A stretch of 64,000 nucleotides of DNA from Burkholderiales bacterium. GTDB taxonomy: Bacteria; Pseudomonadota; Gammaproteobacteria; Burkholderiales; Burkholderiaceae_E. The position numbers and the translations under genes are program-made. The notes beneath the pieces were generated by a model that made no database searches, was not told the DNA's origin, and saw nothing but the letters and a program-made list of their open reading frames with translations. The stretch covers positions 37,646 through 101,645 of the forward strand of contig JAFKGG010000366.1 in the NCBI GenBank assembly GCA_017307915.1. The letters run 5' to 3'. Of the stretch, positions 1-64,000 are shown one piece after another; within the stretch, counting starts at the first letter, position 1; every line of letters begins with the position of its first letter.

Positions 1-540
1 GTCACCGACGGGGCCGGCGCGGTGATCGTGGCGCGGCCGGAGATCGCCCGAGCGCTCAAGCGGCAGCGCGTGCGCATCATCGGGCGCGGCGAATCGACCA
101 AGCACCAGATGGGCGGCAGGATCGACCTGAGTTATACCGCCGCGGCCTGGAGCGGCCCTCGTGCATTCGAGGAAGCGGGCGTGCGGCCCGCCGACATCCA
201 GTACGCCTCCATCTACGACAGCTTCACCATCACCGTGGTGCTGCAGCTCGAAGACCTGGGTTTCTGCAAGAAAGGCGAAGGCGGCCGCTTCGTGGCCGAC
301 GGCAATCTGATCTCGGGCGTGGGCAAGCTGCCGTTCAATACCGACGGCGGCGGCCTGTGCAACAACCATCCGGCCAACCGCGGCGGCATCACCAAGATCA
401 TCGAGGCCGTGCGCCAGTTGCGCGGCGAGGCCCAGTCCGCGGTGCAGGTGCCGGGCTGCACCCTGGCCCTGGCCACGGGCATAGGCGGCGCCATCGGCCA
501 CCGCCACGGCTCCGCCACCCTGATCATGGAAAGAGAGTGA
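1..540 (+). CDS. Thiolase-family protein, C-terminal part (cut by window start)
   Basis: The reading frame is open from the first base, so the start lies outside the window. The visible 179 residues are the C-terminal half of a thiolase / SCP2-like (lipid-transfer) enzyme, with segments YASIYDSFT and LPFNTDGGGLCNNHPANRGG followed by IIEAVRQLRGEA. The NHP inside the last glycine-rich loop matches the GHP histidine of true thiolases. Such proteins work on acyl-CoA thioesters, either thiolytic or retro-aldol, usually with a small DUF35 partner. That partner is the next gene, 5 bp downstream, so the two very likely form one complex. The substrate cannot be told, and the nucleophile cysteine region is not visible. 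Confidence 0.85.
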   Translation, partial: VTDGAGAVIVARPEIARALKRQRVRIIGRGESTKHQMGGRIDLSYTAAAWSGPRAFEEAGVRPADIQYASIYDSFTITVVLQLEDLGFCKKGEGGRFVADGNLISGVGKLPFNTDGGGLCNNHPANRGGITKIIEAVRQLRGEAQSAVQVPGCTLALATGIGGAIGHRHGSATLIMERE

Positions 541-545
541 CCACC

Positions 546-971
546 ATGCCGACCCTCAGCGATGAACGCAAGATCAGCGATCCGGCCCTGAATCCGGGCG
601 ACGCACCGTATTTCGAAGCAGCGGCAGAAGGACGCCTGCTGCTGAAGCACTGCAGCGATTGCGGTGAAGTACATCACTATCCACGCTCGCTGTGCCCCTT
701 CTGCTGGAGCGACAAGCTGAAGTGGGCAGACACCAGCGGCCGCGGCACGGTATATACCTATAGCGTCACGCGGCGCGGTGCCGGCGCCCCGTTCTGCATC
801 GCCTACGTCAGCCTGGACGAAGGCCCGGTGATGATGACCAACATCATCGACACCGATCTCGATGCGGTTCGTATCGGCCAGCGCGTCCGGGTCGTCTTTC
901 AGAAATCGGAGGGCGGCTTCTCGATCCCGATGTTCACGCCCGTCGCGGGGGCTGACGGGAGTTCGCGGTGA
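546..971 (+). CDS. DUF35 OB-fold / zinc-ribbon protein (thiolase partner)
   Basis: A 141-residue protein with the classical ChsH2/BbsA-type arrangement. A rubredoxin-like zinc ribbon with two CxxC pairs (HCSDCG and LCPFC, residues ~35-55) precedes an OB-fold (GRGTVYTYSV ... GQRVRVVF). Family members bind acyl-CoA and assemble with thiolase-like enzymes. The gene follows the thiolase fragment by 5 bp and overlaps the next gene by 4 bp (GTGA), so it is translationally coupled in an operon. The ATG at 546 was chosen because an in-frame ORF upstream overlaps the thiolase out of phase and adds only low-complexity sequence. Confidence 0.88.
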   Translation: MPTLSDERKISDPALNPGDAPYFEAAAEGRLLLKHCSDCGEVHHYPRSLCPFCWSDKLKWADTSGRGTVYTYSVTRRGAGAPFCIAYVSLDEGPVMMTNIIDTDLDAVRIGQRVRVVFQKSEGGFSIPMFTPVAGADGSSR

Positions 972-2152
972 ACACTGGCATAGCGGTGAACACCGGCACC
1001 GCGCTGTACAGCGCGGTCGGCGAAGTGCTCACGCATTACGAAGTCGACGTCGAGGCCGCGACGCTCGCGCGCCGTGCAGCGGTCACGCTGCCGGCAAAGG
1101 TCCAGTATGCGTGGCGCCATCCGTCTCTCGCGGTCTTGTACGTGAGCAGCAGCGACGGCGGCCCGCGGGTGCCTTCCAGCTACAACCACGTGAGTGCCCT
1201 GGCGATCCGCCCCGACGGTTCGCTGCGGCCGCTGGGCGAGCCGCAAAGCTTGACGCGCCGAGCCGTTCACATGTGCGTCGATCCGACTGGTCGCTACGTG
1301 CTCAACGGCCACAACTACCCGGCCAGCGGCATCACCGTCCACGAAATCGCCGACGACGGCAGTCTCGGGCCCGAGGTGCCGCAAGACGATCACTCGGGAT
1401 GCGGAATCTATCCGCACCAGGTGATGGTCTTCCCCTCGGGCCACACGGCCTTGGTGGTCGACCGCGGCAACAAGCCGGACGGCGCCAAACCGGAGGATCC
1501 CGGCGCGCTGCGAACCTTCGAGTTCACGGCCGGCGTGCTGGTGCCGCGGCAGGTGGTGGCGCCCGGCGGCGGCTACGGCTTCGGCCCGCGCCACGTCGAT
1601 TTCCATCCGTCTCATCCGTGGATGTACGTATCGGACGAGCGCAGCAACCGGTTGTACATGTTCCGCTTCACCGGCGATCAGCTTGAAGAGGCGTCGGCCT
1701 ACACGCGCAACACGCTGGCACAGCCCGGCAACATCCGCCCGCGGCAGATCGCGGGACCGATTCATCTGCACCCCAACGGCCGCATCGTCTATCTCGCCAA
1801 CCGTGCCGACCACAGCGTCGAGAACCAGGGCGCCAGGGTATTCGGCGGCGGCGAAAACAACATCGCCGTTTTCGCCCTCGATGCCCGCACCGGCGAACCC
1901 CGCCTGGTCCAGCACGCCGATACTCGCTCCGTCCACGTACGCACCTTCGCCTGCGATCCCAGCGGCCGGCTGCTGGTGGCGGCCAGCATCAAGCCGCATG
2001 CAGTACTCGAAGCGGGTCGCGTCGAGCAGGTGGCGGCGGCGCTGACAGTGTTTCGAATCCAGGCCGACGGGCGGCTGCAATTCGTTCGAACCTACGACGT
2101 CGACACGCCGGATGGCCGCCTTCAATACTGGATGGGCATGATTCGACCCTGA
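968..2152 (+). CDS. Lactonase-family seven-bladed beta-propeller protein
   Basis: A 394-residue protein of the 6-phosphogluconolactonase (PF10282-like) family. It shows repeated blade signatures such as HPSLAVLYVSS, DPTGRYVLNGHNY, HPSHPWMYVSDERSNRLYMF and HPNGRIVYLANR. Family members hydrolyse sugar lactones, or in fungi cyclise carboxymuconate. No signal peptide is visible, so it is probably cytosolic. The GTG start overlaps the DUF35 stop codon, which indicates coupling to the thiolase module. A role in opening a lactone formed during aromatic or alicyclic catabolism is plausible, but that is inference from context. Confidence 0.82.
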   Translation: MNTGIAVNTGTALYSAVGEVLTHYEVDVEAATLARRAAVTLPAKVQYAWRHPSLAVLYVSSSDGGPRVPSSYNHVSALAIRPDGSLRPLGEPQSLTRRAVHMCVDPTGRYVLNGHNYPASGITVHEIADDGSLGPEVPQDDHSGCGIYPHQVMVFPSGHTALVVDRGNKPDGAKPEDPGALRTFEFTAGVLVPRQVVAPGGGYGFGPRHVDFHPSHPWMYVSDERSNRLYMFRFTGDQLEEASAYTRNTLAQPGNIRPRQIAGPIHLHPNGRIVYLANRADHSVENQGARVFGGGENNIAVFALDARTGEPRLVQHADTRSVHVRTFACDPSGRLLVAASIKPHAVLEAGRVEQVAAALTVFRIQADGRLQFVRTYDVDTPDGRLQYWMGMIRP

Positions 2153-2163
2153 AACCATTAGTT

Positions 2164-2196
2164 TCATTGATCGGAACTAATATCATTGAACAGAAC
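2164..2196. promoter_or_regulatory. Direct-repeat element upstream of the cupin gene
   Basis: Two copies of a 14-bp sequence, TCATTGATCGGAAC at 2164-2177 and TCATTGAACAGAAC at 2183-2196, match at 12 of 14 positions and start 19 bp apart. They lie in the only AT-rich patch of the 154-bp gap before the cupin gene. This looks like a tandem regulator binding site. The IclR protein encoded two genes downstream is the natural candidate, but no experiment supports that here. Confidence 0.45.
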
Positions 2197-2306
2197 CACG
2201 GTGCTATGATGGCATTGCCGTCGCCCGCAAACCGCGGTCGGCGGCCAGAACAGAAGCGCCGCAGCCCGCATGCTGCGGAAAACTGAAGCACACAAGGGAA
2301 CTGAAC

Positions 2307-3062
2307 ATGATCTATATGCGCAGCGGTGATGACGCCCTTGCGAACCGGGCCGAAGTAGTGTCTCCCGGAACCGGCCAGACCCACTGGGGCACCGTGTTCT
2401 TCGGCCCTCGTTCGTCCAACATGCATCAGACCGGGCCGCAGGCCACGATGTCGGACCTCAATCCCGGGGAAACGATCCTGCCGCACTTCCACGGCGTGTC
2501 GATGTTCCAGCTGTTCCTGGACGGCTCGGCCACGATCGGCAATCGCGGCCAGGAACTCAAGCCCTTGACGATCCAGTTCAAAGACCACCACACCGCCTAT
2601 GGGCCGATCGTGGCGGGCCCGCAGGGGCTGTCCTTCGTGGCGCTGCGGATGTTCACCGCCAACTCCGAGCCGGTCTACCTCGGCAAGCCGGGCTATCGCG
2701 AACGGCTCAAGCAGAGCAAGCGCCGCAACCTCACTTCGGCGCCAGTGGTCTTCTCGGTCGATCCGGTGATGCAGTTCCGCCGCGAACCGCTATGGGAAAC
2801 CCTGCTGGAAGACGCCGACGACGGCATGTGCGCACAGATCGTGCGCCTGGGCGCCGGCATGTCGGTGAGCGGCCCCGACCCGAGGAACGCCGGCGGCTAT
2901 TACGTCTTCGTCGGCAAAGGCAGCCTGGTGCGTGACGGTAACGAACTGCCGAAATGGTCGATGGTGGTCGTGGAGAACACCGAGGCGGCCTTCGAGATTC
3001 GTGCCGGCGACAAAGGCGCTGAAGTACTCGTGCTGCAGTACCCGCGCGGCGAGCTCGATTGA
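2307..3062 (+). CDS. Cupin-fold protein of unknown substrate
   Basis: A 251-residue protein with a first cupin block around residues 50-70 (GETILPHFHG then MFQLFLDG). The two metal histidines (HFH) are kept, but the usual glutamate is replaced by glutamine. A second, weaker cupin half follows (WSMVVVENTEAAFEI, LVLQYPRGELD). AAGGGA lies about 10 bp before the ATG. It is transcribed with the IclR regulator that follows and stands alone after a repeat-containing promoter region. Cupins of this size in catabolic clusters can be isomerases, dioxygenases or decarboxylases, and I cannot decide between these. Confidence 0.75.
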   Translation: MIYMRSGDDALANRAEVVSPGTGQTHWGTVFFGPRSSNMHQTGPQATMSDLNPGETILPHFHGVSMFQLFLDGSATIGNRGQELKPLTIQFKDHHTAYGPIVAGPQGLSFVALRMFTANSEPVYLGKPGYRERLKQSKRRNLTSAPVVFSVDPVMQFRREPLWETLLEDADDGMCAQIVRLGAGMSVSGPDPRNAGGYYVFVGKGSLVRDGNELPKWSMVVVENTEAAFEIRAGDKGAEVLVLQYPRGELD

Positions 3063-3110
3063 TTCCAGCCGCCAGCGGGGCGTCGTTCGTTCCACCAAGG
3101 AAATACCGCG

Positions 3111-3845
3111 ATGATGCGTTCCGTCCAGCGCATTTTGGCGATCTTTGAAAGTTTCACGCCGACCGAGACCTGTCTGGCGCTGCATCAGATCGCGCAACGC
3201 ATCGAGCTGCCCAAATCCACCACGTTCCGCTTGCTGCAGAGCCTGGAGCAGGCCGGCTACCTGATGCGCCTGGAGGATCAGCGCTACTGCTTGTCGTTCC
3301 GCTTCACGCGGCTGGCAGGCTTGGTCAGAAGCACGATGGGCATCCGCGAAGTCGCCCGTCCCATCATGCGCGAACTCGCCGCCGCCACCTCGGAGACGGT
3401 CACGCTGCATACATCCAGCGCAGGCATGCGGGTATGCATCGACGCCGTCGCGACGGCCTCGCCGCTGCGCAGCGTCACCCAACCGGGTGAACAAGCGCCG
3501 CTGACGGTCGGCTCAAGTTCCAAGGTGCTGCTGGCCTTCGCCGACGATCGCAAGGCCGTCGCATCAGCGGTCGCGCGAATCGCGAAGCTGGGTGAACGCT
3601 CGCAGGCAGATGTGGAGGCGGAGCTGGCCCGCATTCGCAAGCAGGGCTACGCCGTCTCTCATGGCGAGCGCGTAGTCGGTGTCTGCGCCATTGCAGCACC
3701 GGTACGGGGGCTGGATGACGGGCAGTACGCGCTGTCGGTGGTGGGCCCCATGGTGCGAATGCGCGACAAGGAAAAGGATTTCGCGAAGCTGGTGGTGCGG
3801 GCGGCGGCGGACATCTCCTGGCTGCTCGGCGGCCAGAGCGCCTGA
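3111..3845 (+). CDS. IclR-family transcriptional regulator (copy 1)
   Basis: A 244-residue protein with an N-terminal winged helix (SVQRILAIFESF; LHQIAQRIELPKSTTFRLLQ) and a C-terminal IclR effector domain (GSSSKVLLAFADD, GYAVSHGERVVGV). AAGGA precedes the double ATG by about 10 bp. IclR proteins usually sense an aromatic acid or small organic acid. It is closely similar along its whole length to the IclR protein encoded at 4964-5701 on the other strand, so the two are paralogues. It is probably cotranscribed with the cupin gene. Confidence 0.93.
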   Translation: MMRSVQRILAIFESFTPTETCLALHQIAQRIELPKSTTFRLLQSLEQAGYLMRLEDQRYCLSFRFTRLAGLVRSTMGIREVARPIMRELAAATSETVTLHTSSAGMRVCIDAVATASPLRSVTQPGEQAPLTVGSSSKVLLAFADDRKAVASAVARIAKLGERSQADVEAELARIRKQGYAVSHGERVVGVCAIAAPVRGLDDGQYALSVVGPMVRMRDKEKDFAKLVVRAAADISWLLGGQSA

Positions 3846-3859
3846 AGCGCCCGCTGCCT

Positions 3860-4864
3860 TCAATCCGGCAAGGCCTGCAGCAGTTCCCAGATCCGGCGGT
3901 CGATCACCACCCCTTCGGTGCGACGGCGGGCGCGTTCGCGGAACGCGCGTTCCGACGGAATACGAATCTCGTCCACCCCCGTCATCCGAGGCACGGCCTT
4001 GATCCGGTCGATCGTCGCCGACAGCTCCTGGCGATAGGCATCGAGCGGTACCAGCAGGTCGGGCCGCATGGCCACCAGCAGATAGCCGCATTGCTTGTCC
4101 GGGCTCATGTACGCGCCGGCCATCACGCCCAGGGCCTGCACCGCCAGCCCGATGGCGAACCCCCGGTAGCCTGCGAAATGCAGGACGGCGCCCTGGCGTG
4201 CCGCGGCCGGCTCGCGCGTCGGCTTGCCTGCGGCGTCGATCGCCACGCCCTCGGGCAGCAGCCCGCCGCGTCTTTCGATCAGCCCGAGTTCCGTCATCAT
4301 GAAGGCCGACGTACCCAGATCGATCACCAAGGGCTCGGCCAGCGTCGGAAAGCCGAACGCGACGGGATTGGTGCCGATCGCCGGCCGCGCCGCACCCGGC
4401 GGCGCAACGATGGGATAGGACGCAACCGTGTGCATCCCGACCAGGCCCGCGCGCGCCATGCGCTCAACGAAGTAGGCGCTGCGCCCGCTCATCCAGGAGT
4501 TGAAGACGCCGGCGACGGCGAAGCCGTGCTCGCTCGCCTTGGCGATCACCACGTCAGTCGCATCGTCAACGGTGATCATGGCAACGGTATGGCCGCCATC
4601 GAACATCGCGGACACCGGCGTTTCATGCACCCGCTGCGCCGGGCGCCGCGGCAACTTGGCCTTGGGCGCGTGCGCCAGGTCGAGAATCTTCGGCAGACCG
4701 GAGTATTCGTAACCGCACAGCGCGGCGTCGAGCAGGTGGTCGGCGATGAGGCCCTGCTCGCGGGCATCGTAGCCGAGCCGGCCGATGAGCTCGCACATGA
4801 CGGTGCGGGCTTGTTCAGGTGAGAAGTGGACGCGGTCGGCGTCAGGGCTGCTGTCGGTGTACAT
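3860..4864 (-). CDS. Ldh-family (malate/L-lactate/sulfolactate-type) oxidoreductase, atypical
   Basis: A 334-residue protein of the Ldh_2 (MDH/LDH2) fold, recognised by IGTNPVAFGFP, DLGTSAFM and GYRGFAIGLAVQALGVMAGA. Enzymes of this family use NAD(P)H to reduce 2-oxo acids or cyclic imines. The two hallmark histidine motifs are altered: the usual GHxSHG reads GYEYSG (residues ~51-56), and the usual NSNHFG reads NSWMSG. It may therefore be catalytically changed or inactive. I chose the ATG at 4864 because the 21 extra upstream residues look unlike the family. It is convergent with the first IclR gene and follows the second, which likely controls it. Confidence 0.82.
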   Translation of the reverse strand: MYTDSSPDADRVHFSPEQARTVMCELIGRLGYDAREQGLIADHLLDAALCGYEYSGLPKILDLAHAPKAKLPRRPAQRVHETPVSAMFDGGHTVAMITVDDATDVVIAKASEHGFAVAGVFNSWMSGRSAYFVERMARAGLVGMHTVASYPIVAPPGAARPAIGTNPVAFGFPTLAEPLVIDLGTSAFMMTELGLIERRGGLLPEGVAIDAAGKPTREPAAARQGAVLHFAGYRGFAIGLAVQALGVMAGAYMSPDKQCGYLLVAMRPDLLVPLDAYRQELSATIDRIKAVPRMTGVDEIRIPSERAFRERARRRTEGVVIDRRIWELLQALPD

Positions 4865-4963
4865 GCGAATGGACCAGAGTTGACCCGATGGTAGCGGACT
4901 CCGTACGCTATCGCTGCATCGTTCCACTGATCAAAACTGCTTCCATTCAAACTGCGCTCAACG

Positions 4964-5701
4964 CTAGGCCTGCAACTGAGCGCCGTAAAGCCGCGAAATG
5001 TTGGCCGCGGCCTTGACTGCCAGCTTGACGAACTCTTTCTCGTGCGCCTGCACGCGCACGCTCGGCCCATTGACGGAAATGCAGTAGTGGACCTGTTCGT
5101 TGACGTCCTTGATCGGCGCCGATACGGCCGATACGCCGAGCACCCGCTCGCCGTGCGAGACGGCATAGCCCTGCGCACGCACCTTCGCGAGTTCTTCCAC
5201 GACGTCCGCCTTGGCGCGCTTCGTCGTGCGCGCGATGTGCGTCAGGATGGGGGCGAGTTCGTTCTGCGGCATGTATGCCATCAGCACTTTCGCCGCGGAG
5301 CCGACCAGCAGCGGGATCTGCTCGCCGGGCTGGGTAACGCTGCGCAGCATCGAAGCGGCATGCACGACGTCGATGCACACGCGGTTGCGGCCGCTGACGG
5401 TATGCAGCGATACCGTTTCCTTCGTGGTGCCCGAAAGCTCCTGCATGATCGGCCGCGCTATCTCGCGGATGCCGAGCGTGCTCTTCACGAGACCGGCCAG
5501 CCGGACGAAGCGGAACGACAGGCAATACTGCTGATTCTCCAGCCGCACCAGATAACCGGCCTGCTCCAGGCTCTGCACGATGCGGAAAGTCGTGGACTTC
5601 GGCAGCTCGATGCGGTCGGCGATTTCCTGCAGCGACAGGCTGTCCGCCTCAGGCGTAAAGCACTCGAACACTCCTAGGATTCTCTCCACCGCTCGCATCA
5701 T
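4964..5701 (-). CDS. IclR-family transcriptional regulator (copy 2)
   Basis: A 245-residue protein with a winged helix (AVERILGVFECF; LQEIADRIELPKSTTFRIVQ) and an effector domain (GSAAKVLMAYMPQ, GYAVSHGERVLGV). The start at the double ATG (5701) matches the MMR start of the paralogue at 3111. It lies about 100 bp upstream of the Ldh-type gene on the same strand and is probably cotranscribed with it or represses it. It is divergent from the LysR gene across a 268-bp gap in which I see no clear operator. Confidence 0.93.
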   Translation of the reverse strand: MMRAVERILGVFECFTPEADSLSLQEIADRIELPKSTTFRIVQSLEQAGYLVRLENQQYCLSFRFVRLAGLVKSTLGIREIARPIMQELSGTTKETVSLHTVSGRNRVCIDVVHAASMLRSVTQPGEQIPLLVGSAAKVLMAYMPQNELAPILTHIARTTKRAKADVVEELAKVRAQGYAVSHGERVLGVSAVSAPIKDVNEQVHYCISVNGPSVRVQAHEKEFVKLAVKAAANISRLYGAQLQA

Positions 5702-5969
5702 GGCTGCTGTTTCCGTCTCGACAAGGGCGCGGCAATGGTACATCACCGCCTCGCGCGCTCTTGCCCGACGCTTCACGGTGCGTCAAAACGGGTATCGGGC
5801 CCGAGAATCGGGGCCCCACGGCCGGAAGCTGCTGCGCTGGCGGCGCAGCCACCTTACACAGCCGCCTCGGCATCGGTATCCTTGACGCCAACCACTGCAG
5901 GGCTGACGACATCGACACCTCGTCCGAACCGGCTCCCGCTGCCCTTCTCACCCCACCGCGCTCCGATCA

Positions 5970-6968
5970 ATGACGCTACAACAACTGCGCTACCTCGTCG
6001 CCACGGTTGAGAGCGGTTTCAACATCTCGCGCGCCGCCCAGAGCGTGCACACATCCCAGCCCGGCATCAGCAAGCAGCTGCGGTTGCTCGAACAGCAGCT
6101 CGGCACGGTGCTGCTGGCCAGGAACTCCAGCCGTATCGTCGGGCTCACCGACAATGGCGAGAAGGTCTACGAGGCTGCGCAACGCATTCTGCGCGAAACG
6201 CGCGGGCTGGCGCAGATGGGTGAAGATTTCATGGGCCAGCAGTCAGGCCGCCTGACCATCGCCACGCTGCACACCTATGCGCATGCGCTGGTGCCGCCGG
6301 CCGCAGCCCGGTTCCGGCAGCAGTATCCGAACGTTGCCATCGAACTGCTGCAGGCCTCGCCGGGCCAAATCATCGAGCTGGTGCGCGCCGGCGAAGCCGA
6401 CATCGGCATCTCGATGGAAACACCCGACGAACGCAGCGGCGTCTGTGCGCTGCCCTTTTTGAAGGCACCGCGCGCCTTGCTGGTACCGAAGGATCACCCG
6501 CTGCTGGACTGCGGGAAGCTGACCCTGGAGGAAATGGCCAAGTACCCGTTCGTGGTGCAGGCCGGCCTCACGACCGGCGGCTGGGCCGTCAGCCAGGTGC
6601 TGAAAGCGCGCGGCTTCAACATCGAAGCCGCCGTGACGGCCCCCGACGCCAGCCTGATGAAGGCCTGTATCGAGCAGGGTCTGGGCATCGCCATCATGTC
6701 ATCGCTGATGTACCACCCCGATCGCGACCCCGGGCTGCGCGCGCTCGACGTCTCGCACTTGTTCGACCCCAGCGACGTCACGCTGCTGCTCGATCCGTAC
6801 CGCTACCTTCGCGGCTACGTTCACCACTTCATCCAGATGATCGCACCCGAGTGGGAGCGTGCACGCGTCGCCGAGCGCGTGCGCGAATTCGTCATCGCCA
6901 ACGAACCGACATTCCGGCCGGTCTCGGAGCGACCGAGCCCGGCGCGGAACGCAGGCAAAAAGGCCTGA
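5970..6968 (+). CDS. LysR-family regulator, CysB/Cbl-like
   Basis: A 332-residue protein with an N-terminal helix-turn-helix typical of the CysB/Cbl subgroup (LQQLRYLVATVESGFNIS, then HTSQPGISKQLRLLEQQLG). A periplasmic-binding-like effector domain follows (IATLHTYAHALVPPA, GEADIGISME, GLGIAIMSSLMY). Length and layout fit the family. CysB-type proteins act as tetrameric activators that sense sulfur metabolites, but relatives in catabolic clusters sense other compounds. It is convergent with the end of the aromatic operon and is one candidate regulator of it. There is no strong Shine-Dalgarno sequence at the ATG. Confidence 0.92.
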   Translation: MTLQQLRYLVATVESGFNISRAAQSVHTSQPGISKQLRLLEQQLGTVLLARNSSRIVGLTDNGEKVYEAAQRILRETRGLAQMGEDFMGQQSGRLTIATLHTYAHALVPPAAARFRQQYPNVAIELLQASPGQIIELVRAGEADIGISMETPDERSGVCALPFLKAPRALLVPKDHPLLDCGKLTLEEMAKYPFVVQAGLTTGGWAVSQVLKARGFNIEAAVTAPDASLMKACIEQGLGIAIMSSLMYHPDRDPGLRALDVSHLFDPSDVTLLLDPYRYLRGYVHHFIQMIAPEWERARVAERVREFVIANEPTFRPVSERPSPARNAGKKA

Positions 6969-7032
6969 TCGTATCGAAGCGCCCCGCGCTGCTGCGCGCC
7001 GCCTTCGAGCTCGGCTCGAGCTCAGCTCAAGC

Positions 7033-8016
7033 TCAGTTCGATTCGAGTTTGATCTTCGCCTTCTGGATCACGCCGGCCCATTTGATGCGATCATCGGCCA
7101 GCGATTTCGCGTAGCCGGCCGCCGAGGTCAGCGGGGCAGGCTCCAATCCGGAGCTGGTCAGCGTCTTGCGCACGTCGGGCTGCTGAAGGATCTTGCCGAT
7201 CTCGGCATTGAGTTGATCGACCACCGCTTGCGGCGTGCCGGCCGGAGCGAACATGCCGATCCAGGCATCGGCGCTGTAGCCGGCCACGCCGAGTTCGGCC
7301 ACCGTGGCAATGGTGGGTGCGCTCGACGTACGCTGCACGCCGGTCATCGCCAGGATGCGCAAACGGCCGGCTGCTGCCATCGGCAGCAGCGTGACCAGAT
7401 CGGAAACACCCGCCGTCACTTCGCCGCTGGCCACCGCAGCCACCGCCGGCGACGTACCCCGATACGGCACGGCCTGCAGCTTGGCACCGGTCATGCTCTC
7501 CAGCAACGCGCCGGCCAGATGCATGTGCGTACCGATGGCCGGCACGCTGTAGAGCACGCCTGTCTTGCTCGACTTGGCGGTGCTGATCAGTTCCTGCAGA
7601 TTCTGGATCGGGCTTTGCGCGTTCACCGCAACGCCGGTGGGTACGATAGCCAGCATCGCGATCGGCACCAGATCCTTGGGCGGATCGTAGGGCAGTTGCT
7701 GCAGCAGCGGCGAGATCGAGATCGGCCCACTGGGCGTCACCAGCAGCGTGTTGCCGTCGGGTGCTGAGCGAATCACGTCCTGCAGCCCGATCTGGCCGCC
7801 GGCGCCCGACTTGTTGTCGACGATCACGCTCCTGCCGAGTCCTTCGGCGAGCTTGGTGCCGATTAGCCGCGCCACCATGTCGGCACTGCCGCCGGCCGCG
7901 AACGGCACCACGACCCTGACGACGTTGCTCGAAGAACGTTGTGCCGATGCGGTGGCCGGCAACGCAGCCGCCGCCACCGTGGCCAGCAGCGCACATGCGC
8001 GAATGAGCGTATTCAT
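7033..8016 (-). CDS. Bug-family tripartite tricarboxylate transporter receptor (TctC-like)
   Basis: A 327-residue periplasmic protein. A signal peptide covers residues ~1-26 (ACALLATVAAAALPATASAQ). The Bug fold follows, with VVRVVVPFAAGGSADMVAR, VDNKSGAGGQIGLQ and a YRGTSPAVAAVASGEVTAG segment. Bug receptors capture carboxylated compounds with high affinity, often for TctAB permeases, though many are orphans. No tctA or tctB gene is present in the window. It is the last gene of the aromatic-degradation operon, 40 bp after the dioxygenase beta subunit, so its ligand is probably the aromatic carboxylate or a relative (inference). Confidence 0.93.
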   Translation of the reverse strand: MNTLIRACALLATVAAAALPATASAQRSSSNVVRVVVPFAAGGSADMVARLIGTKLAEGLGRSVIVDNKSGAGGQIGLQDVIRSAPDGNTLLVTPSGPISISPLLQQLPYDPPKDLVPIAMLAIVPTGVAVNAQSPIQNLQELISTAKSSKTGVLYSVPAIGTHMHLAGALLESMTGAKLQAVPYRGTSPAVAAVASGEVTAGVSDLVTLLPMAAAGRLRILAMTGVQRTSSAPTIATVAELGVAGYSADAWIGMFAPAGTPQAVVDQLNAEIGKILQQPDVRKTLTSSGLEPAPLTSAAGYAKSLADDRIKWAGVIQKAKIKLESN

Positions 8017-8056
8017 GGGTGGACTCCGTATGTCTCGTGATTGTTATGAAAGAGTT

Positions 8057-8542
8057 CTAGACTGGATAGACCAGGTAGCGCGGCGTGGTAACCGTGTCCA
8101 GAACAGCCCGGCGCGAGCGCAGCACCGCTTCACCGCCGTGCAGCGAGACCAGGTCTTGATAGGTGCCCGTCACCAGGATGTTGGACTTGCCCGTCCCCTC
8201 GGTGTAGGCCACCATGAAGTTGCTTTCCATCTCGTACAGCGACGCTTCCTTGCGCTGATGGCGCAGCCGCTGCACGAAATGCCGCGTGCTGTAGTCCTCG
8301 AAGGTGCCGTCCCAGACCTTGGTGACGTAGTTGGCACGGTCCTGGATTCGTGCGCGGTTGTCATCCATCATCACAGCCAGCGGCAGCTGCCGCTCATCGT
8401 TCTCGCGCGCGATGCATACGTAAGACGCATCGGCATCGAAACAGGCGACCCAGGCATCCATCTGCCGCATGTCGAGTGCGCGGATATACCTGATTTGCAG
8501 GGCGTCGAGACACGACGCAAGTTCTTGATCAGACACGTTCAA
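8057..8542 (-). CDS. Aromatic-ring-hydroxylating dioxygenase, beta (small) subunit
   Basis: A 161-residue protein of the SnoaL/NTF2-like fold used by ring-hydroxylating oxygenase beta subunits (YIRALDMRQMDAWVACFD, HFVQRLRHQRKEASLYEMESNFMVAYTE, RRAVLDTVTTPRYLVYPV). Beta subunits are structural, completing an alpha3beta3 oxygenase. The start codon lies 14 bp inside the end of the alpha-subunit gene, so the two are translationally coupled and almost certainly form one enzyme. Confidence 0.9.
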   Translation of the reverse strand: MNVSDQELASCLDALQIRYIRALDMRQMDAWVACFDADASYVCIARENDERQLPLAVMMDDNRARIQDRANYVTKVWDGTFEDYSTRHFVQRLRHQRKEASLYEMESNFMVAYTEGTGKSNILVTGTYQDLVSLHGGEAVLRSRRAVLDTVTTPRYLVYPV

Positions 8543-9707
8543 ACCCCATGGCTTGGCGATAGCGTTCCCAGCGGACCAGGTTGCCGGCTTCGTCGTTCTG
8601 TTTCAGGCTGGTGGGCAGGCCCATGTTGTCCTGCACGCCCTTCTGGAATGCCGCGATGCCGCCGGTACGCGCACCTACGTGCAGGCGGTTGAAGACCGCG
8701 CCGTCTTCAAGCGAAATCAGCCCGCTCGGCCCAAGCAGGTTCGACGCCTGGCGCACTCGGTGCTGCAGCAACTCGGGGCTGTCGTCGGCGCGCGCGAAAT
8801 AGGTGTAGTGCACCTCGGTCTCGTCCTGCGACACCGGCAACGCATACCGCACGGTGATCACGTCGAGGTGATGCAGGATCAGGCTTACCGGGAACAGCGA
8901 CACGACGATCGACTGCGGTGCCTTCGACTTGTCGAAGACTTCGATCAGCGAGTGATCATGCAGGAAACCCGAATCAGGCGCATGCGACAGCTCGGCAGCG
9001 ATGACCTTGTGGGCACGTGAGGTCATGAACTGCGAGCCCGCGCCGCCCTGCCATTTGAGCAGCCGGAAGGCGCGATGCAACAACGGTGCGTGGTAGCCCT
9101 CGTTATCGGAGTATTCCTTCCAGTTGGTCGCGAACGACACCTTCTGGTAACCCAGCAAGCGCAAGTTGCCGTCGCCACCGAACGCCCGCGCAATGTATTC
9201 GCGCGTTTCGCCCAGATACTCATCCAGCGGCGCCACGTTCGCGTCGAGCGTGGCGAACACCATGCCGCAGAATTGCGCGCTGCGCAGTACCCACATGCCG
9301 TAGTCTTGCTTGCGAAAGCTGGCCGGAAACTCCTGCACGCCGGGTGCGCCCATCAGTTCGCCGCGCGTGTTGAACGCCCAGCGATGGTAGGGGCACTCGA
9401 TCGAGCGGGCATGCCCGCGGCTGGCGGTCTCGAGCTGCGTGCCGCGATGCGGGCAGGTATTGGCGAATACACGGATCTGGCCGTCGTCACCGTGCATCAC
9501 GATGACGGGCGTGGCGCCGATCGTCAGCGTCTTGAAGTCGCCGGGCTCGGGCAACTCCGACACGTGGGCCAGCGGATGCCATTCGGGGCCGTGGAAGATT
9601 CGACGGATCTCTTCGCGATAGATGTCGGCGCGAACGAAGACCTCCTTGGGAATCTCGTTGATCTTGCGCGGCCAGTCGAATCGAATGGGAGAATCAGAGC
9701 ATTGCAT
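8529..9707 (-). CDS. Rieske aromatic-ring-hydroxylating dioxygenase, alpha subunit
   Basis: A 392-residue protein. The N-terminal Rieske [2Fe-2S] domain has the ligand set C85-x-H87 and C105-x2-H108 (TCPHRG ... CPYHRW). The C-terminal catalytic domain has the mononuclear-iron motif in NWKEYSDNEGYHAPLLHRAF, with bridging Asp201 and His206/His211, and a distal acidic ligand near residue 335 (LEDGAVFN). It would add O2 across a ring bond to give a cis-dihydrodiol. The downstream SDR, extradiol dioxygenase and NahD/NahE-like enzymes point to a fused-ring aromatic substrate. The ferredoxin and reductase it needs are not encoded nearby. Confidence 0.94.
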   Translation of the reverse strand: MQCSDSPIRFDWPRKINEIPKEVFVRADIYREEIRRIFHGPEWHPLAHVSELPEPGDFKTLTIGATPVIVMHGDDGQIRVFANTCPHRGTQLETASRGHARSIECPYHRWAFNTRGELMGAPGVQEFPASFRKQDYGMWVLRSAQFCGMVFATLDANVAPLDEYLGETREYIARAFGGDGNLRLLGYQKVSFATNWKEYSDNEGYHAPLLHRAFRLLKWQGGAGSQFMTSRAHKVIAAELSHAPDSGFLHDHSLIEVFDKSKAPQSIVVSLFPVSLILHHLDVITVRYALPVSQDETEVHYTYFARADDSPELLQHRVRQASNLLGPSGLISLEDGAVFNRLHVGARTGGIAAFQKGVQDNMGLPTSLKQNDEAGNLVRWERYRQAMGFERV

Positions 9708-9727
9708 GGATCAGGTTCCGAACGGTG

Positions 9728-10522
9728 TTACATGCGATCGAAGGTCGGGATGCGAAAGCCCGCGGTCATGCCGCCGTCGACGACCAGGATCGCCCCGGTG
9801 ATGTATGAGGCATCGGCCGAGGCCAGGAAAATCGCTGGCCGAGCGATCTCTTCCGGCTCTGCCGAGCGTTTCATCGGGCACAGCTCGGCCATTTCACTCT
9901 TGCCGGTAGGTGAGTTGCGCCAGTAGCCCTCGGTACGCGGCGTGCGCGTCGAGCCTGGGCACACGGCGTTGACGCGGATGTTGTCGCGCGCAAAATCCAT
10001 CGCCATGTTGCGCGTGAGCAGCACCACGCCGCCTTTCGATGCGCTGTAAGCGCCGCAGCGGTTTTCCGCCAGCACGCCGGCGATCGACGCCACGTTGACG
10101 ATGGCGCCGCCGCCGCGGCGGCGCATCTGCGGAATCGCATGCTTGGCGCTGCGATAGATGGAAGTCAGGTTGACGTCGAGCACCGAGGCCCACTCGTCTT
10201 CTTCCATCATCTCGACGTTCTTGGGAATGTTGATACCGGCCACGTTGAACAGCAGATCCAGGCCGCCGGCCAGCGCCACCGTGGCATCGACGGCATCACG
10301 GATGCCCTGAGCGTCTTTCACGTCCAGTTGCAGCGCCTGCGCCCGCCCGCCGGCGGCGTCGATCTCGTCGGCCACCTGCCGCGCATCCGCCGGGCTACGA
10401 TCGGTGACCAGCACGGCGGCGCCGCGCCGGGCCAGGTCCAGCGCAATCGAACGGCCGATGCCGGCGCCAGCAGCGGTCACCAAAGCGCCCTTGCCTTCGA
10501 AATCGCGGAGCAACGCGCTCAT
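9728..10522 (-). CDS. SDR-family dehydrogenase (probable cis-dihydrodiol dehydrogenase)
   Basis: A 264-residue classical short-chain dehydrogenase with cofactor motif TAAGAGIGRSIA (TGxxxGIG type) near the N-terminus, NVASIAG (catalytic Ser) and YSASKGG (catalytic Tyr/Lys). The start at 10522 overlaps the LigB-like stop by 4 bp (ATGA). In this operon the missing step between the Rieske dioxygenase and the extradiol dioxygenase is NAD-dependent rearomatisation of a cis-dihydrodiol, which SDRs such as NahB/BphB perform. That assignment rests on context; the sequence alone says only SDR. Confidence 0.88.
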   Translation of the reverse strand: MSALLRDFEGKGALVTAAGAGIGRSIALDLARRGAAVLVTDRSPADARQVADEIDAAGGRAQALQLDVKDAQGIRDAVDATVALAGGLDLLFNVAGINIPKNVEMMEEDEWASVLDVNLTSIYRSAKHAIPQMRRRGGGAIVNVASIAGVLAENRCGAYSASKGGVVLLTRNMAMDFARDNIRVNAVCPGSTRTPRTEGYWRNSPTGKSEMAELCPMKRSAEPEEIARPAIFLASADASYITGAILVVDGGMTAGFRIPTFDRM

Positions 10523-11343
10523 GCCGGAACCTTCAGCGCGGCGAAGCCCAGCCCCGTGATCCACTCGGGCACCGGCTCGTAGGCGAGAACCTCGGCCTCA
10601 TAGGTCGGCAGCGCTGCCATGGCCACGACCCAGTTGCGCACTTCCAGCGCGCCGTTGCCGGCCTGCTCGACGATCTCCTCGTCGGTCAGCGCGGCCAGCC
10701 CCTCGACGTCGCGTGCCCGCACCATCCGCAGGATGCGTTGGTCGAAGTCTTCATTGACCCGGCCCATGTCGGCCATGCCTACCCAGTGGCTGATGCCGCC
10801 GGTGCCGAGGATCACCACCCGCTCGTCGCCCGGCCAGGCGGCCACCGCTGCGCCGATCATGCGCCCCAGCTGGAGGCAGCGCCGGCCGCGGATCAGCGGC
10901 GTAGCGCCACACTGGATATAGATCGGAATGCTGCGTACCGACGCAGGTACGGCCAGATGGATCGGCACCATCGTTGAGTGATCGAGTGCCAGCGTCTTGG
11001 CCACCGCCCAATCGAAACCCCGCTCGAAGCCGAAGTTCATCAGGTGCTCGGCCAGCGGTGCATGGTTGGGCACCGGACGCCTGCCGATGCCCAGCCACGG
11101 TTCGACCGGCCCTTCCAGATCGCCGATGCCGATCAGGATGCTCGGCATGCAGCCGGTGCCGAACATGGTGACGTGATCGTCGCCGATCACGATCGCCGTG
11201 TCGGCATTCAGGGCCTCGATGCCCTGGCGGACCTGTTCGAATGCCGCCATCACGCGCGTGGCCTTGTCTTTCGGAGCGGCACCGGCAGCGCCGAGTATCA
11301 GTGGGTCATGCGGCAGACAGAAGCCGCCGACGAGTCGCGCCAT
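10519..11343 (-). CDS. LigB-like class III extradiol ring-cleavage dioxygenase, catalytic subunit
   Basis: A 274-residue protein of the LigB superfamily (PF02900). Predicted Fe(II) ligands are His12 (LPHDP), His57 (IGDDH) and Glu234 (GALEVRNW). Acid/base histidines are His122 (DHSTMVP) and His186 (GTGGISHW). It cleaves a catecholic ring next to the two hydroxyls. The LigA-like small subunit is encoded directly upstream, as in protocatechuate 4,5-dioxygenase and in CarBa/CarBb. The neighbouring NahD/NahE-like enzymes suggest the product is a chromene-type ring-fission acid rather than a protocatechuate product (inference). Confidence 0.92.
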   Translation of the reverse strand: MARLVGGFCLPHDPLILGAAGAAPKDKATRVMAAFEQVRQGIEALNADTAIVIGDDHVTMFGTGCMPSILIGIGDLEGPVEPWLGIGRRPVPNHAPLAEHLMNFGFERGFDWAVAKTLALDHSTMVPIHLAVPASVRSIPIYIQCGATPLIRGRRCLQLGRMIGAAVAAWPGDERVVILGTGGISHWVGMADMGRVNEDFDQRILRMVRARDVEGLAALTDEEIVEQAGNGALEVRNWVVAMAALPTYEAEVLAYEPVPEWITGLGFAALKVPA

Positions 11344-11349
11344 CTTGCG

Positions 11350-11625
11350 TCACTCCTGTTCGATATCGTCGCGCTGCCGCAGGCGCCGCAGGTATTCGGG
11401 CAGGCGTTCACGCCCCTCCACCGCAGTGAAAGCGCGCATCACCAGCATCGGATTGGCGCTGCGCGCGATCATCTCGTACACGTCCATGCTCAGGATCAGT
11501 GTCTTCTCCTGGTCCGACAGCGGGTACGCTGCCAGGAATACCTGCGGATCCTGCTTGTATTGCGCCGCACGCGCCGGCCCCGATGCAATCTCGAACAGGG
11601 CTTGTTCGATCGTGTGGATGCTCAT
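11350..11625 (-). CDS. LigA-like small subunit of extradiol dioxygenase
   Basis: A 91-residue, mostly helical protein of the LigA family, recognised by ALFEIASGPARAAQYKQDPQ, YPLSDQEKTLILSMDV and a C-terminal LPEYLRRLR. LigA subunits cap the LigB active site. At 91 residues it is shorter than the 139-residue LigA of protocatechuate 4,5-dioxygenase and closer to CarBa-type subunits. It lies 6 bp upstream of the LigB-like gene. Confidence 0.85.
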   Translation of the reverse strand: MSIHTIEQALFEIASGPARAAQYKQDPQVFLAAYPLSDQEKTLILSMDVYEMIARSANPMLVMRAFTAVEGRERLPEYLRRLRQRDDIEQE

Positions 11626-11655
11626 CGATCGTTCCCTTCCAGCCCACGCGACCCT

Positions 11656-12675
11656 TCAGGCCGAGGCCGGCGCAGGCCGCGCCGATGCGTACTTGCGCTG
11701 CAGTGCCGCCCAGGCTTCACCCGACTTGCGCGCGCCGGCCAGATACTCGTCGGGCACCAGGTGGTAAGGCGGCCGACATGGGCCCGCCTTCATCCACCCG
11801 GCCGAGTCGATGCGCGCCTTCTCCAACCCGATGTTGTATTTGGCGAATTCGGTGACCTCGCCCTTCGGAAACAGCGTCGACAGCGATGCCTTGATCTCGT
11901 CTTCGACGGCGCGAGCCTCGCTCCAGTCACCGCTGCGTTTGGCCTGCCTGACGGCATCACGCAGGCGAACGGCCGGGGCCGGCCCGCAGGAAGCACCGCT
12001 GCTCCAGAACGCCGTGCACTGCTCGGGATCGATGCGCGCCGCGGCGTAGTGATCGCCGTCGGTGGTCAGAAACCGGATGCGTCCCTTGGTCAGCTTCAGA
12101 TCCGTATAGAGCTGCGCGATCGTCAGGTATTTGGCCGACACCACCTGCTCGATCTCGGCCACCTGCGCCCAGAACGGTCGCCCGAATTCGAACTTGAAGG
12201 CCTCGACGTTGGCGTAGATGCAGATCGCCATCTCGGGACAGCCCTGCGCGACGTCGCGATAGAACTGCACGGCGGTAGGCAGATCGGGCTTGCACCACAT
12301 CGGCAGGCCGAGCATGGTGCCGTCGGCACCCAAGTCGAACGCTTCGCGCGTCTGGCGAATCGTCTCGCGCGTATTCAAACTGGTCGTGCCGCCGAACAGC
12401 GGCACCCGGCCGCGCACCGTTTCCACCAGCGCGCCGAGAAAGGCGCGCTTTTCGTCGGGATCGAGGCTGGCCCCTTCACCGAAGGTGCCCAGCGTGAGAA
12501 TGCCGTCGATGCCGCCGGCGATCAGCCCTTCGGCAGCGCGCACCGCTTCATCGACGTCGACCGTCTGCGTGGCGCGCCAATCGGAAGCATCGGGCTTGGC
12601 CGGCGTCGGCATGATCGCCCATGCCCCTTGGATGTCGGCTGCGGTCAGCCGGTTGCCTCGTCGCGGTCTCGTCAT
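11656..12675 (-). CDS. NahE-like hydratase-aldolase (trans-o-hydroxybenzylidenepyruvate type)
   Basis: A 339-residue class I aldolase of the DHDPS/NAL superfamily. It is very close to NahE-type enzymes in diagnostic segments: [62 protein letters not shown] and a C-terminal [16 protein letters not shown]. The Schiff-base lysine is Lys182 (VVSAKYL). The family hydrates and cleaves an arylidene pyruvate to an aromatic aldehyde plus pyruvate. The ATG at 12675 is used. It sits between the isomerase gene and ligA-like gene. The true substrate may be a substituted analogue, for example carrying an extra carboxylate; this is not decided by sequence. Confidence 0.92.
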
Positions 12676-12699
12676 TGCAGGTTCCTTTGAATCCGGATC

Positions 12700-13299
12700 T
12701 CAGGCAGCCATCTGCGATTGCAGGTACTGCTCGAGGAAATGAAGGCGGTCGTTGCCCCACCACATCTGATCGCCGACGAACATCGTCGGCACACCGAACA
12801 CGCCGCGCGCCGATGCCTGCTCGGTGGCCGCGCGCAGCCGCGCGTGCGCCGCATCGGATGAGACGTAGGCCATGAAGTCGTCTGCCGGCCAGCCCATCTC
12901 GCCGGCCAGGCCGAGCAGTAGCCCCTCGTCGTCCATCGCGCCGCCCTCGCCCCATACGCGCCGCCAGGCGGCCTCGACGTAGCGCGCCGGCTGCTCGCGA
13001 TCGAGCGCATACAGCGCGCCGCAATTCAGGCGCAGCGATCCATAGCTGGCGGGCGGCACCAAAGGCACACCGTAGTGCGCGGCCCAGCGTTGCAGGTCCA
13101 GACGCAGATGGCGATGCTTGACCGGCATTTCGCGGTTGGTCGGCCCCGTGTTGCCGACCGCCTGCTTGGCTTGCGCCAGGTCGATCGGCCGATAGGCCAG
13201 CGTCGCGCCGTAGCGGGCCGCCAGCGCCGGTAATTGCGTATGCGCCAGGTAGGCATACGGACTCAACAGGTCGAAATGGAACTCGATCGCGACGGCCAT
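12700..13299 (-). CDS. NahD-like 2-hydroxychromene-2-carboxylate isomerase
   Basis: A 199-residue protein of the DsbA/GST-kappa fold. It matches the NahD family in FDLLSPYAYLA (active-site serine), QAVGNTGPTNREMPVKHR, LDLQRWAAHYGVPLV, RVWGEGG and the C-terminal GVFGVPTMFVGDQMWWGNDR, which includes the cis-proline loop. The enzyme uses glutathione to interconvert a hydroxychromene-carboxylate ring-fission product and its open arylidene pyruvate. The ATG at 13299 is preferred because it places the conserved beta-strand at the N-terminus; a start at 13335 would add 12 residues. It is the first gene of the aromatic operon. Confidence 0.92.
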   Translation of the reverse strand: MAVAIEFHFDLLSPYAYLAHTQLPALAARYGATLAYRPIDLAQAKQAVGNTGPTNREMPVKHRHLRLDLQRWAAHYGVPLVPPASYGSLRLNCGALYALDREQPARYVEAAWRRVWGEGGAMDDEGLLLGLAGEMGWPADDFMAYVSSDAAHARLRAATEQASARGVFGVPTMFVGDQMWWGNDRLHFLEQYLQSQMAA

Positions 13300-13404
13300 C
13301 GTAGAAAAGTCTCGCTCCGCAGTGTCGACTTGCACGGCAGCTGGATGGCAGCACGCAGCAGCGACAGGCTGCGAATCCTAGGGACTGCGGCCCCGCGATG
13401 ACAG

Positions 13405-13423
13405 GATCGATTGGTTATCGATC
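13405..13423. promoter_or_regulatory. Perfect 7-5-7 inverted repeat in divergent promoter
   Basis: GATCGAT (13405-13411) and ATCGATC (13417-13423) flank TGGTT. This perfect 19-bp palindrome lies between the divergent isomerase operon and the aldehyde dehydrogenase gene, at the isomerase side. It overlaps the left arm of the larger symmetric element at 13412-13500. It is probably a regulator binding site; no protein can be assigned from sequence. Confidence 0.5.
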
Positions 13424-13500
13424 TAATACTTTTCGTTATGGACCGGCTCGCCCTGGCAATTTCGGCCAAACCATAACCGTGCGACATGGCGCGATAACCA
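13412..13500. promoter_or_regulatory. Nested symmetric operator between divergent catabolic genes
   Basis: The outer arms TGGTTATCG (13412-13420) and CGATAACCA (13492-13500) are perfect inverted repeats. The inner arms GTTATGG (13435-13441) and CCATAAC (13471-13477) are too. Both pairs are centred on the same base, 13456. Within each half, two GGTTATSG-like units recur 21 bp apart, about two helical turns. This is what a divergent regulatory region with four protein contact sites would look like. Confidence 0.6.
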
Positions 13501-13569
13501 GACGTTCCTGTGCCAGTCCGGATGCTGGCTCTAAGCTCGCTGCGCTTCAAAATCTGCCCGGAGTCTGCA

Positions 13570-15021
13570 TTGACCCGTATCGCCCAGCACTACATCGACG
13601 GCGCGTGGATCGACTCGCTCACTGCGTCGGCATCGATCGGTGACGCCCTCGATCCGGCGACCTCCGAGGTCGCCGCCCACTACGCCGACGGCACGATCGC
13701 CGAAGCCGATGCGGCCATCGCCGCGGCCCAGCGCGCCTGCCGCCACACGACGTGGCCGCACTCACCGCGCCTGCGCGCCGACGTGCTGCTGCGCTTTGCC
13801 GATCGCCTGGAGGCCCGCAAGGAAGAGATCGCCGACTGGCTGGTGATCCTCAACGGCAAGCTGCGCCGGGAAGCACTCGGCGAGATCACGGCCGGCGTGT
13901 CGGAGCTTCGTTATTACGCCGGCCTGGCACGCAATCTGTTCGGCCGCATCCTGCAGGTCGAGCCCGGCTGCCACTCGTCATTGGAGCGTGAGCCGGCCGG
14001 CGTCGCTGCCATCATCCTGCCGTGGAATGCGCCGATCACCTTGCTGGTGCGATCACTGGCACCCGCGCTGGCGGCCGGCTGCACGGTCGTCATCAAGCCG
14101 GCGCACCAGACCGCACTGCCGCACAACCTGGCGTTGCAGTGCCTGGTCGGCGACGAGCGCATTCCTGCCGGCGTGGTGAACTCGGTGATCGAATCGGGCT
14201 CGGCAGTTTCGGAGCGACTGACCACGTCACCCGACGTGGACATGCTCAGCTACACCGGCTCCACCGCAGTGGGCAAGAAGATCGCCGCGGCAGCAGCCGG
14301 CACGCTCAAGCGCCTGTCACTCGAACTGGGTGGCAAGGCGCCGGCGCTGGTGTTCGCCGACGCAGATCTCGATCGCACCATCGCCGGCCTGGTCAGCGGC
14401 GGCCTGGTGATGGCAGGGCAGCAGTGCACCGCCATCGCGCGCGTGCTGGTCGAAGACCGCGCCTATGCCACCGTCGTGCAACGCCTGGCCGACGCCTTGC
14501 GCGGCGTGCGCGTCGGCCAGGGTAGCGACCCGCAAAGCGAGATGGGCTGCCTGATCAATATCGCGAGCCGCGATCGCATCGCGGCACTGGTCGACCAAGC
14601 CGGCAGCGCGGGCGACGTGCTGGTGCACGGCCACGTTCCCGGCGGCGCGCTGTCGAAGGGGGCGTTCATCACGCCCAGCCTGGTTGCCGTCGATGAGCTG
14701 TCGTCGCGTTACGTGCAAGAGGAGCTATTCGGCCCGCTGCTCGTCGTCGAGCGCTTTGCCGATGAAACCGAGGCCGTGCAGCGCGCCAACGCCACCCGCT
14801 ACAGCCTGGCGTCCAGCGTCTGGACGCAGGATGCCAACCGCGCCCGCCGCGTCGCCGCCCGGCTTCGCTTCGGCACAGTGTGGTCGAATACGCACAACCG
14901 CCTATTCGCCGAGGCCGAGACCGGCGGTCACAGCGACAGCGGCTATGGACGGCTGCATGGCGTGGAAGGGCTGGACGATTTCCTGCGGACCAAACATTTC
15001 TATTTCGAAACGGGATCTTGA
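13570..15021 (+). CDS. NAD(P)-dependent aldehyde dehydrogenase (probable aromatic aldehyde oxidation)
   Basis: About 483 residues of the ALDH superfamily. It shows the NAD-binding and oxyanion segments IILPWNAP and YTGSTAVGKKI, the catalytic Glu in LELGGKAP, the nucleophile Cys in GQQCTAIAR, and EELFGPLL near the C-terminus. I favour the TTG at 13570: CCGGAG lies 6-7 bp upstream, and it makes the protein begin just before the conserved YIDGAW. GTG 13510 or ATG 13522 are alternatives. It is divergent from the operon that makes an aldehyde by aldol cleavage, so it probably oxidises that aldehyde, as NahF does salicylaldehyde (inference). Confidence 0.9.
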   Translation: MTRIAQHYIDGAWIDSLTASASIGDALDPATSEVAAHYADGTIAEADAAIAAAQRACRHTTWPHSPRLRADVLLRFADRLEARKEEIADWLVILNGKLRREALGEITAGVSELRYYAGLARNLFGRILQVEPGCHSSLEREPAGVAAIILPWNAPITLLVRSLAPALAAGCTVVIKPAHQTALPHNLALQCLVGDERIPAGVVNSVIESGSAVSERLTTSPDVDMLSYTGSTAVGKKIAAAAAGTLKRLSLELGGKAPALVFADADLDRTIAGLVSGGLVMAGQQCTAIARVLVEDRAYATVVQRLADALRGVRVGQGSDPQSEMGCLINIASRDRIAALVDQAGSAGDVLVHGHVPGGALSKGAFITPSLVAVDELSSRYVQEELFGPLLVVERFADETEAVQRANATRYSLASSVWTQDANRARRVAARLRFGTVWSNTHNRLFAEAETGGHSDSGYGRLHGVEGLDDFLRTKHFYFETGS

Positions 15022-15033
15022 AGCGGCCACGCA

Positions 15034-15792
15034 TCACGGCCCGACGATCGTGATCCCCCCATCGATCTTCAAGGTCACGCCGCTGATGCTGGCCGCATCG
15101 TCCGACACCAGATAGGCCACCGCAGCGCCCACTTCGTCGACGCTGGCCAGGCGCTGCAGCGGCGTTCGTGCGCGCCGCGCCTGCCAACCTTGCGCATCGA
15201 TGACGCTGCCCGCGCCGGGCGTCTCGACCGGCCCCGGTGCGATCGCGTTGACGCGGATCCCGTGCGCCGCCAGCTCGACCGCCTGCTGGCGCGTCAGCGC
15301 GTCGAGCGCGCCCTTGATCGAGGTGTAGACGGCCGCGTTCCTGATCGAGAACGACACCGCCACCGACGACAGGTTGATGATCGAACCGCCGCCCGCGGCG
15401 ATCAGCGGCGGCGTGGCGGCCTGCGTCGACCACAGCGCGCCGAGCAGGCCGACGGCGATCATCTTCTGCACGATCGCCTCGGGCATGTCGACCAGCGGCG
15501 CGTAGTGGAAATAGGCCGCGTTGTTGACCAGCACGTCGAGCCGGCCGGTGTGCGAGACGAAGCGCTGCATCGCGTCGAATACGGCGCCGCGGTCGGCCAC
15601 GTCGCAGGCGATCGGCAGGGCGCGGCCGGCGCCTGCGGCGTCGATCTCGGCCGCCGTTTGCCGGGCGCGCGTCTCGTCGACGTCGACGATTGCAACGCTG
15701 GCGCCTTCACGCGCCAGGGCCCGCGCGATGCCGCGGCCGATGCCGGCGCCGCTGCCGGTGATGAAAGCGCTCCTGCCTGCCAGGCGCTGCAT
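15034..15792 (-). CDS. SDR-family oxidoreductase
   Basis: A 252-residue classical SDR: GSGAGIGRGIA cofactor loop, NNAAY (NAG-type motif), INLSSVAVS (Ser) and YTSIKGAL (Tyr-x3-Lys). The ATG at 15792 places the Rossmann strand directly at the N-terminus (MQRLAGRSAFITGSG). It is convergent with the aldehyde dehydrogenase gene (12 bp apart) and divergent from the MmgE/PrpD operon. The substrate is unknown; a hydroxyacyl or diol substrate of the adjacent pathways is likely. Confidence 0.88.
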   Translation of the reverse strand: MQRLAGRSAFITGSGAGIGRGIARALAREGASVAIVDVDETRARQTAAEIDAAGAGRALPIACDVADRGAVFDAMQRFVSHTGRLDVLVNNAAYFHYAPLVDMPEAIVQKMIAVGLLGALWSTQAATPPLIAAGGGSIINLSSVAVSFSIRNAAVYTSIKGALDALTRQQAVELAAHGIRVNAIAPGPVETPGAGSVIDAQGWQARRARTPLQRLASVDEVGAAVAYLVSDDAASISGVTLKIDGGITIVGP

Positions 15793-15887
15793 GGCGTGTC
15801 TCCTTTCAACCCCGAGCGGCGGGGCCGCCGGGCATCCATCGGACACCTGCGGCAGACCCCTCTTGTCGACCGAGCCCCGATAGGACT

Positions 15888-15911
15888 ATATTACTATCGT
15901 ACGGTATTACT
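15888..15911. promoter_or_regulatory. AT-rich divergent promoter with palindromic core
   Basis: A core palindrome TATCGTACGGTA (15895-15906; 10 of 12 positions symmetric around CGTACG) is flanked on both sides by TATTACT-like direct repeats. It lies in the 182-bp gap between the divergent SDR (15792) and MmgE/PrpD (15975) genes. Similar words (TATCGT, ATTACTG) recur at 31674-31687. It may be an operator for the GntR/FCD regulator encoded at 20664-21362, but no consensus match is claimed. Confidence 0.4.
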
Positions 15912-15974
15912 GAATAGAGCTGAATAGCGGGCCATCAGCCCAGCTTCGCGTGCCCTGCCACCCCAGGTGTCCCC

Positions 15975-17390
15975 ATGCGCGACGTCGCCCCAGACCCCGC
16001 CCCGGTTCCCTATTCCGATCTGTCGGCGCGGCTGGCCGAGTTCGTCGCCGCCACGCGCTGGGCAGACCTGCCGGCCGAGGTGCGTCATGAAGCTCGCCGC
16101 GCCTTGCTGAATTTCTTTGCGGCAGCGCTCGGCGGCTGCCGCGACGCGGCGATCGATCACGCGCTGGCGCTGTTCGGCAACGATGCCGCCGTACGTGGCG
16201 CAGCAGTCATCGGCCGGCCTGAACGCTGCGATTGGCTCGATGCGGCGCTGATCAATGCGATGAGCGCGAACGTGTTCGATTTCGACGATACGCACCTGCC
16301 GTCGATCGTCCATCCCACGGCGCCGGTGGCGCCGCCCTTGCTGGCGCTGGCCGAACGCCATCGGTGCCGCGGCGACGAGTTCCTGCTCGCGCTGGTGCTG
16401 GGCATGGAGATCGAATGCAGGCTCGGCGCCGCCGTGTCGCCGAGCCACTATCGGCACGGCTGGCACATCACGTCGACCTGCGGCGTGTTCGGCGCCGCCG
16501 CGGCCAGCGCAAAGCTGCTGCGGCTCGACGCCGGCCGAACCTTGTGGGCGCTGGGCAACGCATCGGCGCAATCGTCGGGCTTGATGGAAACGTTGAGCAG
16601 CATGTCGAAGAGCCTGGGCGTGGGGCAGTCCGCCCGCAACGGGCTGTTGTCGGCCCTGCTGGCCGAGCGCGGCTTCTGGGGGCCGGCGCGGCCGCTGGAG
16701 GGCGACTACGGCTTCCTGCGCGTGACCTGTGAAGCGCCCGACCTGGCCGGCTTGATCGAGGGTCTGGGCCGGCGCTGGGAGATGCTGTCCAATACCTACA
16801 AGCCCTATCCCTGCGGCGTGGTGCTGAACCCGGTGATCGAAGCCTGTCTGCAACTGGCGGCCGACCCGGCGTTCGCGATCGCCGACATCGAGCGCATCGA
16901 GCTCACCGGCCAGCCGCTGCTGCGCATTCGCACCGACCGGCCCAATGCCGCCAGCGGCCGCGAAGCGCAGGTCAGCGCGCAGCACGCCGTGGCGGTGGCG
17001 CTGGTGCACCGCAAAGCGGGAATCGCCGAGTTCAGCGACGCACAGCTTGGCGATCCGGCCTTGCGCGCACTCGGCGCCAGGCTGCGTTTCATCGACGATG
17101 TGTCGTTCGGCGTCGAAGCAGCGCGCGTCACCCTGCACATGCGCGATGGCCGCCGGCTGTCGCGCCAGATCGATGCCGCCCTGGGCGGCCGCTCACGACC
17201 CCTGTCGGATGGCGATCTGGCAACCAAGCTCAGGCAGCTCGCCGCCTACAGCGGGGCGAGCTGCGACGCCGAACGGCTCATCGCGGCGATCTGGTCGCTG
17301 GACGATGCGGACGATGCCGCGGCGCTGATGCGGCTGGCTGCTGGGTCGGGCGCGGCGCACGGCACGCAGCACGCGAAAGCAGCGCAATGA
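15975..17390 (+). CDS. MmgE/PrpD-family protein (copy 1)
   Basis: A 471-residue member of the 2-methylcitrate dehydratase / cis-aconitate decarboxylase family. It has the diagnostic FDFDDTHLPSIVHPTAPV segment, GMEIECRLG, HGWHITSTCGVFGAAAA and NTYKPYPCGVVLNPVIEA. The family dehydrates or decarboxylates hydroxy-polycarboxylic acids and is also found with itaconate- and iminodisuccinate-like substrates. It overlaps the next SDR gene by 4 bp, so an operon is clear. The second copy at 22441-23925 is only distantly similar, suggesting a different substrate. Confidence 0.88.
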   Translation: MRDVAPDPAPVPYSDLSARLAEFVAATRWADLPAEVRHEARRALLNFFAAALGGCRDAAIDHALALFGNDAAVRGAAVIGRPERCDWLDAALINAMSANVFDFDDTHLPSIVHPTAPVAPPLLALAERHRCRGDEFLLALVLGMEIECRLGAAVSPSHYRHGWHITSTCGVFGAAAASAKLLRLDAGRTLWALGNASAQSSGLMETLSSMSKSLGVGQSARNGLLSALLAERGFWGPARPLEGDYGFLRVTCEAPDLAGLIEGLGRRWEMLSNTYKPYPCGVVLNPVIEACLQLAADPAFAIADIERIELTGQPLLRIRTDRPNAASGREAQVSAQHAVAVALVHRKAGIAEFSDAQLGDPALRALGARLRFIDDVSFGVEAARVTLHMRDGRRLSRQIDAALGGRSRPLSDGDLATKLRQLAAYSGASCDAERLIAAIWSLDDADDAAALMRLAAGSGAAHGTQHAKAAQ

Positions 17391-18208
17391 CGCTTGGCAA
17401 CGAAGCAAACGACGCGACCGCGCGACCGCTCAGCGGCCGATGCGCGCTCATCACCGGTGCCACCGGCGGCCTGGGCCAGTCGATCGCGCTCGGCCTGGCA
17501 CGCGCCGGCTGCAGCCTGGTGCTGCACGGCCTGGAAACCGAGGCGGCGATGGCCGGCACGATCGAGCAATGGCGGCGCGAACACCAGGTCGAGATCTGCT
17601 ATCTGCGCACCGATCTGGCCAGCGCCGCCGGCGCGCAGGCACTGGCCGATGCCGCCCAGGCGTCGAGCCCTGGCATCGACATCCTGATCAACAATGCGGT
17701 GGTGCGCCACTTCGCGCCGATCGACGCGTTTCCGGTCGATGCCTGGGAGCGCGCGCTGGCGGTCAACGTTTCGGCCGCGTTCCATCTGGTGCGCCTGCTG
17801 CTGCCGCGGATGCGCGAGCGCGGCTGGGGTCGCATCCTCAACATGGCGTCGGTCTATGGCCTGCGCGGCGTGGCCGACCGGATCGACTACGTCACGACCA
17901 AATCGGCGCTGCTCGGCTTCACGCGTGCCGTGGCGATCGAGACGATCGGCCAGGGCATCACCTGCAATGCGCTGTGCCCGGGCTCGGTGCTGACGCCGGC
18001 GATCGATGCGCGCGTCAAGCAACTGATGGCACAAACCGGCATCGACCGCGCCACCGCGCAACGGCGCTTCCTGGCCGGCAAGCAGCCCAGCGGCCAGTTC
18101 GTCGACGCCGGCGACGTCGCCGAACTGGCCGTGTTTCTATGCGGCCCCGCGGCGCGCGACATCAGCGGGACAATGCTGCCGATCGATGGCGGCTGGCTGG
18201 CCGGCTGA
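17387..18208 (+). CDS. SDR-family oxidoreductase (3-hydroxyacyl/3-ketoacyl type)
   Basis: A 273-residue SDR with TGATGGLGQSIA (cofactor loop), NNAVV, LNMASVYG (Ser) and YVTTKSALLG (Tyr/Lys). CNALCPGSVLTP and the C-terminal ISGTMLPIDGGW resemble 3-hydroxybutyrate dehydrogenase and FabG-like enzymes. Its ATG overlaps the MmgE/PrpD stop (ATGA) and the metallohydrolase gene follows after about 40 bp, so it is the middle gene of a three-gene operon. The substrate is unknown. Confidence 0.88.
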   Translation: MTLGNEANDATARPLSGRCALITGATGGLGQSIALGLARAGCSLVLHGLETEAAMAGTIEQWRREHQVEICYLRTDLASAAGAQALADAAQASSPGIDILINNAVVRHFAPIDAFPVDAWERALAVNVSAAFHLVRLLLPRMRERGWGRILNMASVYGLRGVADRIDYVTTKSALLGFTRAVAIETIGQGITCNALCPGSVLTPAIDARVKQLMAQTGIDRATAQRRFLAGKQPSGQFVDAGDVAELAVFLCGPAARDISGTMLPIDGGWLAG

Positions 18209-18249
18209 GGCAGGCCGGGCGACGACACGACGCACGAGGAGACCAACGG

Positions 18250-19059
18250 ATGACAGCGATCACGTTGCCGAAGTACGAAGTTTTCGCACTGCGCTACGGC
18301 ACCATGCAGCAGCGCACCGGACGCGACAATTTTCTCGTCACCGCCGATGCGCACGACGGCCCGATGCCGATGGACTATTTCGTCTGGTTGATCCGCGGCA
18401 ACGGACGCCAGTACCTGGTCGACACCGGCTTCAACGCACAGGCGGCACTCGCGCGCAAGCGCACCTTCCTACGCTGCCCGATCGAGGCCTTGCAGGCGCT
18501 GGGCGTCAAGCGCGATCACGTGACCGACGTGATCGTCACGCACATGCACTACGATCATGCCGGCAACATCGAGCTGCTGCCCCGCACACGCCTGCACCTG
18601 CAGGAATCGGAAATGCATTACTCGGTGGGCCGGCACATGAACTTCACGCCCTTGCGGCATGCCTACGCAGTGGAAGACGTGACGCAGGTGGTGCGGCGGC
18701 TCTACCAGGATGAAGTCGTGTTCCATCAAGGCGACGAGCGGCTCGCCCCCGGCATCGAACTGCTGCATGTCGGTGGCCATACGATGGGCTTGCAGGCGGT
18801 GCGCGTGCATACGGCGCGCGGCTGGGTCGTGCTGGCCTCGGATGCGACCCACTACTACGCCAACATCGACAACGAGTCGCCGTTTCCGGTGGTGCACGAC
18901 GTCGGCGCGATGCTGGCGGGCTACCGCAAGCTGCTGGCGCATGCAGAAAGCCCGCATCATCTGGTGCCGGGGCACGATCCGCTGGTGCGTGCCCGCTATC
19001 CGCACTGGGGTGATTCGAACGGCGAGATCGTGGCCCTGCATCTGGAGCCCTCGCAGTGA
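18250..19059 (+). CDS. Metallo-beta-lactamase-fold hydrolase, AHL-lactonase-like
   Basis: A 269-residue MBL-fold protein. It carries the zinc motif THMHYDHAG (HxHxDH), a later histidine in VGGHTMG, the bridging aspartate in LASDATHYY and a C-terminal histidine in VPGHDP. This is the layout of N-acyl-homoserine-lactone lactonases (AiiA/AttM type). In a catabolic operon it more likely opens a lactone or cleaves a thioester or ester intermediate than quenches quorum signals. GAGGAGA lies 7-8 bp before the ATG at 18250. Confidence 0.88.
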   Translation: MTAITLPKYEVFALRYGTMQQRTGRDNFLVTADAHDGPMPMDYFVWLIRGNGRQYLVDTGFNAQAALARKRTFLRCPIEALQALGVKRDHVTDVIVTHMHYDHAGNIELLPRTRLHLQESEMHYSVGRHMNFTPLRHAYAVEDVTQVVRRLYQDEVVFHQGDERLAPGIELLHVGGHTMGLQAVRVHTARGWVVLASDATHYYANIDNESPFPVVHDVGAMLAGYRKLLAHAESPHHLVPGHDPLVRARYPHWGDSNGEIVALHLEPSQ

Positions 19060-19060
19060 G

Positions 19061-19088
19061 GGCCGGCCCCACTTCATGAGGGCCGGCC
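19061..19088. terminator. Possible bidirectional terminator hairpin
   Basis: Two copies of GGCCGGCC (19061-19068 and 19081-19088) are each self-complementary, so they can pair as an 8-bp stem around a 12-nt loop. The hairpin lies between the convergent metallohydrolase and carboxymuconolactone-decarboxylase genes. There is no clear T-tract. Confidence 0.35.
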
Positions 19089-19129
19089 TGCCGGCGCGCG
19101 AACGCGGCCGGCAGACCGCAATGAGCTCA

Positions 19130-19525
19130 TCAACCCGCTTCGGCCTTGCCCCCCGCCATCTCGGCGAACACTTTCCTGCCAATGCGAAAGCAGTTGGCGC
19201 CCGCCGGAATGCCGCAATAGACCGCGATCTGCATGATGATCGCGCGCAACTCGTCTTCGGTGATCCCGTTGCGAATGGCGCCGCGGCAATGCAGCTCGAA
19301 CTCCTCCATCCGGTTCAGCGCCGCGATCATGCCCAGGTTCAGGATGCTGCGCTCGCGCCGGCTCAAGGTCGGATCGCTCCAGCACAAACCCCAGCAGTAT
19401 TCGCTGGTCAGTGCCTGAAATGCCTTGCTGAAACCATCGGTGTTCTGCGCGCCACGGTCGACGTATTCCGCACCGAGCACTTCGCGGCGCACCGCGACGC
19501 CGGCTTCCATCAATGCCTTGTCCAA
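19130..19525 (-). CDS. Carboxymuconolactone decarboxylase-family protein
   Basis: A 131-residue AhpD-like-fold protein resembling PcaC-type 4-carboxymuconolactone decarboxylases: AVRREVLGAEYVDR, YCWGLCWSDPTLSRRERSIL, ELHCRGAIRNGITEDELRAI and IAVYCGIPAGANCF. A TTG at 19525 is the probable start: GAGGAG lies 6 bp before it and the resulting LDKALMEAG aligns with the family N-terminus. It is the last gene of the long minus-strand run, so transport and upstream reactions probably feed it. Confidence 0.85.
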   Translation of the reverse strand: MDKALMEAGVAVRREVLGAEYVDRGAQNTDGFSKAFQALTSEYCWGLCWSDPTLSRRERSILNLGMIAALNRMEEFELHCRGAIRNGITEDELRAIIMQIAVYCGIPAGANCFRIGRKVFAEMAGGKAEAG

Positions 19526-19597
19526 GGGAGACTCCTCACATAAAAAACGGATTGCATGCGAGTTGCCGCTACGTGCGACGCAAGCTTGCCGCATCCC

Positions 19598-20563
19598 TCA
19601 TCGGGCAGTCGCTGCAGCGGCCGCCGCGTCGGCTGCCATGGCGCTTGCCACGGCAGGTTCCAGCACTTCGCGCGGCACCTTGGTGTCGACCCCGGCACGC
19701 TCGACCTGCAGCATCATCGGAATTCGTGAATCGAGCGCCCCCCAGCCACGGTTCAGCGCTTCGGTCAGATCGGCGTGCGCCAGGCCAGCCAGGCGCATCG
19801 GTACGTCGAGCTCGCGCGCCAGCTCGGTGGCCAGCGTCACGTCCTTGTGGGCGAGCCTGAGCGTGAACGACGGCGGATCGAAGTATTGCGGCAGAAACTG
19901 CTCGGGCAGGCGATCGAACACGCGCTGCCGCCCGAACGCGCCCTGGCGCACTGCCAGCCACAGCGACAGGGGATCGACGCCCGCCTTCACGCCGAGCGTG
20001 AACACTTCGGCCAGCACGGTCTGGATCGTATAGCCGGCGCAGTTGTGCACCAGCTTGGCGACCGAACCGGCGCCGATCGCGCCGATGTGGAACACCTGGT
20101 CGCCGATCGCATCGAGCACCGGCTTGTAGCGATCGAACAGCGCCTTGTCGCCGCCCACCCACAAAGCCAGCTTGCCGCTCTTGGCGCCCAGGGGCCCGCC
20201 GCTGACCGGCGCGTCGAACACCGAGATACCCTTGGGCGCGAACGCCGCATGCAGCCGCCGCGCCAGCGTCGGCGACCCGGTGGAAAGATCGAACCAAGCC
20301 GTGCCGGCGCGCATGCTGGCGAGCAGGCCCTTGTCACCCAGCGCGATCGCTTCGACTTCCTTCGGACCGGGCAGCGACGTGAACACGAGGTCACAGCCGC
20401 GAGCCAGTTGCTCGATCGAATCGCTCCAGTCGCATCCGGCCTGCAGGTGCGGCGCCGCCGCCTCGCGCCTCAGGTCGTGAACGACGACGTCAAAACCGCG
20501 GGCACGAATGTTGAGCGCCATGCTCGCCCCCATCGTGCCCAAGCCGATAAAACCGATCCGCAT
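19598..20563 (-). CDS. 3-hydroxyisobutyrate dehydrogenase-family NAD(P) oxidoreductase
   Basis: A 321-residue beta-hydroxyacid dehydrogenase. The N-terminal Rossmann motif is IGFIGLGTMGASMA. The substrate loop is FDAPVSGGPLGAKSGKLA, and the catalytic lysine lies in VAKLVHNCAGYT. The C-terminal helical domain ends in an alanine-rich tail. The family reduces or oxidises short beta-hydroxy acids such as 3-hydroxyisobutyrate, tartronate semialdehyde and 2-(hydroxymethyl)glutarate. It follows the GntR gene by about 100 bp on the same strand. The exact substrate is unknown. Confidence 0.9.
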   Translation of the reverse strand: MRIGFIGLGTMGASMALNIRARGFDVVVHDLRREAAAPHLQAGCDWSDSIEQLARGCDLVFTSLPGPKEVEAIALGDKGLLASMRAGTAWFDLSTGSPTLARRLHAAFAPKGISVFDAPVSGGPLGAKSGKLALWVGGDKALFDRYKPVLDAIGDQVFHIGAIGAGSVAKLVHNCAGYTIQTVLAEVFTLGVKAGVDPLSLWLAVRQGAFGRQRVFDRLPEQFLPQYFDPPSFTLRLAHKDVTLATELARELDVPMRLAGLAHADLTEALNRGWGALDSRIPMMLQVERAGVDTKVPREVLEPAVASAMAADAAAAAATAR

Positions 20564-20663
20564 GCCAACCCCCGAGTGTATGAACCGGGGCGATCCGACC
20601 GAGTCCCTTACTCAATCGAATGGCGCCCCCGACCAGTGATCAAATCGATCCATCACCATTTCC

Positions 20664-21362
20664 TCAATCGGCCGCCGACTTGCGCAGCACTTCGGCAGCC
20701 GTCTTGGCCGCGTTCTCGACGTGCCGCACCATCGCGGCCCGCGCCGTCGATGCGTCACGCACGAGCAGCGCGTCGACCACCTCGCGCAGCTCGGCAAGGC
20801 TCTGGCGCGCGCGACCGTTGTGCTGCAGCGAGGTGGCGCGCAACACGGTGATGCGCGTATTCAACAGACCCAGCATCTGGCCCAGCGTCGCGTTGCCGCT
20901 GCCGCGCAACAGGCAGTCGTAGAACTCGTTCTTCAGCGCCAGCCACTGGCGCGCATCGTGGGAATCGATCGCGGTGGCCAGCTTGTCGACGAGCTGGTCG
21001 ATCTCCTGCTGCTCGGCAGCCGATGCGTGGCGCGCGAACAGCTCGGAAGCCAGCCCTTCCAGCTCGCGGCGCAATTGATAGATCTCCTGCGCCTGCTCGA
21101 CCGTCACCTGCGCCACGACCGGGCCGCGGTTCGGCACCACGTGCACCAATCCTTCGGATTCGAGCTGGCGCAGCGCCTCGCGCACCAATGTGCGGCTGAC
21201 GCCGGTCATGTCACATAGTTCACGCTCGATCAGCCGTTCGCCCGAGCTGAAATGGCCACTGGCGATCGAATTCCTGATGCTCTCGACGACGCTTTGCCGC
21301 AGCGGCGCTGCGACGCGGGGAACCCGGTAGATCCCGTCCAGGGTGGATGTCTTCTCGTTCAC
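20664..21362 (-). CDS. GntR-family regulator, FCD effector domain
   Basis: About 232 residues: an N-terminal winged helix (VVESIRNSIASGHFSSGERL; TGVSRTLVREALRQLESEGL) and an all-helical FCD domain with putative metal-binding residues (ELEGLASELFARH, KNEFYDCLL, ELREVVDALL). I prefer the GTG at 21362, which yields a normal FadR-subgroup N-terminus; an ATG at 21440 would add 26 atypical residues. FCD regulators usually repress catabolic operons and respond to a hydroxy- or carboxylic acid. It lies inside the long minus-strand run and probably controls that run. Confidence 0.9.
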   Translation of the reverse strand: MNEKTSTLDGIYRVPRVAAPLRQSVVESIRNSIASGHFSSGERLIERELCDMTGVSRTLVREALRQLESEGLVHVVPNRGPVVAQVTVEQAQEIYQLRRELEGLASELFARHASAAEQQEIDQLVDKLATAIDSHDARQWLALKNEFYDCLLRGSGNATLGQMLGLLNTRITVLRATSLQHNGRARQSLAELREVVDALLVRDASTARAAMVRHVENAAKTAAEVLRKSAAD

Positions 21363-21497
21363 TGCGGTGTCAGCCCAAATTGAATAGCCGTAGCCTCGAT
21401 CGCTTTTCCGCGCCGCTTTCCAGCCCGGAAAAACAAGCACCTTGTCGACGTTGCGCTTGGCCGTTATCCGACATGGCTGGCATCGACGGCAGCTATT

Positions 21498-22427
21498 CTA
21501 CGATCGGGGCTCAGCGGCATTGGCAGCCGCGAGCGAAGCTGGCACCGGAATCGGAACCGACGCCGGCAGCGCAAGCCAGGTGGCCAGCGAACGCCCCATG
21601 ACGCCGCAGATATCGTCGTCCGACAGGAATGAGACGCTCTCGACGAAGGTCTCGATCGACTGACGATACGTGCAGCTCAAGCGCGTGATGTCGCTGCCCC
21701 AGAACACCCGTTGCGCTCCGTAGGCTTGCAGAACCTCCTTCAGCCGCACGCGCAGGCGCTCGGCCGGAAATTTCGACGGCGTGATGCAGGTCAGTGCGCT
21801 GGCCTTGGCCGCCACGTTAGGATGGCGCGCCAGCGCGATCACGTCGCTGATCGAGGCATCGATTTCATCGGGCCGCACGTCGGCCGACATGCCCAGGTGA
21901 TCGATGACCATCCGCAATCGCGGGTGCGCGCGCGCGATCGGATCGAGCCGCCGTACCTGGCCCGGCGCGTGCACGTACAGGGGCACGCCGGCCGCCTCGG
22001 CGGCGGCCCAGAACCAGTCGGCCGTGCCATCGGCCAGCCAACCGGCCGACGCGCCGACGCCGGGGCGAAAGATCGCCCGGATGCCGACCAGGCCGGCGAT
22101 GCCGCGCCAGCCGTCGAGCATCGGCTGCGCCAGCTCCCGGTGCGCAATGTCGATCAGGCCGACCACGCTGAAGCGATCGGGATGAGCGCGTGCAGCGGTC
22201 AGCGCATAGTCGTTGCGCAGGCCATCCACCGCCGAAGTCGGCACGACGACCGCATGCCCGACGCCCGCGGCATCCATTTCCCGCAGCATCCGCGCCACGT
22301 CGAACTCGCTCCAGCCGTGGAAGGTCGCGACGCCGGTGTTCCAAGGCCGCGCCTGGGTGCTGGCGGGCACCAGGTGCACCTGCGAATCGGTGATCTGCAG
22401 GACAGCCGGAAAGCGCGGTTCGGTCAT
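21498..22427 (-). CDS. Amidohydrolase-family (amidohydrolase_2) TIM-barrel hydrolase
   Basis: A 309-residue TIM-barrel protein related to 2-pyrone-4,6-dicarboxylate lactonase and gluconolactonase-like hydrolases: ITDSQVHLVPA at strand 1, YVHAPGQ, MVIDHLGMS and VFWGSDITRLSC near the last strand. The usual DxHxH of strand 1 reads DSQVH, so one metal histidine is a glutamine, as in some LigI-like members that work without metal. It could hydrolyse a lactone or decarboxylate an acid of the pathway. The MmgE/PrpD gene is 14 bp upstream. Confidence 0.85.
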   Translation of the reverse strand: MTEPRFPAVLQITDSQVHLVPASTQARPWNTGVATFHGWSEFDVARMLREMDAAGVGHAVVVPTSAVDGLRNDYALTAARAHPDRFSVVGLIDIAHRELAQPMLDGWRGIAGLVGIRAIFRPGVGASAGWLADGTADWFWAAAEAAGVPLYVHAPGQVRRLDPIARAHPRLRMVIDHLGMSADVRPDEIDASISDVIALARHPNVAAKASALTCITPSKFPAERLRVRLKEVLQAYGAQRVFWGSDITRLSCTYRQSIETFVESVSFLSDDDICGVMGRSLATWLALPASVPIPVPASLAAANAAEPRS

Positions 22428-22440
22428 GATCGCCCTGCCT

Positions 22441-23925
22441 CTACGACGTCAGGCTGCGCAATACCGCGTGCACGTCGGGCACCTTGTCGAGATCGCGCAG
22501 GGCCGTGAAGGCTGCTTGCGCCTTGTCGCGCCGGATGCCGCCGTAGCGTGCGCAATCGACGAATTTCTCGCCGATGCTGTCCCAGGCCATCGGATGCTCG
22601 ACCGCGCCCTCGGGCGCATCGACGCGCTTGACGAACTCGGCGCCGGCGCGCGTCTTGATGTGCACCTCGATGAAGCCGCCGGTAGCAGGGCTGCTGCGCA
22701 GTCCCTCGGGGTCTTCCGGCCGGCAGCGCGCTTCCTCGGTGGCCACGATGCGCGGCAGCAGCTCGACGATCGCCGGCCGGCGCACCGCCTCGTCGGTGAA
22801 CGATTCGAAACCCACCGCGCGATCGACGATCGCGCAGGCGATCAGGTACTCGACCGAGAACTTGCCTTCGAGCGCCGTCCGCGGCGCACGCTTGACCAGA
22901 TACATCAGCGCGCCGATCGGCGTGAAGCAGCGCACCGACTCGACGTCGGCCGGGCGGATGTCGTGCTCGACGCACAGCCGCATTGCGGCTTCGATCGCGC
23001 GATGCGTGGTGAAGCAGGCCGAATACTTCTTCAGCGCAACACCGGGGTCGATCAGCGCATGCGGCGCACCCAGCAGCTCGAACTGATGGGGATCGGCTTC
23101 ACCCAGCCCGTACATCTCGAGCACGCTGCGCTTGCCGTCGAACACGTCGTCGGTGGCCGAGAAGCCCACCGCGGCCAGATCGCAGGCCATCACGCCGGCG
23201 CGCGCCGCCAGGCCGCTGTGCAGCGGCTTGGTACAAGTGCCGAAGTTGCGCTGGATGCCGCTGATCATCGACGCCGTCATGCCCAGCGCCACCGCCACCG
23301 TCTGGTGCGGCAGGCGACGCGCATGGGCCAGCGCGGCGGTGGCGGCGAACGCCCCGGCGGTGCTGGTCGTGTGCCATCCGTGCTTGTAGTGCTTCAGGCC
23401 CAGCGCACGCGCCATCTTCACGTGCACGTCGAAGCCGATCGCATAGGCCTCGAGCAGCTCGCGCCCCGACAGCGGCACGCCGCCGCGCGCCGGCAAGGCC
23501 GGGTCGAGGGCGCCCAGCAGCGCGGGCAACACCACGCCGCTGGGATGGCCGGCGCCGAGCACCGTGTCGTCATAATCGAGCGAATGCGCCAAGGTGCCGT
23601 TCACGCAGGCCGCCACCTCGGCGCTGACCGCCACCCCGGGGATCGGCACCCAGGCACCGGCCGCGCCGCTGCCCGCGCCTACCGGCGACTGCTGCCGCGC
23701 ATAGGCGATCATGCCGGCGCCGGCATCGCTGCCCAGCCCGGCCAGGATCACGCCGATGGTGTCGACAATGGGACGCAGCGCGGCTTGCAGCGCATTGCCG
23801 TCGATCGCCTCGTAACGCGTATCGACGATGTACGACACCAGCTTGCGCGTATGCGAATCGGCGGGGCCCGACCGGCCCGCGTCGACCTTTTCCAGGGATG
23901 CCACTTCAGCCACGTTGCTCTCCAT
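22441..23925 (-). CDS. MmgE/PrpD-family protein (copy 2)
   Basis: A 494-residue protein with the family marks SLDYDDTVLGAGHPSGVVLP, GFDVHVKMARALG and HGWHTTSTAGAFAATAALA. It represents a second subgroup, distinct from the copy at 15975-17390. It probably catalyses dehydration or isomerisation of a hydroxy acid, possibly an intermediate shared with the amidohydrolase next to it. It lies between that gene and the ABC importer on one strand, with short gaps. Confidence 0.88.
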   Translation of the reverse strand: MESNVAEVASLEKVDAGRSGPADSHTRKLVSYIVDTRYEAIDGNALQAALRPIVDTIGVILAGLGSDAGAGMIAYARQQSPVGAGSGAAGAWVPIPGVAVSAEVAACVNGTLAHSLDYDDTVLGAGHPSGVVLPALLGALDPALPARGGVPLSGRELLEAYAIGFDVHVKMARALGLKHYKHGWHTTSTAGAFAATAALAHARRLPHQTVAVALGMTASMISGIQRNFGTCTKPLHSGLAARAGVMACDLAAVGFSATDDVFDGKRSVLEMYGLGEADPHQFELLGAPHALIDPGVALKKYSACFTTHRAIEAAMRLCVEHDIRPADVESVRCFTPIGALMYLVKRAPRTALEGKFSVEYLIACAIVDRAVGFESFTDEAVRRPAIVELLPRIVATEEARCRPEDPEGLRSSPATGGFIEVHIKTRAGAEFVKRVDAPEGAVEHPMAWDSIGEKFVDCARYGGIRRDKAQAAFTALRDLDKVPDVHAVLRSLTS

Positions 23926-23986
23926 CGTATCGATTGACTGACCGCCCCGCCGCCCGCCCTTGCCGACGCGCGCGGCGCGGCACCGT

Positions 23987-25051
23987 TCATTTCAGACTGG
24001 CGACGATCTTCTGGCGATCGAAATCGTTGGCGCTCTTGATCGCCGAGAAATCAGCCAGCTTGCTGACGTCGACCTTGTTGGCCAGCAGGCCGTTCTTCAC
24101 GTAGAAATCCGCCGTCTGCTGCAATCGTTCGATCGATACGTAGCCGATCTGGCCCGACTCGTCGGTCATGATCTGTTCCTCGGCACGCGAGGCCAGCACT
24201 GCTGCGTTGGTTTTCTGCGTAGCCGGATTGCTCTGCTCCGGGTATTGCTTCAGATGCAGCTTCAGCCCCTCTTCCGGATTGGCATTGGCGTACACGATGC
24301 CCTGGAACGCTCCGCGCAGCAGGCCGGCCACCATCTCGGGGTTGTTCTTCAGTTCCGAGCGCCGCACCAGCCAGCCGTAGTTGCCCTGCATCAGCGTGAT
24401 CGGCGACGGCAGCCAGCGCATCTTGGTGTTCAGCAGACTGCCGACCACGTCGACGACGCCGTTGTAGGTGGCATAGGCAGCCACGCGATTGGTCTGCAGG
24501 GCATTGGCCGCGGTGGCTCCCAGCCCCACGTTCAACCACTGCACGTCCTTGTCGGCGTCGATGCCGCCTTCGTTGACGATCGCCTTGCCGAACAGATATG
24601 AGGCCGACGACAGGCTCTGCACGCCGATCGCCTTGCCCTTCAGATCGGCGATCGTCTTGATCGGGCTGGCTTCCGGCACGGCCACGCCCCAGCTGTAGCG
24701 ATACGACGCCGCCACGATCACCAGATTGGGATCCTTGTTCGCCGCGACCAGCAGCGCGGTCATGCCGGCCGCGGTGGCAAACGCATGGCCGCTGGAGACC
24801 GCCAGCGCGCACTCCGAACCGCTGGCCGACGGCTGGATCCTGACGTCGAGGCCGTTGGCCTTGTAGTAGCCCGCCTGGATCGGGATCGACGTGGTGATGG
24901 CAGACGAGGCGCTGAGCGCCGGGTCGCCGAAGCAGATCACCGCGGGCTTGGTCGCGCCTTGGGCGAAAACCGCACCGGCGGCGATGACAGTCGCCAGGGC
25001 AACACCGGCCCGGGTCCAGCGACGCACTTGCGTGGCGAATCGGTAAGTCAT
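23987..25051 (-). CDS. ABC transporter periplasmic substrate-binding protein (NitT/TauT type)
   Basis: A 354-residue SsuA/NMT1-like protein with a signal peptide (residues ~1-31, ending VIAAGAVFAQG) and the binding-protein segments AGYYKANGLDVRIQPS, LKGKAIGVQSLSSASYLFG and GNYGWLVRRSEL. GGAGG lies 5 bp upstream of the ATG. The family captures sulfonates, taurine, nitrate, thiamine precursors or aromatic acids such as phthalates. The surrounding catabolic genes favour an aromatic or alicyclic carboxylate. It is the third gene of the ABC transporter block. Confidence 0.92.
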   Translation of the reverse strand: MTYRFATQVRRWTRAGVALATVIAAGAVFAQGATKPAVICFGDPALSASSAITTSIPIQAGYYKANGLDVRIQPSASGSECALAVSSGHAFATAAGMTALLVAANKDPNLVIVAASYRYSWGVAVPEASPIKTIADLKGKAIGVQSLSSASYLFGKAIVNEGGIDADKDVQWLNVGLGATAANALQTNRVAAYATYNGVVDVVGSLLNTKMRWLPSPITLMQGNYGWLVRRSELKNNPEMVAGLLRGAFQGIVYANANPEEGLKLHLKQYPEQSNPATQKTNAAVLASRAEEQIMTDESGQIGYVSIERLQQTADFYVKNGLLANKVDVSKLADFSAIKSANDFDRQKIVASLK

Positions 25052-25078
25052 GGGTTCCTCCGCATGTATATGGATGAG

Positions 25079-26014
25079 CTAGCGGCTGAATCGTGTATAG
25101 CGTTCGATGAGCTTGAGCAGCAGGAACATCGAGACGCCAATCAGCGCCAGCAGGAACAGCACGCCGAACACACCGGCTGTATCACCGAGAAACGAACGCT
25201 GCGAGATCAGATAGCCCAGGCCGGCATCGGTGCCGACCAGTTCGCCGACGATCACGCCGAGCAGGGCATTGACGGCCGCGACGTTCAGCGCCGGAAAGAT
25301 GTAGGACAGCGCGTTCGGGATGCGCAGAAAGCGAAGCTGGTCGAGTTTGCTGGCGCGCAACGAACGGAACAGATCCGTCTCGTCGCGGTCGATCTCGGTC
25401 AGCCCCGCCACGGTATTGGTGAAGATCGGGAAAAACGCCAGCAAACCGCCGATCACCACCTTCGGCATCAGCCCATAGCCGAGCCAGACCACCAGCAAGG
25501 GCGCCACCGCCACCTTCGGGAACGACTGGATGGCGATGATGTACGGATAGAACGTCTGCCGTGCCAGCGCGCTGAACGCGAAGATCGAGCCGATCACGAT
25601 CGCCGTGACGAAGCCGCCGGCGAACGCCAGCACGGTGGCCTGCGCAGTAGCGCCGATGTGCCGCCACCAGGTACCGCCGCCCACGCCCTTGATCAGCGCA
25701 TCGACCACGTCCAGCGGACGCGGAATGACCAGCGGCGAGACGATCTGCGCCGTGTAAACGGCCTGCCACAGCGCGATCAGCGCGATCGGGAACAGCACGC
25801 CGAGGATGATCGGCAGCCAGGGGGCGTGGCCGGCGGGACGGGGCGGCGGCTGTTTCGGCGCGCCGGCCTGCTGCATCGCGCCGGTCTGTTGCGCCGTGCC
25901 CGTCTGCTGCCTGGCGGCTTGTTGCTGCGCACCGGCCTGCGACGGCGGCGACGCGCTCGGGTGCGCGCCGGAAACCACTCGAAGATCGGCGCTGCTAGAC
26001 GATATGGTCGGCAT
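25079..26014 (-). CDS. ABC transporter permease (NitT/TauT type)
   Basis: A 311-residue inner-membrane protein with about six transmembrane segments (for example WLPIILGVLFPIALIALW, ATVLAFAGGFVTAIVIG and VFGVLFLLALIGVSMFLLL) and the EAA-like loop around SLRASKLDQLRFLRIPNALSYIFP. The N-terminal ~50 residues form an unusual cytoplasmic tail rich in Gln, Ala and Pro. Its start lies inside the ATPase gene (20-bp overlap), so the two are translationally coupled. Confidence 0.92.
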   Translation of the reverse strand: MPTISSSSADLRVVSGAHPSASPPSQAGAQQQAARQQTGTAQQTGAMQQAGAPKQPPPRPAGHAPWLPIILGVLFPIALIALWQAVYTAQIVSPLVIPRPLDVVDALIKGVGGGTWWRHIGATAQATVLAFAGGFVTAIVIGSIFAFSALARQTFYPYIIAIQSFPKVAVAPLLVVWLGYGLMPKVVIGGLLAFFPIFTNTVAGLTEIDRDETDLFRSLRASKLDQLRFLRIPNALSYIFPALNVAAVNALLGVIVGELVGTDAGLGYLISQRSFLGDTAGVFGVLFLLALIGVSMFLLLKLIERYTRFSR

Positions 26015-26774
26015 GCACGTTCCCCATCGTTTCTCGGACGCTGCGGATCAGTTCGTAGAAATGGCTGCTGGTGCGGATGTCGGGCGGCCTGGGGCGCGGC
26101 AGGTCGACGTCGACCGAACGCACGATGTGCCCGGGCCGCGCGCCCATCAGCACGATGCGGTCGGACAGGAACACCGCCTCGGCGATGCTGTGCGTCACGA
26201 AGATCACCGTCTTCGGTTCTTCGCGCCACAACTGCAGCACCATGTCGTTGAGCGCCTCGCGCGTGAATTCGTCGAGCGCGCCGAACGGCTCGTCCATCAA
26301 CAACAGCTCGGGGCGCCGTAGCAACGCGCGCACGATCGCGGCGCGCTGCTGCATGCCGCCCGACAGCTCGTCGGGATAGGCGCGCGCAAAGCCATCCAGG
26401 CCGACCAGCCGCAGCAGGTTGTCGGCCATCGCGACGTCTTCGGCGCGCCGGCCGCCGGCCAGATCGGCCGGCAGCAGCACGTTGTCGAGGATCGTGCGCC
26501 AGCGCAGCAGCGTGGCCTTCTGGAACACCAGGCTGGCGAACTCGCTGGGCCCGCTCACCGGCGTGCCGCCGATCCGCACCGTGCCGACGCTGGGTTCGGT
26601 CAGGCCGGCGATGATCTTCAGCAGCGTCGACTTGCCGCAGCCGCTCGGGCCGAGCAGCGAGACGAATTCGCCGGGCTGGATGTCGAGATCGACGTCGGCC
26701 AGCGCATGCACGGCCTGGCCCTTGCGGCCGACGAAGGTCTTGCCCAGCCCTTCGATCGCGATCGAGCGGATCAT
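25995..26774 (-). CDS. ABC transporter ATP-binding protein (NitT/TauT type)
   Basis: A 259-residue ATPase: Walker A LGPSGCGKSTLLK, signature LSGGMQQRAAIVRALL, Walker B LLLMDEPFGALDEFTR and switch histidine in FVTHSIAEAV. This is the SsuB/TauB/NrtD subgroup. It powers the permease and binding protein encoded next. It is 13 bp downstream of the enoyl-CoA hydratase gene on the same strand, so importer and CoA-dependent enzymes look co-expressed. Confidence 0.94.
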   Translation of the reverse strand: MIRSIAIEGLGKTFVGRKGQAVHALADVDLDIQPGEFVSLLGPSGCGKSTLLKIIAGLTEPSVGTVRIGGTPVSGPSEFASLVFQKATLLRWRTILDNVLLPADLAGGRRAEDVAMADNLLRLVGLDGFARAYPDELSGGMQQRAAIVRALLRRPELLLMDEPFGALDEFTREALNDMVLQLWREEPKTVIFVTHSIAEAVFLSDRIVLMGARPGHIVRSVDVDLPRPRPPDIRTSSHFYELIRSVRETMGNVHADHIV

Positions 26775-26786
26775 GGCGGCGCCGCC

Positions 26787-27527
26787 TTACGAGCTCGCGC
26801 CTTCGCTCGGGTGCAGCGTGCGCTGCGCCACGATCAGCGACGTGATGTGGTTGGCATAGTCGATGCCGTCGGCCCAGCCCTTTTCCGTCAGCTCGCGATA
26901 AGCGCGCTTGGCAAACCCGAGCGTGATGTTGCTCCACTGCCCCACCGCGGCCGCCAGTTCGTTGGCCCGCTGCAGCAAGCGCTGCGGCTCGACCACTTCA
27001 TTGATGATGCCCCAGCGCAGCGCCGTCTGGGCGTCGATGCGCTGCGCGGTGAAAATCATCTGGGCCGCATGCTTGGGCAGGATGCGGCGCATCGTGGTCG
27101 GGCCGGCCAGGCCCGGGAACACGCCGAAGCTCAGCTCGGGCATGCCGAAGGTAGCGCTGTCGGCGGCCACCGCCAGCTCGCAGTTGTTCACCAGCGTCAA
27201 GCCGCCGCCGAGCGCAAAGCCGTTGACCGCCGCGATGAACACCGACGGATGCTTGCGGATCGCTTCGTTCACGTCGACCCAGTACTGGCCGCGTGCCACG
27301 CCCAGGCTGGTCGACCAGGTGCGCTTGCGCTCCTTCAGGTCGACGCCGGCGCAGAAGGCGCGGTCGCCGGCGCCGGTGACGACGATCACCGGCACTTCTT
27401 CGAGCTCGGTCAGCGCTGCGATGATCGCATCCGCCAGCTCGATGTTGACCGCATTGCGCTTGTCGGGACGATTCAGCGTCAGGACAGCGTGGTTTTCATG
27501 CTTTTCGATCAGAACCAGGTCGCTCAT
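26787..27527 (-). CDS. Enoyl-CoA hydratase/isomerase-family protein
   Basis: A 246-residue crotonase-fold protein: LNRPDKRNAV, oxyanion-hole segments AFCAGVDLKERK and NGFALGGGLTLVNNCELAVA, and FGMPELSFGVFPGLAG. The catalytic position usually holding the second glutamate reads in PELSFGVFPGLAG, so a hydratase or a retro-aldol/isomerase role are both possible. The ATG at 27527 is the first start compatible with the fold. It lies between the DUF35/thiolase pair and the ABC importer. Confidence 0.9.
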   Translation of the reverse strand: MSDLVLIEKHENHAVLTLNRPDKRNAVNIELADAIIAALTELEEVPVIVVTGAGDRAFCAGVDLKERKRTWSTSLGVARGQYWVDVNEAIRKHPSVFIAAVNGFALGGGLTLVNNCELAVAADSATFGMPELSFGVFPGLAGPTTMRRILPKHAAQMIFTAQRIDAQTALRWGIINEVVEPQRLLQRANELAAAVGQWSNITLGFAKRAYRELTEKGWADGIDYANHITSLIVAQRTLHPSEGASS

Positions 27528-27604
27528 GGGTCGATCACCTCGGTAGCAGTGGTCCACGCAGTGAACGAGGCGGCTCGCTCGCTGCGAACGGGTTTCGCGT
27601 CGAT

Positions 27605-27988
27605 TCAGGTGCGGTTCGACAACCTGAAATACGGCAGCGTCTTGTCGCCGCGCGCCTTGATCGCCAGCTCGACCGGTGCGCCGCAAGGGACCACATCGGT
27701 TTCGCTGACGTCGAGCAGCGAGCTGATCATCATCGGCCCCTCGTCGAGCTCGATCATCGCCACCAGGTAGGGCACCTGGTCAGAGAAGCTCTTGAAGTAG
27801 GGCTTGTGCACGCGGATCCACGACCAGACGCGGCCGCGGCCGGAGGGTCGTTCCCAGGCCACGTTCTCGCTCAGGCAGTGCTGGCACAGCGTCATCGGCG
27901 GGAACTGCCAGGTGCCGCAATCCTTGCAGCGGCGGATCTTGAACTCGCCGGCGGCGAGCGTGCTCCAGTATTCGTCGTGAAGATTCAT
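27605..27988 (-). CDS. DUF35 OB-fold / zinc-ribbon protein (second pair)
   Basis: A 127-residue protein: zinc ribbon with RRCKDCG and LCQHCL (two CxxC), then an OB-fold (GRGRVWSWIRVHKPYF, VPYLVAMIELDEGPMM). It resembles BbsA of the benzylsuccinate pathway and the ChsH2 DUF35 domain, which pair with a thiolase or thiolase-like aldolase. The thiolase-like gene is 39 bp upstream, so a heteromeric complex is expected. Confidence 0.88.
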   Translation of the reverse strand: MNLHDEYWSTLAAGEFKIRRCKDCGTWQFPPMTLCQHCLSENVAWERPSGRGRVWSWIRVHKPYFKSFSDQVPYLVAMIELDEGPMMISSLLDVSETDVVPCGAPVELAIKARGDKTLPYFRLSNRT

Positions 27989-28027
27989 GGTGTCGGTCTC
28001 TCGTCGATCGATATGGGCGCGCCCGGC

Positions 28028-29179
28028 TTACGCGATGCGGCGCAGAATGTGCGAGCTCGTCACCGGCGCGGCGCAGATGTACTGCGCCACTTCAGCGCCC
28101 TTGACCTGGCGCGCGCCGGCCTCGCCGCGCAACTGCCGCACCGCCTCGACGTGCAGCGCCCAGCCCTGCATGTAGCTTTCCGAGGTATGGCCGCCGCTGG
28201 TGTTCACCGGCAATTCGCCACCCAGGCCGATGCGGCCGTCGCGGATCCAGTTCCAGGCTTGCCCCGGCTTGCAAAAACCGAAGCCTTCCAGCGAGAACAG
28301 AATGGTCGGCGTGAAGTTGTCGTAGATCTGCGCGACGTCGATGTTTTTCGGCGTCACCCCGGCCTGCTTGTAGACGCGATCGGCGACGCTGCGGCAGGTG
28401 TCGTAGTAGAAATCGTCGCTGGTGTAGAAGTTGGTCAGGTCGCCGCAGGCCGCGGTGCCGCTGATCGTTACCACCGGCTTGTTCAGCCGGCGCGCATGTT
28501 CCACCGAGCTCAGAATCAGCGCCACGCCGCCGTCGTTGATCAGGCAGTAGTCGTACAGGCGCAGCGGCTCGGCCACGTAGCGCGAATCGAGATAGGTGGC
28601 GACGTCGAGATCGTCGCGCATCACCGCGTTCTCGTTCAGCTTGGCGTGGTTGCGGTTGTTGATCGCCGCCGCCGCCAGGCCGTCTTCCGGCACCTTGTTC
28701 AACTGCCGGTAGCGTTCGTACATCAAGGCCACGTAGGCGCCTGCCGAGGTCATGCCGAAGGCCGCATCGTGCTGACCGGTCGGCGTGGTCGGTTCGCCGC
28801 CGCCGTATTGCGCGCCCACCGAGCGGCCGTTGTTGCCGTAGACCAGCGCCACCGTCTGCGCGTGGCCGGTAGCGATCGCGTTGATCGCCGCCTGCACGGC
28901 CAGCGCGCTCATGCGGCCGGCCTGCTCGAAGCCGTAGCTCAGCGCCGGCCGGCGCATGCCAAGCATGTTGGCCATGTGCTGATAGGAGGGGACGCGTGCG
29001 GTCAGCAGGCCGTCGATCTCGTCCTTCTCGATGCCGGCGTCGGCCAATGCCAGCTTGAACGCCTCGGCGGCCAGATCGTAGTCGGAGCGAAGAACGTCGC
29101 GGGTGCGATACAGATCACCGAAGCGGGTGGTGCCGACACCGATGATCGCCACCTTGTCTCGTGCATTCCAGGTTGTCAT
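28028..29179 (-). CDS. Thiolase-like (lipid-transfer / Ltp2-type) protein
   Basis: A 383-residue thiolase-fold protein: AIIGVGTTRFGDLY, VALVYGNNGRSVG, DVAQIYDNFTPTILFSLEGFGFC and LPVNTSGGHTSESYMQGW. The nucleophile cysteine expected near residue 90 is absent (that region reads SYGFEQAGRMSALAVQA), and the GHP histidine loop reads GGHTSESY. In Ltp2-type aldolases a tyrosine at this place replaces the thiolase histidine, so a retro-aldol cleavage of a CoA thioester is more likely than thiolysis (inference). The start at 29179 is the first ATG of the conserved fold. The partner DUF35 gene is downstream. Confidence 0.87.
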   Translation of the reverse strand: MTTWNARDKVAIIGVGTTRFGDLYRTRDVLRSDYDLAAEAFKLALADAGIEKDEIDGLLTARVPSYQHMANMLGMRRPALSYGFEQAGRMSALAVQAAINAIATGHAQTVALVYGNNGRSVGAQYGGGEPTTPTGQHDAAFGMTSAGAYVALMYERYRQLNKVPEDGLAAAAINNRNHAKLNENAVMRDDLDVATYLDSRYVAEPLRLYDYCLINDGGVALILSSVEHARRLNKPVVTISGTAACGDLTNFYTSDDFYYDTCRSVADRVYKQAGVTPKNIDVAQIYDNFTPTILFSLEGFGFCKPGQAWNWIRDGRIGLGGELPVNTSGGHTSESYMQGWALHVEAVRQLRGEAGARQVKGAEVAQYICAAPVTSSHILRRIA

Positions 29180-29219
29180 GTGTGTGCCTTGCGTTTGATC
29201 GTGAGTGGCGGTGAGCGCG

Positions 29220-30464
29220 CTAGCGCAGCGCCTCGCCAATATTCGCTGCCGCCGGTTCGGCATCGGCCGGCGACTGATGGACGACCCCGCTGTCGATCAG
29301 TTCGGCGAACGCCTGCTCGTCGTAACCCAGCGAAGCGAGAATCTGCAGGCTGTGCTCGCCGATGTGCGGCGCGCGGCGGCGGATCCGCGCGCCGCCGTCG
29401 GGTTCGATCTGGAACGCCCAGCTCACCTGCGTTTCGTGGCCGCCGGCGGGCAGTGGTACCTGAACGTAGAGGCCGTCGGCGCGCGTCGCGGCCTGCTCCA
29501 TCACTTCCCCGGCGTCGAGCACGGCCGCGCAGGCGATGCCCTGCGCTTGCAGCATCCGCATCAGTTCGTGCTTGTCGTGCTGGCGGGCCCAGGCGGCGAG
29601 CAGCCGTTCGGTGTGCGCCAAGGATTCGTCGCCGACGCGCGCATCGTTCGCCTGAAGGAAACGATGCAGGCGCTGCCGCTCGTCGGCGCTTGACGCTGTC
29701 ACGGCGATCCAGTCGTCGCTGCCCTTGGCGCGCACGACGATGCCGTTGCCGCCGAGGCCATGGGCCGGATCGGCCAATGCTTCGCCGGTGATCGACGTAT
29801 GCAGCACGCGCTCGCCGAGCAATGCCGTGACCAGCTCACGCTGCGACAGATCGATCCAGCAGCCGCGGCCGGTGCGCCGGCTTTCGCGCACGCCCCAGAC
29901 GGCCAGCGCCGGGCCGAGCATCGCGACGGCCTGGTCGGGATAGTTGACCTTGGGCGTCGACCAGATCGGCCGACCATCGCCGTAGCCGGTCACCGACATC
30001 ATGCCGCCGAGCGCTTCGAGCGTAACGCCATACGAGATGTAGCCGCTGAACGGGCCGACGCTGCCCTGGCTCGACAGCGACAGCAGCACGATGCGCGGAT
30101 TCCATTGCGCGAGCCGTTCATAGCCCAGGTCGAGCTTTTCGAGCACGCCGCGCCGGAAGTTCTCGACCACCAGATCGGCACGCTGCACCAGACGCCGCGC
30201 GATCTCGTGTCCGCGCGGGTCGCGCAGATCGACCGCCAGCGCGCGCTTGTTGCGCCCGACGACGCGAAACGGCGGGCTGGCCAGATCGCCTTCGTCGGCG
30301 CTGCCGGTCACCGCGGTCCAGTTGCGGAAGGTGTCGGATCGCTCGAATGATTCGACCTTGATCACGTTCGCGCCGAAGTCGGCCAGCGCTTGCGTCGTGC
30401 GGCCGCCCGCCGTGATGCCGGACAGGTCGACCACGGTGATGTCGTCGAGCAGGCCGTCGCTCAT
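29220..30464 (-). CDS. CaiB/BaiF-family CoA-transferase (catalytic-type subunit)
   Basis: A 414-residue class III CoA-transferase: DDITVVDLSGITAGGRTTQALADFGANVIKVES, NKRALAVDLRDPRG, ADLVVENFRRGVLEKLDLGY and LSLSSQGSVGPFSG. The active-site aspartate is present in VNYPDQAVAMLG. It overlaps the preceding CaiB gene by 4 bp (ATGA). The family moves CoA between carboxylic acids without free acyl anhydrides. With the adjacent partner lacking the aspartate, a heteromeric enzyme like BbsE/BbsF is likely, with this as the catalytic chain (inference). Confidence 0.9.
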   Translation of the reverse strand: MSDGLLDDITVVDLSGITAGGRTTQALADFGANVIKVESFERSDTFRNWTAVTGSADEGDLASPPFRVVGRNKRALAVDLRDPRGHEIARRLVQRADLVVENFRRGVLEKLDLGYERLAQWNPRIVLLSLSSQGSVGPFSGYISYGVTLEALGGMMSVTGYGDGRPIWSTPKVNYPDQAVAMLGPALAVWGVRESRRTGRGCWIDLSQRELVTALLGERVLHTSITGEALADPAHGLGGNGIVVRAKGSDDWIAVTASSADERQRLHRFLQANDARVGDESLAHTERLLAAWARQHDKHELMRMLQAQGIACAAVLDAGEVMEQAATRADGLYVQVPLPAGGHETQVSWAFQIEPDGGARIRRRAPHIGEHSLQILASLGYDEQAFAELIDSGVVHQSPADAEPAAANIGEALR

Positions 30465-31552
30465 GGCGCCACCTCCGTTTCTCCGGCGGGCAGGGATGAG
30501 ATGCGCGGCGTCTGCGGCCGCGTTCCCGAAACGGTCCATGGCACGGCGGGTGCGATTTGCTCGCCGTGGCCGGGCACGCTCAGGTGTTCCCAGAAATCGC
30601 GGGCGCGGTATTGCGGATCGGTGAGCAGATCGGGCAGCGTCAGCACGGCACCGACCGGAATGCCCGCCGCCTGCGCCGCGGCGAACACTTCGTGCTTCGA
30701 TCGTTGCGCCAAGGCGCGCTCCAATGCCTCGCGCAGCTCGCCGCGATGGCGATCGCGGTCGGCCTGGACGGCGAAGCGCGGCTCGGCCAACTCGCTGCTG
30801 CCGACCACGCGCTTGACGTTTTCCCAGTCGCCGGGGCGATAGTAGAAACCGAGATAGCCGTCGGCGCAGCGCACGATGATCGGCCCCTTGTCGGAGCCGC
30901 GCTTGAGCACCTTGCCCTCGGCCTCGCAATAGATCTGGCTCTTCCAATCCAGATACACGGCGGCCTGCAGGCACGAGGTGCTGACCTGGCGCGAGCGCGG
31001 GTCGCGATCCATCGCCGAGACGGCGAACATCAGGCCCGACAGCAGCGAGAGCCCGGCCGAATAGCTGGCCTGCGGGCCGGCCAACGCCAGCGGCGGCTGC
31101 TCGGGTTCGCCGACGATGTACAGCAGGCCCGACAAGGCCAGCGCCTGCAGGTCGTGCCCTTTCAGCCGCGCCTGCTCGTTGTGTTCACCCAGTTCGCTGA
31201 TGCGGCCCATCGTGATGCAGCGGCCAGCCGAGATCGAATCGAAATCCAGTGCCAGCCCCCGCAGGCGTTCCTGCGGCAGCGAGGTGATGAACAGATCGCT
31301 GTCGGCCAGCAAGCGCCTGATCGCCGCCTGCCCCGAAGCGCTGTCCAGATCGAGCCGCAGACGCTGCTTGCCGGCATTCAGGTAGGCATCGGCCAGCTCG
31401 GCAGACACCGGGGGCGCCTGCACCGGATCCGCTTCATCGACCCGCGTCACGGCCAGGCCGAGCACGGCCAGCCACTTTCCGCACAAGGCCAGCCCGGCAT
31501 TCGAGCCCAGCTCGAGGACGCGCAGTTGTTCCGGCCTGGACGTCGTCAGCAT
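30461..31552 (-). CDS. CaiB/BaiF-family CoA-transferase (apparently non-catalytic partner)
   Basis: A 363-residue member of the same family (LRVLELGSNAGLALCGKWLAVLG, GHDLQALALSGLLYIVGEPE, DWKSQIYCEAEGKVLKRG). At the site of the catalytic aspartate, where the usual motif is ADxxAG, it reads ASYSAG, so the nucleophile is a serine. GGAGGAG lies about 10 bp before the ATG at 31552. As the first gene of the long minus-strand run and overlapping the second CaiB gene, it probably forms the structural subunit of a hetero-oligomer. Confidence 0.85.
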   Translation of the reverse strand: MLTTSRPEQLRVLELGSNAGLALCGKWLAVLGLAVTRVDEADPVQAPPVSAELADAYLNAGKQRLRLDLDSASGQAAIRRLLADSDLFITSLPQERLRGLALDFDSISAGRCITMGRISELGEHNEQARLKGHDLQALALSGLLYIVGEPEQPPLALAGPQASYSAGLSLLSGLMFAVSAMDRDPRSRQVSTSCLQAAVYLDWKSQIYCEAEGKVLKRGSDKGPIIVRCADGYLGFYYRPGDWENVKRVVGSSELAEPRFAVQADRDRHRGELREALERALAQRSKHEVFAAAQAAGIPVGAVLTLPDLLTDPQYRARDFWEHLSVPGHGEQIAPAVPWTVSGTRPQTPRISSLPAGETEVAP

Positions 31553-31892
31553 CGGTTGCGTACTCCTCCAAAAACGGCCGGACGAAGGCTGGAGCGGCGC
31601 GGCCTGCTGCGCCTGGGCGATCTGGGATCGCCGCCTTCGATTTCCTGTCATACGGGCTAACCGGATGTTTGTATTATCGTATTACTGTCATCCAATCAAT
31701 ATTATTGGTAGAAACCCTTAAAATCGGCGTGCGGTTGCCGCGAAGCACGCAGCCGCTGCGTGCCTACAATGCCGCGAGCCGCCCATCGGCAAAGGGCCTG
31801 CCACGAGCGGCCTGCCGCATGGCCGGCGCTGCTGCGTACGTTGCAGCGGCGCACGTTGCAGCGGCGCGATCCGAATCACTGGTGCTGAATCC
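31553..31892. promoter_or_regulatory. Divergent promoter region, 340 bp without a gene
   Basis: The region separates the CaiB-led minus-strand run from the plus-strand D-2-hydroxyacid dehydrogenase. It holds an AT-rich patch at 31671-31710 with an imperfect palindrome CCAATCAATATTATTGG (31692-31708; 6 of 8 pairs match) preceded by GTATTATCGTATTACTG. It also holds a perfect 15-bp tandem duplication at 31838-31867. No convincing coding sequence was seen. Confidence 0.5.
31838..31867. repeat. 15-bp perfect tandem duplication
   Basis: ACGTTGCAGCGGCGC occurs twice head-to-tail (31838-31852 and 31853-31867) in the leader of the D-2-hydroxyacid dehydrogenase gene. It may be replication slippage or a short regulatory duplication. 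Confidence 0.6.
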
Positions 31893-32912
31893 ATGCCGCA
31901 AATGAATGAACCCCCGGTCGCTCTGGTTTCAGAGGTGGCCCGAGACCTGCTCGCATCGCGCATCGGCAAGGACCCGACGCCGCTTCGATGGGCGATATCG
32001 CGGCCGGACGCCGCGCTGGCGCCCGAGCTGCTCGCGCAGGTAAGCGTGGCCTTCATGTCGCTGGACCTGGTCTCCGGATCGGCCACCGACAAGCTCGCGC
32101 CGGAGTTGAGCCACTTCTTCGAACAACTGCGTGCCTGCGCCAAGCTGCGCTGGCTTCATGTGTGCAGCGCGGGTGCGGATCGGCCCATCTTCAAGGAACT
32201 GTTGGCGCGCGGCGTGCGGATCACCACGTCTTCCGGCGCCAATGCCGCCGAAGTCAGCCACAGCGCCCTGGCTGGTTTTCTCGCGCTGTCACGCGGCGTC
32301 GTGCGTTGGGTGGATGCGCAGCGACGCCATGAATGGTCGCCGCTGAAGGGAACGCTCGCGCCGCGCGACATCGAGGGCCAGACCGCGGTAGTGGTGGGAC
32401 TGGGGCCGATCGGCCGCGAAATCGCGCGATTGCTCGACGCCTTTCGCGTCGAAGTGATCGGCGTGCGCCGAACGTCCGAACCGGTGGCGTGCTGCGCAGA
32501 GGTGGTGCCGTATGCACGCCTCGACGCGGTATTGCCGCGGGCCGATTGGCTCATCCTCGCCTGCCCGCTGACCCGGGAAACGCAGGGATTGATCGGTGCC
32601 CGGCAACTGGAACTGCTGCGCAAAGGCGCTCACTTGATCAACGTGGCACGCGGCCCCGTCGTGCGCGAACCCGATCTGATCGAAGCGCTGCGCAGCGGAC
32701 GACTTGGCGGCGCCTATCTCGACGTCTTCGAGAAGGAACCCTTGCCCGCCGAATCGCCGCTATGGGATCTGCCTGGCGTTCTCATTTCCGCGCACTGCGC
32801 GGGCTATTCGGGCGGCCTGCACCTGCGCACGCAAGAGAGATTCCTGGAAAACCTGCACCGCTGGATGCAGGGAGCCGAGTTGCAGAACGAGGTTGCCGCA
32901 CCGTCGCCTTAG
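31893..32912 (+). CDS. D-2-hydroxyacid dehydrogenase (NAD-binding)
   Basis: A 339-residue protein. The Rossmann fold sits around residues 165-185 (VVVGLGPIGREIARLL). Catalytic residues are Arg in INVARGPVV, Glu in DVFEKEPLP and His in ISAHCAGYS. The family oxidises or reduces D-2-hydroxy acids (glycerate, phosphoglycerate, hydroxyisocaproate and others). It is divergent from the CaiB run and convergent with the AtuA operon, so it stands as its own transcription unit. An ATG nine bases later (31902) is an alternative start. Confidence 0.9.
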   Translation: MPQMNEPPVALVSEVARDLLASRIGKDPTPLRWAISRPDAALAPELLAQVSVAFMSLDLVSGSATDKLAPELSHFFEQLRACAKLRWLHVCSAGADRPIFKELLARGVRITTSSGANAAEVSHSALAGFLALSRGVVRWVDAQRRHEWSPLKGTLAPRDIEGQTAVVVGLGPIGREIARLLDAFRVEVIGVRRTSEPVACCAEVVPYARLDAVLPRADWLILACPLTRETQGLIGARQLELLRKGAHLINVARGPVVREPDLIEALRSGRLGGAYLDVFEKEPLPAESPLWDLPGVLISAHCAGYSGGLHLRTQERFLENLHRWMQGAELQNEVAAPSP

Positions 32913-32983
32913 TCGGATTCGTCTCAGGCTGATTCCAGGAGTGCTAGCGCCGGGCCGGCAGCCTTGGCCCGATCAACGCCGAA

Positions 32984-34140
32984 TCAGATCAGCGCGCGCT
33001 CGCGCAGCGAACGCAAGCGCGCGGCATCGAGCCCCAGCTCGTCGGCCAGCACCTGCTCGGTATGCTCACCCAGCATCGGTACGGGCCGCGGCAGCACCGG
33101 CGTGCGCGAAAAGCGCAAGGGGCTGCGCAGGCTGGGCGCTTCGCCGCCGCGGCCATGCGGCAGGCGCTGCGCCAGCTCGCGATGGCAGGTCTGCTGATCG
33201 CTGAACACCTGCGCCATGTCGTTGATCGGTCCGCAAGGCACGCCGGCCTGCTCGAACGCGGCCAGCAGTTCGGCGCGCGAGCGCGAGACCAGCGAAGGCA
33301 GCAGCGCTTGGCGCAGTGCGGCGCGATTGGCCACGCGCAACGCATTGCTGCGAAAACGCGGGTCGTCGATCAGTTCCTGGCGCTGCAGCACGCAGCACAG
33401 CGCCTCGAACTGGCCGTTGTTGCCGGCAGCGACGATCAACTGGCCGTCGACGCACTCGAACACTTCCGAGGGCGCGGCGATCGGGTTGGTATTGCCCACG
33501 CGCGGCGGTGTCTTGCCGGTCATCAGATAGCCAAGCGCAAGGTGGCCGTTCAGCGACACCGATGCGTCGATCATCGCCGCGTCCAGGTACTGGCCGTGGC
33601 CGGTGGCAAGCCGGTGATACAGCGCGCCGAGCACGGCGATGACCGCGTACAGGCCGGTGACGACGTCGGCGATCGGAATGGCGGTGCGCATCGGCCCGCC
33701 GCCGGGTTCGCCATCGGGATGCCCGCAGGTGCTCATCAAGCCGGCCAGCCCTTGCAGGATGAAGTCGTAGGCCGGCGCAGCGCGCGCAGCGATTCGTAGT
33801 CCAGCCCGTAGCGGGCCAGCGTGCCGACCCGATAGTTCTCCACCACCACGTCGCAGCGCGCAGCCAGCTCGCGCGCCAGCGCCGCGCCTTCGCTGCTGGC
33901 GATGTCCAGCGTCACCGACTGCTTGCCGCGGTTGTAGGCCAGATACAGCGCCGAATCGTTGCTGTCGCAACCATTCGCATCGGGCAGGAACGGGCCCATG
34001 CGCCGCGTGTCGTCGCCCTCGCCGGGGCGTTCGATCTTGTAGACAGTGGCGCCCATGTCGGCCAGGATCTGCGTGCACAGCGGGCCGGCCACCACGCGCG
34101 TCAGGTCGAGCACTTTCAGCCCATCGAAGATGCCTGCCAT
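32984..34140 (-). pseudogene. CaiB/BaiF CoA-transferase, broken by internal deletion
   Basis: The first part (from ATG 34140, AAGGAG upstream) reads a normal CaiB N-terminus: GIFDGLKVLDLTRVVAGPLC, GKQSVTLDIASSEG and NYRVGTLARYGLDYESLRA. It then runs out of frame into a stop near 33736. The rest continues in another frame from PAYDFILQGLAGLMSTCGHP through IADVVTGLYAV to the stop at 32984. The roughly 20-residue stretch that normally links these (NPRxxYCSxxGFGQxGPY) is missing, so about 65-70 bases were lost near 33772-33786. The remnant follows the AtuA gene by 45 bp and was probably the last gene of that operon. Confidence 0.85.
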
Positions 34141-34184
34141 GATTTTGCTCACTCCTTGTCCAGCTTCGGCTGCCGCAGCCTCGG

Positions 34185-36029
34185 CTACGGCAGCGTCGCT
34201 TGCCAGCTCGCCGGTATCTCGATCGGAAAATCGAGCAGCATCTGCGCGAACGATTTACCCAGCGGATCGGAACGCAGACTGCATACTCCGCCGCCGCCCA
34301 GCGCGCCGTGCAGTACGAAGTTCAACGCGTACAGGCCCGGCACCTCGAAGCGTTCGACCGGGCCCGCCGCCAGATGCGCGAAATAGCCGCGCACCGCCTC
34401 GACGTTGAGCTGCGCGCGCAGCAGCGGCAGCCATTCGGGACGGCGCGCAATGACGCCGATGTTCTCGTCGTCGCCTTTGTCGCCGCTGCGTGCCCAGGCC
34501 AGCGTCACCAGCGGCACGGTAAGAGTCAGCGCGCTGCGCGGTGGCGCGGCGGTCGATGCATCGTTCGGCCGGCCCGTGCCGTCTTCGCTGGCCGGCGGCA
34601 ACTCGGGGCCGCCAGGCGGCGTCGGCACCGGCACGGCACCGCCATCGAGTTCGACGTGCAGCTTCACGGACTCTTTCGGCACCAGGAACGAGAACAGCTT
34701 GATCACCGGCTGCACGTCGGCGCGGCCGGCGAACGAGGAGCGCGTGCCCGGCCCCATCGAGGTGCCGGCCGACGCGCACTCGCGCTGCAGAAAAGCCAGC
34801 GCCTTCGGATCGACATGGCGCACGGCGATGCGCAGCACCACTTCGCGCGTAGGCAGCGTGCGCGCGTGCGGGCCGTAGTGCGATTCGCAGCCAAGCAGCT
34901 CGACGCAGGTTTCGCTGTAGTCGGCCATGCCGCGCGCCTGCATCTGCGCGCGCGTGCGCGCCAGCAGCGCGTCAGCGGTGCGGCGCGCCTTGGCCGGCGC
35001 ATCGATGCCGCGGATCGCCATCATCAATTGCAACTGGTAGCCGTCGCGCCAGGTGCCGTTGGCCTTGTAGCTGGCCGTCGGCGGCCGGCCGCGCGCGCCA
35101 CCGACGTGCACGCGGCCGGGTGCGCGCTGCTCGACGCTGACCTGTCGGAAATCACAGGTCACGTCGGGCATCAGGTAACGGGCCGGATCGCCGATCTCAT
35201 ACAGGATCTGCTCGGCGACCGCGCCAGGGTGGATCAGACCGCCGGTATCTTCGGGCTTGCCCAGCACGAAGCTGCCATCGGCGGCGCAGTCGATCACCGG
35301 GTAGCCGATGCGATCCCATCCCGGCACCTGCTGCCAGTCGGTGAACAGACCGCCGGTGGCCTGTGCGCCGCATTCGATCACGTGGCCGGCGAGCGTGCCG
35401 GCGGCCAGCCGGTCCCAGTCGGTCCACGACCAGCCGAACTCATGCACCAGCACGCCAAGCACCACGGCGCTGTCGACGCAACGGCCGGTGATGACGATCT
35501 CGGCGCCCATCGCCAGCGCCAGCGAAATGCCGCGCGCACCGGCGTAAGCATTGGCCGACCACAGCTCGGCCGGCGCCGGCGCGCCGCTGTGCAACTCGCA
35601 CAAGCCGGCTGCGCGCAAGGCTTCGAGCTGCGGCATCAGGTCATCGCCCGAAACGACCGCGATGCGCGGATTGAGCCCCTGCCTGCGCGCCTCGGCGGCC
35701 AGCGCATCGCGGCAGGCATGCGGATTCAAGCCGCCGGCATTGGCGATGACGCGCACGCCCCGCCGGCAGATCTCGGCCAGGTTCGGCGCCATTGCGGTGT
35801 GGACGAAATCGGTGGCGTAGCCCAGCGCCGCATCCTTGGCGCGGGCACGCGCCAGAATCGCCATCGTCGTTTCGGCCAGGTAGTCGTAGACCAGATAACG
35901 CAGCTCGGGCACGCGCAGCAGCTGCGGCGTGGCAATGGCCGAATCGCCCCAGAAACCCGCGGCGCCGCCGATGCGGATGGTGCGGCCGCCTCGAACCGCG
36001 GCCGCGCCCGTCTTGGCGGCGCGGCTCAT
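34185..36029 (-). CDS. Acyclic-terpene-utilisation AtuA-like protein (DUF1446)
   Basis: A 614-residue protein with the AtuA N-terminal region (RIGGAAGFWGDSAIA, LVYDYLAETTMAIL, VIANAGGLNPHAC, GAEIVITGRCVDSAVVLG). A C-terminal AtuA-like ferredoxin-fold segment follows (LAWARSGDKGDDENIGVIAR ... LYALNFVLHGALGGGG). Function in the family is not established; it accompanies geranyl-CoA carboxylase in terpene catabolism and occurs in other acyl-CoA carboxylation operons. The ATG at 36029 overlaps the biotin carboxylase stop by 4 bp. A long upstream in-frame extension is out of keeping with the family and was discarded. Confidence 0.9.
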   Translation of the reverse strand: MSRAAKTGAAAVRGGRTIRIGGAAGFWGDSAIATPQLLRVPELRYLVYDYLAETTMAILARARAKDAALGYATDFVHTAMAPNLAEICRRGVRVIANAGGLNPHACRDALAAEARRQGLNPRIAVVSGDDLMPQLEALRAAGLCELHSGAPAPAELWSANAYAGARGISLALAMGAEIVITGRCVDSAVVLGVLVHEFGWSWTDWDRLAAGTLAGHVIECGAQATGGLFTDWQQVPGWDRIGYPVIDCAADGSFVLGKPEDTGGLIHPGAVAEQILYEIGDPARYLMPDVTCDFRQVSVEQRAPGRVHVGGARGRPPTASYKANGTWRDGYQLQLMMAIRGIDAPAKARRTADALLARTRAQMQARGMADYSETCVELLGCESHYGPHARTLPTREVVLRIAVRHVDPKALAFLQRECASAGTSMGPGTRSSFAGRADVQPVIKLFSFLVPKESVKLHVELDGGAVPVPTPPGGPELPPASEDGTGRPNDASTAAPPRSALTLTVPLVTLAWARSGDKGDDENIGVIARRPEWLPLLRAQLNVEAVRGYFAHLAAGPVERFEVPGLYALNFVLHGALGGGGVCSLRSDPLGKSFAQMLLDFPIEIPASWQATLP

Positions 36030-38104
36030 GTGCTTTCCTCGATGCGCAGCAGCAGCGCGCCCTTGGCAGCCTGCCCCCCCGTGTGCACGTTCAGCTCGGC
36101 GACGCGGCCGCTGATGGGGGCGGTCAGCGTGTGTTCCATCTTCATCGCTTCCAGCACCAGCAGGCGCTGGCCGACCTGCACGCTGTCGCCGACCTGCACC
36201 GCCACGTCGACGACGCGGCCGGTGAGCGGCGCGGTGAGCGTACCGCCGCCGTTGCTCGATTGACGCGACGCCTTGCGCGCGTCGATGCATTCGAAGCTCC
36301 AGGCGCGACCATCGTGAAACAGGTGCAGTTGACCGTCGTGTACCGCGATCAGCGTGCGTTCGCTGATGCCGTCGCATTCGGCGCTCAGCGTGGCGCGCTC
36401 GGGGTCGAGCCAGCGGGCGTCGCGTAGGGTGAAGCGCTGCGGCGCGCTGTCGGCAGGGGCTGCGTCGCCGGCGGCAGCGCTGCTGCCCGCGCCGCCGCTG
36501 CCGCTAGACGTGCGATCGGCGAGATGCCGGCTGACGGTGACGACCCAATCGCCATGCGCACCCGCTGCCACCTGCACCGACCAGCGTGCATTGCTGCGCC
36601 CAAGTACCAGGTAGCCGGCGCCAGCACCGAGCACCGGGCTGGTCAACACCTCTTGTGCCGATGCCGGCCAGGCGCGCGCCAGCAGCGCGAACGCCGCCCA
36701 TGCGATGCAGCGTGAACCGGGCATCGCATTGGCGCCGGGTTGATCGCCGAAGCGCTCATGGATGAAGCCGGTATGTACGGCATGGCCATCGGCAAACACT
36801 CGATCGCTCAGGCAATCGGCCAGAAAGCCCTGGTTGCTGGGCAGCCCCAGCAGCACGCATTGCCGCACGGCCTGCAGCAGCTTGCGGCGCGCCTCGTCGC
36901 GCGTGCGGCCATGCGCGATCAGCTTGGCCACCATCGAATCGTAATGCGCCGACACCTCGCCGCCTTCGAGCAGCGCATGGTCGATGCGCACGTCGGCCGC
37001 TGCCGGCAAACGCCAGCGCAGCACCGGCCCGGTTTGCGGCAGGAAGCCCGCCGGCACGTCTTCGGCGGTCAGCCGCACTTCGATCGCATGGCCATGCAGG
37101 CGCAGTTCGTCTTGCCGCAACGCAAGCGGTTCGCCGGCGGCGATGCGCAGTTGCCACTCGACCAGGTCGAGCCCGGTGATCGCCTCGGTGACCGCATGCT
37201 CCACCTGCAGCCGCGTATTCATCTCCATGAAATAGAAGCGGCCTTCGCGATCGAGCAGGAATTCCATCGTGCCGGCGCCGACGTAGCCGATGGCGCGCGC
37301 GCTGCGCACGGCGGCCTCGCCCATCCGCGCGCGCAGCTCGGCATCGACGGCCGGCGACGGCGCTTCCTCGATCAGCTTCTGGTGGCGACGCTGCACCGAG
37401 CAATCGCGCTCGCCCAGATGCACCACATGCCCGTGCGCATCGGCCAGCACCTGGATCTCGACGTGGCGCGGCGCGATCACCGCGCGTTCCAGGATCAACT
37501 CGTCGGAACCGAAGGCGGCGCCGGCCTCGGAGCGCGCCGAAGCCAACGCCGCCGGCAATTGGTCGGCCGACGCGACCAGCCGCATGCCGCGCCCGCCGCC
37601 GCCGGCCGCGGCCTTCACCATCACCGGAAAGCCGATGTCGTCAGCGGCGCGCACGAAAGCAGCATCGCTTTGATCGCTGCCCTGGTACCCCGGGATGCAA
37701 GGCATGCCGGCCTCGATGAGCAGTCGCTTGGCCTGCGCCTTGTTGCCCATCGCGCGGATCGCGGCCGCCGGCGGGCCGATGAACACCAGCCCCGCCGCGC
37801 TCACCGCCTCGGCAAACTCGGCGTTCTCGGCCAGGAAGCCATAGCCCGGATGCACGGCATCGGCGCCGGCGCAGCGCGCGGCCTCGACGATCGCATCGAC
37901 GTTCAGGTAGGAAGCGCGCGGCGGCGCCGCGCCGATCAGCACCGAGCGATCGGCAGCGCGCACGTGCGGGCTGTCGCGGTCGGCTTCGGAATGCACGGCA
38001 AGCACGCCGTAGCCCAGCCGGCGCAGGCTGCGCATGATGCGCAAGGCGATCTCGCCGCGATTGGCGACGAGTACGGTATCAAACGGACGCACGATCGACG
38101 ACAT
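36026..38104 (-). CDS. Acyl-CoA carboxylase, biotin carboxylase / biotin-carrier subunit (AtuF/LiuD-like)
   Basis: A 692-residue fusion. Biotin carboxylase domain: VLVANRGEIALRIMRSLRRL, HPGYGFLAENAEFA, the glycine loop KAAAGGGGRGMRL and MEMNTRLQVEHAVTEAITG. BT linker. C-terminal biotinyl domain with LEAMKMEHTLTAPI. It carboxylates biotin with bicarbonate and ATP for the carboxyltransferase encoded three genes earlier. The ATG at 38104 is preferred. With the acyl-CoA dehydrogenase and AtuA, it points to a 3-methylcrotonyl-/geranyl-CoA-like carboxylation, though the exact acyl group is unknown. Confidence 0.92.
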   Translation of the reverse strand: MSSIVRPFDTVLVANRGEIALRIMRSLRRLGYGVLAVHSEADRDSPHVRAADRSVLIGAAPPRASYLNVDAIVEAARCAGADAVHPGYGFLAENAEFAEAVSAAGLVFIGPPAAAIRAMGNKAQAKRLLIEAGMPCIPGYQGSDQSDAAFVRAADDIGFPVMVKAAAGGGGRGMRLVASADQLPAALASARSEAGAAFGSDELILERAVIAPRHVEIQVLADAHGHVVHLGERDCSVQRRHQKLIEEAPSPAVDAELRARMGEAAVRSARAIGYVGAGTMEFLLDREGRFYFMEMNTRLQVEHAVTEAITGLDLVEWQLRIAAGEPLALRQDELRLHGHAIEVRLTAEDVPAGFLPQTGPVLRWRLPAAADVRIDHALLEGGEVSAHYDSMVAKLIAHGRTRDEARRKLLQAVRQCVLLGLPSNQGFLADCLSDRVFADGHAVHTGFIHERFGDQPGANAMPGSRCIAWAAFALLARAWPASAQEVLTSPVLGAGAGYLVLGRSNARWSVQVAAGAHGDWVVTVSRHLADRTSSGSGGAGSSAAAGDAAPADSAPQRFTLRDARWLDPERATLSAECDGISERTLIAVHDGQLHLFHDGRAWSFECIDARKASRQSSNGGGTLTAPLTGRVVDVAVQVGDSVQVGQRLLVLEAMKMEHTLTAPISGRVAELNVHTGGQAAKGALLLRIEEST

Positions 38105-38115
38105 TGCCTCGGGCC

Positions 38116-39279
38116 TCAACGATTCATGTCCATCAGGCCCATCTTGCGGGCGATGACCATCAGCATCACTTCATCAGCGCCGCCACCGATCGAGCCCAGC
38201 CGGTAGTCACGATAGGCGCGCGAGACGCGGTTGTCCCAGGTATAGCCCATGCCGCCCTGGAACTGCATGCACCAGTCGGCGATCTCCCGGCCCAGCCGGC
38301 CGGCCTTGAACTTGGCCATGGATGCCAGCTCGATGACGTCTTCGCCGCGCACGTAGGCGGCGGTGGCCGCGTAGGTCAGCGCGCGCAGCGCTTCGAGCTC
38401 GGTCTTCAGTTCGGCCAGCTTGTACTGGATGAACTGATTGTCGAGCAGCGGCTTGCCGAACGCGACGCGCTGACGCAGATAATCGGCGGTTTCCTCGATC
38501 AGCGCGATGCTGGCCAGCCGCCGCGCGGCGCCGTCGAGCCGTTCTTCCTGGAACTGCTTCATCTGGTAGATGAAGCCCATGCCCTCTTCGCCGATGCGGT
38601 GGCGCACCGGAACGCGCACTTCGTCGAAGAAGATCTGCGCGGTGTCGGAACTCCACATGCCGAACTTCCGGATCTTCTGTACTTCGACGCCGCGCGCGCG
38701 TCTACCGTTTTCCTTCAGCGGCACGATGATCAGCGACTTGTTCTTGTGCGCCGGGCCGTCAGAGGTGTTGCACAGCAGGCAGATCCAGTCGGCCTGCGTG
38801 CCGTTGGTGATCCACATCTTCGAGCCGCTGATCACGTAGTCGTCGCCGTCGCGCCGCGCGCGCGTCTTCAGCGAAGCCACGTCCGAGCCCGCGCCTTGTT
38901 CCGACACACCGATCGAAACCACCACCTCGCCGGCGATCGCCGGCGCCAGAAACTCGCGCTTCAATTCATCGGAACCGAAAGCCGCCAGCGCCGGCGTGGC
39001 CATGTTCGCCTGCACGCCGATGCCCATGCCGACGCCCTGCGCACGCGCATAGCCGATCGCCTCGGCAGCGGCCAGCGCATACGAGAAATCGAGCCCCAAT
39101 CCGCCGTAGGCTTCGGGCTTGGTGATGCCGAGCAGGCCGAGCTTGCCCAGCTTGCCGAACAGCTCGTGCGCCGGAAAGCACTCGGCGGCTTCCCATTCGT
39201 CGACGAAGGGATCGATCTCGGCGGCAACGAAGCGCCGCACGCTGTCCATCAGCTCGCGGTGTTCCTGGGTGTAGAGCAT
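38116..39279 (-). CDS. Acyl-CoA dehydrogenase (isovaleryl/citronellyl-CoA type)
   Basis: A 387-residue FAD enzyme: VVSIGVSEQGAGSDVASLKT, GSKMWITNGTQADW, RKFGMWSSDTAQIFFDEVRVP, EERLDGAARRLASIALIEET and FQGGMGYTWDNRVSRAYRDYRLGSIGGGADEVM. Its catalytic glutamate context is typical of enzymes in carboxylase operons. The ATG at 39279 has GGGAGA upstream and gives the standard LYTQEHRELMDSVRRFV N-terminus. It lies between the two carboxylase subunits, so it likely makes the enoyl-CoA that the carboxylase uses, as AtuD or LiuA do. Confidence 0.92.
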   Translation of the reverse strand: MLYTQEHRELMDSVRRFVAAEIDPFVDEWEAAECFPAHELFGKLGKLGLLGITKPEAYGGLGLDFSYALAAAEAIGYARAQGVGMGIGVQANMATPALAAFGSDELKREFLAPAIAGEVVVSIGVSEQGAGSDVASLKTRARRDGDDYVISGSKMWITNGTQADWICLLCNTSDGPAHKNKSLIIVPLKENGRRARGVEVQKIRKFGMWSSDTAQIFFDEVRVPVRHRIGEEGMGFIYQMKQFQEERLDGAARRLASIALIEETADYLRQRVAFGKPLLDNQFIQYKLAELKTELEALRALTYAATAAYVRGEDVIELASMAKFKAGRLGREIADWCMQFQGGMGYTWDNRVSRAYRDYRLGSIGGGADEVMLMVIARKMGLMDMNR

Positions 39280-39373
39280 GCTGTCTCCCGAAGTATCGTG
39301 GCGCCTTGTCGCCGCTCGTTCGCGCGTATCGTTGCGCGCTGCCGAGCAGGTCGGCCGCGGCAGCGCGCTTGCA

Positions 39374-41059
39374 CTAGAAACGCGCCACGCCGAACTGCAC
39401 CGGACGCGGCGTGTGCACCTGCGCTTCGCGCGCAGTGGCCAGCACGAAGGCCAGCACGGCGCGCGTATCGCGCGGGTCGATGACGCCGTCGTCGAGCAGA
39501 TGGCCGCTGGTGTAGAACGCGCCGGCCTGCCGCTCGAAGGTATCGATGATGTCGGCCTTCTGCGCCGCCAGCCGCTGTTCATCGACCGGGCGGCCGTTGC
39601 GCTCGGCCTGCTGGCGCGCGATGATTTCCAGCGTCATCGCGGCCTGCTCGCCGCCCATCACCGCGGTGCGGGCGTTGGGCCACGAGAAGCAGAAGCGCGG
39701 GTTGAACGCGCGCCCGCACATGCCGTAGTTGCCGGCGCCGAACGAAGCGCCGCAGTGGATCGTGATCTGCGGCACGCGCGCGTTCGACAGCGCCTGGATC
39801 ATCTTCGAGCCGTGCTTGATCATGCCGGCCTCTTCCGAGGCGCGGCCGACGATGAAGCCGGTGGTGTTCTGCAGATAGACGATCGGCGTGCCGGCCTGGT
39901 CGCATAGCTGGATGAACTGCGCCGCCTTGGTCGCGCCGGCCGGGTCGATCGGCCCGTTGTTGCTGATGAACGCGACCGGGTGGCCCTCGATGCGGCCATG
40001 GCCGCAGACGGTGGCCGGGCCGTAGTCGGGCTTGAAGTCCAGCCAGGCCGAATCATCGACCAGCCGCGCGATCACTTCGCGCATGTCGACCGGCTTGCGG
40101 TGTTCGAGCACCATGACGCCGGCCAGTTCGTCGGGCTCCAGGCGCGGCGGCAGCGAGGCGGCCGCACCATTTGCGACCAAAGCACCCGCCGAGGCCGCGA
40201 CGCTCGCTGAGCCTGCGCTGCTTGCCGCTACGCACGCTGCGCCCGACCGCGGCCACGGCAGCACGGCGACGATGTCACGCGCGATCGCGATCGCATGTGC
40301 GTCGTCTTCGGCGACGTATTCGGCCAAGCCGCTGACGCTGGCGTGCATGTCGGCGCCGCCCAGTTCTTCGTCGGTGGCGATCTCGCCGGTGGCGGCGCGC
40401 AGCAGCGGCGGCCCGGCCAGGAAGGCCTTGCCGCGCCCGCGCACCATCACCACGTAGTCGGACAAGCCCGGCATGTAGGCGCCGCCGGCGGTCGACGAGC
40501 CATGCACGACGGTGATCACCGGCAGGCCCGCGGCCGACTGCCGCGCCAGGTTGTAGAACATGCCGCCGCCGCGAATGAACTTGTCGACGCGGTATTTGCG
40601 CAGATTGGCGCCGGCCGATTCGACCAGGTGCACGAACGGCAGCCGGTTTTCCAGCGCGATCTGCTGGCAGCGCATCAGTTTCAGGTTGCCGCCTTCGGTG
40701 AGCGCGCCGGCGTCGATGCCGGAATCGGTGGCCACGATCATGCAGCGCACGCCGGCGACGAAGCCGATGCCGGCGATCTGCGCACCGCCGGGCGTGCAGC
40801 GTTCCAGGTCGACGTCATCCAGGCCGTAGCCGGCCAGCGTGGCCAGCGGCAGGAACGGCAACCCCGGGTCGAGCAGGCGCGCCACGCGCTCGCGCGGCAG
40901 CAGCGCGCCGCGCCTGGCGAAGCTGGCCGCGGCGCGCGCCGATGCGTCGACCGCGCGCTGCTCGAGCACGCGCAGTTGCGCGACCAGCTCCAGCATGCCG
41001 GCGCGCTGCGCCTGGAATGCCTGGGAAGCCGGTTGGATACGGGTTTCGAACGGTGTCAT
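39374..41059 (-). CDS. Acyl-CoA carboxylase, carboxyltransferase subunit (AtuC/LiuB-like)
   Basis: A 561-residue carboxyltransferase. N-lobe: RRGALLPRERVARLLDPG, LVESAGANLRK, VHGSSTAGGAYMPGLSDY. C-lobe: EEAGMIKHGSKMIQALSNA, ITIHCGASFGAGNYGMCGRAF, WPNARTAVMGGEQAA. About 35 alanine- and serine-rich residues join the two lobes, a longer linker than usual. It transfers CO2 from carboxybiotin to an enoyl-CoA and pairs with the biotin subunit of the same operon. It is the first gene of the operon, with an IclR-like inverted repeat about 103 bp upstream. Confidence 0.92.
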   Translation of the reverse strand: MTPFETRIQPASQAFQAQRAGMLELVAQLRVLEQRAVDASARAAASFARRGALLPRERVARLLDPGLPFLPLATLAGYGLDDVDLERCTPGGAQIAGIGFVAGVRCMIVATDSGIDAGALTEGGNLKLMRCQQIALENRLPFVHLVESAGANLRKYRVDKFIRGGGMFYNLARQSAAGLPVITVVHGSSTAGGAYMPGLSDYVVMVRGRGKAFLAGPPLLRAATGEIATDEELGGADMHASVSGLAEYVAEDDAHAIAIARDIVAVLPWPRSGAACVAASSAGSASVAASAGALVANGAAASLPPRLEPDELAGVMVLEHRKPVDMREVIARLVDDSAWLDFKPDYGPATVCGHGRIEGHPVAFISNNGPIDPAGATKAAQFIQLCDQAGTPIVYLQNTTGFIVGRASEEAGMIKHGSKMIQALSNARVPQITIHCGASFGAGNYGMCGRAFNPRFCFSWPNARTAVMGGEQAAMTLEIIARQQAERNGRPVDEQRLAAQKADIIDTFERQAGAFYTSGHLLDDGVIDPRDTRAVLAFVLATAREAQVHTPRPVQFGVARF

Positions 41060-41162
41060 GGTGGCTGCTGGCGTTTGGGTCGGCGCGCTGGCTTGTTGGC
41101 CCGGGCGCGCACGCGCATTGCAATCCGGCAGCGCGGCGGCCACAAGCGATTGCTGCGTCGAT

Positions 41163-41177
41163 GTTCACAATATGCAC
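41163..41177. promoter_or_regulatory. IclR-type inverted repeat upstream of carboxylase operon
   Basis: GTTCACAATATGCAC: half sites GTTCA and TGCAC around CAATA. The same motif with the half sites exchanged (GTGCACAATATGAAC) lies at 50777-50791 beside the IclR gene, with an identical spacer. Its near edge is 103 bp from the carboxyltransferase start. Confidence 0.5.
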
Positions 41178-41214
41178 GTTACAGGCACCCTTGTGTGCTC
41201 CGTACGTGCGCTGG

Positions 41215-41236
41215 GGGGCGCCCCTGCGGGCGCCCC
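41215..41236. terminator. Perfect 9-bp GC hairpin after the NsrR-like gene
   Basis: GGGGCGCCC (41215-41223) and GGGCGCCCC (41228-41236) pair perfectly around the tetraloop CTGC. It lies directly 3' of the NsrR-like gene stop (41239) and before the carboxylase promoter, so it probably insulates the two units. There is no T-tract, so rho-independent function is uncertain. Confidence 0.5.
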
Positions 41237-41238
41237 GC

Positions 41239-41766
41239 TCAGGAACGAGGTCCGGCCTGCCGTGCCGCACGGCCTGCGCTGCCGCGCGACCGGGCCACCG
41301 AGACGAGGCCCGTGCCGGCGCCGGTATCGATGCCGAGCAGCGCGGCGGCGGCATCCGGCGTGGTGACGGCCTCTTCGAGCGTGGTGCGATCGAGTTCGTG
41401 CAGGAAGGCGTCGGTGGCGCGCTTGAGCGCGCGATTCAGGTTGCAGGCGGGCTGGATCGCGCAGACGCCGGCGGCGTCCGACGCATGGCAGGCCACCACG
41501 GCGAAGTCCTTCTCGGCCAGCCGCACGATTTCGCCGATCGAGATCTGCCGCGGCGAGCGGGTCAGGCGCATGCCGCCGGCGCGGCCGCGCAAGGTCTCGA
41601 CCATGCCGCTGTGGCCCAGCTCCTGCACGATCTTCGTCAGGTGGCTGCGCGAGATGGCATAGGCGTCGGCGATCTCGTCGATGCGCGACAGCTCACCGCT
41701 CAAGTGCTTGACCGCGAGGAACATCATCACCCGCAGCGTATAGTCGGTATAGATGGTCAGCCGCAT
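41239..41766 (-). CDS. nsrR: NsrR-like Rrf2-family iron-sulfur regulator
   Basis: A 175-residue Rrf2 protein with a winged helix (RLTIYTDYTLRVMMFLAVK; ADAYAISRSHLTKIVQELG; RGRAGGMRLTR). The cluster-binding region has three cysteines arranged as in NsrR: ACHASDAAGVCAIQPACNL, followed by the typical ALKRATDAFLHELDRTTLEEAV. NsrR binds a [Fe-S] cluster destroyed by nitric oxide and represses genes until then. The ATG at 41766 aligns with the family start. It is divergent from sufB, with a near-consensus NsrR box in the 228-bp gap. IscR or another Rrf2 role is the alternative. Confidence 0.85.
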   Translation of the reverse strand: MRLTIYTDYTLRVMMFLAVKHLSGELSRIDEIADAYAISRSHLTKIVQELGHSGMVETLRGRAGGMRLTRSPRQISIGEIVRLAEKDFAVVACHASDAAGVCAIQPACNLNRALKRATDAFLHELDRTTLEEAVTTPDAAAALLGIDTGAGTGLVSVARSRGSAGRAARQAGPRS

Positions 41767-41942
41767 ATCAGCTCGTGGCATGGCCATGCGCGACACCGCC
41801 CATCGGTGGCTGCGCGTCCATCGGCCCTGCGTTCATTCGATGCTCATTGTTGGTTGGTTTCTTGATCGGCCGCAAACGAAAGCGATCGGCTTGGCCAGAA
41901 GCCCTGCCAGCAAGGTTGGTATGGCAGCCGGCGGCCCATCAA

Positions 41943-41965
41943 AAGATTCATACTAAATGAATCTT
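41943..41965. promoter_or_regulatory. NsrR-type operator in front of sufB
   Basis: A 23-bp inverted repeat made of AAGATTCATAC, one base, then AAATGAATCTT. The outer nine bases on each side are perfectly complementary. The published NsrR consensus is an 11-1-11 inverted repeat of AAGATGCATTT form, and this site differs at only a few positions. It lies 30 bp upstream of the sufB start and in the divergent region with the NsrR-like gene. Confidence 0.75.
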
Positions 41966-41994
41966 AAAGCCAGGTAAATGCAACGGTAGCGCCG

Positions 41995-43449
41995 ATGAAC
42001 GCAGCAGCGAGTTCCGACGAACTGACACGCCGGCTGGCCACGCCATACCGGCACGGCTTCGTCACCGACATCGAGACCGACGCACTGCCGCCGGGCCTCG
42101 ATGAAACGACGATCCGCGCCATCTCGCGCCGCAAGCAGGAACCGGAGTTTCTGCTGCAGCGCCGGCTGCGCGCATTCCAGCACTGGCTGACGCTGTCGCC
42201 ACCGACCTGGGCCCATCTGCAGATCGCGCCGATCGACTTCCAGGCGATCAGCTATTACTCGGCGCCGAAGTCGCAGCAGGACGGCCCGCAAAGCCTGGAT
42301 GAAGTCGACCCGAAACTGCTCGAAACCTACGAGAAACTGGGCGTGCCCTTGCACGAGCGCGCGCGCCTGGCCGGTGTGGCGGTAGACGCGGTGTTCGATT
42401 CGGTATCGGTGGGCACGACGTTTCGCGAGCAGCTGGCGCAGGCCGGCGTCATCTTCTGTTCATTCTCGCATGCCGTGCAGCACCATGCCGAGCTGGTCGA
42501 GCAGTATCTGGGATCGGTGGTGCCGCTGACGGACAATTTCTATGCGGCGCTGAACTCAGCCGTGTTCTCCGACGGCTCATTCGTCTACGTGCCGGCCGGC
42601 GTGCGTTGTCCGATGGAGCTGTCGTCGTACTTCCGCATCAACGCGCGCAACACCGGGCAGTTCGAGCGCACGCTGATCATCGCCGAGCCGGGCAGCCAGG
42701 TCAGCTACCTGGAAGGCTGCACCGCGCCGCAACGCGACGAGCACCAGCTGCACGCGGCGGTGGTCGAGCTGATCGCGCACGACGACGCCTACATCAAGTA
42801 TTCGACGGTGCAGAACTGGTACCCCGGTGACGAGCACGGCCGCGGCGGCATCTACAACTTCGTCACCAAGCGCGGGCTGTGCGCGGGCGCGCGCTCGCGC
42901 ATTTCCTGGACGCAGATCGAGACCGGTTCGGCGATCACCTGGAAATACCCGAGCGTGGTGCTGCGCGGCGATGACTCCTACGGCGAGTTCCATTCGATCG
43001 CCGTTTCGAACCATCATCAGCAGGCCGATACCGGCACCAAGATGATCCATCTGGGCCGCAACACGAAAAGCCGCATCGTTTCCAAGGGCGTCAGCGCCGG
43101 CCATGCGCAGAACAGCTATCGCGGCCTGGTGCGCATGGCGCCCACTGCCGCCGGGGCAAGCAACCACACGCAGTGCGACTCGCTGCTGATCGGCGCGCAG
43201 TGCGGCGCACACACGTTTCCGTACGTGCAGGCGGCGCGCGACGACGCGGTGGTCGAGCACGAGGCCAGCACCACGCGCATTTCGGAAGAGCGGCTGTTCT
43301 ATTGCCAGCAGCGCGGCATCGATCCGCAGGAAGCGGTATCGCTGATCGTCGGCGGCTTCTGCCAGGACGTGATCGACGAACTGCCGATGGAGTTCGCGCT
43401 CGAAGCCAAGGCGCTGCTGGCGGTGTCGCTGGAAGGCGCCGTCGGTTGA
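41995..43449 (+). CDS. sufB: Fe-S cluster scaffold protein SufB
   Basis: A 484-residue SufB with [21 protein letters not shown] near the N-terminus, [59 protein letters not shown] and the C-terminal [21 protein letters not shown]. SufB, SufC and SufD form a scaffold on which Fe-S clusters are built in the cytosol. It is the first gene of a six-gene suf operon and has the NsrR-type operator directly upstream. Confidence 0.97.
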
Positions 43450-43489
43450 GGCGAGCGCAGGCATCAATCCGCATGAAAGGAATCTGTTC

Positions 43490-44260
43490 GTGACGACTTC
43501 GGAACCGCTGCTGCAAGTACGCGATCTGCGCGTGGACATCGGCGAGCGCAACGTGTTGAATTCGCTGTCGCTCGACGTGGAAGCGGGCGCGCTGCTGGTG
43601 CTGATGGGCGCCAACGGCAGCGGCAAGAGCACGTTCGGGCTGGCGCTGGCCGGCCATCCACGCTATCGCGTCAGCGGCGGCAGCGCGCGTTTCGCCGGGC
43701 AGGATCTGCTGGCGCTGGCGCCGCATGAGCGCAGCCGCGCCGGCTTGTTCGTATCGTTCCAGGCGCCGCCCGACATCCCCGGCGTCAAGAACAATCTGTT
43801 CATCCGCAGCGCGATGAACGCGCAGCGCCAGGCACGCGGCGAAGCGCCGATCGACGCTTTCGACTTTCTGGCGGATGCGCGCGGCGCGGCGCGGCGGGTG
43901 GGCCTGGCCGAAACTTTGCTGGGCCGGCCGGTCAACGACGGTTTTTCGGGCGGCGAACGCAAGCGCAATGAGCTGCTGCAGCTTGCGCTGCTGCGGCCGC
44001 GGCTGGCGGTGCTCGACGAGATCGATTCGGGCATGGACATCGACGGCGTGCGCGCGGTCGTCGACGAAGTGCAGGCCTTGCGCGCGCAGGGCACGGCCTT
44101 CGTCGTCATCTCGCATTACCTGCAACTGATCGAAGCGCTGCAGCCCGATCGCGTGCTGCGGCTGGCCGACGGCGGCATCGCCGAAACCGGCGCGCTGGAT
44201 CTGGCGCGCGACATCGCGCGCCACGGCTTTGCCCGCGCCGCCGCGACGGTGGGAGCCTGA
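43490..44260 (+). CDS. sufC: Fe-S assembly ATPase SufC
   Basis: A 256-residue ABC-type ATPase: Walker A MGANGSGKSTFG, the SufC-specific FVSFQAPPDIPGVKN, signature FSGGERKRNELLQ, Walker B LAVLDEIDSGMDIDGVR and FVVISHYLQL. It drives conformational change in SufBC2D. The GTG start at 43490 is used because the ATG at 43473 opens only a six-codon frame. It lies 40 bp after sufB. Confidence 0.96.
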   Translation: MTTSEPLLQVRDLRVDIGERNVLNSLSLDVEAGALLVLMGANGSGKSTFGLALAGHPRYRVSGGSARFAGQDLLALAPHERSRAGLFVSFQAPPDIPGVKNNLFIRSAMNAQRQARGEAPIDAFDFLADARGAARRVGLAETLLGRPVNDGFSGGERKRNELLQLALLRPRLAVLDEIDSGMDIDGVRAVVDEVQALRAQGTAFVVISHYLQLIEALQPDRVLRLADGGIAETGALDLARDIARHGFARAAATVGA

Positions 44261-44262
44261 CC

Positions 44263-45246
44263 ATGGCGGCGGTGATGGCAGTCGATCGCGGGTGGGAGCT
44301 GCAAGCGATCAAGGGCATCGACGCAGCGACCCCTGCCCCACCGAACCTGCTGCGCCTGAGCCGGCGTCCGCGCACCGACGCCGTCGACACGTCACCGCTG
44401 ACGATCGACGTGGCCGCGCACACGCACTGCGTGCTGGTCGAGATGCATGATGCCGAGCCGCAGCCGGCCCAGGACGAGGCGGCACAGGTCCTGCAGATCG
44501 ATCTGAACCTGGCCCCCGGCGCCACGCTGCAGCATCTGCGCGTCATCGCACCGGCGCACGAGGCCCGCGTCGATCATCGCATCCGCGTGCGCATCGACGA
44601 ACAGGCGCACTATCATCAATTGCTGATCGCCTCGGGCGGTTTGCGGCACTTGCAAGGCACCGAGATCGAGCTGGCCAGCGCCGGTGCCGCTGCGCAGATG
44701 GCGGCCGTGCTGTTCGCGGCCGATGCGGCGCTGGAACAGCAGGTGAGCATCGTGCATGCCGCCGCCGACACGCACAGCAGCGTCGAAACCCTGGTGCTGG
44801 CCAGCGGCCGGGCGCGCGCCGCGGTCGCGGCGCAGACGCGCATCGCCCCCGGCGCCGCCGATGCCCAGGCGCGCCAGCGATTGGCCGGCATTCCCACCGG
44901 CGGCCAGCCGCAACTGGCACTGCGACCGCATCTGCAGATCAATCACGACCAGGTGCAGGCCGCGCACGGCGCCACCTGGGGCGCGCTGCCGCAGGACGCA
45001 TTGTTCTACGCGCAGCAGCGCGGGCTCGACGAGCCGGCGGCGCGGCGCCTGATCATCGAGGGCATGGCGCTGGCGGTGCTGGAACGCGCGATGCAGCCGC
45101 AGCAGCGGGACGCGGGCGACGGTTCCGACCGCGACGAATCGGAGCTGCTGCAGACGCTGGGCGTTGCCGCGCGCCTGCACGGCGCCGTGGCGCGCCATCT
45201 ATCGGCGAGCCCGGATGCTCGCAGCATGGAGCACGACGATGACTGA
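44263..45246 (+). CDS. sufD: Fe-S assembly protein SufD
   Basis: A 327-residue SufD, shorter than the ~420-residue E. coli form mainly in its N-terminal part. It shows the SufBD beta-helix core (VSIVHAAADTHSSVETLVLASGRARAAVAAQTRIAPGA) and the C-terminal helical signature QDALFYAQQRGLDEPAARRLIIEGMA. It forms the heterodimer with SufB and takes part in iron delivery. It starts 2 bp after sufC and its end overlaps sufS by 8 bp. Confidence 0.92.
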   Translation: MAAVMAVDRGWELQAIKGIDAATPAPPNLLRLSRRPRTDAVDTSPLTIDVAAHTHCVLVEMHDAEPQPAQDEAAQVLQIDLNLAPGATLQHLRVIAPAHEARVDHRIRVRIDEQAHYHQLLIASGGLRHLQGTEIELASAGAAAQMAAVLFAADAALEQQVSIVHAAADTHSSVETLVLASGRARAAVAAQTRIAPGAADAQARQRLAGIPTGGQPQLALRPHLQINHDQVQAAHGATWGALPQDALFYAQQRGLDEPAARRLIIEGMALAVLERAMQPQQRDAGDGSDRDESELLQTLGVAARLHGAVARHLSASPDARSMEHDDD

Positions 45247-46597
45247 CGCGATCGACGGACTGAAGATGCGCGAACGCAACGGTGCCGGCGACGCCGCGGC
45301 GCGGCCGTCGGCCTATGCACCGCAATCGGCGCAGCCGCCGCAGCAACCGGAGCTGCACCCTTCGCTTGAGCAGCCCGACGCACTGCGCGCGCTGTTCCCG
45401 GTGCTGGCGCAAACCATCAATGGCGCGCCGCTGGCGTATCTGGACAATGCCGCCACGACGCAGGTGCCGCTGCCGGTGCTGGACGCGATCCGCGCCTTCG
45501 AGGAACACGATCGCGCCAATATCCATCGCGGCGTGCACACGCTGAGCCAGCGCGCCACCGACATCTTCGAGGCGGCACGCAGCGCGCTCAAGCGCTTCAT
45601 CCACGCCGGGGCGCAACACGAGCTGGTCTTCACCTCCGGCACCACCGAATCGCTGAACCTGGTCGCGCATGGACTGTCGGACAGCGCCGACGCCCCGGCG
45701 CTGCTGCGGCCCGGCGACGAAATCGTCGTCAGCATCTTCGAGCACCATGCCAACCTCGTGCCCTGGCAACAGGCGGCGCGGCGCAGCGGTGCCCGGCTGC
45801 GCCTGCTGCTGCCCGATGCGCAAGGCCGGCTGCGCCCCAATGATCTGGCCGGCCTGCTGACGCCGCGTACGCGCGTGTTCGCGCTGACGGCCTGCGCCAA
45901 TGCCACCGGCTACCGGCCGCCCTATGAGGCGCTGCTATCGATGGCGGCAGACGCCGGCGCACTGACGGTGCTCGATGCCGCGCAGACCGTCGCGCACGGC
46001 GGCTTCGACCTCTCGGCCTTGCCGTGCGATTTCGTCGCGTTCTCGGGCCACAAGATGTATGGCCCGATGGGCATCGGCGTGCTGGCCGGTCGTCGCGACG
46101 CGCTGCAAAGGCTGGCGCCGCTGCGCTTCGGCGGCGACATGGTGCAATGGGTGACGGCCGATACGGCAGTCTTCGCCGAGCTGCCGGCGCGGCTCGAAGG
46201 CGGCACGCCGAACGTCGGCGGCGCCGTCGGCATGGCGGCCGCCGCGCGCTTCATCGAAGCCCTGGGGCGCGACCGGCTCGAAGCTCACGAGGCCGGCTTG
46301 CGCACTCGCGCCGTCGAAGGCTTGTCGCGCATCGCCGGCGTTCGCGTCATCGCGGCCGACAGCGCACCGACCGCGATCGCGTCGTTCACGGTCGATGGCG
46401 TGCATCCGCACGACCTGGGCACGCTGCTCGACGAGCAGGGCATCGCGGTGCGCACCGGCCATCACTGCGCGCAACCGCTACTCGATCATCTGGGCTGCGG
46501 GCCGACCACGCGCGCGTCTTTCGCGATGTACAACACGGCCGATGAAGTCGACCGGCTGCTAGCCGGCGTGGCGCGCGCGGTGAAGATATTGCGATGA
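45239..46597 (+). CDS. sufS: Cysteine desulfurase SufS
   Basis: A 452-residue class V aminotransferase-fold enzyme of the SufS group: YLDNAATTQVPLPVLDAI, NIHRGVHTLSQRATD, FTSGTTESLNLVAHG and the PLP lysine in FSGHKMYGPMG. The active-site cysteine is in RTGHHCAQPLL. It strips sulfur from cysteine and passes it to SufU encoded next. About 55 N-terminal residues rich in Ala, Pro and Gln are extra to the family. The ATG at 45239 overlaps sufD. Confidence 0.95.
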   Translation: MTDAIDGLKMRERNGAGDAAARPSAYAPQSAQPPQQPELHPSLEQPDALRALFPVLAQTINGAPLAYLDNAATTQVPLPVLDAIRAFEEHDRANIHRGVHTLSQRATDIFEAARSALKRFIHAGAQHELVFTSGTTESLNLVAHGLSDSADAPALLRPGDEIVVSIFEHHANLVPWQQAARRSGARLRLLLPDAQGRLRPNDLAGLLTPRTRVFALTACANATGYRPPYEALLSMAADAGALTVLDAAQTVAHGGFDLSALPCDFVAFSGHKMYGPMGIGVLAGRRDALQRLAPLRFGGDMVQWVTADTAVFAELPARLEGGTPNVGGAVGMAAAARFIEALGRDRLEAHEAGLRTRAVEGLSRIAGVRVIAADSAPTAIASFTVDGVHPHDLGTLLDEQGIAVRTGHHCAQPLLDHLGCGPTTRASFAMYNTADEVDRLLAGVARAVKILR

Positions 46598-46621
46598 GGA
46601 TCCTGCAATGAAAGGCTTGCG

Positions 46622-47074
46622 ATGAGCGACGCGATGCTGGATCTCTACCAGGAGCTGATCCTGGAACACAAGCGCGCGCCGCGCAACTTCGGCACGCTGG
46701 CCGCGCCGACGCACGAGGCGCGCGGCTACAACCCGCAGTGCGGCGACGACATCGACGTGCAATTGCGCGTCGAGCGCGGGCGCGTGGCCGACATCCGCTT
46801 CAAGGGCCATGGCTGCGCGATCTGCCTGGCGTCGGCCTCGATGATGACCGAGGCGGTGCGCGGCGCCGAACTCGACGCCGTGGCCGGCCTGCATGAGCGC
46901 TTTCGCGGCGTGCTGACCGGCCAGCTCGACGTCGACGATGCCGGACTCGGCAAGCTGGCCAGCCTGGCGCCGGTGCGGCGCTATCCGGCACGCATCAAGT
47001 GCGCGCTGCTGGGCTGGCATGCGCTGTCGCATGCCCTGGCCGGCGACCAGCCGCAGGATGGCGAAACGAGATGA
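46622..47074 (+). CDS. sufU: Zinc-dependent sulfurtransferase SufU
   Basis: A 150-residue SufU (IscU-like fold) with the three ligand regions NPQCGDDI, GHGCAICLASASMM and RIKCALLGW. The cysteines and the CGD aspartate match the zinc site of Bacillus-type SufU. The residue after GCAI is Cys, where Ser is usual. In Suf systems without SufE, SufU takes the persulfide from SufS, and no sufE gene is present here. It overlaps the next gene by 4 bp. Confidence 0.94.
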   Translation: MSDAMLDLYQELILEHKRAPRNFGTLAAPTHEARGYNPQCGDDIDVQLRVERGRVADIRFKGHGCAICLASASMMTEAVRGAELDAVAGLHERFRGVLTGQLDVDDAGLGKLASLAPVRRYPARIKCALLGWHALSHALAGDQPQDGETR

Positions 47075-47619
47075 GACGCTCGCGCGAAACCGTCACCCTC
47101 ACCCGCCCCGTCTTCGCCGAGCGCATCCCCGACGGCACGCAGGTCGAACTGCCCTCGGACACCCCGGCGCAGATCACACAGGCGCTCGGCTCTTCGTTCA
47201 CGCTGCTGGTCGGCGGCCAACTGATGCGCTTGCAGGGACGCGACGCCGACGCGATCGGCAAGCCGGTGCCGCAAACGGTGGCCGAACTGGTTGCCGATAC
47301 GGATCCCGACGACGTGCGCGGCCGCGTCTGGCAGGTGCTGAAGACCTGCTATGACCCGGAGATTCCGGTCAACATCGTCGACCTCGGCCTGGTCTATGTC
47401 TGCGACGTGCTGCCGCTCGACGACCAGCAGTTCCGCGTGTCGATCAAGATGACGCTGACCGCGCCGGGTTGCGGCATGGGCGACGCGATCGCCGACGAAA
47501 TCCAGGACAAGCTGCTGGCGCTGCCGCGCATCGCGCAGGTGACGATCGAAGTGGTGTTCGACCCGCCGTGGGATCGCTCGATGATGTCGGACGCCGCCGC
47601 CCTGGCACTGGGCCTGTGA
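47071..47619 (+). CDS. sufT: Fe-S assembly protein SufT (DUF59/MIP18 family)
   Basis: A 182-residue protein with the DUF59 core in its C-terminal half (CYDPEIPVNIVDLGLVY, MTLTAPGCGMGD, VEVVF-like IEVVFDPPWDRSMMSDAA). SufT proteins help load clusters onto targets. The ATG at 47071 overlaps the sufU stop and gives the standard SufT N-terminal region that precedes DUF59. Last gene of the suf operon, convergent with an acyl-CoA dehydrogenase gene. Confidence 0.92.
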   Translation: MRRSRETVTLTRPVFAERIPDGTQVELPSDTPAQITQALGSSFTLLVGGQLMRLQGRDADAIGKPVPQTVAELVADTDPDDVRGRVWQVLKTCYDPEIPVNIVDLGLVYVCDVLPLDDQQFRVSIKMTLTAPGCGMGDAIADEIQDKLLALPRIAQVTIEVVFDPPWDRSMMSDAAALALGL

Positions 47620-47634
47620 CGCCGGCCGCGCCGC

Positions 47635-48789
47635 TCAAAGGCCCAGACGCTTGGCGATCAGATCTTTCATCACCTCTTCGGCGCCGCCGCCGATCATCAT
47701 CACCTTCACTTCCCGGTACAGCCGCTCGACCCGCGTGCCGCGCATGAAGCCCATGCCGCCCAGGATCTGCACCGCCTGATCGGCGCAGAACTGGAAGTTG
47801 CGCGCCGCCAGGTTCTTGACCAGCGCGATCTGCGCCGCCGGCGACTGGCCTTCTTCCAGACGTGCGGCCAGGTCATCGAGCAGCGCGCGCGTGGCCTCGA
47901 TGCGCTCGATCATGTCGACCAGCTTGTGACGAATCACCTGATGCTCGCCCAGGCGGCGACCGAAGGTGCGGCGCTCCTGCGCCCACTGCGCGGCGTCGTG
48001 CAGGCATACCTGCGCATAGCCGCAAGCCGCTGCCGCCAAGGCCAGCCGCTCGTGATTGAAGTTGCGCATCAGCGCAGCAAAGCCAGCGCCCTCTTCGCCG
48101 ATCAGGTTCTCTGCCGGCACGCGGCAATCGTCGAAGAACAGTTGCGCGGTGTCGGAGGCCCACCAACCCATCTTCTTCAGCGGCGCACGCGTGAAACCGG
48201 GCGCATCGCGCTCGATCAGCAGCAGCGACACGCCGGCGGCGCCCGGGCCGCCGGTGCGCACCGCCACCGTGTAGTAGTCGGCGCGCATGCCCGAGGTGAT
48301 GAAGATCTTCGAGCCGTTGACGACGTAGTGGTCGCCGTCGCGCCGCGCGGTAGTGCTCAGTTGCGCGACGTCGGAGCCGCCGCCCGGCTCGGTGATCGCC
48401 AGCGCCGAGATTTTCTCGCCGGCCAGCACGGCCGGCAGCACGCGCGCCTTCAAGGCCTCGCTGCCGACGGCAGCGATCGGCGGCGCGCCGATGGTATGCG
48501 AGAACAGGCTCGAGGCCACGCCGCCCGAGCCGCCCCAAGCGCGCTCTTCGCACAGGATCATCCGGTAGAAGGCGTCGCAGGGCACGCCGCCGTAGTCTTC
48601 CGGAAAGCCGGGCTGCAACAGCCCGGCCTGCGCGGCCTGGCGGTACAGCTCGCGCGGAAAGCCTTCGGCTTCGTCCCATTCGTTCGCATAAGGCGCCACT
48701 TCGGTCTCGAAGAAGCGGCGCACGGTAGCGCGAAACGCCTGGTGATCGGCACTGTAGTAGCGCGGATTGGGCGGCAGCAGCAGCGACAT
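47635..48789 (-). CDS. Acyl-CoA dehydrogenase
   Basis: A 384-residue FAD-dependent enzyme: ISALAITEPGGGSDVAQLST, GSKIFITSGMRADYYTVAVRTGG, KKMGWWASDTAQLFFDDCRVP, NFNHERLALAAAACGYAQV and LGGMGFMRGTRVERLYREVKVMMIGGGAEEVMKDL. It transfers electrons from acyl-CoA to ETF. It is 9 bp downstream of the PECR-like SDR gene and belongs to the operon starting with the Bug receptor. The acyl group is unknown; the second dehydrogenase at 38116 is a separate homologue. Confidence 0.93.
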   Translation of the reverse strand: MSLLLPPNPRYYSADHQAFRATVRRFFETEVAPYANEWDEAEGFPRELYRQAAQAGLLQPGFPEDYGGVPCDAFYRMILCEERAWGGSGGVASSLFSHTIGAPPIAAVGSEALKARVLPAVLAGEKISALAITEPGGGSDVAQLSTTARRDGDHYVVNGSKIFITSGMRADYYTVAVRTGGPGAAGVSLLLIERDAPGFTRAPLKKMGWWASDTAQLFFDDCRVPAENLIGEEGAGFAALMRNFNHERLALAAAACGYAQVCLHDAAQWAQERRTFGRRLGEHQVIRHKLVDMIERIEATRALLDDLAARLEEGQSPAAQIALVKNLAARNFQFCADQAVQILGGMGFMRGTRVERLYREVKVMMIGGGAEEVMKDLIAKRLGL

Positions 48790-48798
48790 GGCTTCGCG

Positions 48799-49671
48799 TC
48801 ACTCCAGAAAACCGGGGCTGCGGTACAGCGGAAAACCGTTGAACGGCTGCGAGTTGCGATGCTCGGGCAGCGGCCAGGTATGGCGCGCATTCGGCACGCC
48901 GCCGTCCACGCGCAGCGTCGAGCCGGTGATGAAGGCCGCCGCTTCCGACAGCAGGAACACCACGGCCGCCGACACTTCGGATTCGGTGCCCAGCCGCTGC
49001 AACGGCACCTTGCGCGCCAGATCGCGGATGCGCTGCTGGAACGCCGGCGGATAGGTTTCCAGCCCGCTGGAAGCGATCCAGCCCGGCGCCACCGCATTGA
49101 CGCGCACGCCGGCTGCGGCCCATTCGCAGGCGGCAGTCTCGGTGAACGACATCATGCCGGCGCGCGCCGCGCCCGAATGGCCCATGCCCGGCATGCCGTG
49201 CCATATGTCGGCGATGATGTTGACGATCGCGCCGCCGTGCGTTTCCATCCACTGCGTATAGCACTCGCGCGCCATCAGGAACCCGCCGGTCAGATTGTTG
49301 CGCAAGACCGTTTCGAAGCCTTTCTGGCTGATGTCGCGCAATGGCGCCGGAAACTGGCCGCCGGCGTTGTTGAACAAACCGTCGATGCGGCCGTGTTCGG
49401 CGAGAATCGCCGCCACCGTGTCGCGCACCAGCGCTTCTTCACGGATGTCGCAGACGTGCGTGCTGACGCAACCGGCCGCCTCGGGCACCGCCGCGGCGAT
49501 CTCGGCGCGCACGGCGTCGAGCTTGTCGGGCTTGCGGCCGACCAGCGCCAGCCGCGCGCCCAGGCTGGCCAGCTCGTGCGCGGTGCAGCGGCCGATGCCG
49601 CTGCCGCCGCCGGTCACCACGATCGTGCGATCGGCAAACAGCCCAGCGCGAAAGATCGATCGATAGCGCAT
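48799..49671 (-). CDS. SDR of peroxisomal trans-2-enoyl-CoA reductase (PECR) type
   Basis: A 290-residue SDR with cofactor motif TGGGSGIGRCTAHEL and NNAGGQF. The usual YxxxK is replaced: the position reads HSGAARAG, as in PECR-type and 2,4-dienoyl-CoA-reductase-like enzymes. The downstream part (CEWAAAGVRVNAVAPGW, VFLLSEAAAFITGSTL) also resembles that subgroup. It would reduce a double bond of an enoyl- or dienoyl-CoA with NADPH, consistent with the acyl-CoA dehydrogenase that follows. It is 7 bp after the Bug gene. Confidence 0.88.
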   Translation of the reverse strand: MRYRSIFRAGLFADRTIVVTGGGSGIGRCTAHELASLGARLALVGRKPDKLDAVRAEIAAAVPEAAGCVSTHVCDIREEALVRDTVAAILAEHGRIDGLFNNAGGQFPAPLRDISQKGFETVLRNNLTGGFLMARECYTQWMETHGGAIVNIIADIWHGMPGMGHSGAARAGMMSFTETAACEWAAAGVRVNAVAPGWIASSGLETYPPAFQQRIRDLARKVPLQRLGTESEVSAAVVFLLSEAAAFITGSTLRVDGGVPNARHTWPLPEHRNSQPFNGFPLYRSPGFLE

Positions 49672-49678
49672 CGGCGCC

Positions 49679-50665
49679 TCACTGTGCCTTCAGGCCGAGT
49701 CGCTCGACCTGCAAGCGCGCTGCATCGTAGCGTTCACGCGCGAACGCGGCGTAATCCTGGCTGCTCAGGTAGGCGTTTTCCTGGTTCAGCCGATCGAGCA
49801 GCCGCACCGTGTTCGGGTGTTCCAGCGCCTTCTTGAAGGCATCGTGCAGCGTCTTCACGGCGGCCGGCGGGATGCCTTTCGGGCCGGCGATGCCGAACGG
49901 CGAATTGGCCACCATGTCGAGCCCCACGTCGAGCAGCGTCGGCGTATCGGGCCAGCGCGGCACGCGCTTGGCGGTCCACAGCACGATGTTGCGCGCCTTG
50001 CCGTCCTGCACCAGCGGCGCGATCGAACCGGCGGTGACGGCCAGGTCGATGTGCCCGCCCAGCAGCGCGGCGATGATTTCCGATTCGCCCTTGTACGGTA
50101 CGTGATTGAACTTCACGCCGAGCCGCTGCGAGATCTCTTCCATCGTCAGGTGCATGGTGCCGTTGATGCCGGTGCTGCCGTAAGTGACCTGGCCCGGCCG
50201 TTTCTTCACGTCGGCGATCAGCGTCTGCCAGTCGGTCCACGGCGAATCGGCGCGCGCGGCGATGCCCAGCGCATAGCCCGACAGATGGATCACGTAGGTG
50301 AAATCGTTCATCGGATCGAACTGCGTCTTCTGCATGTGCGGCAGCCGGAACACCGGTTCGGGCAAGATCGACAGCATATAGCCGTCGGGCTGCGCGCGCG
50401 CAATCGCGTTGGCGCCCAGCACACCCGCGGCGCCGGGCCGATTCTCGACGACGATCGTCTGGCCCAGTTCGCGGCTGGCCAGATCGGCCATTGCGCGCAG
50501 CAGATTGTCGGTGGCCCCGCCGGCAGCGAACGGCACGATCAGCGTGATCGGCCGCGTCGGAAAATCGGCGGCGCGCGCCGGCCCTGATCCTGTGCTGAAC
50601 AACACTGAAACAGCCGACGCGGCAATGCCTAATGCGAAGCTGCGACGGGCGAACTCGATACGCAT
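49679..50665 (-). CDS. Bug-family tripartite tricarboxylate transporter receptor (copy 2)
   Basis: A 328-residue periplasmic binding protein with an N-terminal signal (residues ~1-32, ending SGPARA), ITLIVPFAAGGATDNLLRAM, VVENRPGAAGVLGAN, MHLTMEEISQRLGVKFNHVPY and GGHIDLAVTAGS. It belongs to the same family as the protein at 7033-8016 but is a distinct member. It is the first gene of an operon with the PECR-like SDR and the acyl-CoA dehydrogenase, divergent from IclR. It has no TctAB partner here. Confidence 0.93.
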   Translation of the reverse strand: MRIEFARRSFALGIAASAVSVLFSTGSGPARAADFPTRPITLIVPFAAGGATDNLLRAMADLASRELGQTIVVENRPGAAGVLGANAIARAQPDGYMLSILPEPVFRLPHMQKTQFDPMNDFTYVIHLSGYALGIAARADSPWTDWQTLIADVKKRPGQVTYGSTGINGTMHLTMEEISQRLGVKFNHVPYKGESEIIAALLGGHIDLAVTAGSIAPLVQDGKARNIVLWTAKRVPRWPDTPTLLDVGLDMVANSPFGIAGPKGIPPAAVKTLHDAFKKALEHPNTVRLLDRLNQENAYLSSQDYAAFARERYDAARLQVERLGLKAQ

Positions 50666-50776
50666 GATGCCTCTCCTCCACGAATTGTGAAACGGCGCCT
50701 GCGCAGGGCTTGCCCTGCGCGCTCGCTGCATTGGAGAGCGCCGCACCGAAACGCTGCAACCACCGCGACGCGGAAC

Positions 50777-50791
50777 GTGCACAATATGAAC
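50777..50791. promoter_or_regulatory. IclR-type inverted repeat overlapping the IclR start
   Basis: GTGCACAATATGAAC: half sites GTGCA and TGAAC around CAATA, the same motif as 41163-41177. It overlaps the proposed IclR start codon (50786) and lies 111 bp upstream of the divergent Bug gene. Autoregulation and control of the Bug operon are therefore plausible. Confidence 0.5.
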
Positions 50792-51574
50792 ATGACGACG
50801 GCAGCCACCCGCGATCGGCGCCTTTCGGCGGTGCAGGGCGTGCAAAGCCTGCAGCGCGCGACGGCTTTGCTGCAACTGCTCGCGGCGCATCAGGCCGCCG
50901 GGCTGCCGCTGCACGAGATCATCACGCTCAGCGGGCTCGATCGCACCACCACCTATCGCATTCTGTCGGGCCTTGCCGCCAGCGGCATGGTGCAGCGCGA
51001 CATCGCTGCACCGCGTCACTACCGGCTGGGCATCGAAGCGATGGCGCTGGGTATCGCGGCGATGCGGCGCGCCCCGCTGGTCGACATCTGCGCGCCGTTG
51101 ATGAAGACGCTGGCGCGGCGCGCCGGCGAAAGCGTGTTCCTGGTCGTGCGCTCGGTCGATCACAGCCATTGCCTGCATCTGGAAGAAGGCGCGCGGCCGG
51201 TCAAGGGCTTTGCCTTGCACGTCGGCAGCACGCGCTTGCTGGGGCTGGGCGTGGCCAGCCTGGCGCTGCTGGCGCAATTGAGCGACGGCGAGCTGCGCAC
51301 GCACCACGCGCGGCATCAGCTCGAATATGGCACGCACGACGTCAGCGTGCTGAATCTGCAGCAATGGGCCGAACGCACGCGCCAGCTCGGCTATTCGCGC
51401 GGTTCGGCCGACGGCGTGGCCGGCGTCGGGCTGCGCTTCGCAGTGGGCAGCTGCGCCGACGCGGCGCTGTCGATCATCGCGCCGGTGTCGCGCATGCCGC
51501 GTTCGCGCGGACAGGAGCTGGTGACGGCGATGCGCGGAGCGCTGGCCGGGGTGGTCGCGCAGCTTCAGCCCTGA
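50786..51574 (+). CDS. IclR-family transcriptional regulator (copy 3)
   Basis: A 262-residue protein: winged helix (VQSLQRATALLQLLAAHQAA; LHEIITLSGLDRTTTYRILSGL) and an IclR effector domain (YRLGIEAMALGIAAMRRAPL, GESVFLVVRSVDHSHCLHLEE, QLGYSRGSADGVAGVGLRF). Either ATG 50786 or ATG 50792 may be the start; the inverted repeat overlaps the first. It is divergent from the Bug-SDR-acyl-CoA dehydrogenase operon and more distant from the IclR pair at 3111-5701 than those are from each other. Confidence 0.92.
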   Translation: MNMTTAATRDRRLSAVQGVQSLQRATALLQLLAAHQAAGLPLHEIITLSGLDRTTTYRILSGLAASGMVQRDIAAPRHYRLGIEAMALGIAAMRRAPLVDICAPLMKTLARRAGESVFLVVRSVDHSHCLHLEEGARPVKGFALHVGSTRLLGLGVASLALLAQLSDGELRTHHARHQLEYGTHDVSVLNLQQWAERTRQLGYSRGSADGVAGVGLRFAVGSCADAALSIIAPVSRMPRSRGQELVTAMRGALAGVVAQLQP

Positions 51575-51653
51575 AGCCCGCACCGAAGCGCAGGCTTGGC
51601 GCCCGGTGCTAAAGTCCGGTCAACCTGTTTTGGCCCGCCCCTGGAGACATCCC

Positions 51654-52787
51654 ATGCCCGGACTGCTGCCCGACGTCGATCCCGACGGCCTGCTCGAATA
51701 TTCGGTCGTCTACACCGACCGCGCGCTCAACCACATGTCGCGCAAGTTCCAGCGCGTGATGACCGACATCGCCGGCGTGATCCGCGAGGTCTATCACGCG
51801 CAGGGCGTGGCCATCGTGCCCGGCAGCGGCACCTTCGGCATGGAAGCGGTGGCGCGCCAGTTCGCCACCGGCCGCAAATGCCTGGTCATCCGCAACGGCT
51901 GGTTCAGCTATCGCTGGAGCCAGATCCTGGAGATGGGCGCAATTGCGTCGGAAACCATCGTGATGAAGGCGCGCCCGGTCGCGTCCGGCCGACAGGCCGC
52001 GTTCGCGCCGGCGCCGATCGACGAGGTGGTGGCGGCGATCCGGCAGCAGCGCCCCGAGGTGGTGTTCGCACCGCACGTCGAAACCGCCGCCGGCATGCTG
52101 CTGCCCGACGATTATCTGCGTGCCGTGGCCCAGGCCGTACGCGAGGTCGGCGGCCTGTTCGTACTCGATTGCATCGCTTCGGGCACGCTGTGGGTCGACA
52201 TGCAGGCTACCGGCGTCGACGTGCTGATCAGCGCGCCGCAAAAAGGCTGGAGCGGCTCGCCGTGCTGCGCGCTGGTGGCGCTGGGCGAACGCGCCATGCA
52301 GCGCATCGAGCACACGCAAAGCACCAGCTACGCCTGCGACCTGCGCAAATGGCTGCAGATCATGCAGGCCTATGAAAACGGCGGCCACGCCTATCACGCC
52401 ACCATGCCCACCGATGCCCTGATGCAGGTGCGCGACGCGATGCTGGAAACGCGCAGCCGCGGCTTTGCCGAGGTGCGCGACGCGCAGTTGCTGCTGGGCG
52501 ACAAGGTGCGCGCGCTGCTGACGGCGCGCGGTTTCCCCAGCGTCGCCGCGCCGGGTTTTCAGGCGCCCGGCGTGGTGGTCAGCTATACCGACGACGCCGA
52601 CATTCATTCGAGCAAGGCGTTCGCCGCGCTCGGCTTGCAGACGGCCTCCGGCGTGCCGCTGCAATGCGATGAGCCGGCCGACTTCCGTACTTTCCGTATC
52701 GGCCTGTTCGGGCTGGACAAACTGCGCGATGTGGATGGCGCCGTGCAGCGGCTGGCGCGGGCGCTGGATTCGATCACCGGCCGATAG
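51654..52787 (+). CDS. Class V aminotransferase (serine-pyruvate / alanine-glyoxylate type)
   Basis: A 377-residue PLP enzyme: VPGSGTFGMEAVARQFATG, NGWFSYRWSQILEMG, PHVETAAGMLLPDDYLRAVA, VLDCIASGTLWVDM and the Schiff-base lysine in SAPQKGWSGSP. The family transaminates serine, alanine or glycine with pyruvate or glyoxylate. GGAGA lies 6 bp before the ATG at 51654. It follows IclR by about 80 bp on the same strand and is a separate function from the fatty-acid-like operon. The true donor and acceptor are unknown. Confidence 0.9.
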   Translation: MPGLLPDVDPDGLLEYSVVYTDRALNHMSRKFQRVMTDIAGVIREVYHAQGVAIVPGSGTFGMEAVARQFATGRKCLVIRNGWFSYRWSQILEMGAIASETIVMKARPVASGRQAAFAPAPIDEVVAAIRQQRPEVVFAPHVETAAGMLLPDDYLRAVAQAVREVGGLFVLDCIASGTLWVDMQATGVDVLISAPQKGWSGSPCCALVALGERAMQRIEHTQSTSYACDLRKWLQIMQAYENGGHAYHATMPTDALMQVRDAMLETRSRGFAEVRDAQLLLGDKVRALLTARGFPSVAAPGFQAPGVVVSYTDDADIHSSKAFAALGLQTASGVPLQCDEPADFRTFRIGLFGLDKLRDVDGAVQRLARALDSITGR

Positions 52788-52806
52788 ATTCGATCACCGG
52801 CCGGTA
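52767..52806. repeat. 20-bp tandem duplication across the aminotransferase stop
   Basis: GATTCGATCACCGGCCG occurs twice with a 20-bp period (52767-52783 and 52787-52803). The copy spans the last codons and stop of the aminotransferase gene. It looks like a recent slippage duplication. Confidence 0.6.
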
Positions 52807-52819
52807 GCGGCCCGACGGC

Positions 52820-52853
52820 GCGCCCGCCCGCAACGGTATTGCAGGCCGGGCGC
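52820..52853. terminator. Possible bidirectional terminator
   Basis: GCGCCCG (52820-52826) and CGGGCGC (52847-52853) pair, and the loop can fold further (GCAA with TTGC). It lies between the convergent aminotransferase and enoyl-CoA hydratase genes. No T-tract. Confidence 0.35.
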
Positions 52854-52877
52854 CCGATCGCGGCGCCGAAGCAGATG

Positions 52878-53687
52878 TCAGCGCTTCACGCGCACCGCAT
52901 CGAAGTCCGGCTTGCGCTTCTCGATGAACGCAGTGACCGCCTCGCGATGCTCGGGGGTCTTGTGCGCCAGCGCCTGCGCGGCGGCCGAGGCTTCGAGCAG
53001 CGCATCGAGTGTGGTGTTCTGGCCGTCGCGCAGCAGCCGCTTGGTCAGCCGCAGCGTCGGCCCCGGATTGGCGGCGATGCGCGCGGCCAGCCGGCGCGCC
53101 TCGTCGAGCAGTTGCGCGTGCGGCACGACGCGCGACACCAGCCCGCACTGCAGGGCCTCGGCGGCCGACAAGGCATCGCCGGTGAACGACATCTCGAGTG
53201 CGCGCGACATGCCGACGGCGCGCGGCAGCAGCCAGGCACCACCATCGCCGGGCACGATGCCGACCTTGATGAAGCTTTCGGCGAAGCTGGCGTTTTCCGA
53301 CGCGATGCGGATGTCGCACATGCAGGCCAGGTCGCAGCCGGCGCCGATCGCCGGGCCATTGACGGCGGCGATGGTCGGCACGTCGATCCCGTACACGGCG
53401 CGCGCCAGCCGCTGGATGCCCAGCCGGTATTCGCTGCGGATGTCGGCCGGCGTCACCGCCTCGTCAAAATAGCGCTGCATGTTCTTGACGTTGCCGCCCG
53501 ACGAGAACACCGGGTCGGCGGCAGTCAGGATGACGACGCGCACCGACTCGTCGTGCGCCACCGCTTCGTACAGATCGATGAACTCCTGCACTGCAGAGTT
53601 GCCGGTCAGCGCATTGCGCGTTTGCGGCTGGTTCATCGTCACGGTCCACACCGCGCCGTCGCGCTGCACTTGCAGGAATGAATCCAT
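52878..53687 (-). CDS. Enoyl-CoA hydratase/isomerase-family protein
   Basis: A 269-residue crotonase-fold protein: NQPQTRNALTG, FSSGGNVKNMQRYFDE (oxyanion loop), NGPAIGAGCDLACMCDIRIA and FAESFIKVGIVPGDGGAWLLPRAVG. The two usual catalytic glutamates are partly replaced (SFIKVGIVPGDGG), as in several crotonases with other chemistry. GGAGA lies 6 bp before the ATG. It is divergent from the 3-hydroxybutyrate dehydrogenase gene. Confidence 0.9.
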   Translation of the reverse strand: MDSFLQVQRDGAVWTVTMNQPQTRNALTGNSAVQEFIDLYEAVAHDESVRVVILTAADPVFSSGGNVKNMQRYFDEAVTPADIRSEYRLGIQRLARAVYGIDVPTIAAVNGPAIGAGCDLACMCDIRIASENASFAESFIKVGIVPGDGGAWLLPRAVGMSRALEMSFTGDALSAAEALQCGLVSRVVPHAQLLDEARRLAARIAANPGPTLRLTKRLLRDGQNTTLDALLEASAAAQALAHKTPEHREAVTAFIEKRKPDFDAVRVKR

Positions 53688-53905
53688 CGTCTTCTCCGTA
53701 GTCTTTGAAATGGCTGACAGGCATGAGCGCGAAGCTCAGCGCTTCGGGCTAGGCGCCCCCCGGCTCGGCGCCCCCAGCCAACCAACAATTATAGCGAGCC
53801 GCTGCTGCGCCACGCGCGACGATGCCGGCGGTGAACTGGTACGCTTTCCGCTGCGCGCACCGCCGCGTTCGAACCCCTCTGACCGATCACATCCGGATCA
53901 TCACC

Positions 53906-54694
53906 ATGACCATGAAACTGCAGGACAAGGTCTGCATCGTCACCGGCGCCGCCAGCGGCATCGGCCGGGAAATCGCCCGCACCTATGCCCGCGAGGGCGG
54001 CCGCGTGGCCATCGCCGACGTGAAGCTCGACGCCGCGCAGGCAGCAGTCGACGAAATCAACGCCGCCGGCGGACGCGCGCTGGCGCTGGCCATGGACGTG
54101 ACCAGCGAGGAGCAGGTCGATGCCGGCATCGCCCAGGTGGTGGCCGCCTGGGGCGGCATCGACGTGCTGGTCGCCAATGCCGGCGTGCAGATCGTGCACC
54201 CGGTCGAAGAGTTCCCGTTCGCCGACTGGAAGCGGATGCTGGCCATCCACCTCGATGGTGCGTTCCTGACGACCAAGGCCTGCGTGCCGCACATGAAGGC
54301 CTCGGGCAAGGGCGGCAGCATCATCTACATGGGCTCGGTGCACTCGAAAGAGGCGTCGGTGCTGAAATCGGCCTACGTCACCGCCAAGCACGGGCTGATC
54401 GGGCTGTGCAAGACGGTCGCCAAGGAAGGCGGCAAGCACGGCATCCGCGCCAACGTGATCTGCCCGGGCTTCGTGCGAACGGCGCTGGTCGAGAAGCAGA
54501 TTCCCGAGCAGTCGCGGGCGCTGGGCATCAGCGAGGAAGACGTGGTCAAGAAGGTCATGCTGAAGGACACGGTCGACGGCGAGTTCACCACCGTGCAGGA
54601 CGTGGCCGAAGTGGCGCTGCTGTTCGCCAGCTTCGAATCGAACGCGCTGACCGGGCAGTCGCTGGTCGTCAGCCACGGCTGGTTCATGCAGTAA
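53906..54694 (+). CDS. bdhA: 3-hydroxybutyrate dehydrogenase
   Basis: A 262-residue [51 protein letters not shown] (Ser, Tyr, Lys) and [17 protein letters not shown]. The C-terminal signature [20 protein letters not shown], then [11 protein letters not shown], is the hallmark of D-3-hydroxybutyrate dehydrogenases. It interconverts D-3-hydroxybutyrate and acetoacetate with NAD, serving ketone-body and PHB turnover. The ATG at 53906 removes a 28-residue unrelated N-terminal extension. Confidence 0.92.
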
Positions 54695-54723
54695 GGGCCG
54701 GCCGCGCAAGCGACGCAATCGCC

Positions 54724-55761
54724 ATGGATTCGGTATCGCAATTCGCACTGGGCGCCGCACTGAGCGTGGCCGTGATGGGCCGGCGCACCAGCGTGTGGAA
54801 AGCGGCGCTGTGGGGCGGCGTGTGCGCCACGCTGCCCGATCTGGACGCCTTCATCGACCATGGCGACCCGATCAGCAATGTCACGCTGCATCGCGCGCAG
54901 AGCCACTCGCTGTTCTATCTGAGCCTGCTCGCGCCGCTGCTGGCCTGGCCGATCGCACGGCTGCACGGCGAAGGCGCGCAGTGGCGGCGCTGGTGGCTGG
55001 CGCTGTGGCTGGCGCTGGTCACCCACCCGCTGCTCGATCTGATGACGGTCTACGGCACGCAGCTGGCGCGGCCCTTCACCGACCATCCGTATGCGGTGGG
55101 CAGCATCTTCATCATCGACCCGCTGTATACGCTGCCCTTGCTGATCGGGCTCGCCATCACGCTGTCGGCGCGCTCGCCACGCCGGCTGCGCTGGAACCAG
55201 GCCGGATTGGCGCTGAGCACCGCGTACCTGGCCTGGAGCCTGATCGCGCAGCAGCACGTGATCGGCGTGGCGCGCCAGTCGCTGCAGGCGCAGGGACTGC
55301 CGGCCGGGCAACTGCTGGTGACGCCCACCGCCTTCAACACGGTGCTGTGGCGCGTGCTGGCCGTCACGCCCGACGGTTACGTCGAAGGCTTCCATTCGCT
55401 GCTCGACGGTGAGCGGCGCATCGCCTTCGAGCACTTCCACGTCGACCCCGGGCTGTACGGCGCACTGAAGGAACAGCCCAGCGTGGCGCGCATCGCCTGG
55501 TTCAGCCAGGGCTTCTTCAAGCTGGCGCAGGCCGGCACGCAGGTCAGCGTCACCGATCTGCGCATGGGCCAGGAGCCCTACTACAGCTTCAATTTCATCA
55601 TCGCCCAGCAGCGGGCCGGCGACTGGGTGGCGGTGCCGCCGCGCTTCATCAGCCAGCGCGTGGATATCGGCGCCGGGCTGCGCTGGCTGTGGCGGCGCAT
55701 GTTGGACGCATCGGTGCCGCCGTTCGGGCAGGCCGGGGCGGTGAACGCTGCGCCGGCATGA
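54724..55761 (+). CDS. Membrane-bound metal-dependent hydrolase (YdjM-like)
   Basis: A 345-residue protein with four to five transmembrane helices in the N-terminal part (FALGAALSVAVMGRRTS, SHSLFYLSLLAPLLAWPI, WLALWLALVTHPLLDLMT, LLIGLAITLSA). The metal-ligand layout LPDLDAFIDHGD, HRAQSHSLFYL and HPLLDLMTVYGT is characteristic of the YdjM/LexA-binding inner-membrane hydrolase family (DUF457-like). A soluble C-terminal domain follows. The function is unknown. The ATG at 54724 lies 29 bp after bdhA, so the two may be cotranscribed. Confidence 0.85.
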   Translation: MDSVSQFALGAALSVAVMGRRTSVWKAALWGGVCATLPDLDAFIDHGDPISNVTLHRAQSHSLFYLSLLAPLLAWPIARLHGEGAQWRRWWLALWLALVTHPLLDLMTVYGTQLARPFTDHPYAVGSIFIIDPLYTLPLLIGLAITLSARSPRRLRWNQAGLALSTAYLAWSLIAQQHVIGVARQSLQAQGLPAGQLLVTPTAFNTVLWRVLAVTPDGYVEGFHSLLDGERRIAFEHFHVDPGLYGALKEQPSVARIAWFSQGFFKLAQAGTQVSVTDLRMGQEPYYSFNFIIAQQRAGDWVAVPPRFISQRVDIGAGLRWLWRRMLDASVPPFGQAGAVNAAPA

Positions 55762-55828
55762 CGCCGGCAGCGGCGGCAACGCCAGGCATCGACGGCAGCG
55801 GCAGCGGTATCGGCAAGCAGCGACAGCG

Positions 55829-55859
55829 GCGCTACGCCTCGACGGCTTCGGCGTAGCGC
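55829..55859. terminator. Perfect 10-bp inverted repeat between convergent genes
   Basis: GCGCTACGCC (55829-55838) and GGCGTAGCGC (55850-55859) can form a 10-bp stem with an 11-nt loop, between the hydrolase gene and the small acidic protein gene. It probably terminates both; there is no T-tract. Confidence 0.5.
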
Positions 55860-55873
55860 GCCCGCCGGCACGC

Positions 55874-56083
55874 TCATTCCTTGTGCAGCGGCCCCGAATC
55901 GCCGCCCAGATCGACGTCGGTCTCAACGTTGACCGGCGGCGGCGCGATCTCGGTCTCGGGCTCGGTCGCCGCCTCGTCGACGCCCTCTTTCATGTCGTCG
56001 GGGTCGACCGGCTTGCGCAGATGCGGCGGCAGATGCCGTGGCGCCGGCCCGCGGCCGGCGGTGAAAAGCGCGACGCGATGCAT
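55874..56083 (-). CDS. Small acidic, proline-rich protein of unknown function
   Basis: A 69-residue protein: a short basic N-terminus (MHRVALFTAGRG, then RHLPPHLRKPVDP) followed by an acidic tail (MKEGVDEAATEPETEIAPPP ... DVDLGGDSGPLHKE). A perfect AGGAGG lies 8 bp before the ATG, one of the best ribosome sites in the window, so translation is likely. I recognise no family and see no transmembrane segment or cysteine. A much longer frame continues upstream through the opposite-strand MFS and glycosyltransferase genes, but that is an antisense shadow. Confidence 0.65.
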   Translation of the reverse strand: MHRVALFTAGRGPAPRHLPPHLRKPVDPDDMKEGVDEAATEPETEIAPPPVNVETDVDLGGDSGPLHKE

Positions 56084-56260
56084 GGCAAAAACCTCCTGTG
56101 CACCGCCATACCATAGCAAACACCGGCCCCGATACCGTGCCGCCGCCGCAAAAAACCACACCTCAGGCAGCGGATCGGCGGTATCCGCGCGACAATAGCG
56201 GCTGACGGTCCGCCGGCTCATCATCGATCCGGCGGGCCGCCTTTCGTTTCGGAGTTCCGC

Positions 56261-57868
56261 TTGACCACTGCCCCGTCTGCGCCGGCGCTCAATTCCGCCC
56301 TGGCTCCTTTTGCCCACCCGGTGTTCCGCATGCTGTGGACGGTGTGGGTCGCCGCCAACACCTGCATGTGGATGAACGACGTGGCGGCCGCCTGGCTGAT
56401 GACCACGCTGACCACGTCGCCGATGATGGTGGCACTGGTGCAGACCGCCTCGACGCTGCCGGTGTTCCTGCTGGGCCTGCCCAGCGGCGCGCTGGCCGAC
56501 ATCCTCGACCGGCGGCGCTACCTGATCATGACCCAGGTCTGGGTGGCGATCACCGCGCTGCTGCTGTGCCTGGCGATCCTCAGCGACGGCATCAGCGCGC
56601 CGCTGCTGCTGATGTTGACCTTCCTGAACGGCATCGGGCTGGCGATGCGCATGCCGGTCTATTCGGCACTGATGCCCGAGCTGGTGCCGCGCCCGCAATT
56701 GCCGCAGGCGATGGCGCTGAACGGCATCGCGATGAACGTGTCGCGAATCATCGGCCCGATCATCGCCGGCGCGCTGATCGCCAGCATCGGCACTGCCTAC
56801 GTGTTCGTGCTGAACATGGTGATCTCGGCGCTGGCCACGCTGGTGCTGGTGCGCTGGCGCCGCGAGCAGAAGGTCAGTTCGCTGCCCGGCGAGCGCTTCC
56901 TGGGCGCGATGCGGGTCGGCGTGCAGTACGTGCGGCAATCCACCCGCATGCACGCGGTACTGTTGCGCATCAGCGTGTTCTTCCTGCAATCGAGCGCGCT
57001 GCTGGCGCTGCTGCCGCTGCTGGCGCGGCAGATGCACGGCGGCAACGCCGGCACCTTCACCGTGCTGCTGGCGTCGATGGGCATCGGCGCGATCGCCGCG
57101 GCGCTGCTGATGCCGCGCGTGCGCCACCGGCTCACGCGCGACCAGATCGTGCTGTACGGCAGCATGACCGAGGCCACGGCCGCGGTCATCGTCGGTTTTG
57201 CGCCGAACGCCTACGTGGCCAGCCCGGCGATGATGATCGCGGGCCTGGCCTGGCTGGCGGTGGCCAACTCGGTATCGGTATCGGCGCAGCTCGCGCTGCC
57301 CGACTGGGTGCGCGCGCGCGGCATGGCCATCTACCAGATGACGATGATGGGCAGCAGCGCGATCGGCGCGGCGCTGTGGGGCCAGGTGGCGACGCTGAGC
57401 AACCTGCGCACCAGTTTGGTGCTGGCCGCCATCGCCGGCGTGACCGTGCTGTGGGCGACCCGTTCGTTCAAGGTCGGGGGCATCAGCGAAGACCTGACCC
57501 CGCAGCTGCCCGTGCAGATGCCCACGCTGGCCGAGCCGCTGGAAGACCAGCGCGACGGCCCGGTGCTGGTGATGATCGAATACCGGATCGACCCGGCGCG
57601 CTCCGAAGAATTCCGCGAAGTGATGAAGGAAACCCGGCGCAGCCGCCTGCAACAGGGCGCGCTGTCGTGGGAGTTGTTTCGCGATACGGTGCAGCCGGGC
57701 CGCTTCATCGAATACATCGTCGATGAATCCTGGGTCGAGCATCTGCGCCGCTTCGATCGCGTCACCGCCGGTGACGTGGCGCTGCGCGACCGCCGACGAT
57801 CGTTCCACATCGGCGAGGGCCTGCCGATAGTCACGCGTTGCATCGCCGAGCCGATGGATCGCAACTGA
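56261..57868 (+). CDS. MFS transporter with C-terminal ABM-like domain
   Basis: A 535-residue protein. The first ~410 residues are a 10-12-helix major-facilitator transporter of the DUF894/EntS-like group, with the loop LADILDRRRYLIMTQ. Residues ~425-535 form an extra cytosolic domain resembling antibiotic-biosynthesis-monooxygenase (ABM)-like ferredoxin folds: VLVMIEYRIDPARSEEFREVMKE, then SWELFRDTVQPGRFIEYIVDESW. The TTG start at 56261 has GGAG 7-8 bp upstream. The substrate is unknown; siderophore or drug efflux is typical of relatives. Confidence 0.85.
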   Translation: MTTAPSAPALNSALAPFAHPVFRMLWTVWVAANTCMWMNDVAAAWLMTTLTTSPMMVALVQTASTLPVFLLGLPSGALADILDRRRYLIMTQVWVAITALLLCLAILSDGISAPLLLMLTFLNGIGLAMRMPVYSALMPELVPRPQLPQAMALNGIAMNVSRIIGPIIAGALIASIGTAYVFVLNMVISALATLVLVRWRREQKVSSLPGERFLGAMRVGVQYVRQSTRMHAVLLRISVFFLQSSALLALLPLLARQMHGGNAGTFTVLLASMGIGAIAAALLMPRVRHRLTRDQIVLYGSMTEATAAVIVGFAPNAYVASPAMMIAGLAWLAVANSVSVSAQLALPDWVRARGMAIYQMTMMGSSAIGAALWGQVATLSNLRTSLVLAAIAGVTVLWATRSFKVGGISEDLTPQLPVQMPTLAEPLEDQRDGPVLVMIEYRIDPARSEEFREVMKETRRSRLQQGALSWELFRDTVQPGRFIEYIVDESWVEHLRRFDRVTAGDVALRDRRRSFHIGEGLPIVTRCIAEPMDRN

Positions 57869-57907
57869 CGCGGCCCGCAGCTGGAACCCATATTCCATCA
57901 AGCACCC

Positions 57908-60208
57908 ATGCCCGTTTCGCCGCAACTGCGTCAGTTCATCGACCTGGTCAAGCACTCGGGCCTGTTCGACGGCACCTGGTATCTGCAGCAGTACCCTGAC
58001 GCGGCCGCGTCGGGCATGGACCCGGTCGAGCACTATCTGCGCGTCGGTGCGCGCCAGTTGCGCGACCCTAGCCCAAGGTTCAGCACGCGCCATTACCTCA
58101 CCACCAATCCCGACGTGGCATCGGCCGGCGTCGATCCGCTGTGCCATTACATCGTGCACGGGGCCAAGGAAGGGCGCACGCCGCTGCCGCAGACCATCAC
58201 GATGGCGCGGCAGGCCGACCGCGTCGACGTGATCGTGCCGGTATTCAACGCGCCCGACGACGTGCGCCGCTGCCTGCAGGCACTGCGCACGCGCGACGAT
58301 GGTTTCAGCCTGCGCGTGATCGTCGTCAACGACGGCTCCGATGCCGCCACCAGCGCGTGGCTGCGCGAGTTCTGCGCGGCGCACGGCGATCGTTTCACGC
58401 TGATCGAGCACGAGCAGAACCTGGGTTACACGCAGGCGGTCAACAACGGGCTGCGGGCCGCGTCGGCACCTTATCTGGTGACGCTCAATAGCGATACGAT
58501 CGTCACGCGCGGCTGGCTCAAGGGCCTGCTGCGCTGCCTCGAATCCGATCCGCGGCTGGGCATCGTCGGCCCGCTGTCGAACGCGGCGAGTTGGCAGAGC
58601 GTGCCGCAGCTGCGCGGCGCCGACGGCCAGTTCGTGGTCAACGAGCTGCCGGCCTCGACCAGCCCCGATGCGATGGCGACGCTGGTGGCGGCAGCGTCGG
58701 AGCGCCGTTATCCGCGGCTGCCGTTCCTGAACGGCTTCTGCCTGCTGATGCGGCGTACCGTGGTCGACGCGATTGGCGCCTTCGACGAAGAACGCTTTCC
58801 GCTGGGCTACGGCGAGGAAAACGACTTCTGCCTGCGCGCTGCCGACGCCGGCTTCGAGCTGGCGGTGGCCGACGACACCTATGTGTTCCATGCCAAGTCG
58901 CGCAGCTTCGGCCATGAACGGCGCGAGGAACTGTCGGCGCAGGGCGACCAGGCGCTGCGTGCGCGGCACGGCGCGGCCCGCATCGATGCGCTGCTGGCGC
59001 AAACCCGGCACAACGCGGTGCTCGACGGCGTGCGTGCACGGCTTCAGGAACGGCTGGCGGCGCACGATGCCGGCGCCGGCGACGACGACCTGCTGGCCAC
59101 GCCTATCCTGTTCCTGCTGCCGGCCAAGGGCGGCAGCGGCGGCGCCAACTCGGTGGTGCAGGAAGCGGCGGCGATGCGCCAGCTCGGCGCACCGGTGAAC
59201 GTGGCCGTACCCACCGCCGGGCGCGCCGAGTTCATCGCCTGCTATGGCGACATGGCCGGTATCGACGAGCTGGTGATCGGCTTCACCGACGGCGATCTGG
59301 TCGAGCTGGCGCGGCGCTATGCCGTCGTGGTCGGCACGATCCACCATTCGATGCCGCTGGTACGGCGCATCATCGATGCCTGTCCCGGCATCGTCGCCGG
59401 CTATTACGTGCAGGATTACGAGCCGCTGTTCTTCGCCGAGCAATCCGAAGTGTGGCGCCAGGCGCGCGCTTCCTACACGCTGGTCGAAGGTGCCGTGCTG
59501 TTCGCCAAGACGCGCTGGCTGGCCGACAAAGTGCGCGCCGAACACCCTGGCCTGGTGGTGCACAAGGTGCAGCCGAGCATCGACCTGGACGTGTTCAAGC
59601 CGGCGCCGCGCGCGGCGGGTGAGCGCATCCGCCTCGCGGCGATGATCCGCCCGACCACGCCGTATCGCGGGCCGCAGCGCACGCTCGACGTGCTGGCGCG
59701 CGTGGCGGCGGCGTCGCCCGACGCGATCGAACTGCACGCGTTCGGCTGCAGCGACGGCGAGCTGGCGCTGATGGCGCGACCGGCGGGGATGCCGCTGGTC
59801 AACCACGGCTTCCTGAAGCGGCGCGAGGTGGCGCGGCTGCTGGCCGGTTGCGACGTGTTCATCGATCTTTCCGATTACCAGGCCTTCGGCCGCACGGCGC
59901 TGGAAGCGATGGCCTGCGGCTGCGCGGCGATGGTCACCTGCCACGGCGGTTCCGACGAATACGCGATCGACGGCATCAATGCGCTGGTGGTCGACAGCTT
60001 CGACGTCGACGAGTGCGCGCAACGGCTGCAGCAGCTATGCGAAGATCGCGCGCAGCTGCGCCGGTTGCAGGTCGAAGGGCTGATGACGGCCTCGCGCTAT
60101 CCGCTGCGCGCAGCGATCGTTTCCGCACTGAAGGTGCTGAATTCGGCGCTGCACGCACGGCGGCAGCAGGCGCGGCCGGCACAGGCAGCGCTACGGGAAG
60201 GCCGATGA
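57908..60208 (+). CDS. Two-domain glycosyltransferase (GT2 + GT4-like)
   Basis: A 766-residue protein. The N-terminal ~95 residues carry repeats of the FDxxWYLxxYPDVAxxGxDPxxHYxxxG type common in cell-surface glycosyltransferases. A GT-A family 2 domain follows (VDVIVPVFNAPDDVRRCLQ, LNSDTIVTRGWL, NGFCLLMRR, GYGEENDFCLRA). A GT-B-like C-terminal half has YQAFGRTALEAMACGCAAM and CHGGSDEYAIDGINALVV. It probably builds a surface polysaccharide or O-antigen part. It overlaps the BNR gene by 4 bp. Confidence 0.9.
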   Translation: MPVSPQLRQFIDLVKHSGLFDGTWYLQQYPDAAASGMDPVEHYLRVGARQLRDPSPRFSTRHYLTTNPDVASAGVDPLCHYIVHGAKEGRTPLPQTITMARQADRVDVIVPVFNAPDDVRRCLQALRTRDDGFSLRVIVVNDGSDAATSAWLREFCAAHGDRFTLIEHEQNLGYTQAVNNGLRAASAPYLVTLNSDTIVTRGWLKGLLRCLESDPRLGIVGPLSNAASWQSVPQLRGADGQFVVNELPASTSPDAMATLVAAASERRYPRLPFLNGFCLLMRRTVVDAIGAFDEERFPLGYGEENDFCLRAADAGFELAVADDTYVFHAKSRSFGHERREELSAQGDQALRARHGAARIDALLAQTRHNAVLDGVRARLQERLAAHDAGAGDDDLLATPILFLLPAKGGSGGANSVVQEAAAMRQLGAPVNVAVPTAGRAEFIACYGDMAGIDELVIGFTDGDLVELARRYAVVVGTIHHSMPLVRRIIDACPGIVAGYYVQDYEPLFFAEQSEVWRQARASYTLVEGAVLFAKTRWLADKVRAEHPGLVVHKVQPSIDLDVFKPAPRAAGERIRLAAMIRPTTPYRGPQRTLDVLARVAAASPDAIELHAFGCSDGELALMARPAGMPLVNHGFLKRREVARLLAGCDVFIDLSDYQAFGRTALEAMACGCAAMVTCHGGSDEYAIDGINALVVDSFDVDECAQRLQQLCEDRAQLRRLQVEGLMTASRYPLRAAIVSALKVLNSALHARRQQARPAQAALREGR

Positions 60209-61488
60209 ACTCGCTCGATCTGGGACCGGCATGGGCCGGCAACACCGTCAACAATGTGATCTTCCGCCATCATGGGCTGATCACGCGCGACCGTTTCCAG
60301 TTCGCGGCCTTCTATCGCGACGAGCGCCAGCTGCGGCTGGTGCGGCGCGACCTGGCCAGCGGCGAGCTGCAGACTTTCGACCTGCAAGGCCAGTATCGGC
60401 TGCAGGATGCGCACAACAGCATCAGCCTGGGCATCGACCGGCAGGGCTTCCTGCACCTGGCTTATGACCAGCACGACACGCGGCTGCGCTACCGGCGCTC
60501 GACGCGGCCCTTATCGGTGGCCGGCTGGAGCGGCGAGCTGCCGATGTCCGGCCAGCACGAGCAGCACGTGACCTATCCGGCGTTCATCGTGCAGCCGGGC
60601 GACCGGCCGCTGCTGCTGCTGTATCGCGACGGCAATGCCGAGCGCGGCGTGACGCGCCTCAAGGAATACGCCGAAACCGGCTACTGGTTCGACCGCGAGA
60701 CGCCGATCCTGTCGGGCGCGCAGCAGCAGCCGTGGACCAGCAACGCGTACTGGAACCATCCGGCCATCGGCCGCGACGGCAGCCTGCATCTGTCTTTCGT
60801 CTGGCGCACGCATCTGCTGGGCGACGAGCGCCGCGTCAACAACATCGATGTCGACTATGCGCGCTCGCCCGACCAGGGCCGCACCTGGTTCTCGTCGCGC
60901 AAGCGGCCGCTGCGCACGCCGATCACGCAGGTGAATTCGGAAACGGCGCTGGCCGTCTCGCCGGGTTCGAACCTGATCAATCAGTGCAGCATGGCGCTGG
61001 ACAGCCATGACTGCCCGCACGTCGCGTTCTATGCCGATGACCCCGACGGCGTGCCGCAGTATCAGCATTTGTGGTTCGACGGCCGGCAATGGCGGCACCA
61101 TTTTGTATCGCAGCGCACGCAGCCGTTCGTGCTGGCCGGCCAGGGCACCTTGCAGATTCCGATCAGCCGGCCCGAGATCGTGATCGACAATGATGATTGC
61201 GTCTATCTGATCTATCGCGGCGATCTGAGCGGCGACCGCATGGTGGCGCAGCGGCTGGCGCCGCCGCACTACGAACCCGACGCCGCCGCGGTACGCGCGC
61301 TGTGGCCCGAGCCGCTGGGCTTTGCCGAGCCGGTGATCGACCGGCTGCGCTGGCAACGCGAGCGCGTGCTGACGCTGCAGATCCAGAAGTGCCTGCAACC
61401 GCCGAACGAAGGCGCGGCAGCGCCGGTCTACGAACCGCTGCGGCTGGTCGATTGGCGGCTGGGCGAACTGTTCAGTACGGGTACCTGA
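60205..61488 (+). CDS. BNR-repeat (BNR-4-like) beta-propeller protein
   Basis: A 427-residue protein of the BNR/Asp-box propeller type: DRQGFLHLAYDQHDTRLRYR, GDRPLLLLYRDGNAERGVTRL, NHPAIGRDGSLHLSFVWR and DYARSPDQGRTWF (an Asp-box, SxDxGxxW). It has no signal peptide. BNR-4 proteins are often glycan-binding or lyase-like. The 4-bp overlap with the glycosyltransferase and 1-bp overlap with the next gene indicate coupled expression, so a role in the same glycan pathway is likely (inference). Confidence 0.82.
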   Translation: MNSLDLGPAWAGNTVNNVIFRHHGLITRDRFQFAAFYRDERQLRLVRRDLASGELQTFDLQGQYRLQDAHNSISLGIDRQGFLHLAYDQHDTRLRYRRSTRPLSVAGWSGELPMSGQHEQHVTYPAFIVQPGDRPLLLLYRDGNAERGVTRLKEYAETGYWFDRETPILSGAQQQPWTSNAYWNHPAIGRDGSLHLSFVWRTHLLGDERRVNNIDVDYARSPDQGRTWFSSRKRPLRTPITQVNSETALAVSPGSNLINQCSMALDSHDCPHVAFYADDPDGVPQYQHLWFDGRQWRHHFVSQRTQPFVLAGQGTLQIPISRPEIVIDNDDCVYLIYRGDLSGDRMVAQRLAPPHYEPDAAAVRALWPEPLGFAEPVIDRLRWQRERVLTLQIQKCLQPPNEGAAAPVYEPLRLVDWRLGELFSTGT

Positions 61489-62291
61489 TGCAAACCACCT
61501 TCTGGCTCGCCACCTACGTCGTCAGCGGCGCCCTGATCGGTTTTCTGGCCGGCCTGCTCGGTATCGGCGGCGGCATGACGCTGGTGCCGGTGCTGTCGGC
61601 GCTGTTCGCCGCGCAGGCGCTGGCGCCGGACCACACCGTGCACCTGGCGCTGGGCACCGGGATGGCCTCGGTGATGTTCACTTCCAGCGCCAGCGTGCGC
61701 GAGCATCACCGCCATGGCGCGGTCGACTGGCGCATCGTGAGCCGGCTGGCGCCCGGCATGGTGGCCGGCTCGCTACTGTCGACGCTGGCCTCGGGCTGGC
61801 TGCCGCAGCGCGTGCTGGCGCTGGCCTTCGCGGCGATCGTGTTCGTGGGTGCCACGCAGATTCTGCTCGGGCGCAAACCCGCGGCCAGCCGCGCACTGCC
61901 CGGGCCGGTGGCGCTAACCGCGATCGGCCTGGTGATCGGCGCGCTGTGCGGGCTGGTCGCCGCCGGCGGCACCTTCCTGACCGTGCCGCTGATGCTGTTC
62001 TGCGGCGTGCCGATGCATACGGCGATCGGCACGGCAGCGGCGCTGGGCATTCCCACTGCCGTGATCGGCACGATCGGTTACATCTGGAGCGGCTGGTACG
62101 TCGCCGACCTGCCGCCGTACACGCTGGGTTTCGTGCTGCTGCCGGCGCTGGCGGCGCTGGTGCTGGCCAGTATCCTGACGGCGCCGATGGGGGCGCGCTT
62201 CGCGCATCGGCTGCCGGTCGCCACCTTGAAGCGCGTGTTCGCTTGCCTGCTTTATCTGCTGGCGGCCAAAATGGCGATCGCGTACTGGTAG
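61488..62291 (+). CDS. TauE/SafE (TSUP) family permease
   Basis: A 267-residue inner-membrane protein with about eight helices and the TSUP repeat motifs GFLAGLLGIGGGMTLVPVL (N-terminal half) and LVAAGGTFLTVPLMLF (second half). It exports sulfite, sulfoacetate or other organic anions in known cases. The ATG overlaps the BNR stop (TGATG). The window ends with another TSUP member on the other strand. Confidence 0.9.
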   Translation: MQTTFWLATYVVSGALIGFLAGLLGIGGGMTLVPVLSALFAAQALAPDHTVHLALGTGMASVMFTSSASVREHHRHGAVDWRIVSRLAPGMVAGSLLSTLASGWLPQRVLALAFAAIVFVGATQILLGRKPAASRALPGPVALTAIGLVIGALCGLVAAGGTFLTVPLMLFCGVPMHTAIGTAAALGIPTAVIGTIGYIWSGWYVADLPPYTLGFVLLPALAALVLASILTAPMGARFAHRLPVATLKRVFACLLYLLAAKMAIAYW

Positions 62292-62328
62292 AACAAAACA
62301 TGGCGGGCGCACCGAACCGGCGCCGCGC

Positions 62329-62397
62329 AAAAAAAAGAAAGGTTCTTCATGAAGCTTCCGGCTGCCGCTGGCGGCGGGAAGGATTTCATGAAGAACC
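62329..62397 (-). terminator. Long hairpin terminator with U-tract for the minus strand
   Basis: GGTTCTTCATGAA (62341-62353) and TTCATGAAGAACC (62385-62397) are perfect 13-bp arms. The inner CTTCC/GGAAG and GCCGC/GCGGC pairs extend the stem. On the minus strand the hairpin is followed by a T-tract (complement of the A-run at 62329-62340). It therefore terminates the minus-strand gene ending at 62489. Each arm holds the palindrome TTCATGAA. Confidence 0.8.
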
Positions 62398-62488
62398 CGA
62401 AAGGCGCCGCTCATCGCGGCGCTGGGGGATGGACAAACTTGCTGATTCGGGGGAGTACGCCCTCGCCGGTAGCCCTCGCCAGAGGCCC

Positions 62489-62923
62489 TCAGGCGGCGCG
62501 CCGACGCAGCGGCGCGTTCGATTCGGCGGGCGCGTAATCAAATTCGAGCCGGCTTAGCGCACGCTCGAAATGCTGGCGTTGCGCGACCGCGTACTGCTCC
62601 AGACGCCGGCCGCCCCAGACGCCGGCCAACTGCGTGGGCGAAACGCCCTGCAGCTCGGCCGCGCCCTGGCCATACGGGCGAATCGTGATGGCGCACAACA
62701 TGTACAGGCCGACGCGGCGATCGGCACGCGAAGCGCTCTCCATCGTCGGCGCGTGATAGGCATACATCGCCAATGATGTCTGCCCTGTCTCGTCGCGCTC
62801 GCTGCCTTCCGGCTGGACGACACCGGCAATCACGAACCCCTCTCGTTCCAGCTCCTTGCGCAGCAGGGCGCAAGCGCGCTCAACGGGTAGCTCGATCGTG
62901 AATCGTACGGGTAACGCTTCCAC
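62489..62923 (-). CDS. Hypothetical protein, DUF302-like N-terminus
   Basis: A 144-residue protein beginning at GTG (62923, with GGGAG 7 bp upstream). The segment ERACALLRKELEREGFVIAGV resembles the start of DUF302-fold proteins, but the rest (LGL-like core) is not clearly matched. The C-terminus is arginine-rich (SNAPLRRRAA). It has its own strong terminator at 62329-62397 and an AT-rich upstream region with three CTTAAG sites. Function unknown. Confidence 0.65.
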   Translation of the reverse strand: MEALPVRFTIELPVERACALLRKELEREGFVIAGVVQPEGSERDETGQTSLAMYAYHAPTMESASRADRRVGLYMLCAITIRPYGQGAAELQGVSPTQLAGVWGGRRLEQYAVAQRQHFERALSRLEFDYAPAESNAPLRRRAA

Positions 62924-62988
62924 CTATCACTCCCTTCATCGATCGGTCAACGATGGGGGCAATCATGAGCGCGGCGGCTTAGGGCAAG

Positions 62989-63015
62989 CTTAAGAACTTA
63001 AGAAATTACCTTAAG
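62989..63015. promoter_or_regulatory. AT-rich upstream region with three CTTAAG repeats
   Basis: CTTAAG occurs at 62989-62994, 62997-63002 and 63010-63015, about 66-92 bp upstream of the GTG start at 62923. It is the only AT-rich stretch in this gap and probably contains the promoter of that gene; the repeats may be an operator. Confidence 0.35.
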
Positions 63016-63073
63016 AGTCGCGCGTCATGAGTGGCCTGCCGTGCTGTCGCCCCCAGCAAGCCAGACGCCCGGG

Positions 63074-63099
63074 CGAAAAGAGGCGCCTGCGCGCCTCTT
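63074..63099. terminator. Perfect bidirectional hairpin terminator
   Basis: AAAAGAGGCGC (63074-63084) and GCGCCTCTTTT (63089-63099) form a perfect 11-bp stem with a CTGC loop and A/T ends on both sides. It lies about 50 bp after the Hsp20 stop and works in both directions. Confidence 0.85.
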
Positions 63100-63150
63100 T
63101 TGCCGATCGTCAGACCCTCCGATCGCGCGATCTGCACGATCCGCCGATCT

Positions 63151-63570
63151 TCAGCTGATCGCCAGCCGCCGCGCCGCCGGTGCGGCCTTCTTCGGCAACG
63201 TCAGCGACAGCACGCCGTTTTCGAACTTGGCCACGGCATTGGCCTCGTCGATTTCCGACCCGAGCGCAAAGCTGCGCGACACCGAGCCGTAATAGCGTTC
63301 GCTGCGCAGAACGCGTTCGCCTTCTTTCTTCTCGCTCTCGCGCTTGACCTCGGCGCTGATCGACACGCGATTGCCGTCGATCTGCACGTGGATGTCTTCC
63401 TTCTTCACGCCGGGGATCTCGGCCTGTACGCTGTAGCCGGCATCGGTTTCGCTGACGTCCAGACGCAGGTCGACACCGCGCTCGCCGTTCTTCACCGGAG
63501 CGGTCATCAGACCGCGGAACAGTTCGGGAAACACATCGGCAAACGGGTCATACACAGACAGTCGAGCCAT
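63151..63570 (-). CDS. Hsp20 / alpha-crystallin small heat-shock protein
   Basis: A 139-residue protein with the alpha-crystallin domain: DVSETDAGYSVQAEIPGVKKEDIHVQID, VSISAEVK, RSERYYGSVSRSFALGSEID and VLSLTLPKK. These chaperones form oligomers that hold unfolding proteins. The ATG at 63570 has AGGAGG about 10 bp upstream. An RpoH (sigma-32)-type promoter lies at 63607-63634, so heat induction is expected. The terminator at 63074-63099 ends the single-gene transcript. Confidence 0.95.
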   Translation of the reverse strand: MARLSVYDPFADVFPELFRGLMTAPVKNGERGVDLRLDVSETDAGYSVQAEIPGVKKEDIHVQIDGNRVSISAEVKRESEKKEGERVLRSERYYGSVSRSFALGSEIDEANAVAKFENGVLSLTLPKKAAPAARRLAIS

Positions 63571-63606
63571 GATTCGCAACCTCCTGATTGGTAGTGGATA
63601 GCCACC

Positions 63607-63634
63607 AGATCGGGCTGCCGAGGCGGTTTTCAAG
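63607..63634 (-). promoter_or_regulatory. Sigma-32 (RpoH) promoter for hsp20
   Basis: On the minus strand, CTTGAAA (63634-63628), a 13-bp spacer and CCCGATCT (63614-63607) match the heat-shock consensus CTTGAAA-N11-16-CCCCATNT with one mismatch in the -10 part. It lies 37 bp before the hsp20 start codon. Confidence 0.75.
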
Positions 63635-63680
63635 CCCCTGCGCCGCACCGCGCCGGTACCCCATCGGCTGGGCCCACCCT

Positions 63681-64000
63681 TCAGATGAGTGCGTCGTAAA
63701 GCAGTTTCAAGCCCGTCAACATCAGCGCCCAGGTAGCGACGCGCACGAAGGTCGAGGGCTTCATCCAGCGCAGCAGTCTCAGGCCGAGGAAATAGCCGAC
63801 CGGCGTGGCCGGCAGCAGCATCATCGAGGTGGCCAGGTTGGTGGTGTCGATCAGGCCGAGCCAGGCGTACGGCACCACCTTGACGAAATTCACCGCGGTG
63901 AAGAACCAGGTCATCGTACCGACGAAGATCATCGGCTCGAGCCGCAGCGGCAGCATCAACTGCAGCATCGGCGGGCCACCGGCATGCGAGATGAAGCTGG
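63681..64000 (-). CDS. TauE/SafE (TSUP) permease, C-terminal part (cut by window end)
   Basis: The frame is open to the window edge; the first visible residues SFISHAGGPPM (C-half TSUP motif) are followed by LEPMIFVGTMTWFFTAVNFV, TNLATSMMLLPATPVGYFLG and MLTGLKLLYDALI. This is the last ~105 residues of a permease of the same family as the one at 61488-62291. It is about 46 bp upstream of the heat-shock promoter on the same strand. Confidence 0.85.
   Translation of the reverse strand, partial: SFISHAGGPPMLQLMLPLRLEPMIFVGTMTWFFTAVNFVKVVPYAWLGLIDTTNLATSMMLLPATPVGYFLGLRLLRWMKPSTFVRVATWALMLTGLKLLYDALI

Follow-up and report, generated by a model that had tools for sequence, protein, structure and literature searches.

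A LigAB-containing operon with an AhdA1e/BphA1e-type Rieske oxygenase in a Burkholderiales genome: a possible hybrid upper pathway for a carboxylated naphthalene

Cleavage of 1,2-dihydroxynaphthalene by LigB-type enzymes has been described for PhnC of Burkholderia RP007 and McbB of Pseudomonas C5pp (PMC5141477, PMC6723655), and a LigA/LigB pair, PhnCaCb, for FM-2 (PMC12472010), according to the portions of these papers available to us. As described in those portions, which were the only basis of comparison, the phn clusters of RP007 and FM-2 resemble the locus studied here in using LigB-type cleavage (with LigA too in FM-2) in an upper pathway for naphthalene or phenanthrene, but they differ from it in their initial oxygenase, PhnAc/PhnAd, and in the FM-2 regulators DntR, PhnR and PhnS. 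The nah upper operon of pDTG1 has the NahD, NahE, aldehyde dehydrogenase (ALDH) and diol dehydrogenase steps in common with our locus, whereas its NdoB-type oxygenase and its nahC, annotated as 1,2-dihydroxynaphthalene dioxygenase, are unlike it. NahC is a type I enzyme, and the extradiol dioxygenases of the LigB superfamily belong to class III, also called type II. In the mcb carbaryl cluster of Pseudomonas XWY-1, counterparts of the ALDH (33% identity), NahE (63%), NahD (44%), LigA (34%) and LigB (53%) lie in one cluster, but the excerpts describing the mcb route begin with a carbaryl hydrolase and a flavin 1-naphthol hydroxylase where our locus has a Rieske oxygenase and a short-chain dehydrogenase/reductase (SDR). 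Finally, the nahE-bphA1e-bphA2e segments of the sphingomonad plasmids pNL1, pLA1 and KK22 p1 place a NahE-like gene next to an oxygenase pair of the AhdA1e clade (50-52% to ours), with amidohydrolase, RidA and RraA genes coming next and LigAB unannotated in the stretches examined. Other background used below comes from parts of PMC4048848, PMC7432010, PMC11837497, PMC2358900, PMC8006333, PMC4250580, PMC4392151, PMC2784041 and PMC11329422.

The locus lies in a 64,000-nucleotide stretch of the genome of a Burkholderiales bacterium (the window). Pfam profile searches, with the family cut-offs as threshold for all named genes, confirmed that the named genes of the cluster are real; those listed in an earlier note on this DNA were all present, each above its family cut-off (Table 1). 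On the minus strand, from 13335 down to 7033, the genes run in the order NahD, NahE, LigA, LigB, SDR, Rieske alpha, Rieske beta and Bug, with the ALDH divergent, and the short gaps and overlaps between these same-strand genes give a spacing as in one predicted operon. The earlier note had delimited the cluster at 8057-15021; its gene content within that range held, but its lower end did not, since the operon reaches 7033 and includes the Bug gene. Gene calls read beside homologues suggest that the SDR more likely starts at an ATG near 10522, overlapping the LigB stop, while the listed starts of the Rieske beta subunit and the ALDH look too early, the likelier ones being a GTG near 8536 and a TTG near 13570, respectively. 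Rfam returned no match at the gathering threshold, promoter-like sites showed no excess (1 against 1.2 in shuffled sequences) and terminator-like sites numbered 5 against 4.3. The operon holds no ferredoxin or reductase gene and must draw on electron carriers encoded outside it; a gene for a Rieske ferredoxin adjoins NagG-like genes on contig C175 of the same genome.

Table 1. Genes and candidate control sites of the cluster (window coordinates)
Feature	Position	Strand	Evidence
CysB-like LysR regulator	5970-6968	+	NCBIfam PRK12684 279.4 bits, cut-off 402
Bug/TctC solute-binding protein	7033-8016	-	PF03401 208.8 bits
Rieske oxygenase beta subunit	8057-8542	-	PF00866 67.7 bits
Rieske oxygenase alpha subunit	8529-9707	-	PF00355 72.9, PF00848 44.2 bits
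SDR, probable diol dehydrogenase	9728-10564	-	PF13561 217.7 bits
LigB-like catalytic subunit, extradiol dioxygenase	10519-11343	-	PF02900 126.1 bits
LigA-like small subunit, 91 aa	11350-11625	-	PF07746 26.2 bits, cut-off 25.3
NahE-like hydratase-aldolase	11656-12675	-	PF00701 70.5 bits
NahD-like 2-hydroxychromene-2-carboxylate isomerase, first operon gene	12700-13335	-	PF01323 184.6 bits
Candidate operator ATAAC-N16-ATAAC, NahD side	13414-13439	-	pattern match
Candidate operator ATAAC-N16-ATAAC, ALDH side	13473-13498	+	pattern match
Divergent aldehyde dehydrogenase (ALDH)	13510-15021	+	PF00171 453.7 bits

The NahE-like protein is 65-67% identical to NahE of naphthalene pathways and closer to the solved NahE structures 9frt (E=4.9e-148, a match that is not due to chance) and 6dao (E=2e-147), at 496 and 494 bits, than to PhdJ (E=1.3e-91, 311 bits). 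The alignment shows conservation of the Lys of AKY and the Tyr of IYAN, which we take to be the NahE active-site residues, and the residue after IYAN is Val in the window and at locus L018 and Pro in most relatives. NahD matched the solved NahD 2imd (phmmer E=1.4e-57) and is 62% identical to its L018 orthologue. As far as sequence identity shows, both proteins fall with aromatic-pathway proteins, so that the grouping with non-aromatic families which the earlier note had named as refuting its pathway did not appear. Given these NahE and NahD matches, the ring-cleavage core is almost certain to open a diol of the 1,2-dihydroxynaphthalene type, and cleavage of a two-ring aromatic compound by the cluster is very probable.

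LigA lies directly upstream of LigB and is 57% identical to LigA of a cluster on contig C492 of the same genome and 54% to that of L018; among its counterparts, PF07746 scores were 27.2 bits for L088, and 21.8 and 22.5 for L018 and L012, both below the cut-off of 25.3. In LigB, H12, H57, H186 and E234, presumably the iron ligands and catalytic His by comparison with LigB, are invariant in a four-row alignment. In the LigB tree, from which PhnC of RP007 is absent, the window protein groups with L012, L018 and L088 (support 99/93), outside the branch of its 52.7% identical counterpart on the carbaryl plasmid of XWY-1 (locus L007), which pairs with L038 (98/92, inside a set at 99/93) and is equated with McbB by its position beside mcbA, the McbB comparison being with the XWY-1 protein. 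No type I (VOC) NahC occurs among the genes of 7033-15021. The earlier proposal that a LigAB enzyme occupies the place of NahC in a fused-ring upper pathway is supported. This replacement was rejected as a novelty, PhnC, PhnCaCb and McbB having preceded it. NahD, NahE and LigB occur together in 18 of the 38 loci compared; in 13 of these 18 an alpha subunit of the NagAc type, with an identity of at least 43%, is present as well. Both the latter count and a ring-fission module that is the same as in phn and mcb are consistent with an upper pathway for neutral polycyclic aromatic hydrocarbons (PAH; naphthalene or phenanthrene) like that of RP007, with the AhdA1e-clade enzyme as initial hydrocarbon dioxygenase, and one paper, in the part available, names AhdA1e as the initial PAH dioxygenase, for the initial reaction on phenanthrene.

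The oxygenase itself makes such a neutral-PAH role improbable. Its alpha subunit falls outside the NagAc/NdoB part of the tree (from which PhnAc is absent), the type of initial dioxygenase that would be looked for in a LigAB-type (phn/mcb) upper pathway, and the solved structures that it matches best are 7vju, terephthalate dioxygenase 7q04 and salicylate 5-hydroxylase 7c8z. It belongs to a clade of 12 rows (support 100/99) whose members are 46-68% identical to it, the next nearest sequences reaching at most 36%. We read this clade as the poorly characterised AhdA1e/BphA1e group, a name that rests on the position of the locus in pNL1 and on papers rather than on a labelled sequence. Moreover, L029 and L030 have a NagAc-type gene of its own in the vicinity of the AhdA1e-clade gene, as though the latter served another step. 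NahE is also found at 8 of the 12 clade loci, 5 of the 12 having been retrieved through LigB and L012 through NahE; among the 5 plasmid loci retrieved by way of the oxygenase, NahE is present at 3.

The metal motif reported for the clade, in the excerpt available, is D-X-D-X2-H-X4-H, from which the window deviates by a Glu at the bridging-Asp position (D-N-E-G-Y-H-A-P-L-L-H); D-X-E-X2-H-X4-H occurs in the window, L012 and L018, while the other 9 of the 12 clade rows have Asp. R287 aligns with one of the Arg pair of terephthalate dioxygenase that we take to be carboxylate ligands, and is present in 12 of 12 clade members. It was considered as a diagnostic of carboxylated substrates and rejected, since several hydrocarbon-type enzymes share the column and it does not discriminate the substrate class; the second such Arg is missing in the window. 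An AlphaFold2 model of the alpha subunit from a six-sequence alignment had a mean pLDDT of 52.1.

According to partly accessible sources, the wider group comprises oxygenases of o-substituted benzoates, with AhdA1c/d as salicylate 1-hydroxylases; AhdA1e has been predicted to take salicylate, AhdA1eA2e of strain PNB is truncated and had no activity, and that of strain P2 reportedly works with type IV carriers, in a statement referring to a paper whose title concerns salicylate 1-hydroxylases. These differing functions, and the inactive PNB enzyme, speak against a naphthoate substrate. The tree position and the AhdA1c/d/e reports, together with the location of the gene directly after a NahE-like gene in the three sphingomonad plasmids, would fit a role of the Rieske pair as a 1-hydroxylase of salicylate (or hydroxynaphthoate) that works between ring cleavages or later than them, with the initial oxygenase encoded at another locus. 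We consider this rather unlikely: the genome already has a NagG-like salicylate 5-hydroxylase (contig C175, 69% to NagG), and the pairing of an SDR with an AhdA1e-clade oxygenase in the window, on contig C149 of the same genome and in Rhodococcus suggests a diol product. The SDR is 73% identical to that of L018 and 58% to the one adjoining the oxygenase in Rhodococcus qingshengii. New here is the pairing of this SDR with a predicted oxygenase of the AhdA1e/BphA1e clade that is not NahAc-like. A decarboxylating monooxygenase would not need an SDR, which is a point against naphthoate.

Two further LigAB clusters with benzoate-dioxygenase-like Rieske enzymes are present in the same genome, on contigs C149 and C492, and are also new here. 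The oxygenase of the C149 cluster is BenA-like, scoring 472 bits against TIGR03229 (cut-off 781), and the C492 cluster has a sister of that oxygenase beside a PdxA-type gene. The C149 copies are 68% (Rieske alpha), 64% (Rieske beta), 57% (Bug), 72% (LigB), 49% (LigA), 48% (NahD) and 67% (NahE) identical to the window. For the SDR, the C149 copy reaches 87% identity across its final 157 residues and 56% across a 102-residue stretch of the first part. In the Burkholderiaceae metagenome-assembled genome (MAG) G825, nine parts of the cluster recur within about 17 kb, including the ALDH (66%) and LysR (45%); Bug has no match in that cluster and is thus not a fixed part. LigB at E<=1e-60 was found in 1 of 74 family genomes and 1 of 399 order-sampled genomes (at most six first-look candidates scored per genome in the latter), each time the window's own. 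A Rieske alpha subunit passing E<=1e-90 likewise turned up in 1 of 398 phylum-sampled genomes (at most four such candidates scored per genome), again that of the window.

The BenA-like oxygenases and the PdxA-type gene of the sister clusters point to carboxylates and, together with the oxygenase clade, make a carboxylated bicyclic substrate plausible. Thus, the naphthoate suggested earlier is retained on these grounds and not on the Bug receptor, whereas coumarin-like or quinoline-type acids found no pointer in the gene content or relatives, in comparisons not aimed at them. Overall, the chances are about even that the operon serves a carboxylated naphthalene as a hybrid upper pathway. Bug would aid uptake of 1- or 2-naphthoate or a hydroxynaphthoate, the oxygenase would attack the carboxyl-bearing ring, and the SDR would remove hydride if a diol forms, with loss of CO2 giving 1,2-dihydroxynaphthalene on the model of benzoate, terephthalate and salicylate 1-hydroxylation. 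Characterised relatives argue strongly that LigAB would open this diol to 2-hydroxychromene-2-carboxylate, and NahD and NahE would then, with similar probability, isomerise it and split the product into salicylaldehyde and pyruvate. The ALDH may yield salicylate, which could pass through the NagG-like salicylate 5-hydroxylase and a gentisate dioxygenase encoded on contig C45 (over its family cut-off). The ALDH is 66% identical to an orthologue beside the L018 cluster and about 30-33% to those of clusters L004-L007; its distance from the ALDH of nah-type clusters does not favour naphthoate.

Regarding regulation, the LysR protein is 45% identical to that of L018 and 43% to that of C492, and stays under the cut-off of its best NCBIfam model, of the CysB family, so that it is CysB-like only. 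ATAAC-N16-ATAAC has 4 matches in the 6.1-Mb genome, all at the window (contig C83) and C492 clusters, both of which carry a CysB-like LysR, and this distribution is likewise new here; the reversed control pattern has 2. In G825 it has 8 matches against 6 for the control, 2 of the 8 in the matching cluster. As the pattern was derived from the window, the independent sites are the two at C492 and the two in the G825 cluster. Among the other loci compared, L022 carries the pattern, and the oxygenase gene of L028 contains it on both strands. At the window cluster it is likely a control site; the LysR is proposed to bind it and would act on both directions from between NahD and the ALDH. A dyad, ATCGAT-N5-ATCGAT, overlaps the candidate operator at 13406-13422 and had one other exact match among the loci compared, in L071, and none at C492 or L018.

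CysB-type regulators often serve sulphur metabolism, and a CysB-like regulator would fit a sulphonate. It could accompany a naphthalenesulphonate pathway in which attack by the oxygenase on the sulphonate carbon would free sulphite and yield 1,2-dihydroxynaphthalene, and known routes, reportedly that of strain BN6, also use NahC/D/E-like steps. That chemistry leaves an SDR superfluous, and with the sister clusters' BenA-like oxygenases and PdxA-type gene pointing to carboxylates, we regard a sulphonate as very improbable. Returning to the carboxylated naphthalene, a complete decarboxylating naphthoate pathway that combines an AhdA1e-clade oxygenase, with a natural Glu at the bridging-Asp position, with an SDR, a LigAB on its own branch, and a private two-cluster regulon of CysB-like LysR and ATAAC-N16-ATAAC can be put forward only tentatively.

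No naphthoate gene cluster was found in listings of the open-licence literature, where one review, in the part available, presents a naphthoate route in terms of intermediates. The cluster provides candidate genes for the use of naphthoate. The proposal would also give a concrete, testable function to the AhdA1e clade, which is often named in PAH papers with differing functions. Besides, the short promoter element may link two aromatic-acid clusters in one genome and is easy to test.

Every gene of the operon, in the order NahD-NahE-LigA-LigB-SDR-RHDalpha-RHDbeta-Bug (RHD, Rieske oxygenase subunits; Bug, solute-binding receptor), showed a clear family match, as did the divergent aldehyde dehydrogenase (ALDH) gene beside it; the LigA gene encodes 91 amino acids, is easily missed and lies slightly above the Pfam cut-off. 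Since suf-type Fe-S genes occur on the same contig further along the window, the cluster does not sit alone on a fragment. An affiliation with Burkholderiales is suggested by the Bug genes and by the nearest locus. The genome (6.1 Mb, 521 contigs, completeness 94%, contamination 4.75%) contains 61 Rieske-alpha-like matches and exceeds in size all 17 listed genomes of its genus (2.6 to 4.7 Mb).

Coordinates of the operon, its proposed regulator, neighboring genes and the sister SDR gene
Feature	Position	Strand	Observation
Operon	13335 to 7033	-	
NahE	11656-12675		Val after YAN motif, shared with the G825 cluster (L018); Pro in most relatives
RHDalpha	8529-9707		Residues 201-211: Glu replaces bridging Asp, likewise in C149 copy and L018
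CysB-like LysR	5970-6968		
Neighboring genes	15975-23925		SDR-like, metallo-beta-lactamase-fold, CMD-family, 3-hydroxyisobutyrate-dehydrogenase-like and amidohydrolase genes between two MmgE/PrpD-family genes
MmgE/PrpD genes	15975-17390, 22441-23925		
AtuA-like and biotin-dependent carboxylase genes	34185-41143		Resemble acyclic terpene or leucine-type utilisation cluster
C149 SDR	L012 1-474, L015 14273-14599		

The NahE protein scored 496 and 494 bits against solved hydroxybenzylidenepyruvate hydratase-aldolases versus 311 bits against PhdJ, and NahD matched a solved 2-hydroxychromene-2-carboxylate isomerase. LigB shares 52.7% identity with the protein adjoining mcbA in Pseudomonas XWY-1 (carbaryl plasmid), which was taken as McbB by its position. 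PMC5141477 describes the McbB of strain C5pp as active on 1,2-dihydroxynaphthalene and inactive on protocatechuate, and cites PhnC of RP007 as acting on 1,2-dihydroxynaphthalene; likewise, FM-2 carries a LigA/LigB pair as phnCa/phnCb (PMC12472010). These precedents among LigB relatives therefore bear out the earlier note, which placed a LigAB-type enzyme in the position of NahC, and the substitution is already known rather than new. We consider the core function of the operon highly probable.

Scanning the genome collection with a four-sequence LigB alignment retrieved 38 loci, with NahE and NahD accompanying LigB in at least 18 and a NagAc-type alpha subunit (>=43% identity) in at least 13 of these 18, both counts being lower bounds because several loci stop at contig ends. 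In the LigB tree, the sequences from the window, from the contigs C149 and C492 of the same genome and from the Burkholderiaceae MAG G825 formed one branch (99/93), and the XWY-1 protein fell in a separate branch. G825 holds counterparts of nine window genes within about 17 kb, in rearranged order (ALDH 66, RHDalpha 63, RHDbeta 50, NahD 62, NahE 73, LigA 54, LigB 67, SDR 73 and LysR 45% identity), and no match to Bug was found in that cluster.

The window RHDalpha belongs to a 12-row clade (support 100/99) whose other members are the C149 copy, the proteins from pNL1, pLA1, KK22 p1, pBN2 and Rhodococcus TG-1, and those from five loci of the genome collection; relatives outside the clade reached at most 36% identity. 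Because the pNL1 member follows a NahE-like gene and published descriptions agree, this clade is read as the AhdA1e/BphA1e group, which PMC2358900 and PMC4048848 describe as clustering apart, lacking a standard member and having an unusual metal motif. The second acidic residue of this motif is Glu in three of the 12 rows (window, C149 and G825) and Asp in the other nine. The best solved matches were 7vju, terephthalate dioxygenase 7q04 and salicylate 5-hydroxylase 7c8z. Besides, the best plasmid relatives of the SDR (58%) occur in Prescottella and Rhodococcus, the latter adjoining a clade oxygenase in divergent orientation, and the oxygenase and SDR probably constitute one functional pair.

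Of the 12 ATAAC/GTTAT words in the window, four fall within the 174-base NahD-ALDH region (expectation 0.03), where they form two ATAAC-N16-ATAAC pairs, one in each direction. Genome-wide, this pattern matched four times, twice in the window cluster and twice on C492 (0.2% of the genome), upstream of LigA and of Bug, and a reversed control matched twice. The genome scan gave no match at the C149 copy, where a TetR gene was found and a CysB-like LysR was not found beside the cluster. In G825 the pattern precedes NahD and RHDalpha, with six further matches elsewhere and also six for the reversed control. The CysB-like LysR may bind this candidate operator; the consensus of CysB itself is reportedly very weak.

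On C149, SDR, RHDalpha, RHDbeta and Bug genes resemble those of the window, and the opposite strand carries TetR, NahE, NahD, LigA, LigB and a second, BenA-like oxygenase. Identity between its SDR and that of the window is uneven, at 87% across the C-terminal 157 residues and 56% across 102 residues nearer the N-terminus, a pattern that would fit the exchange of one segment. Further aromatic-acid genes in the C149 loci (L012, L015 and L016) encode an AndAc-like Rieske pair and, after it, a PdxA-like protein recognized only by visual inspection; an HsaD/BphD-like hydrolase (307 bits, below its cut-off); and a gentisate-dioxygenase-like cupin, below cut-off, with an FAD monooxygenase behind it. 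The C492 cluster combines LigA, LigB and PdxA with a CysB-like LysR gene; Bug and an oxygenase follow, the oxygenase being sister to the BenA-like enzyme on C149. No match to NahE was obtained on C492. Aromatic carboxylates are the substrates of BenA- and PdxA-type enzymes, whose presence in the sister clusters is the main ground for proposing a carboxylated substrate. For the lower pathway, the genome encodes a NagG-like alpha subunit (69% identity to NagG) alongside a beta subunit and a Rieske ferredoxin, as well as one gentisate dioxygenase and two catechol 2,3-dioxygenases above their cut-offs. Overall, we give the full naphthoate-type reading of the operon an even chance.
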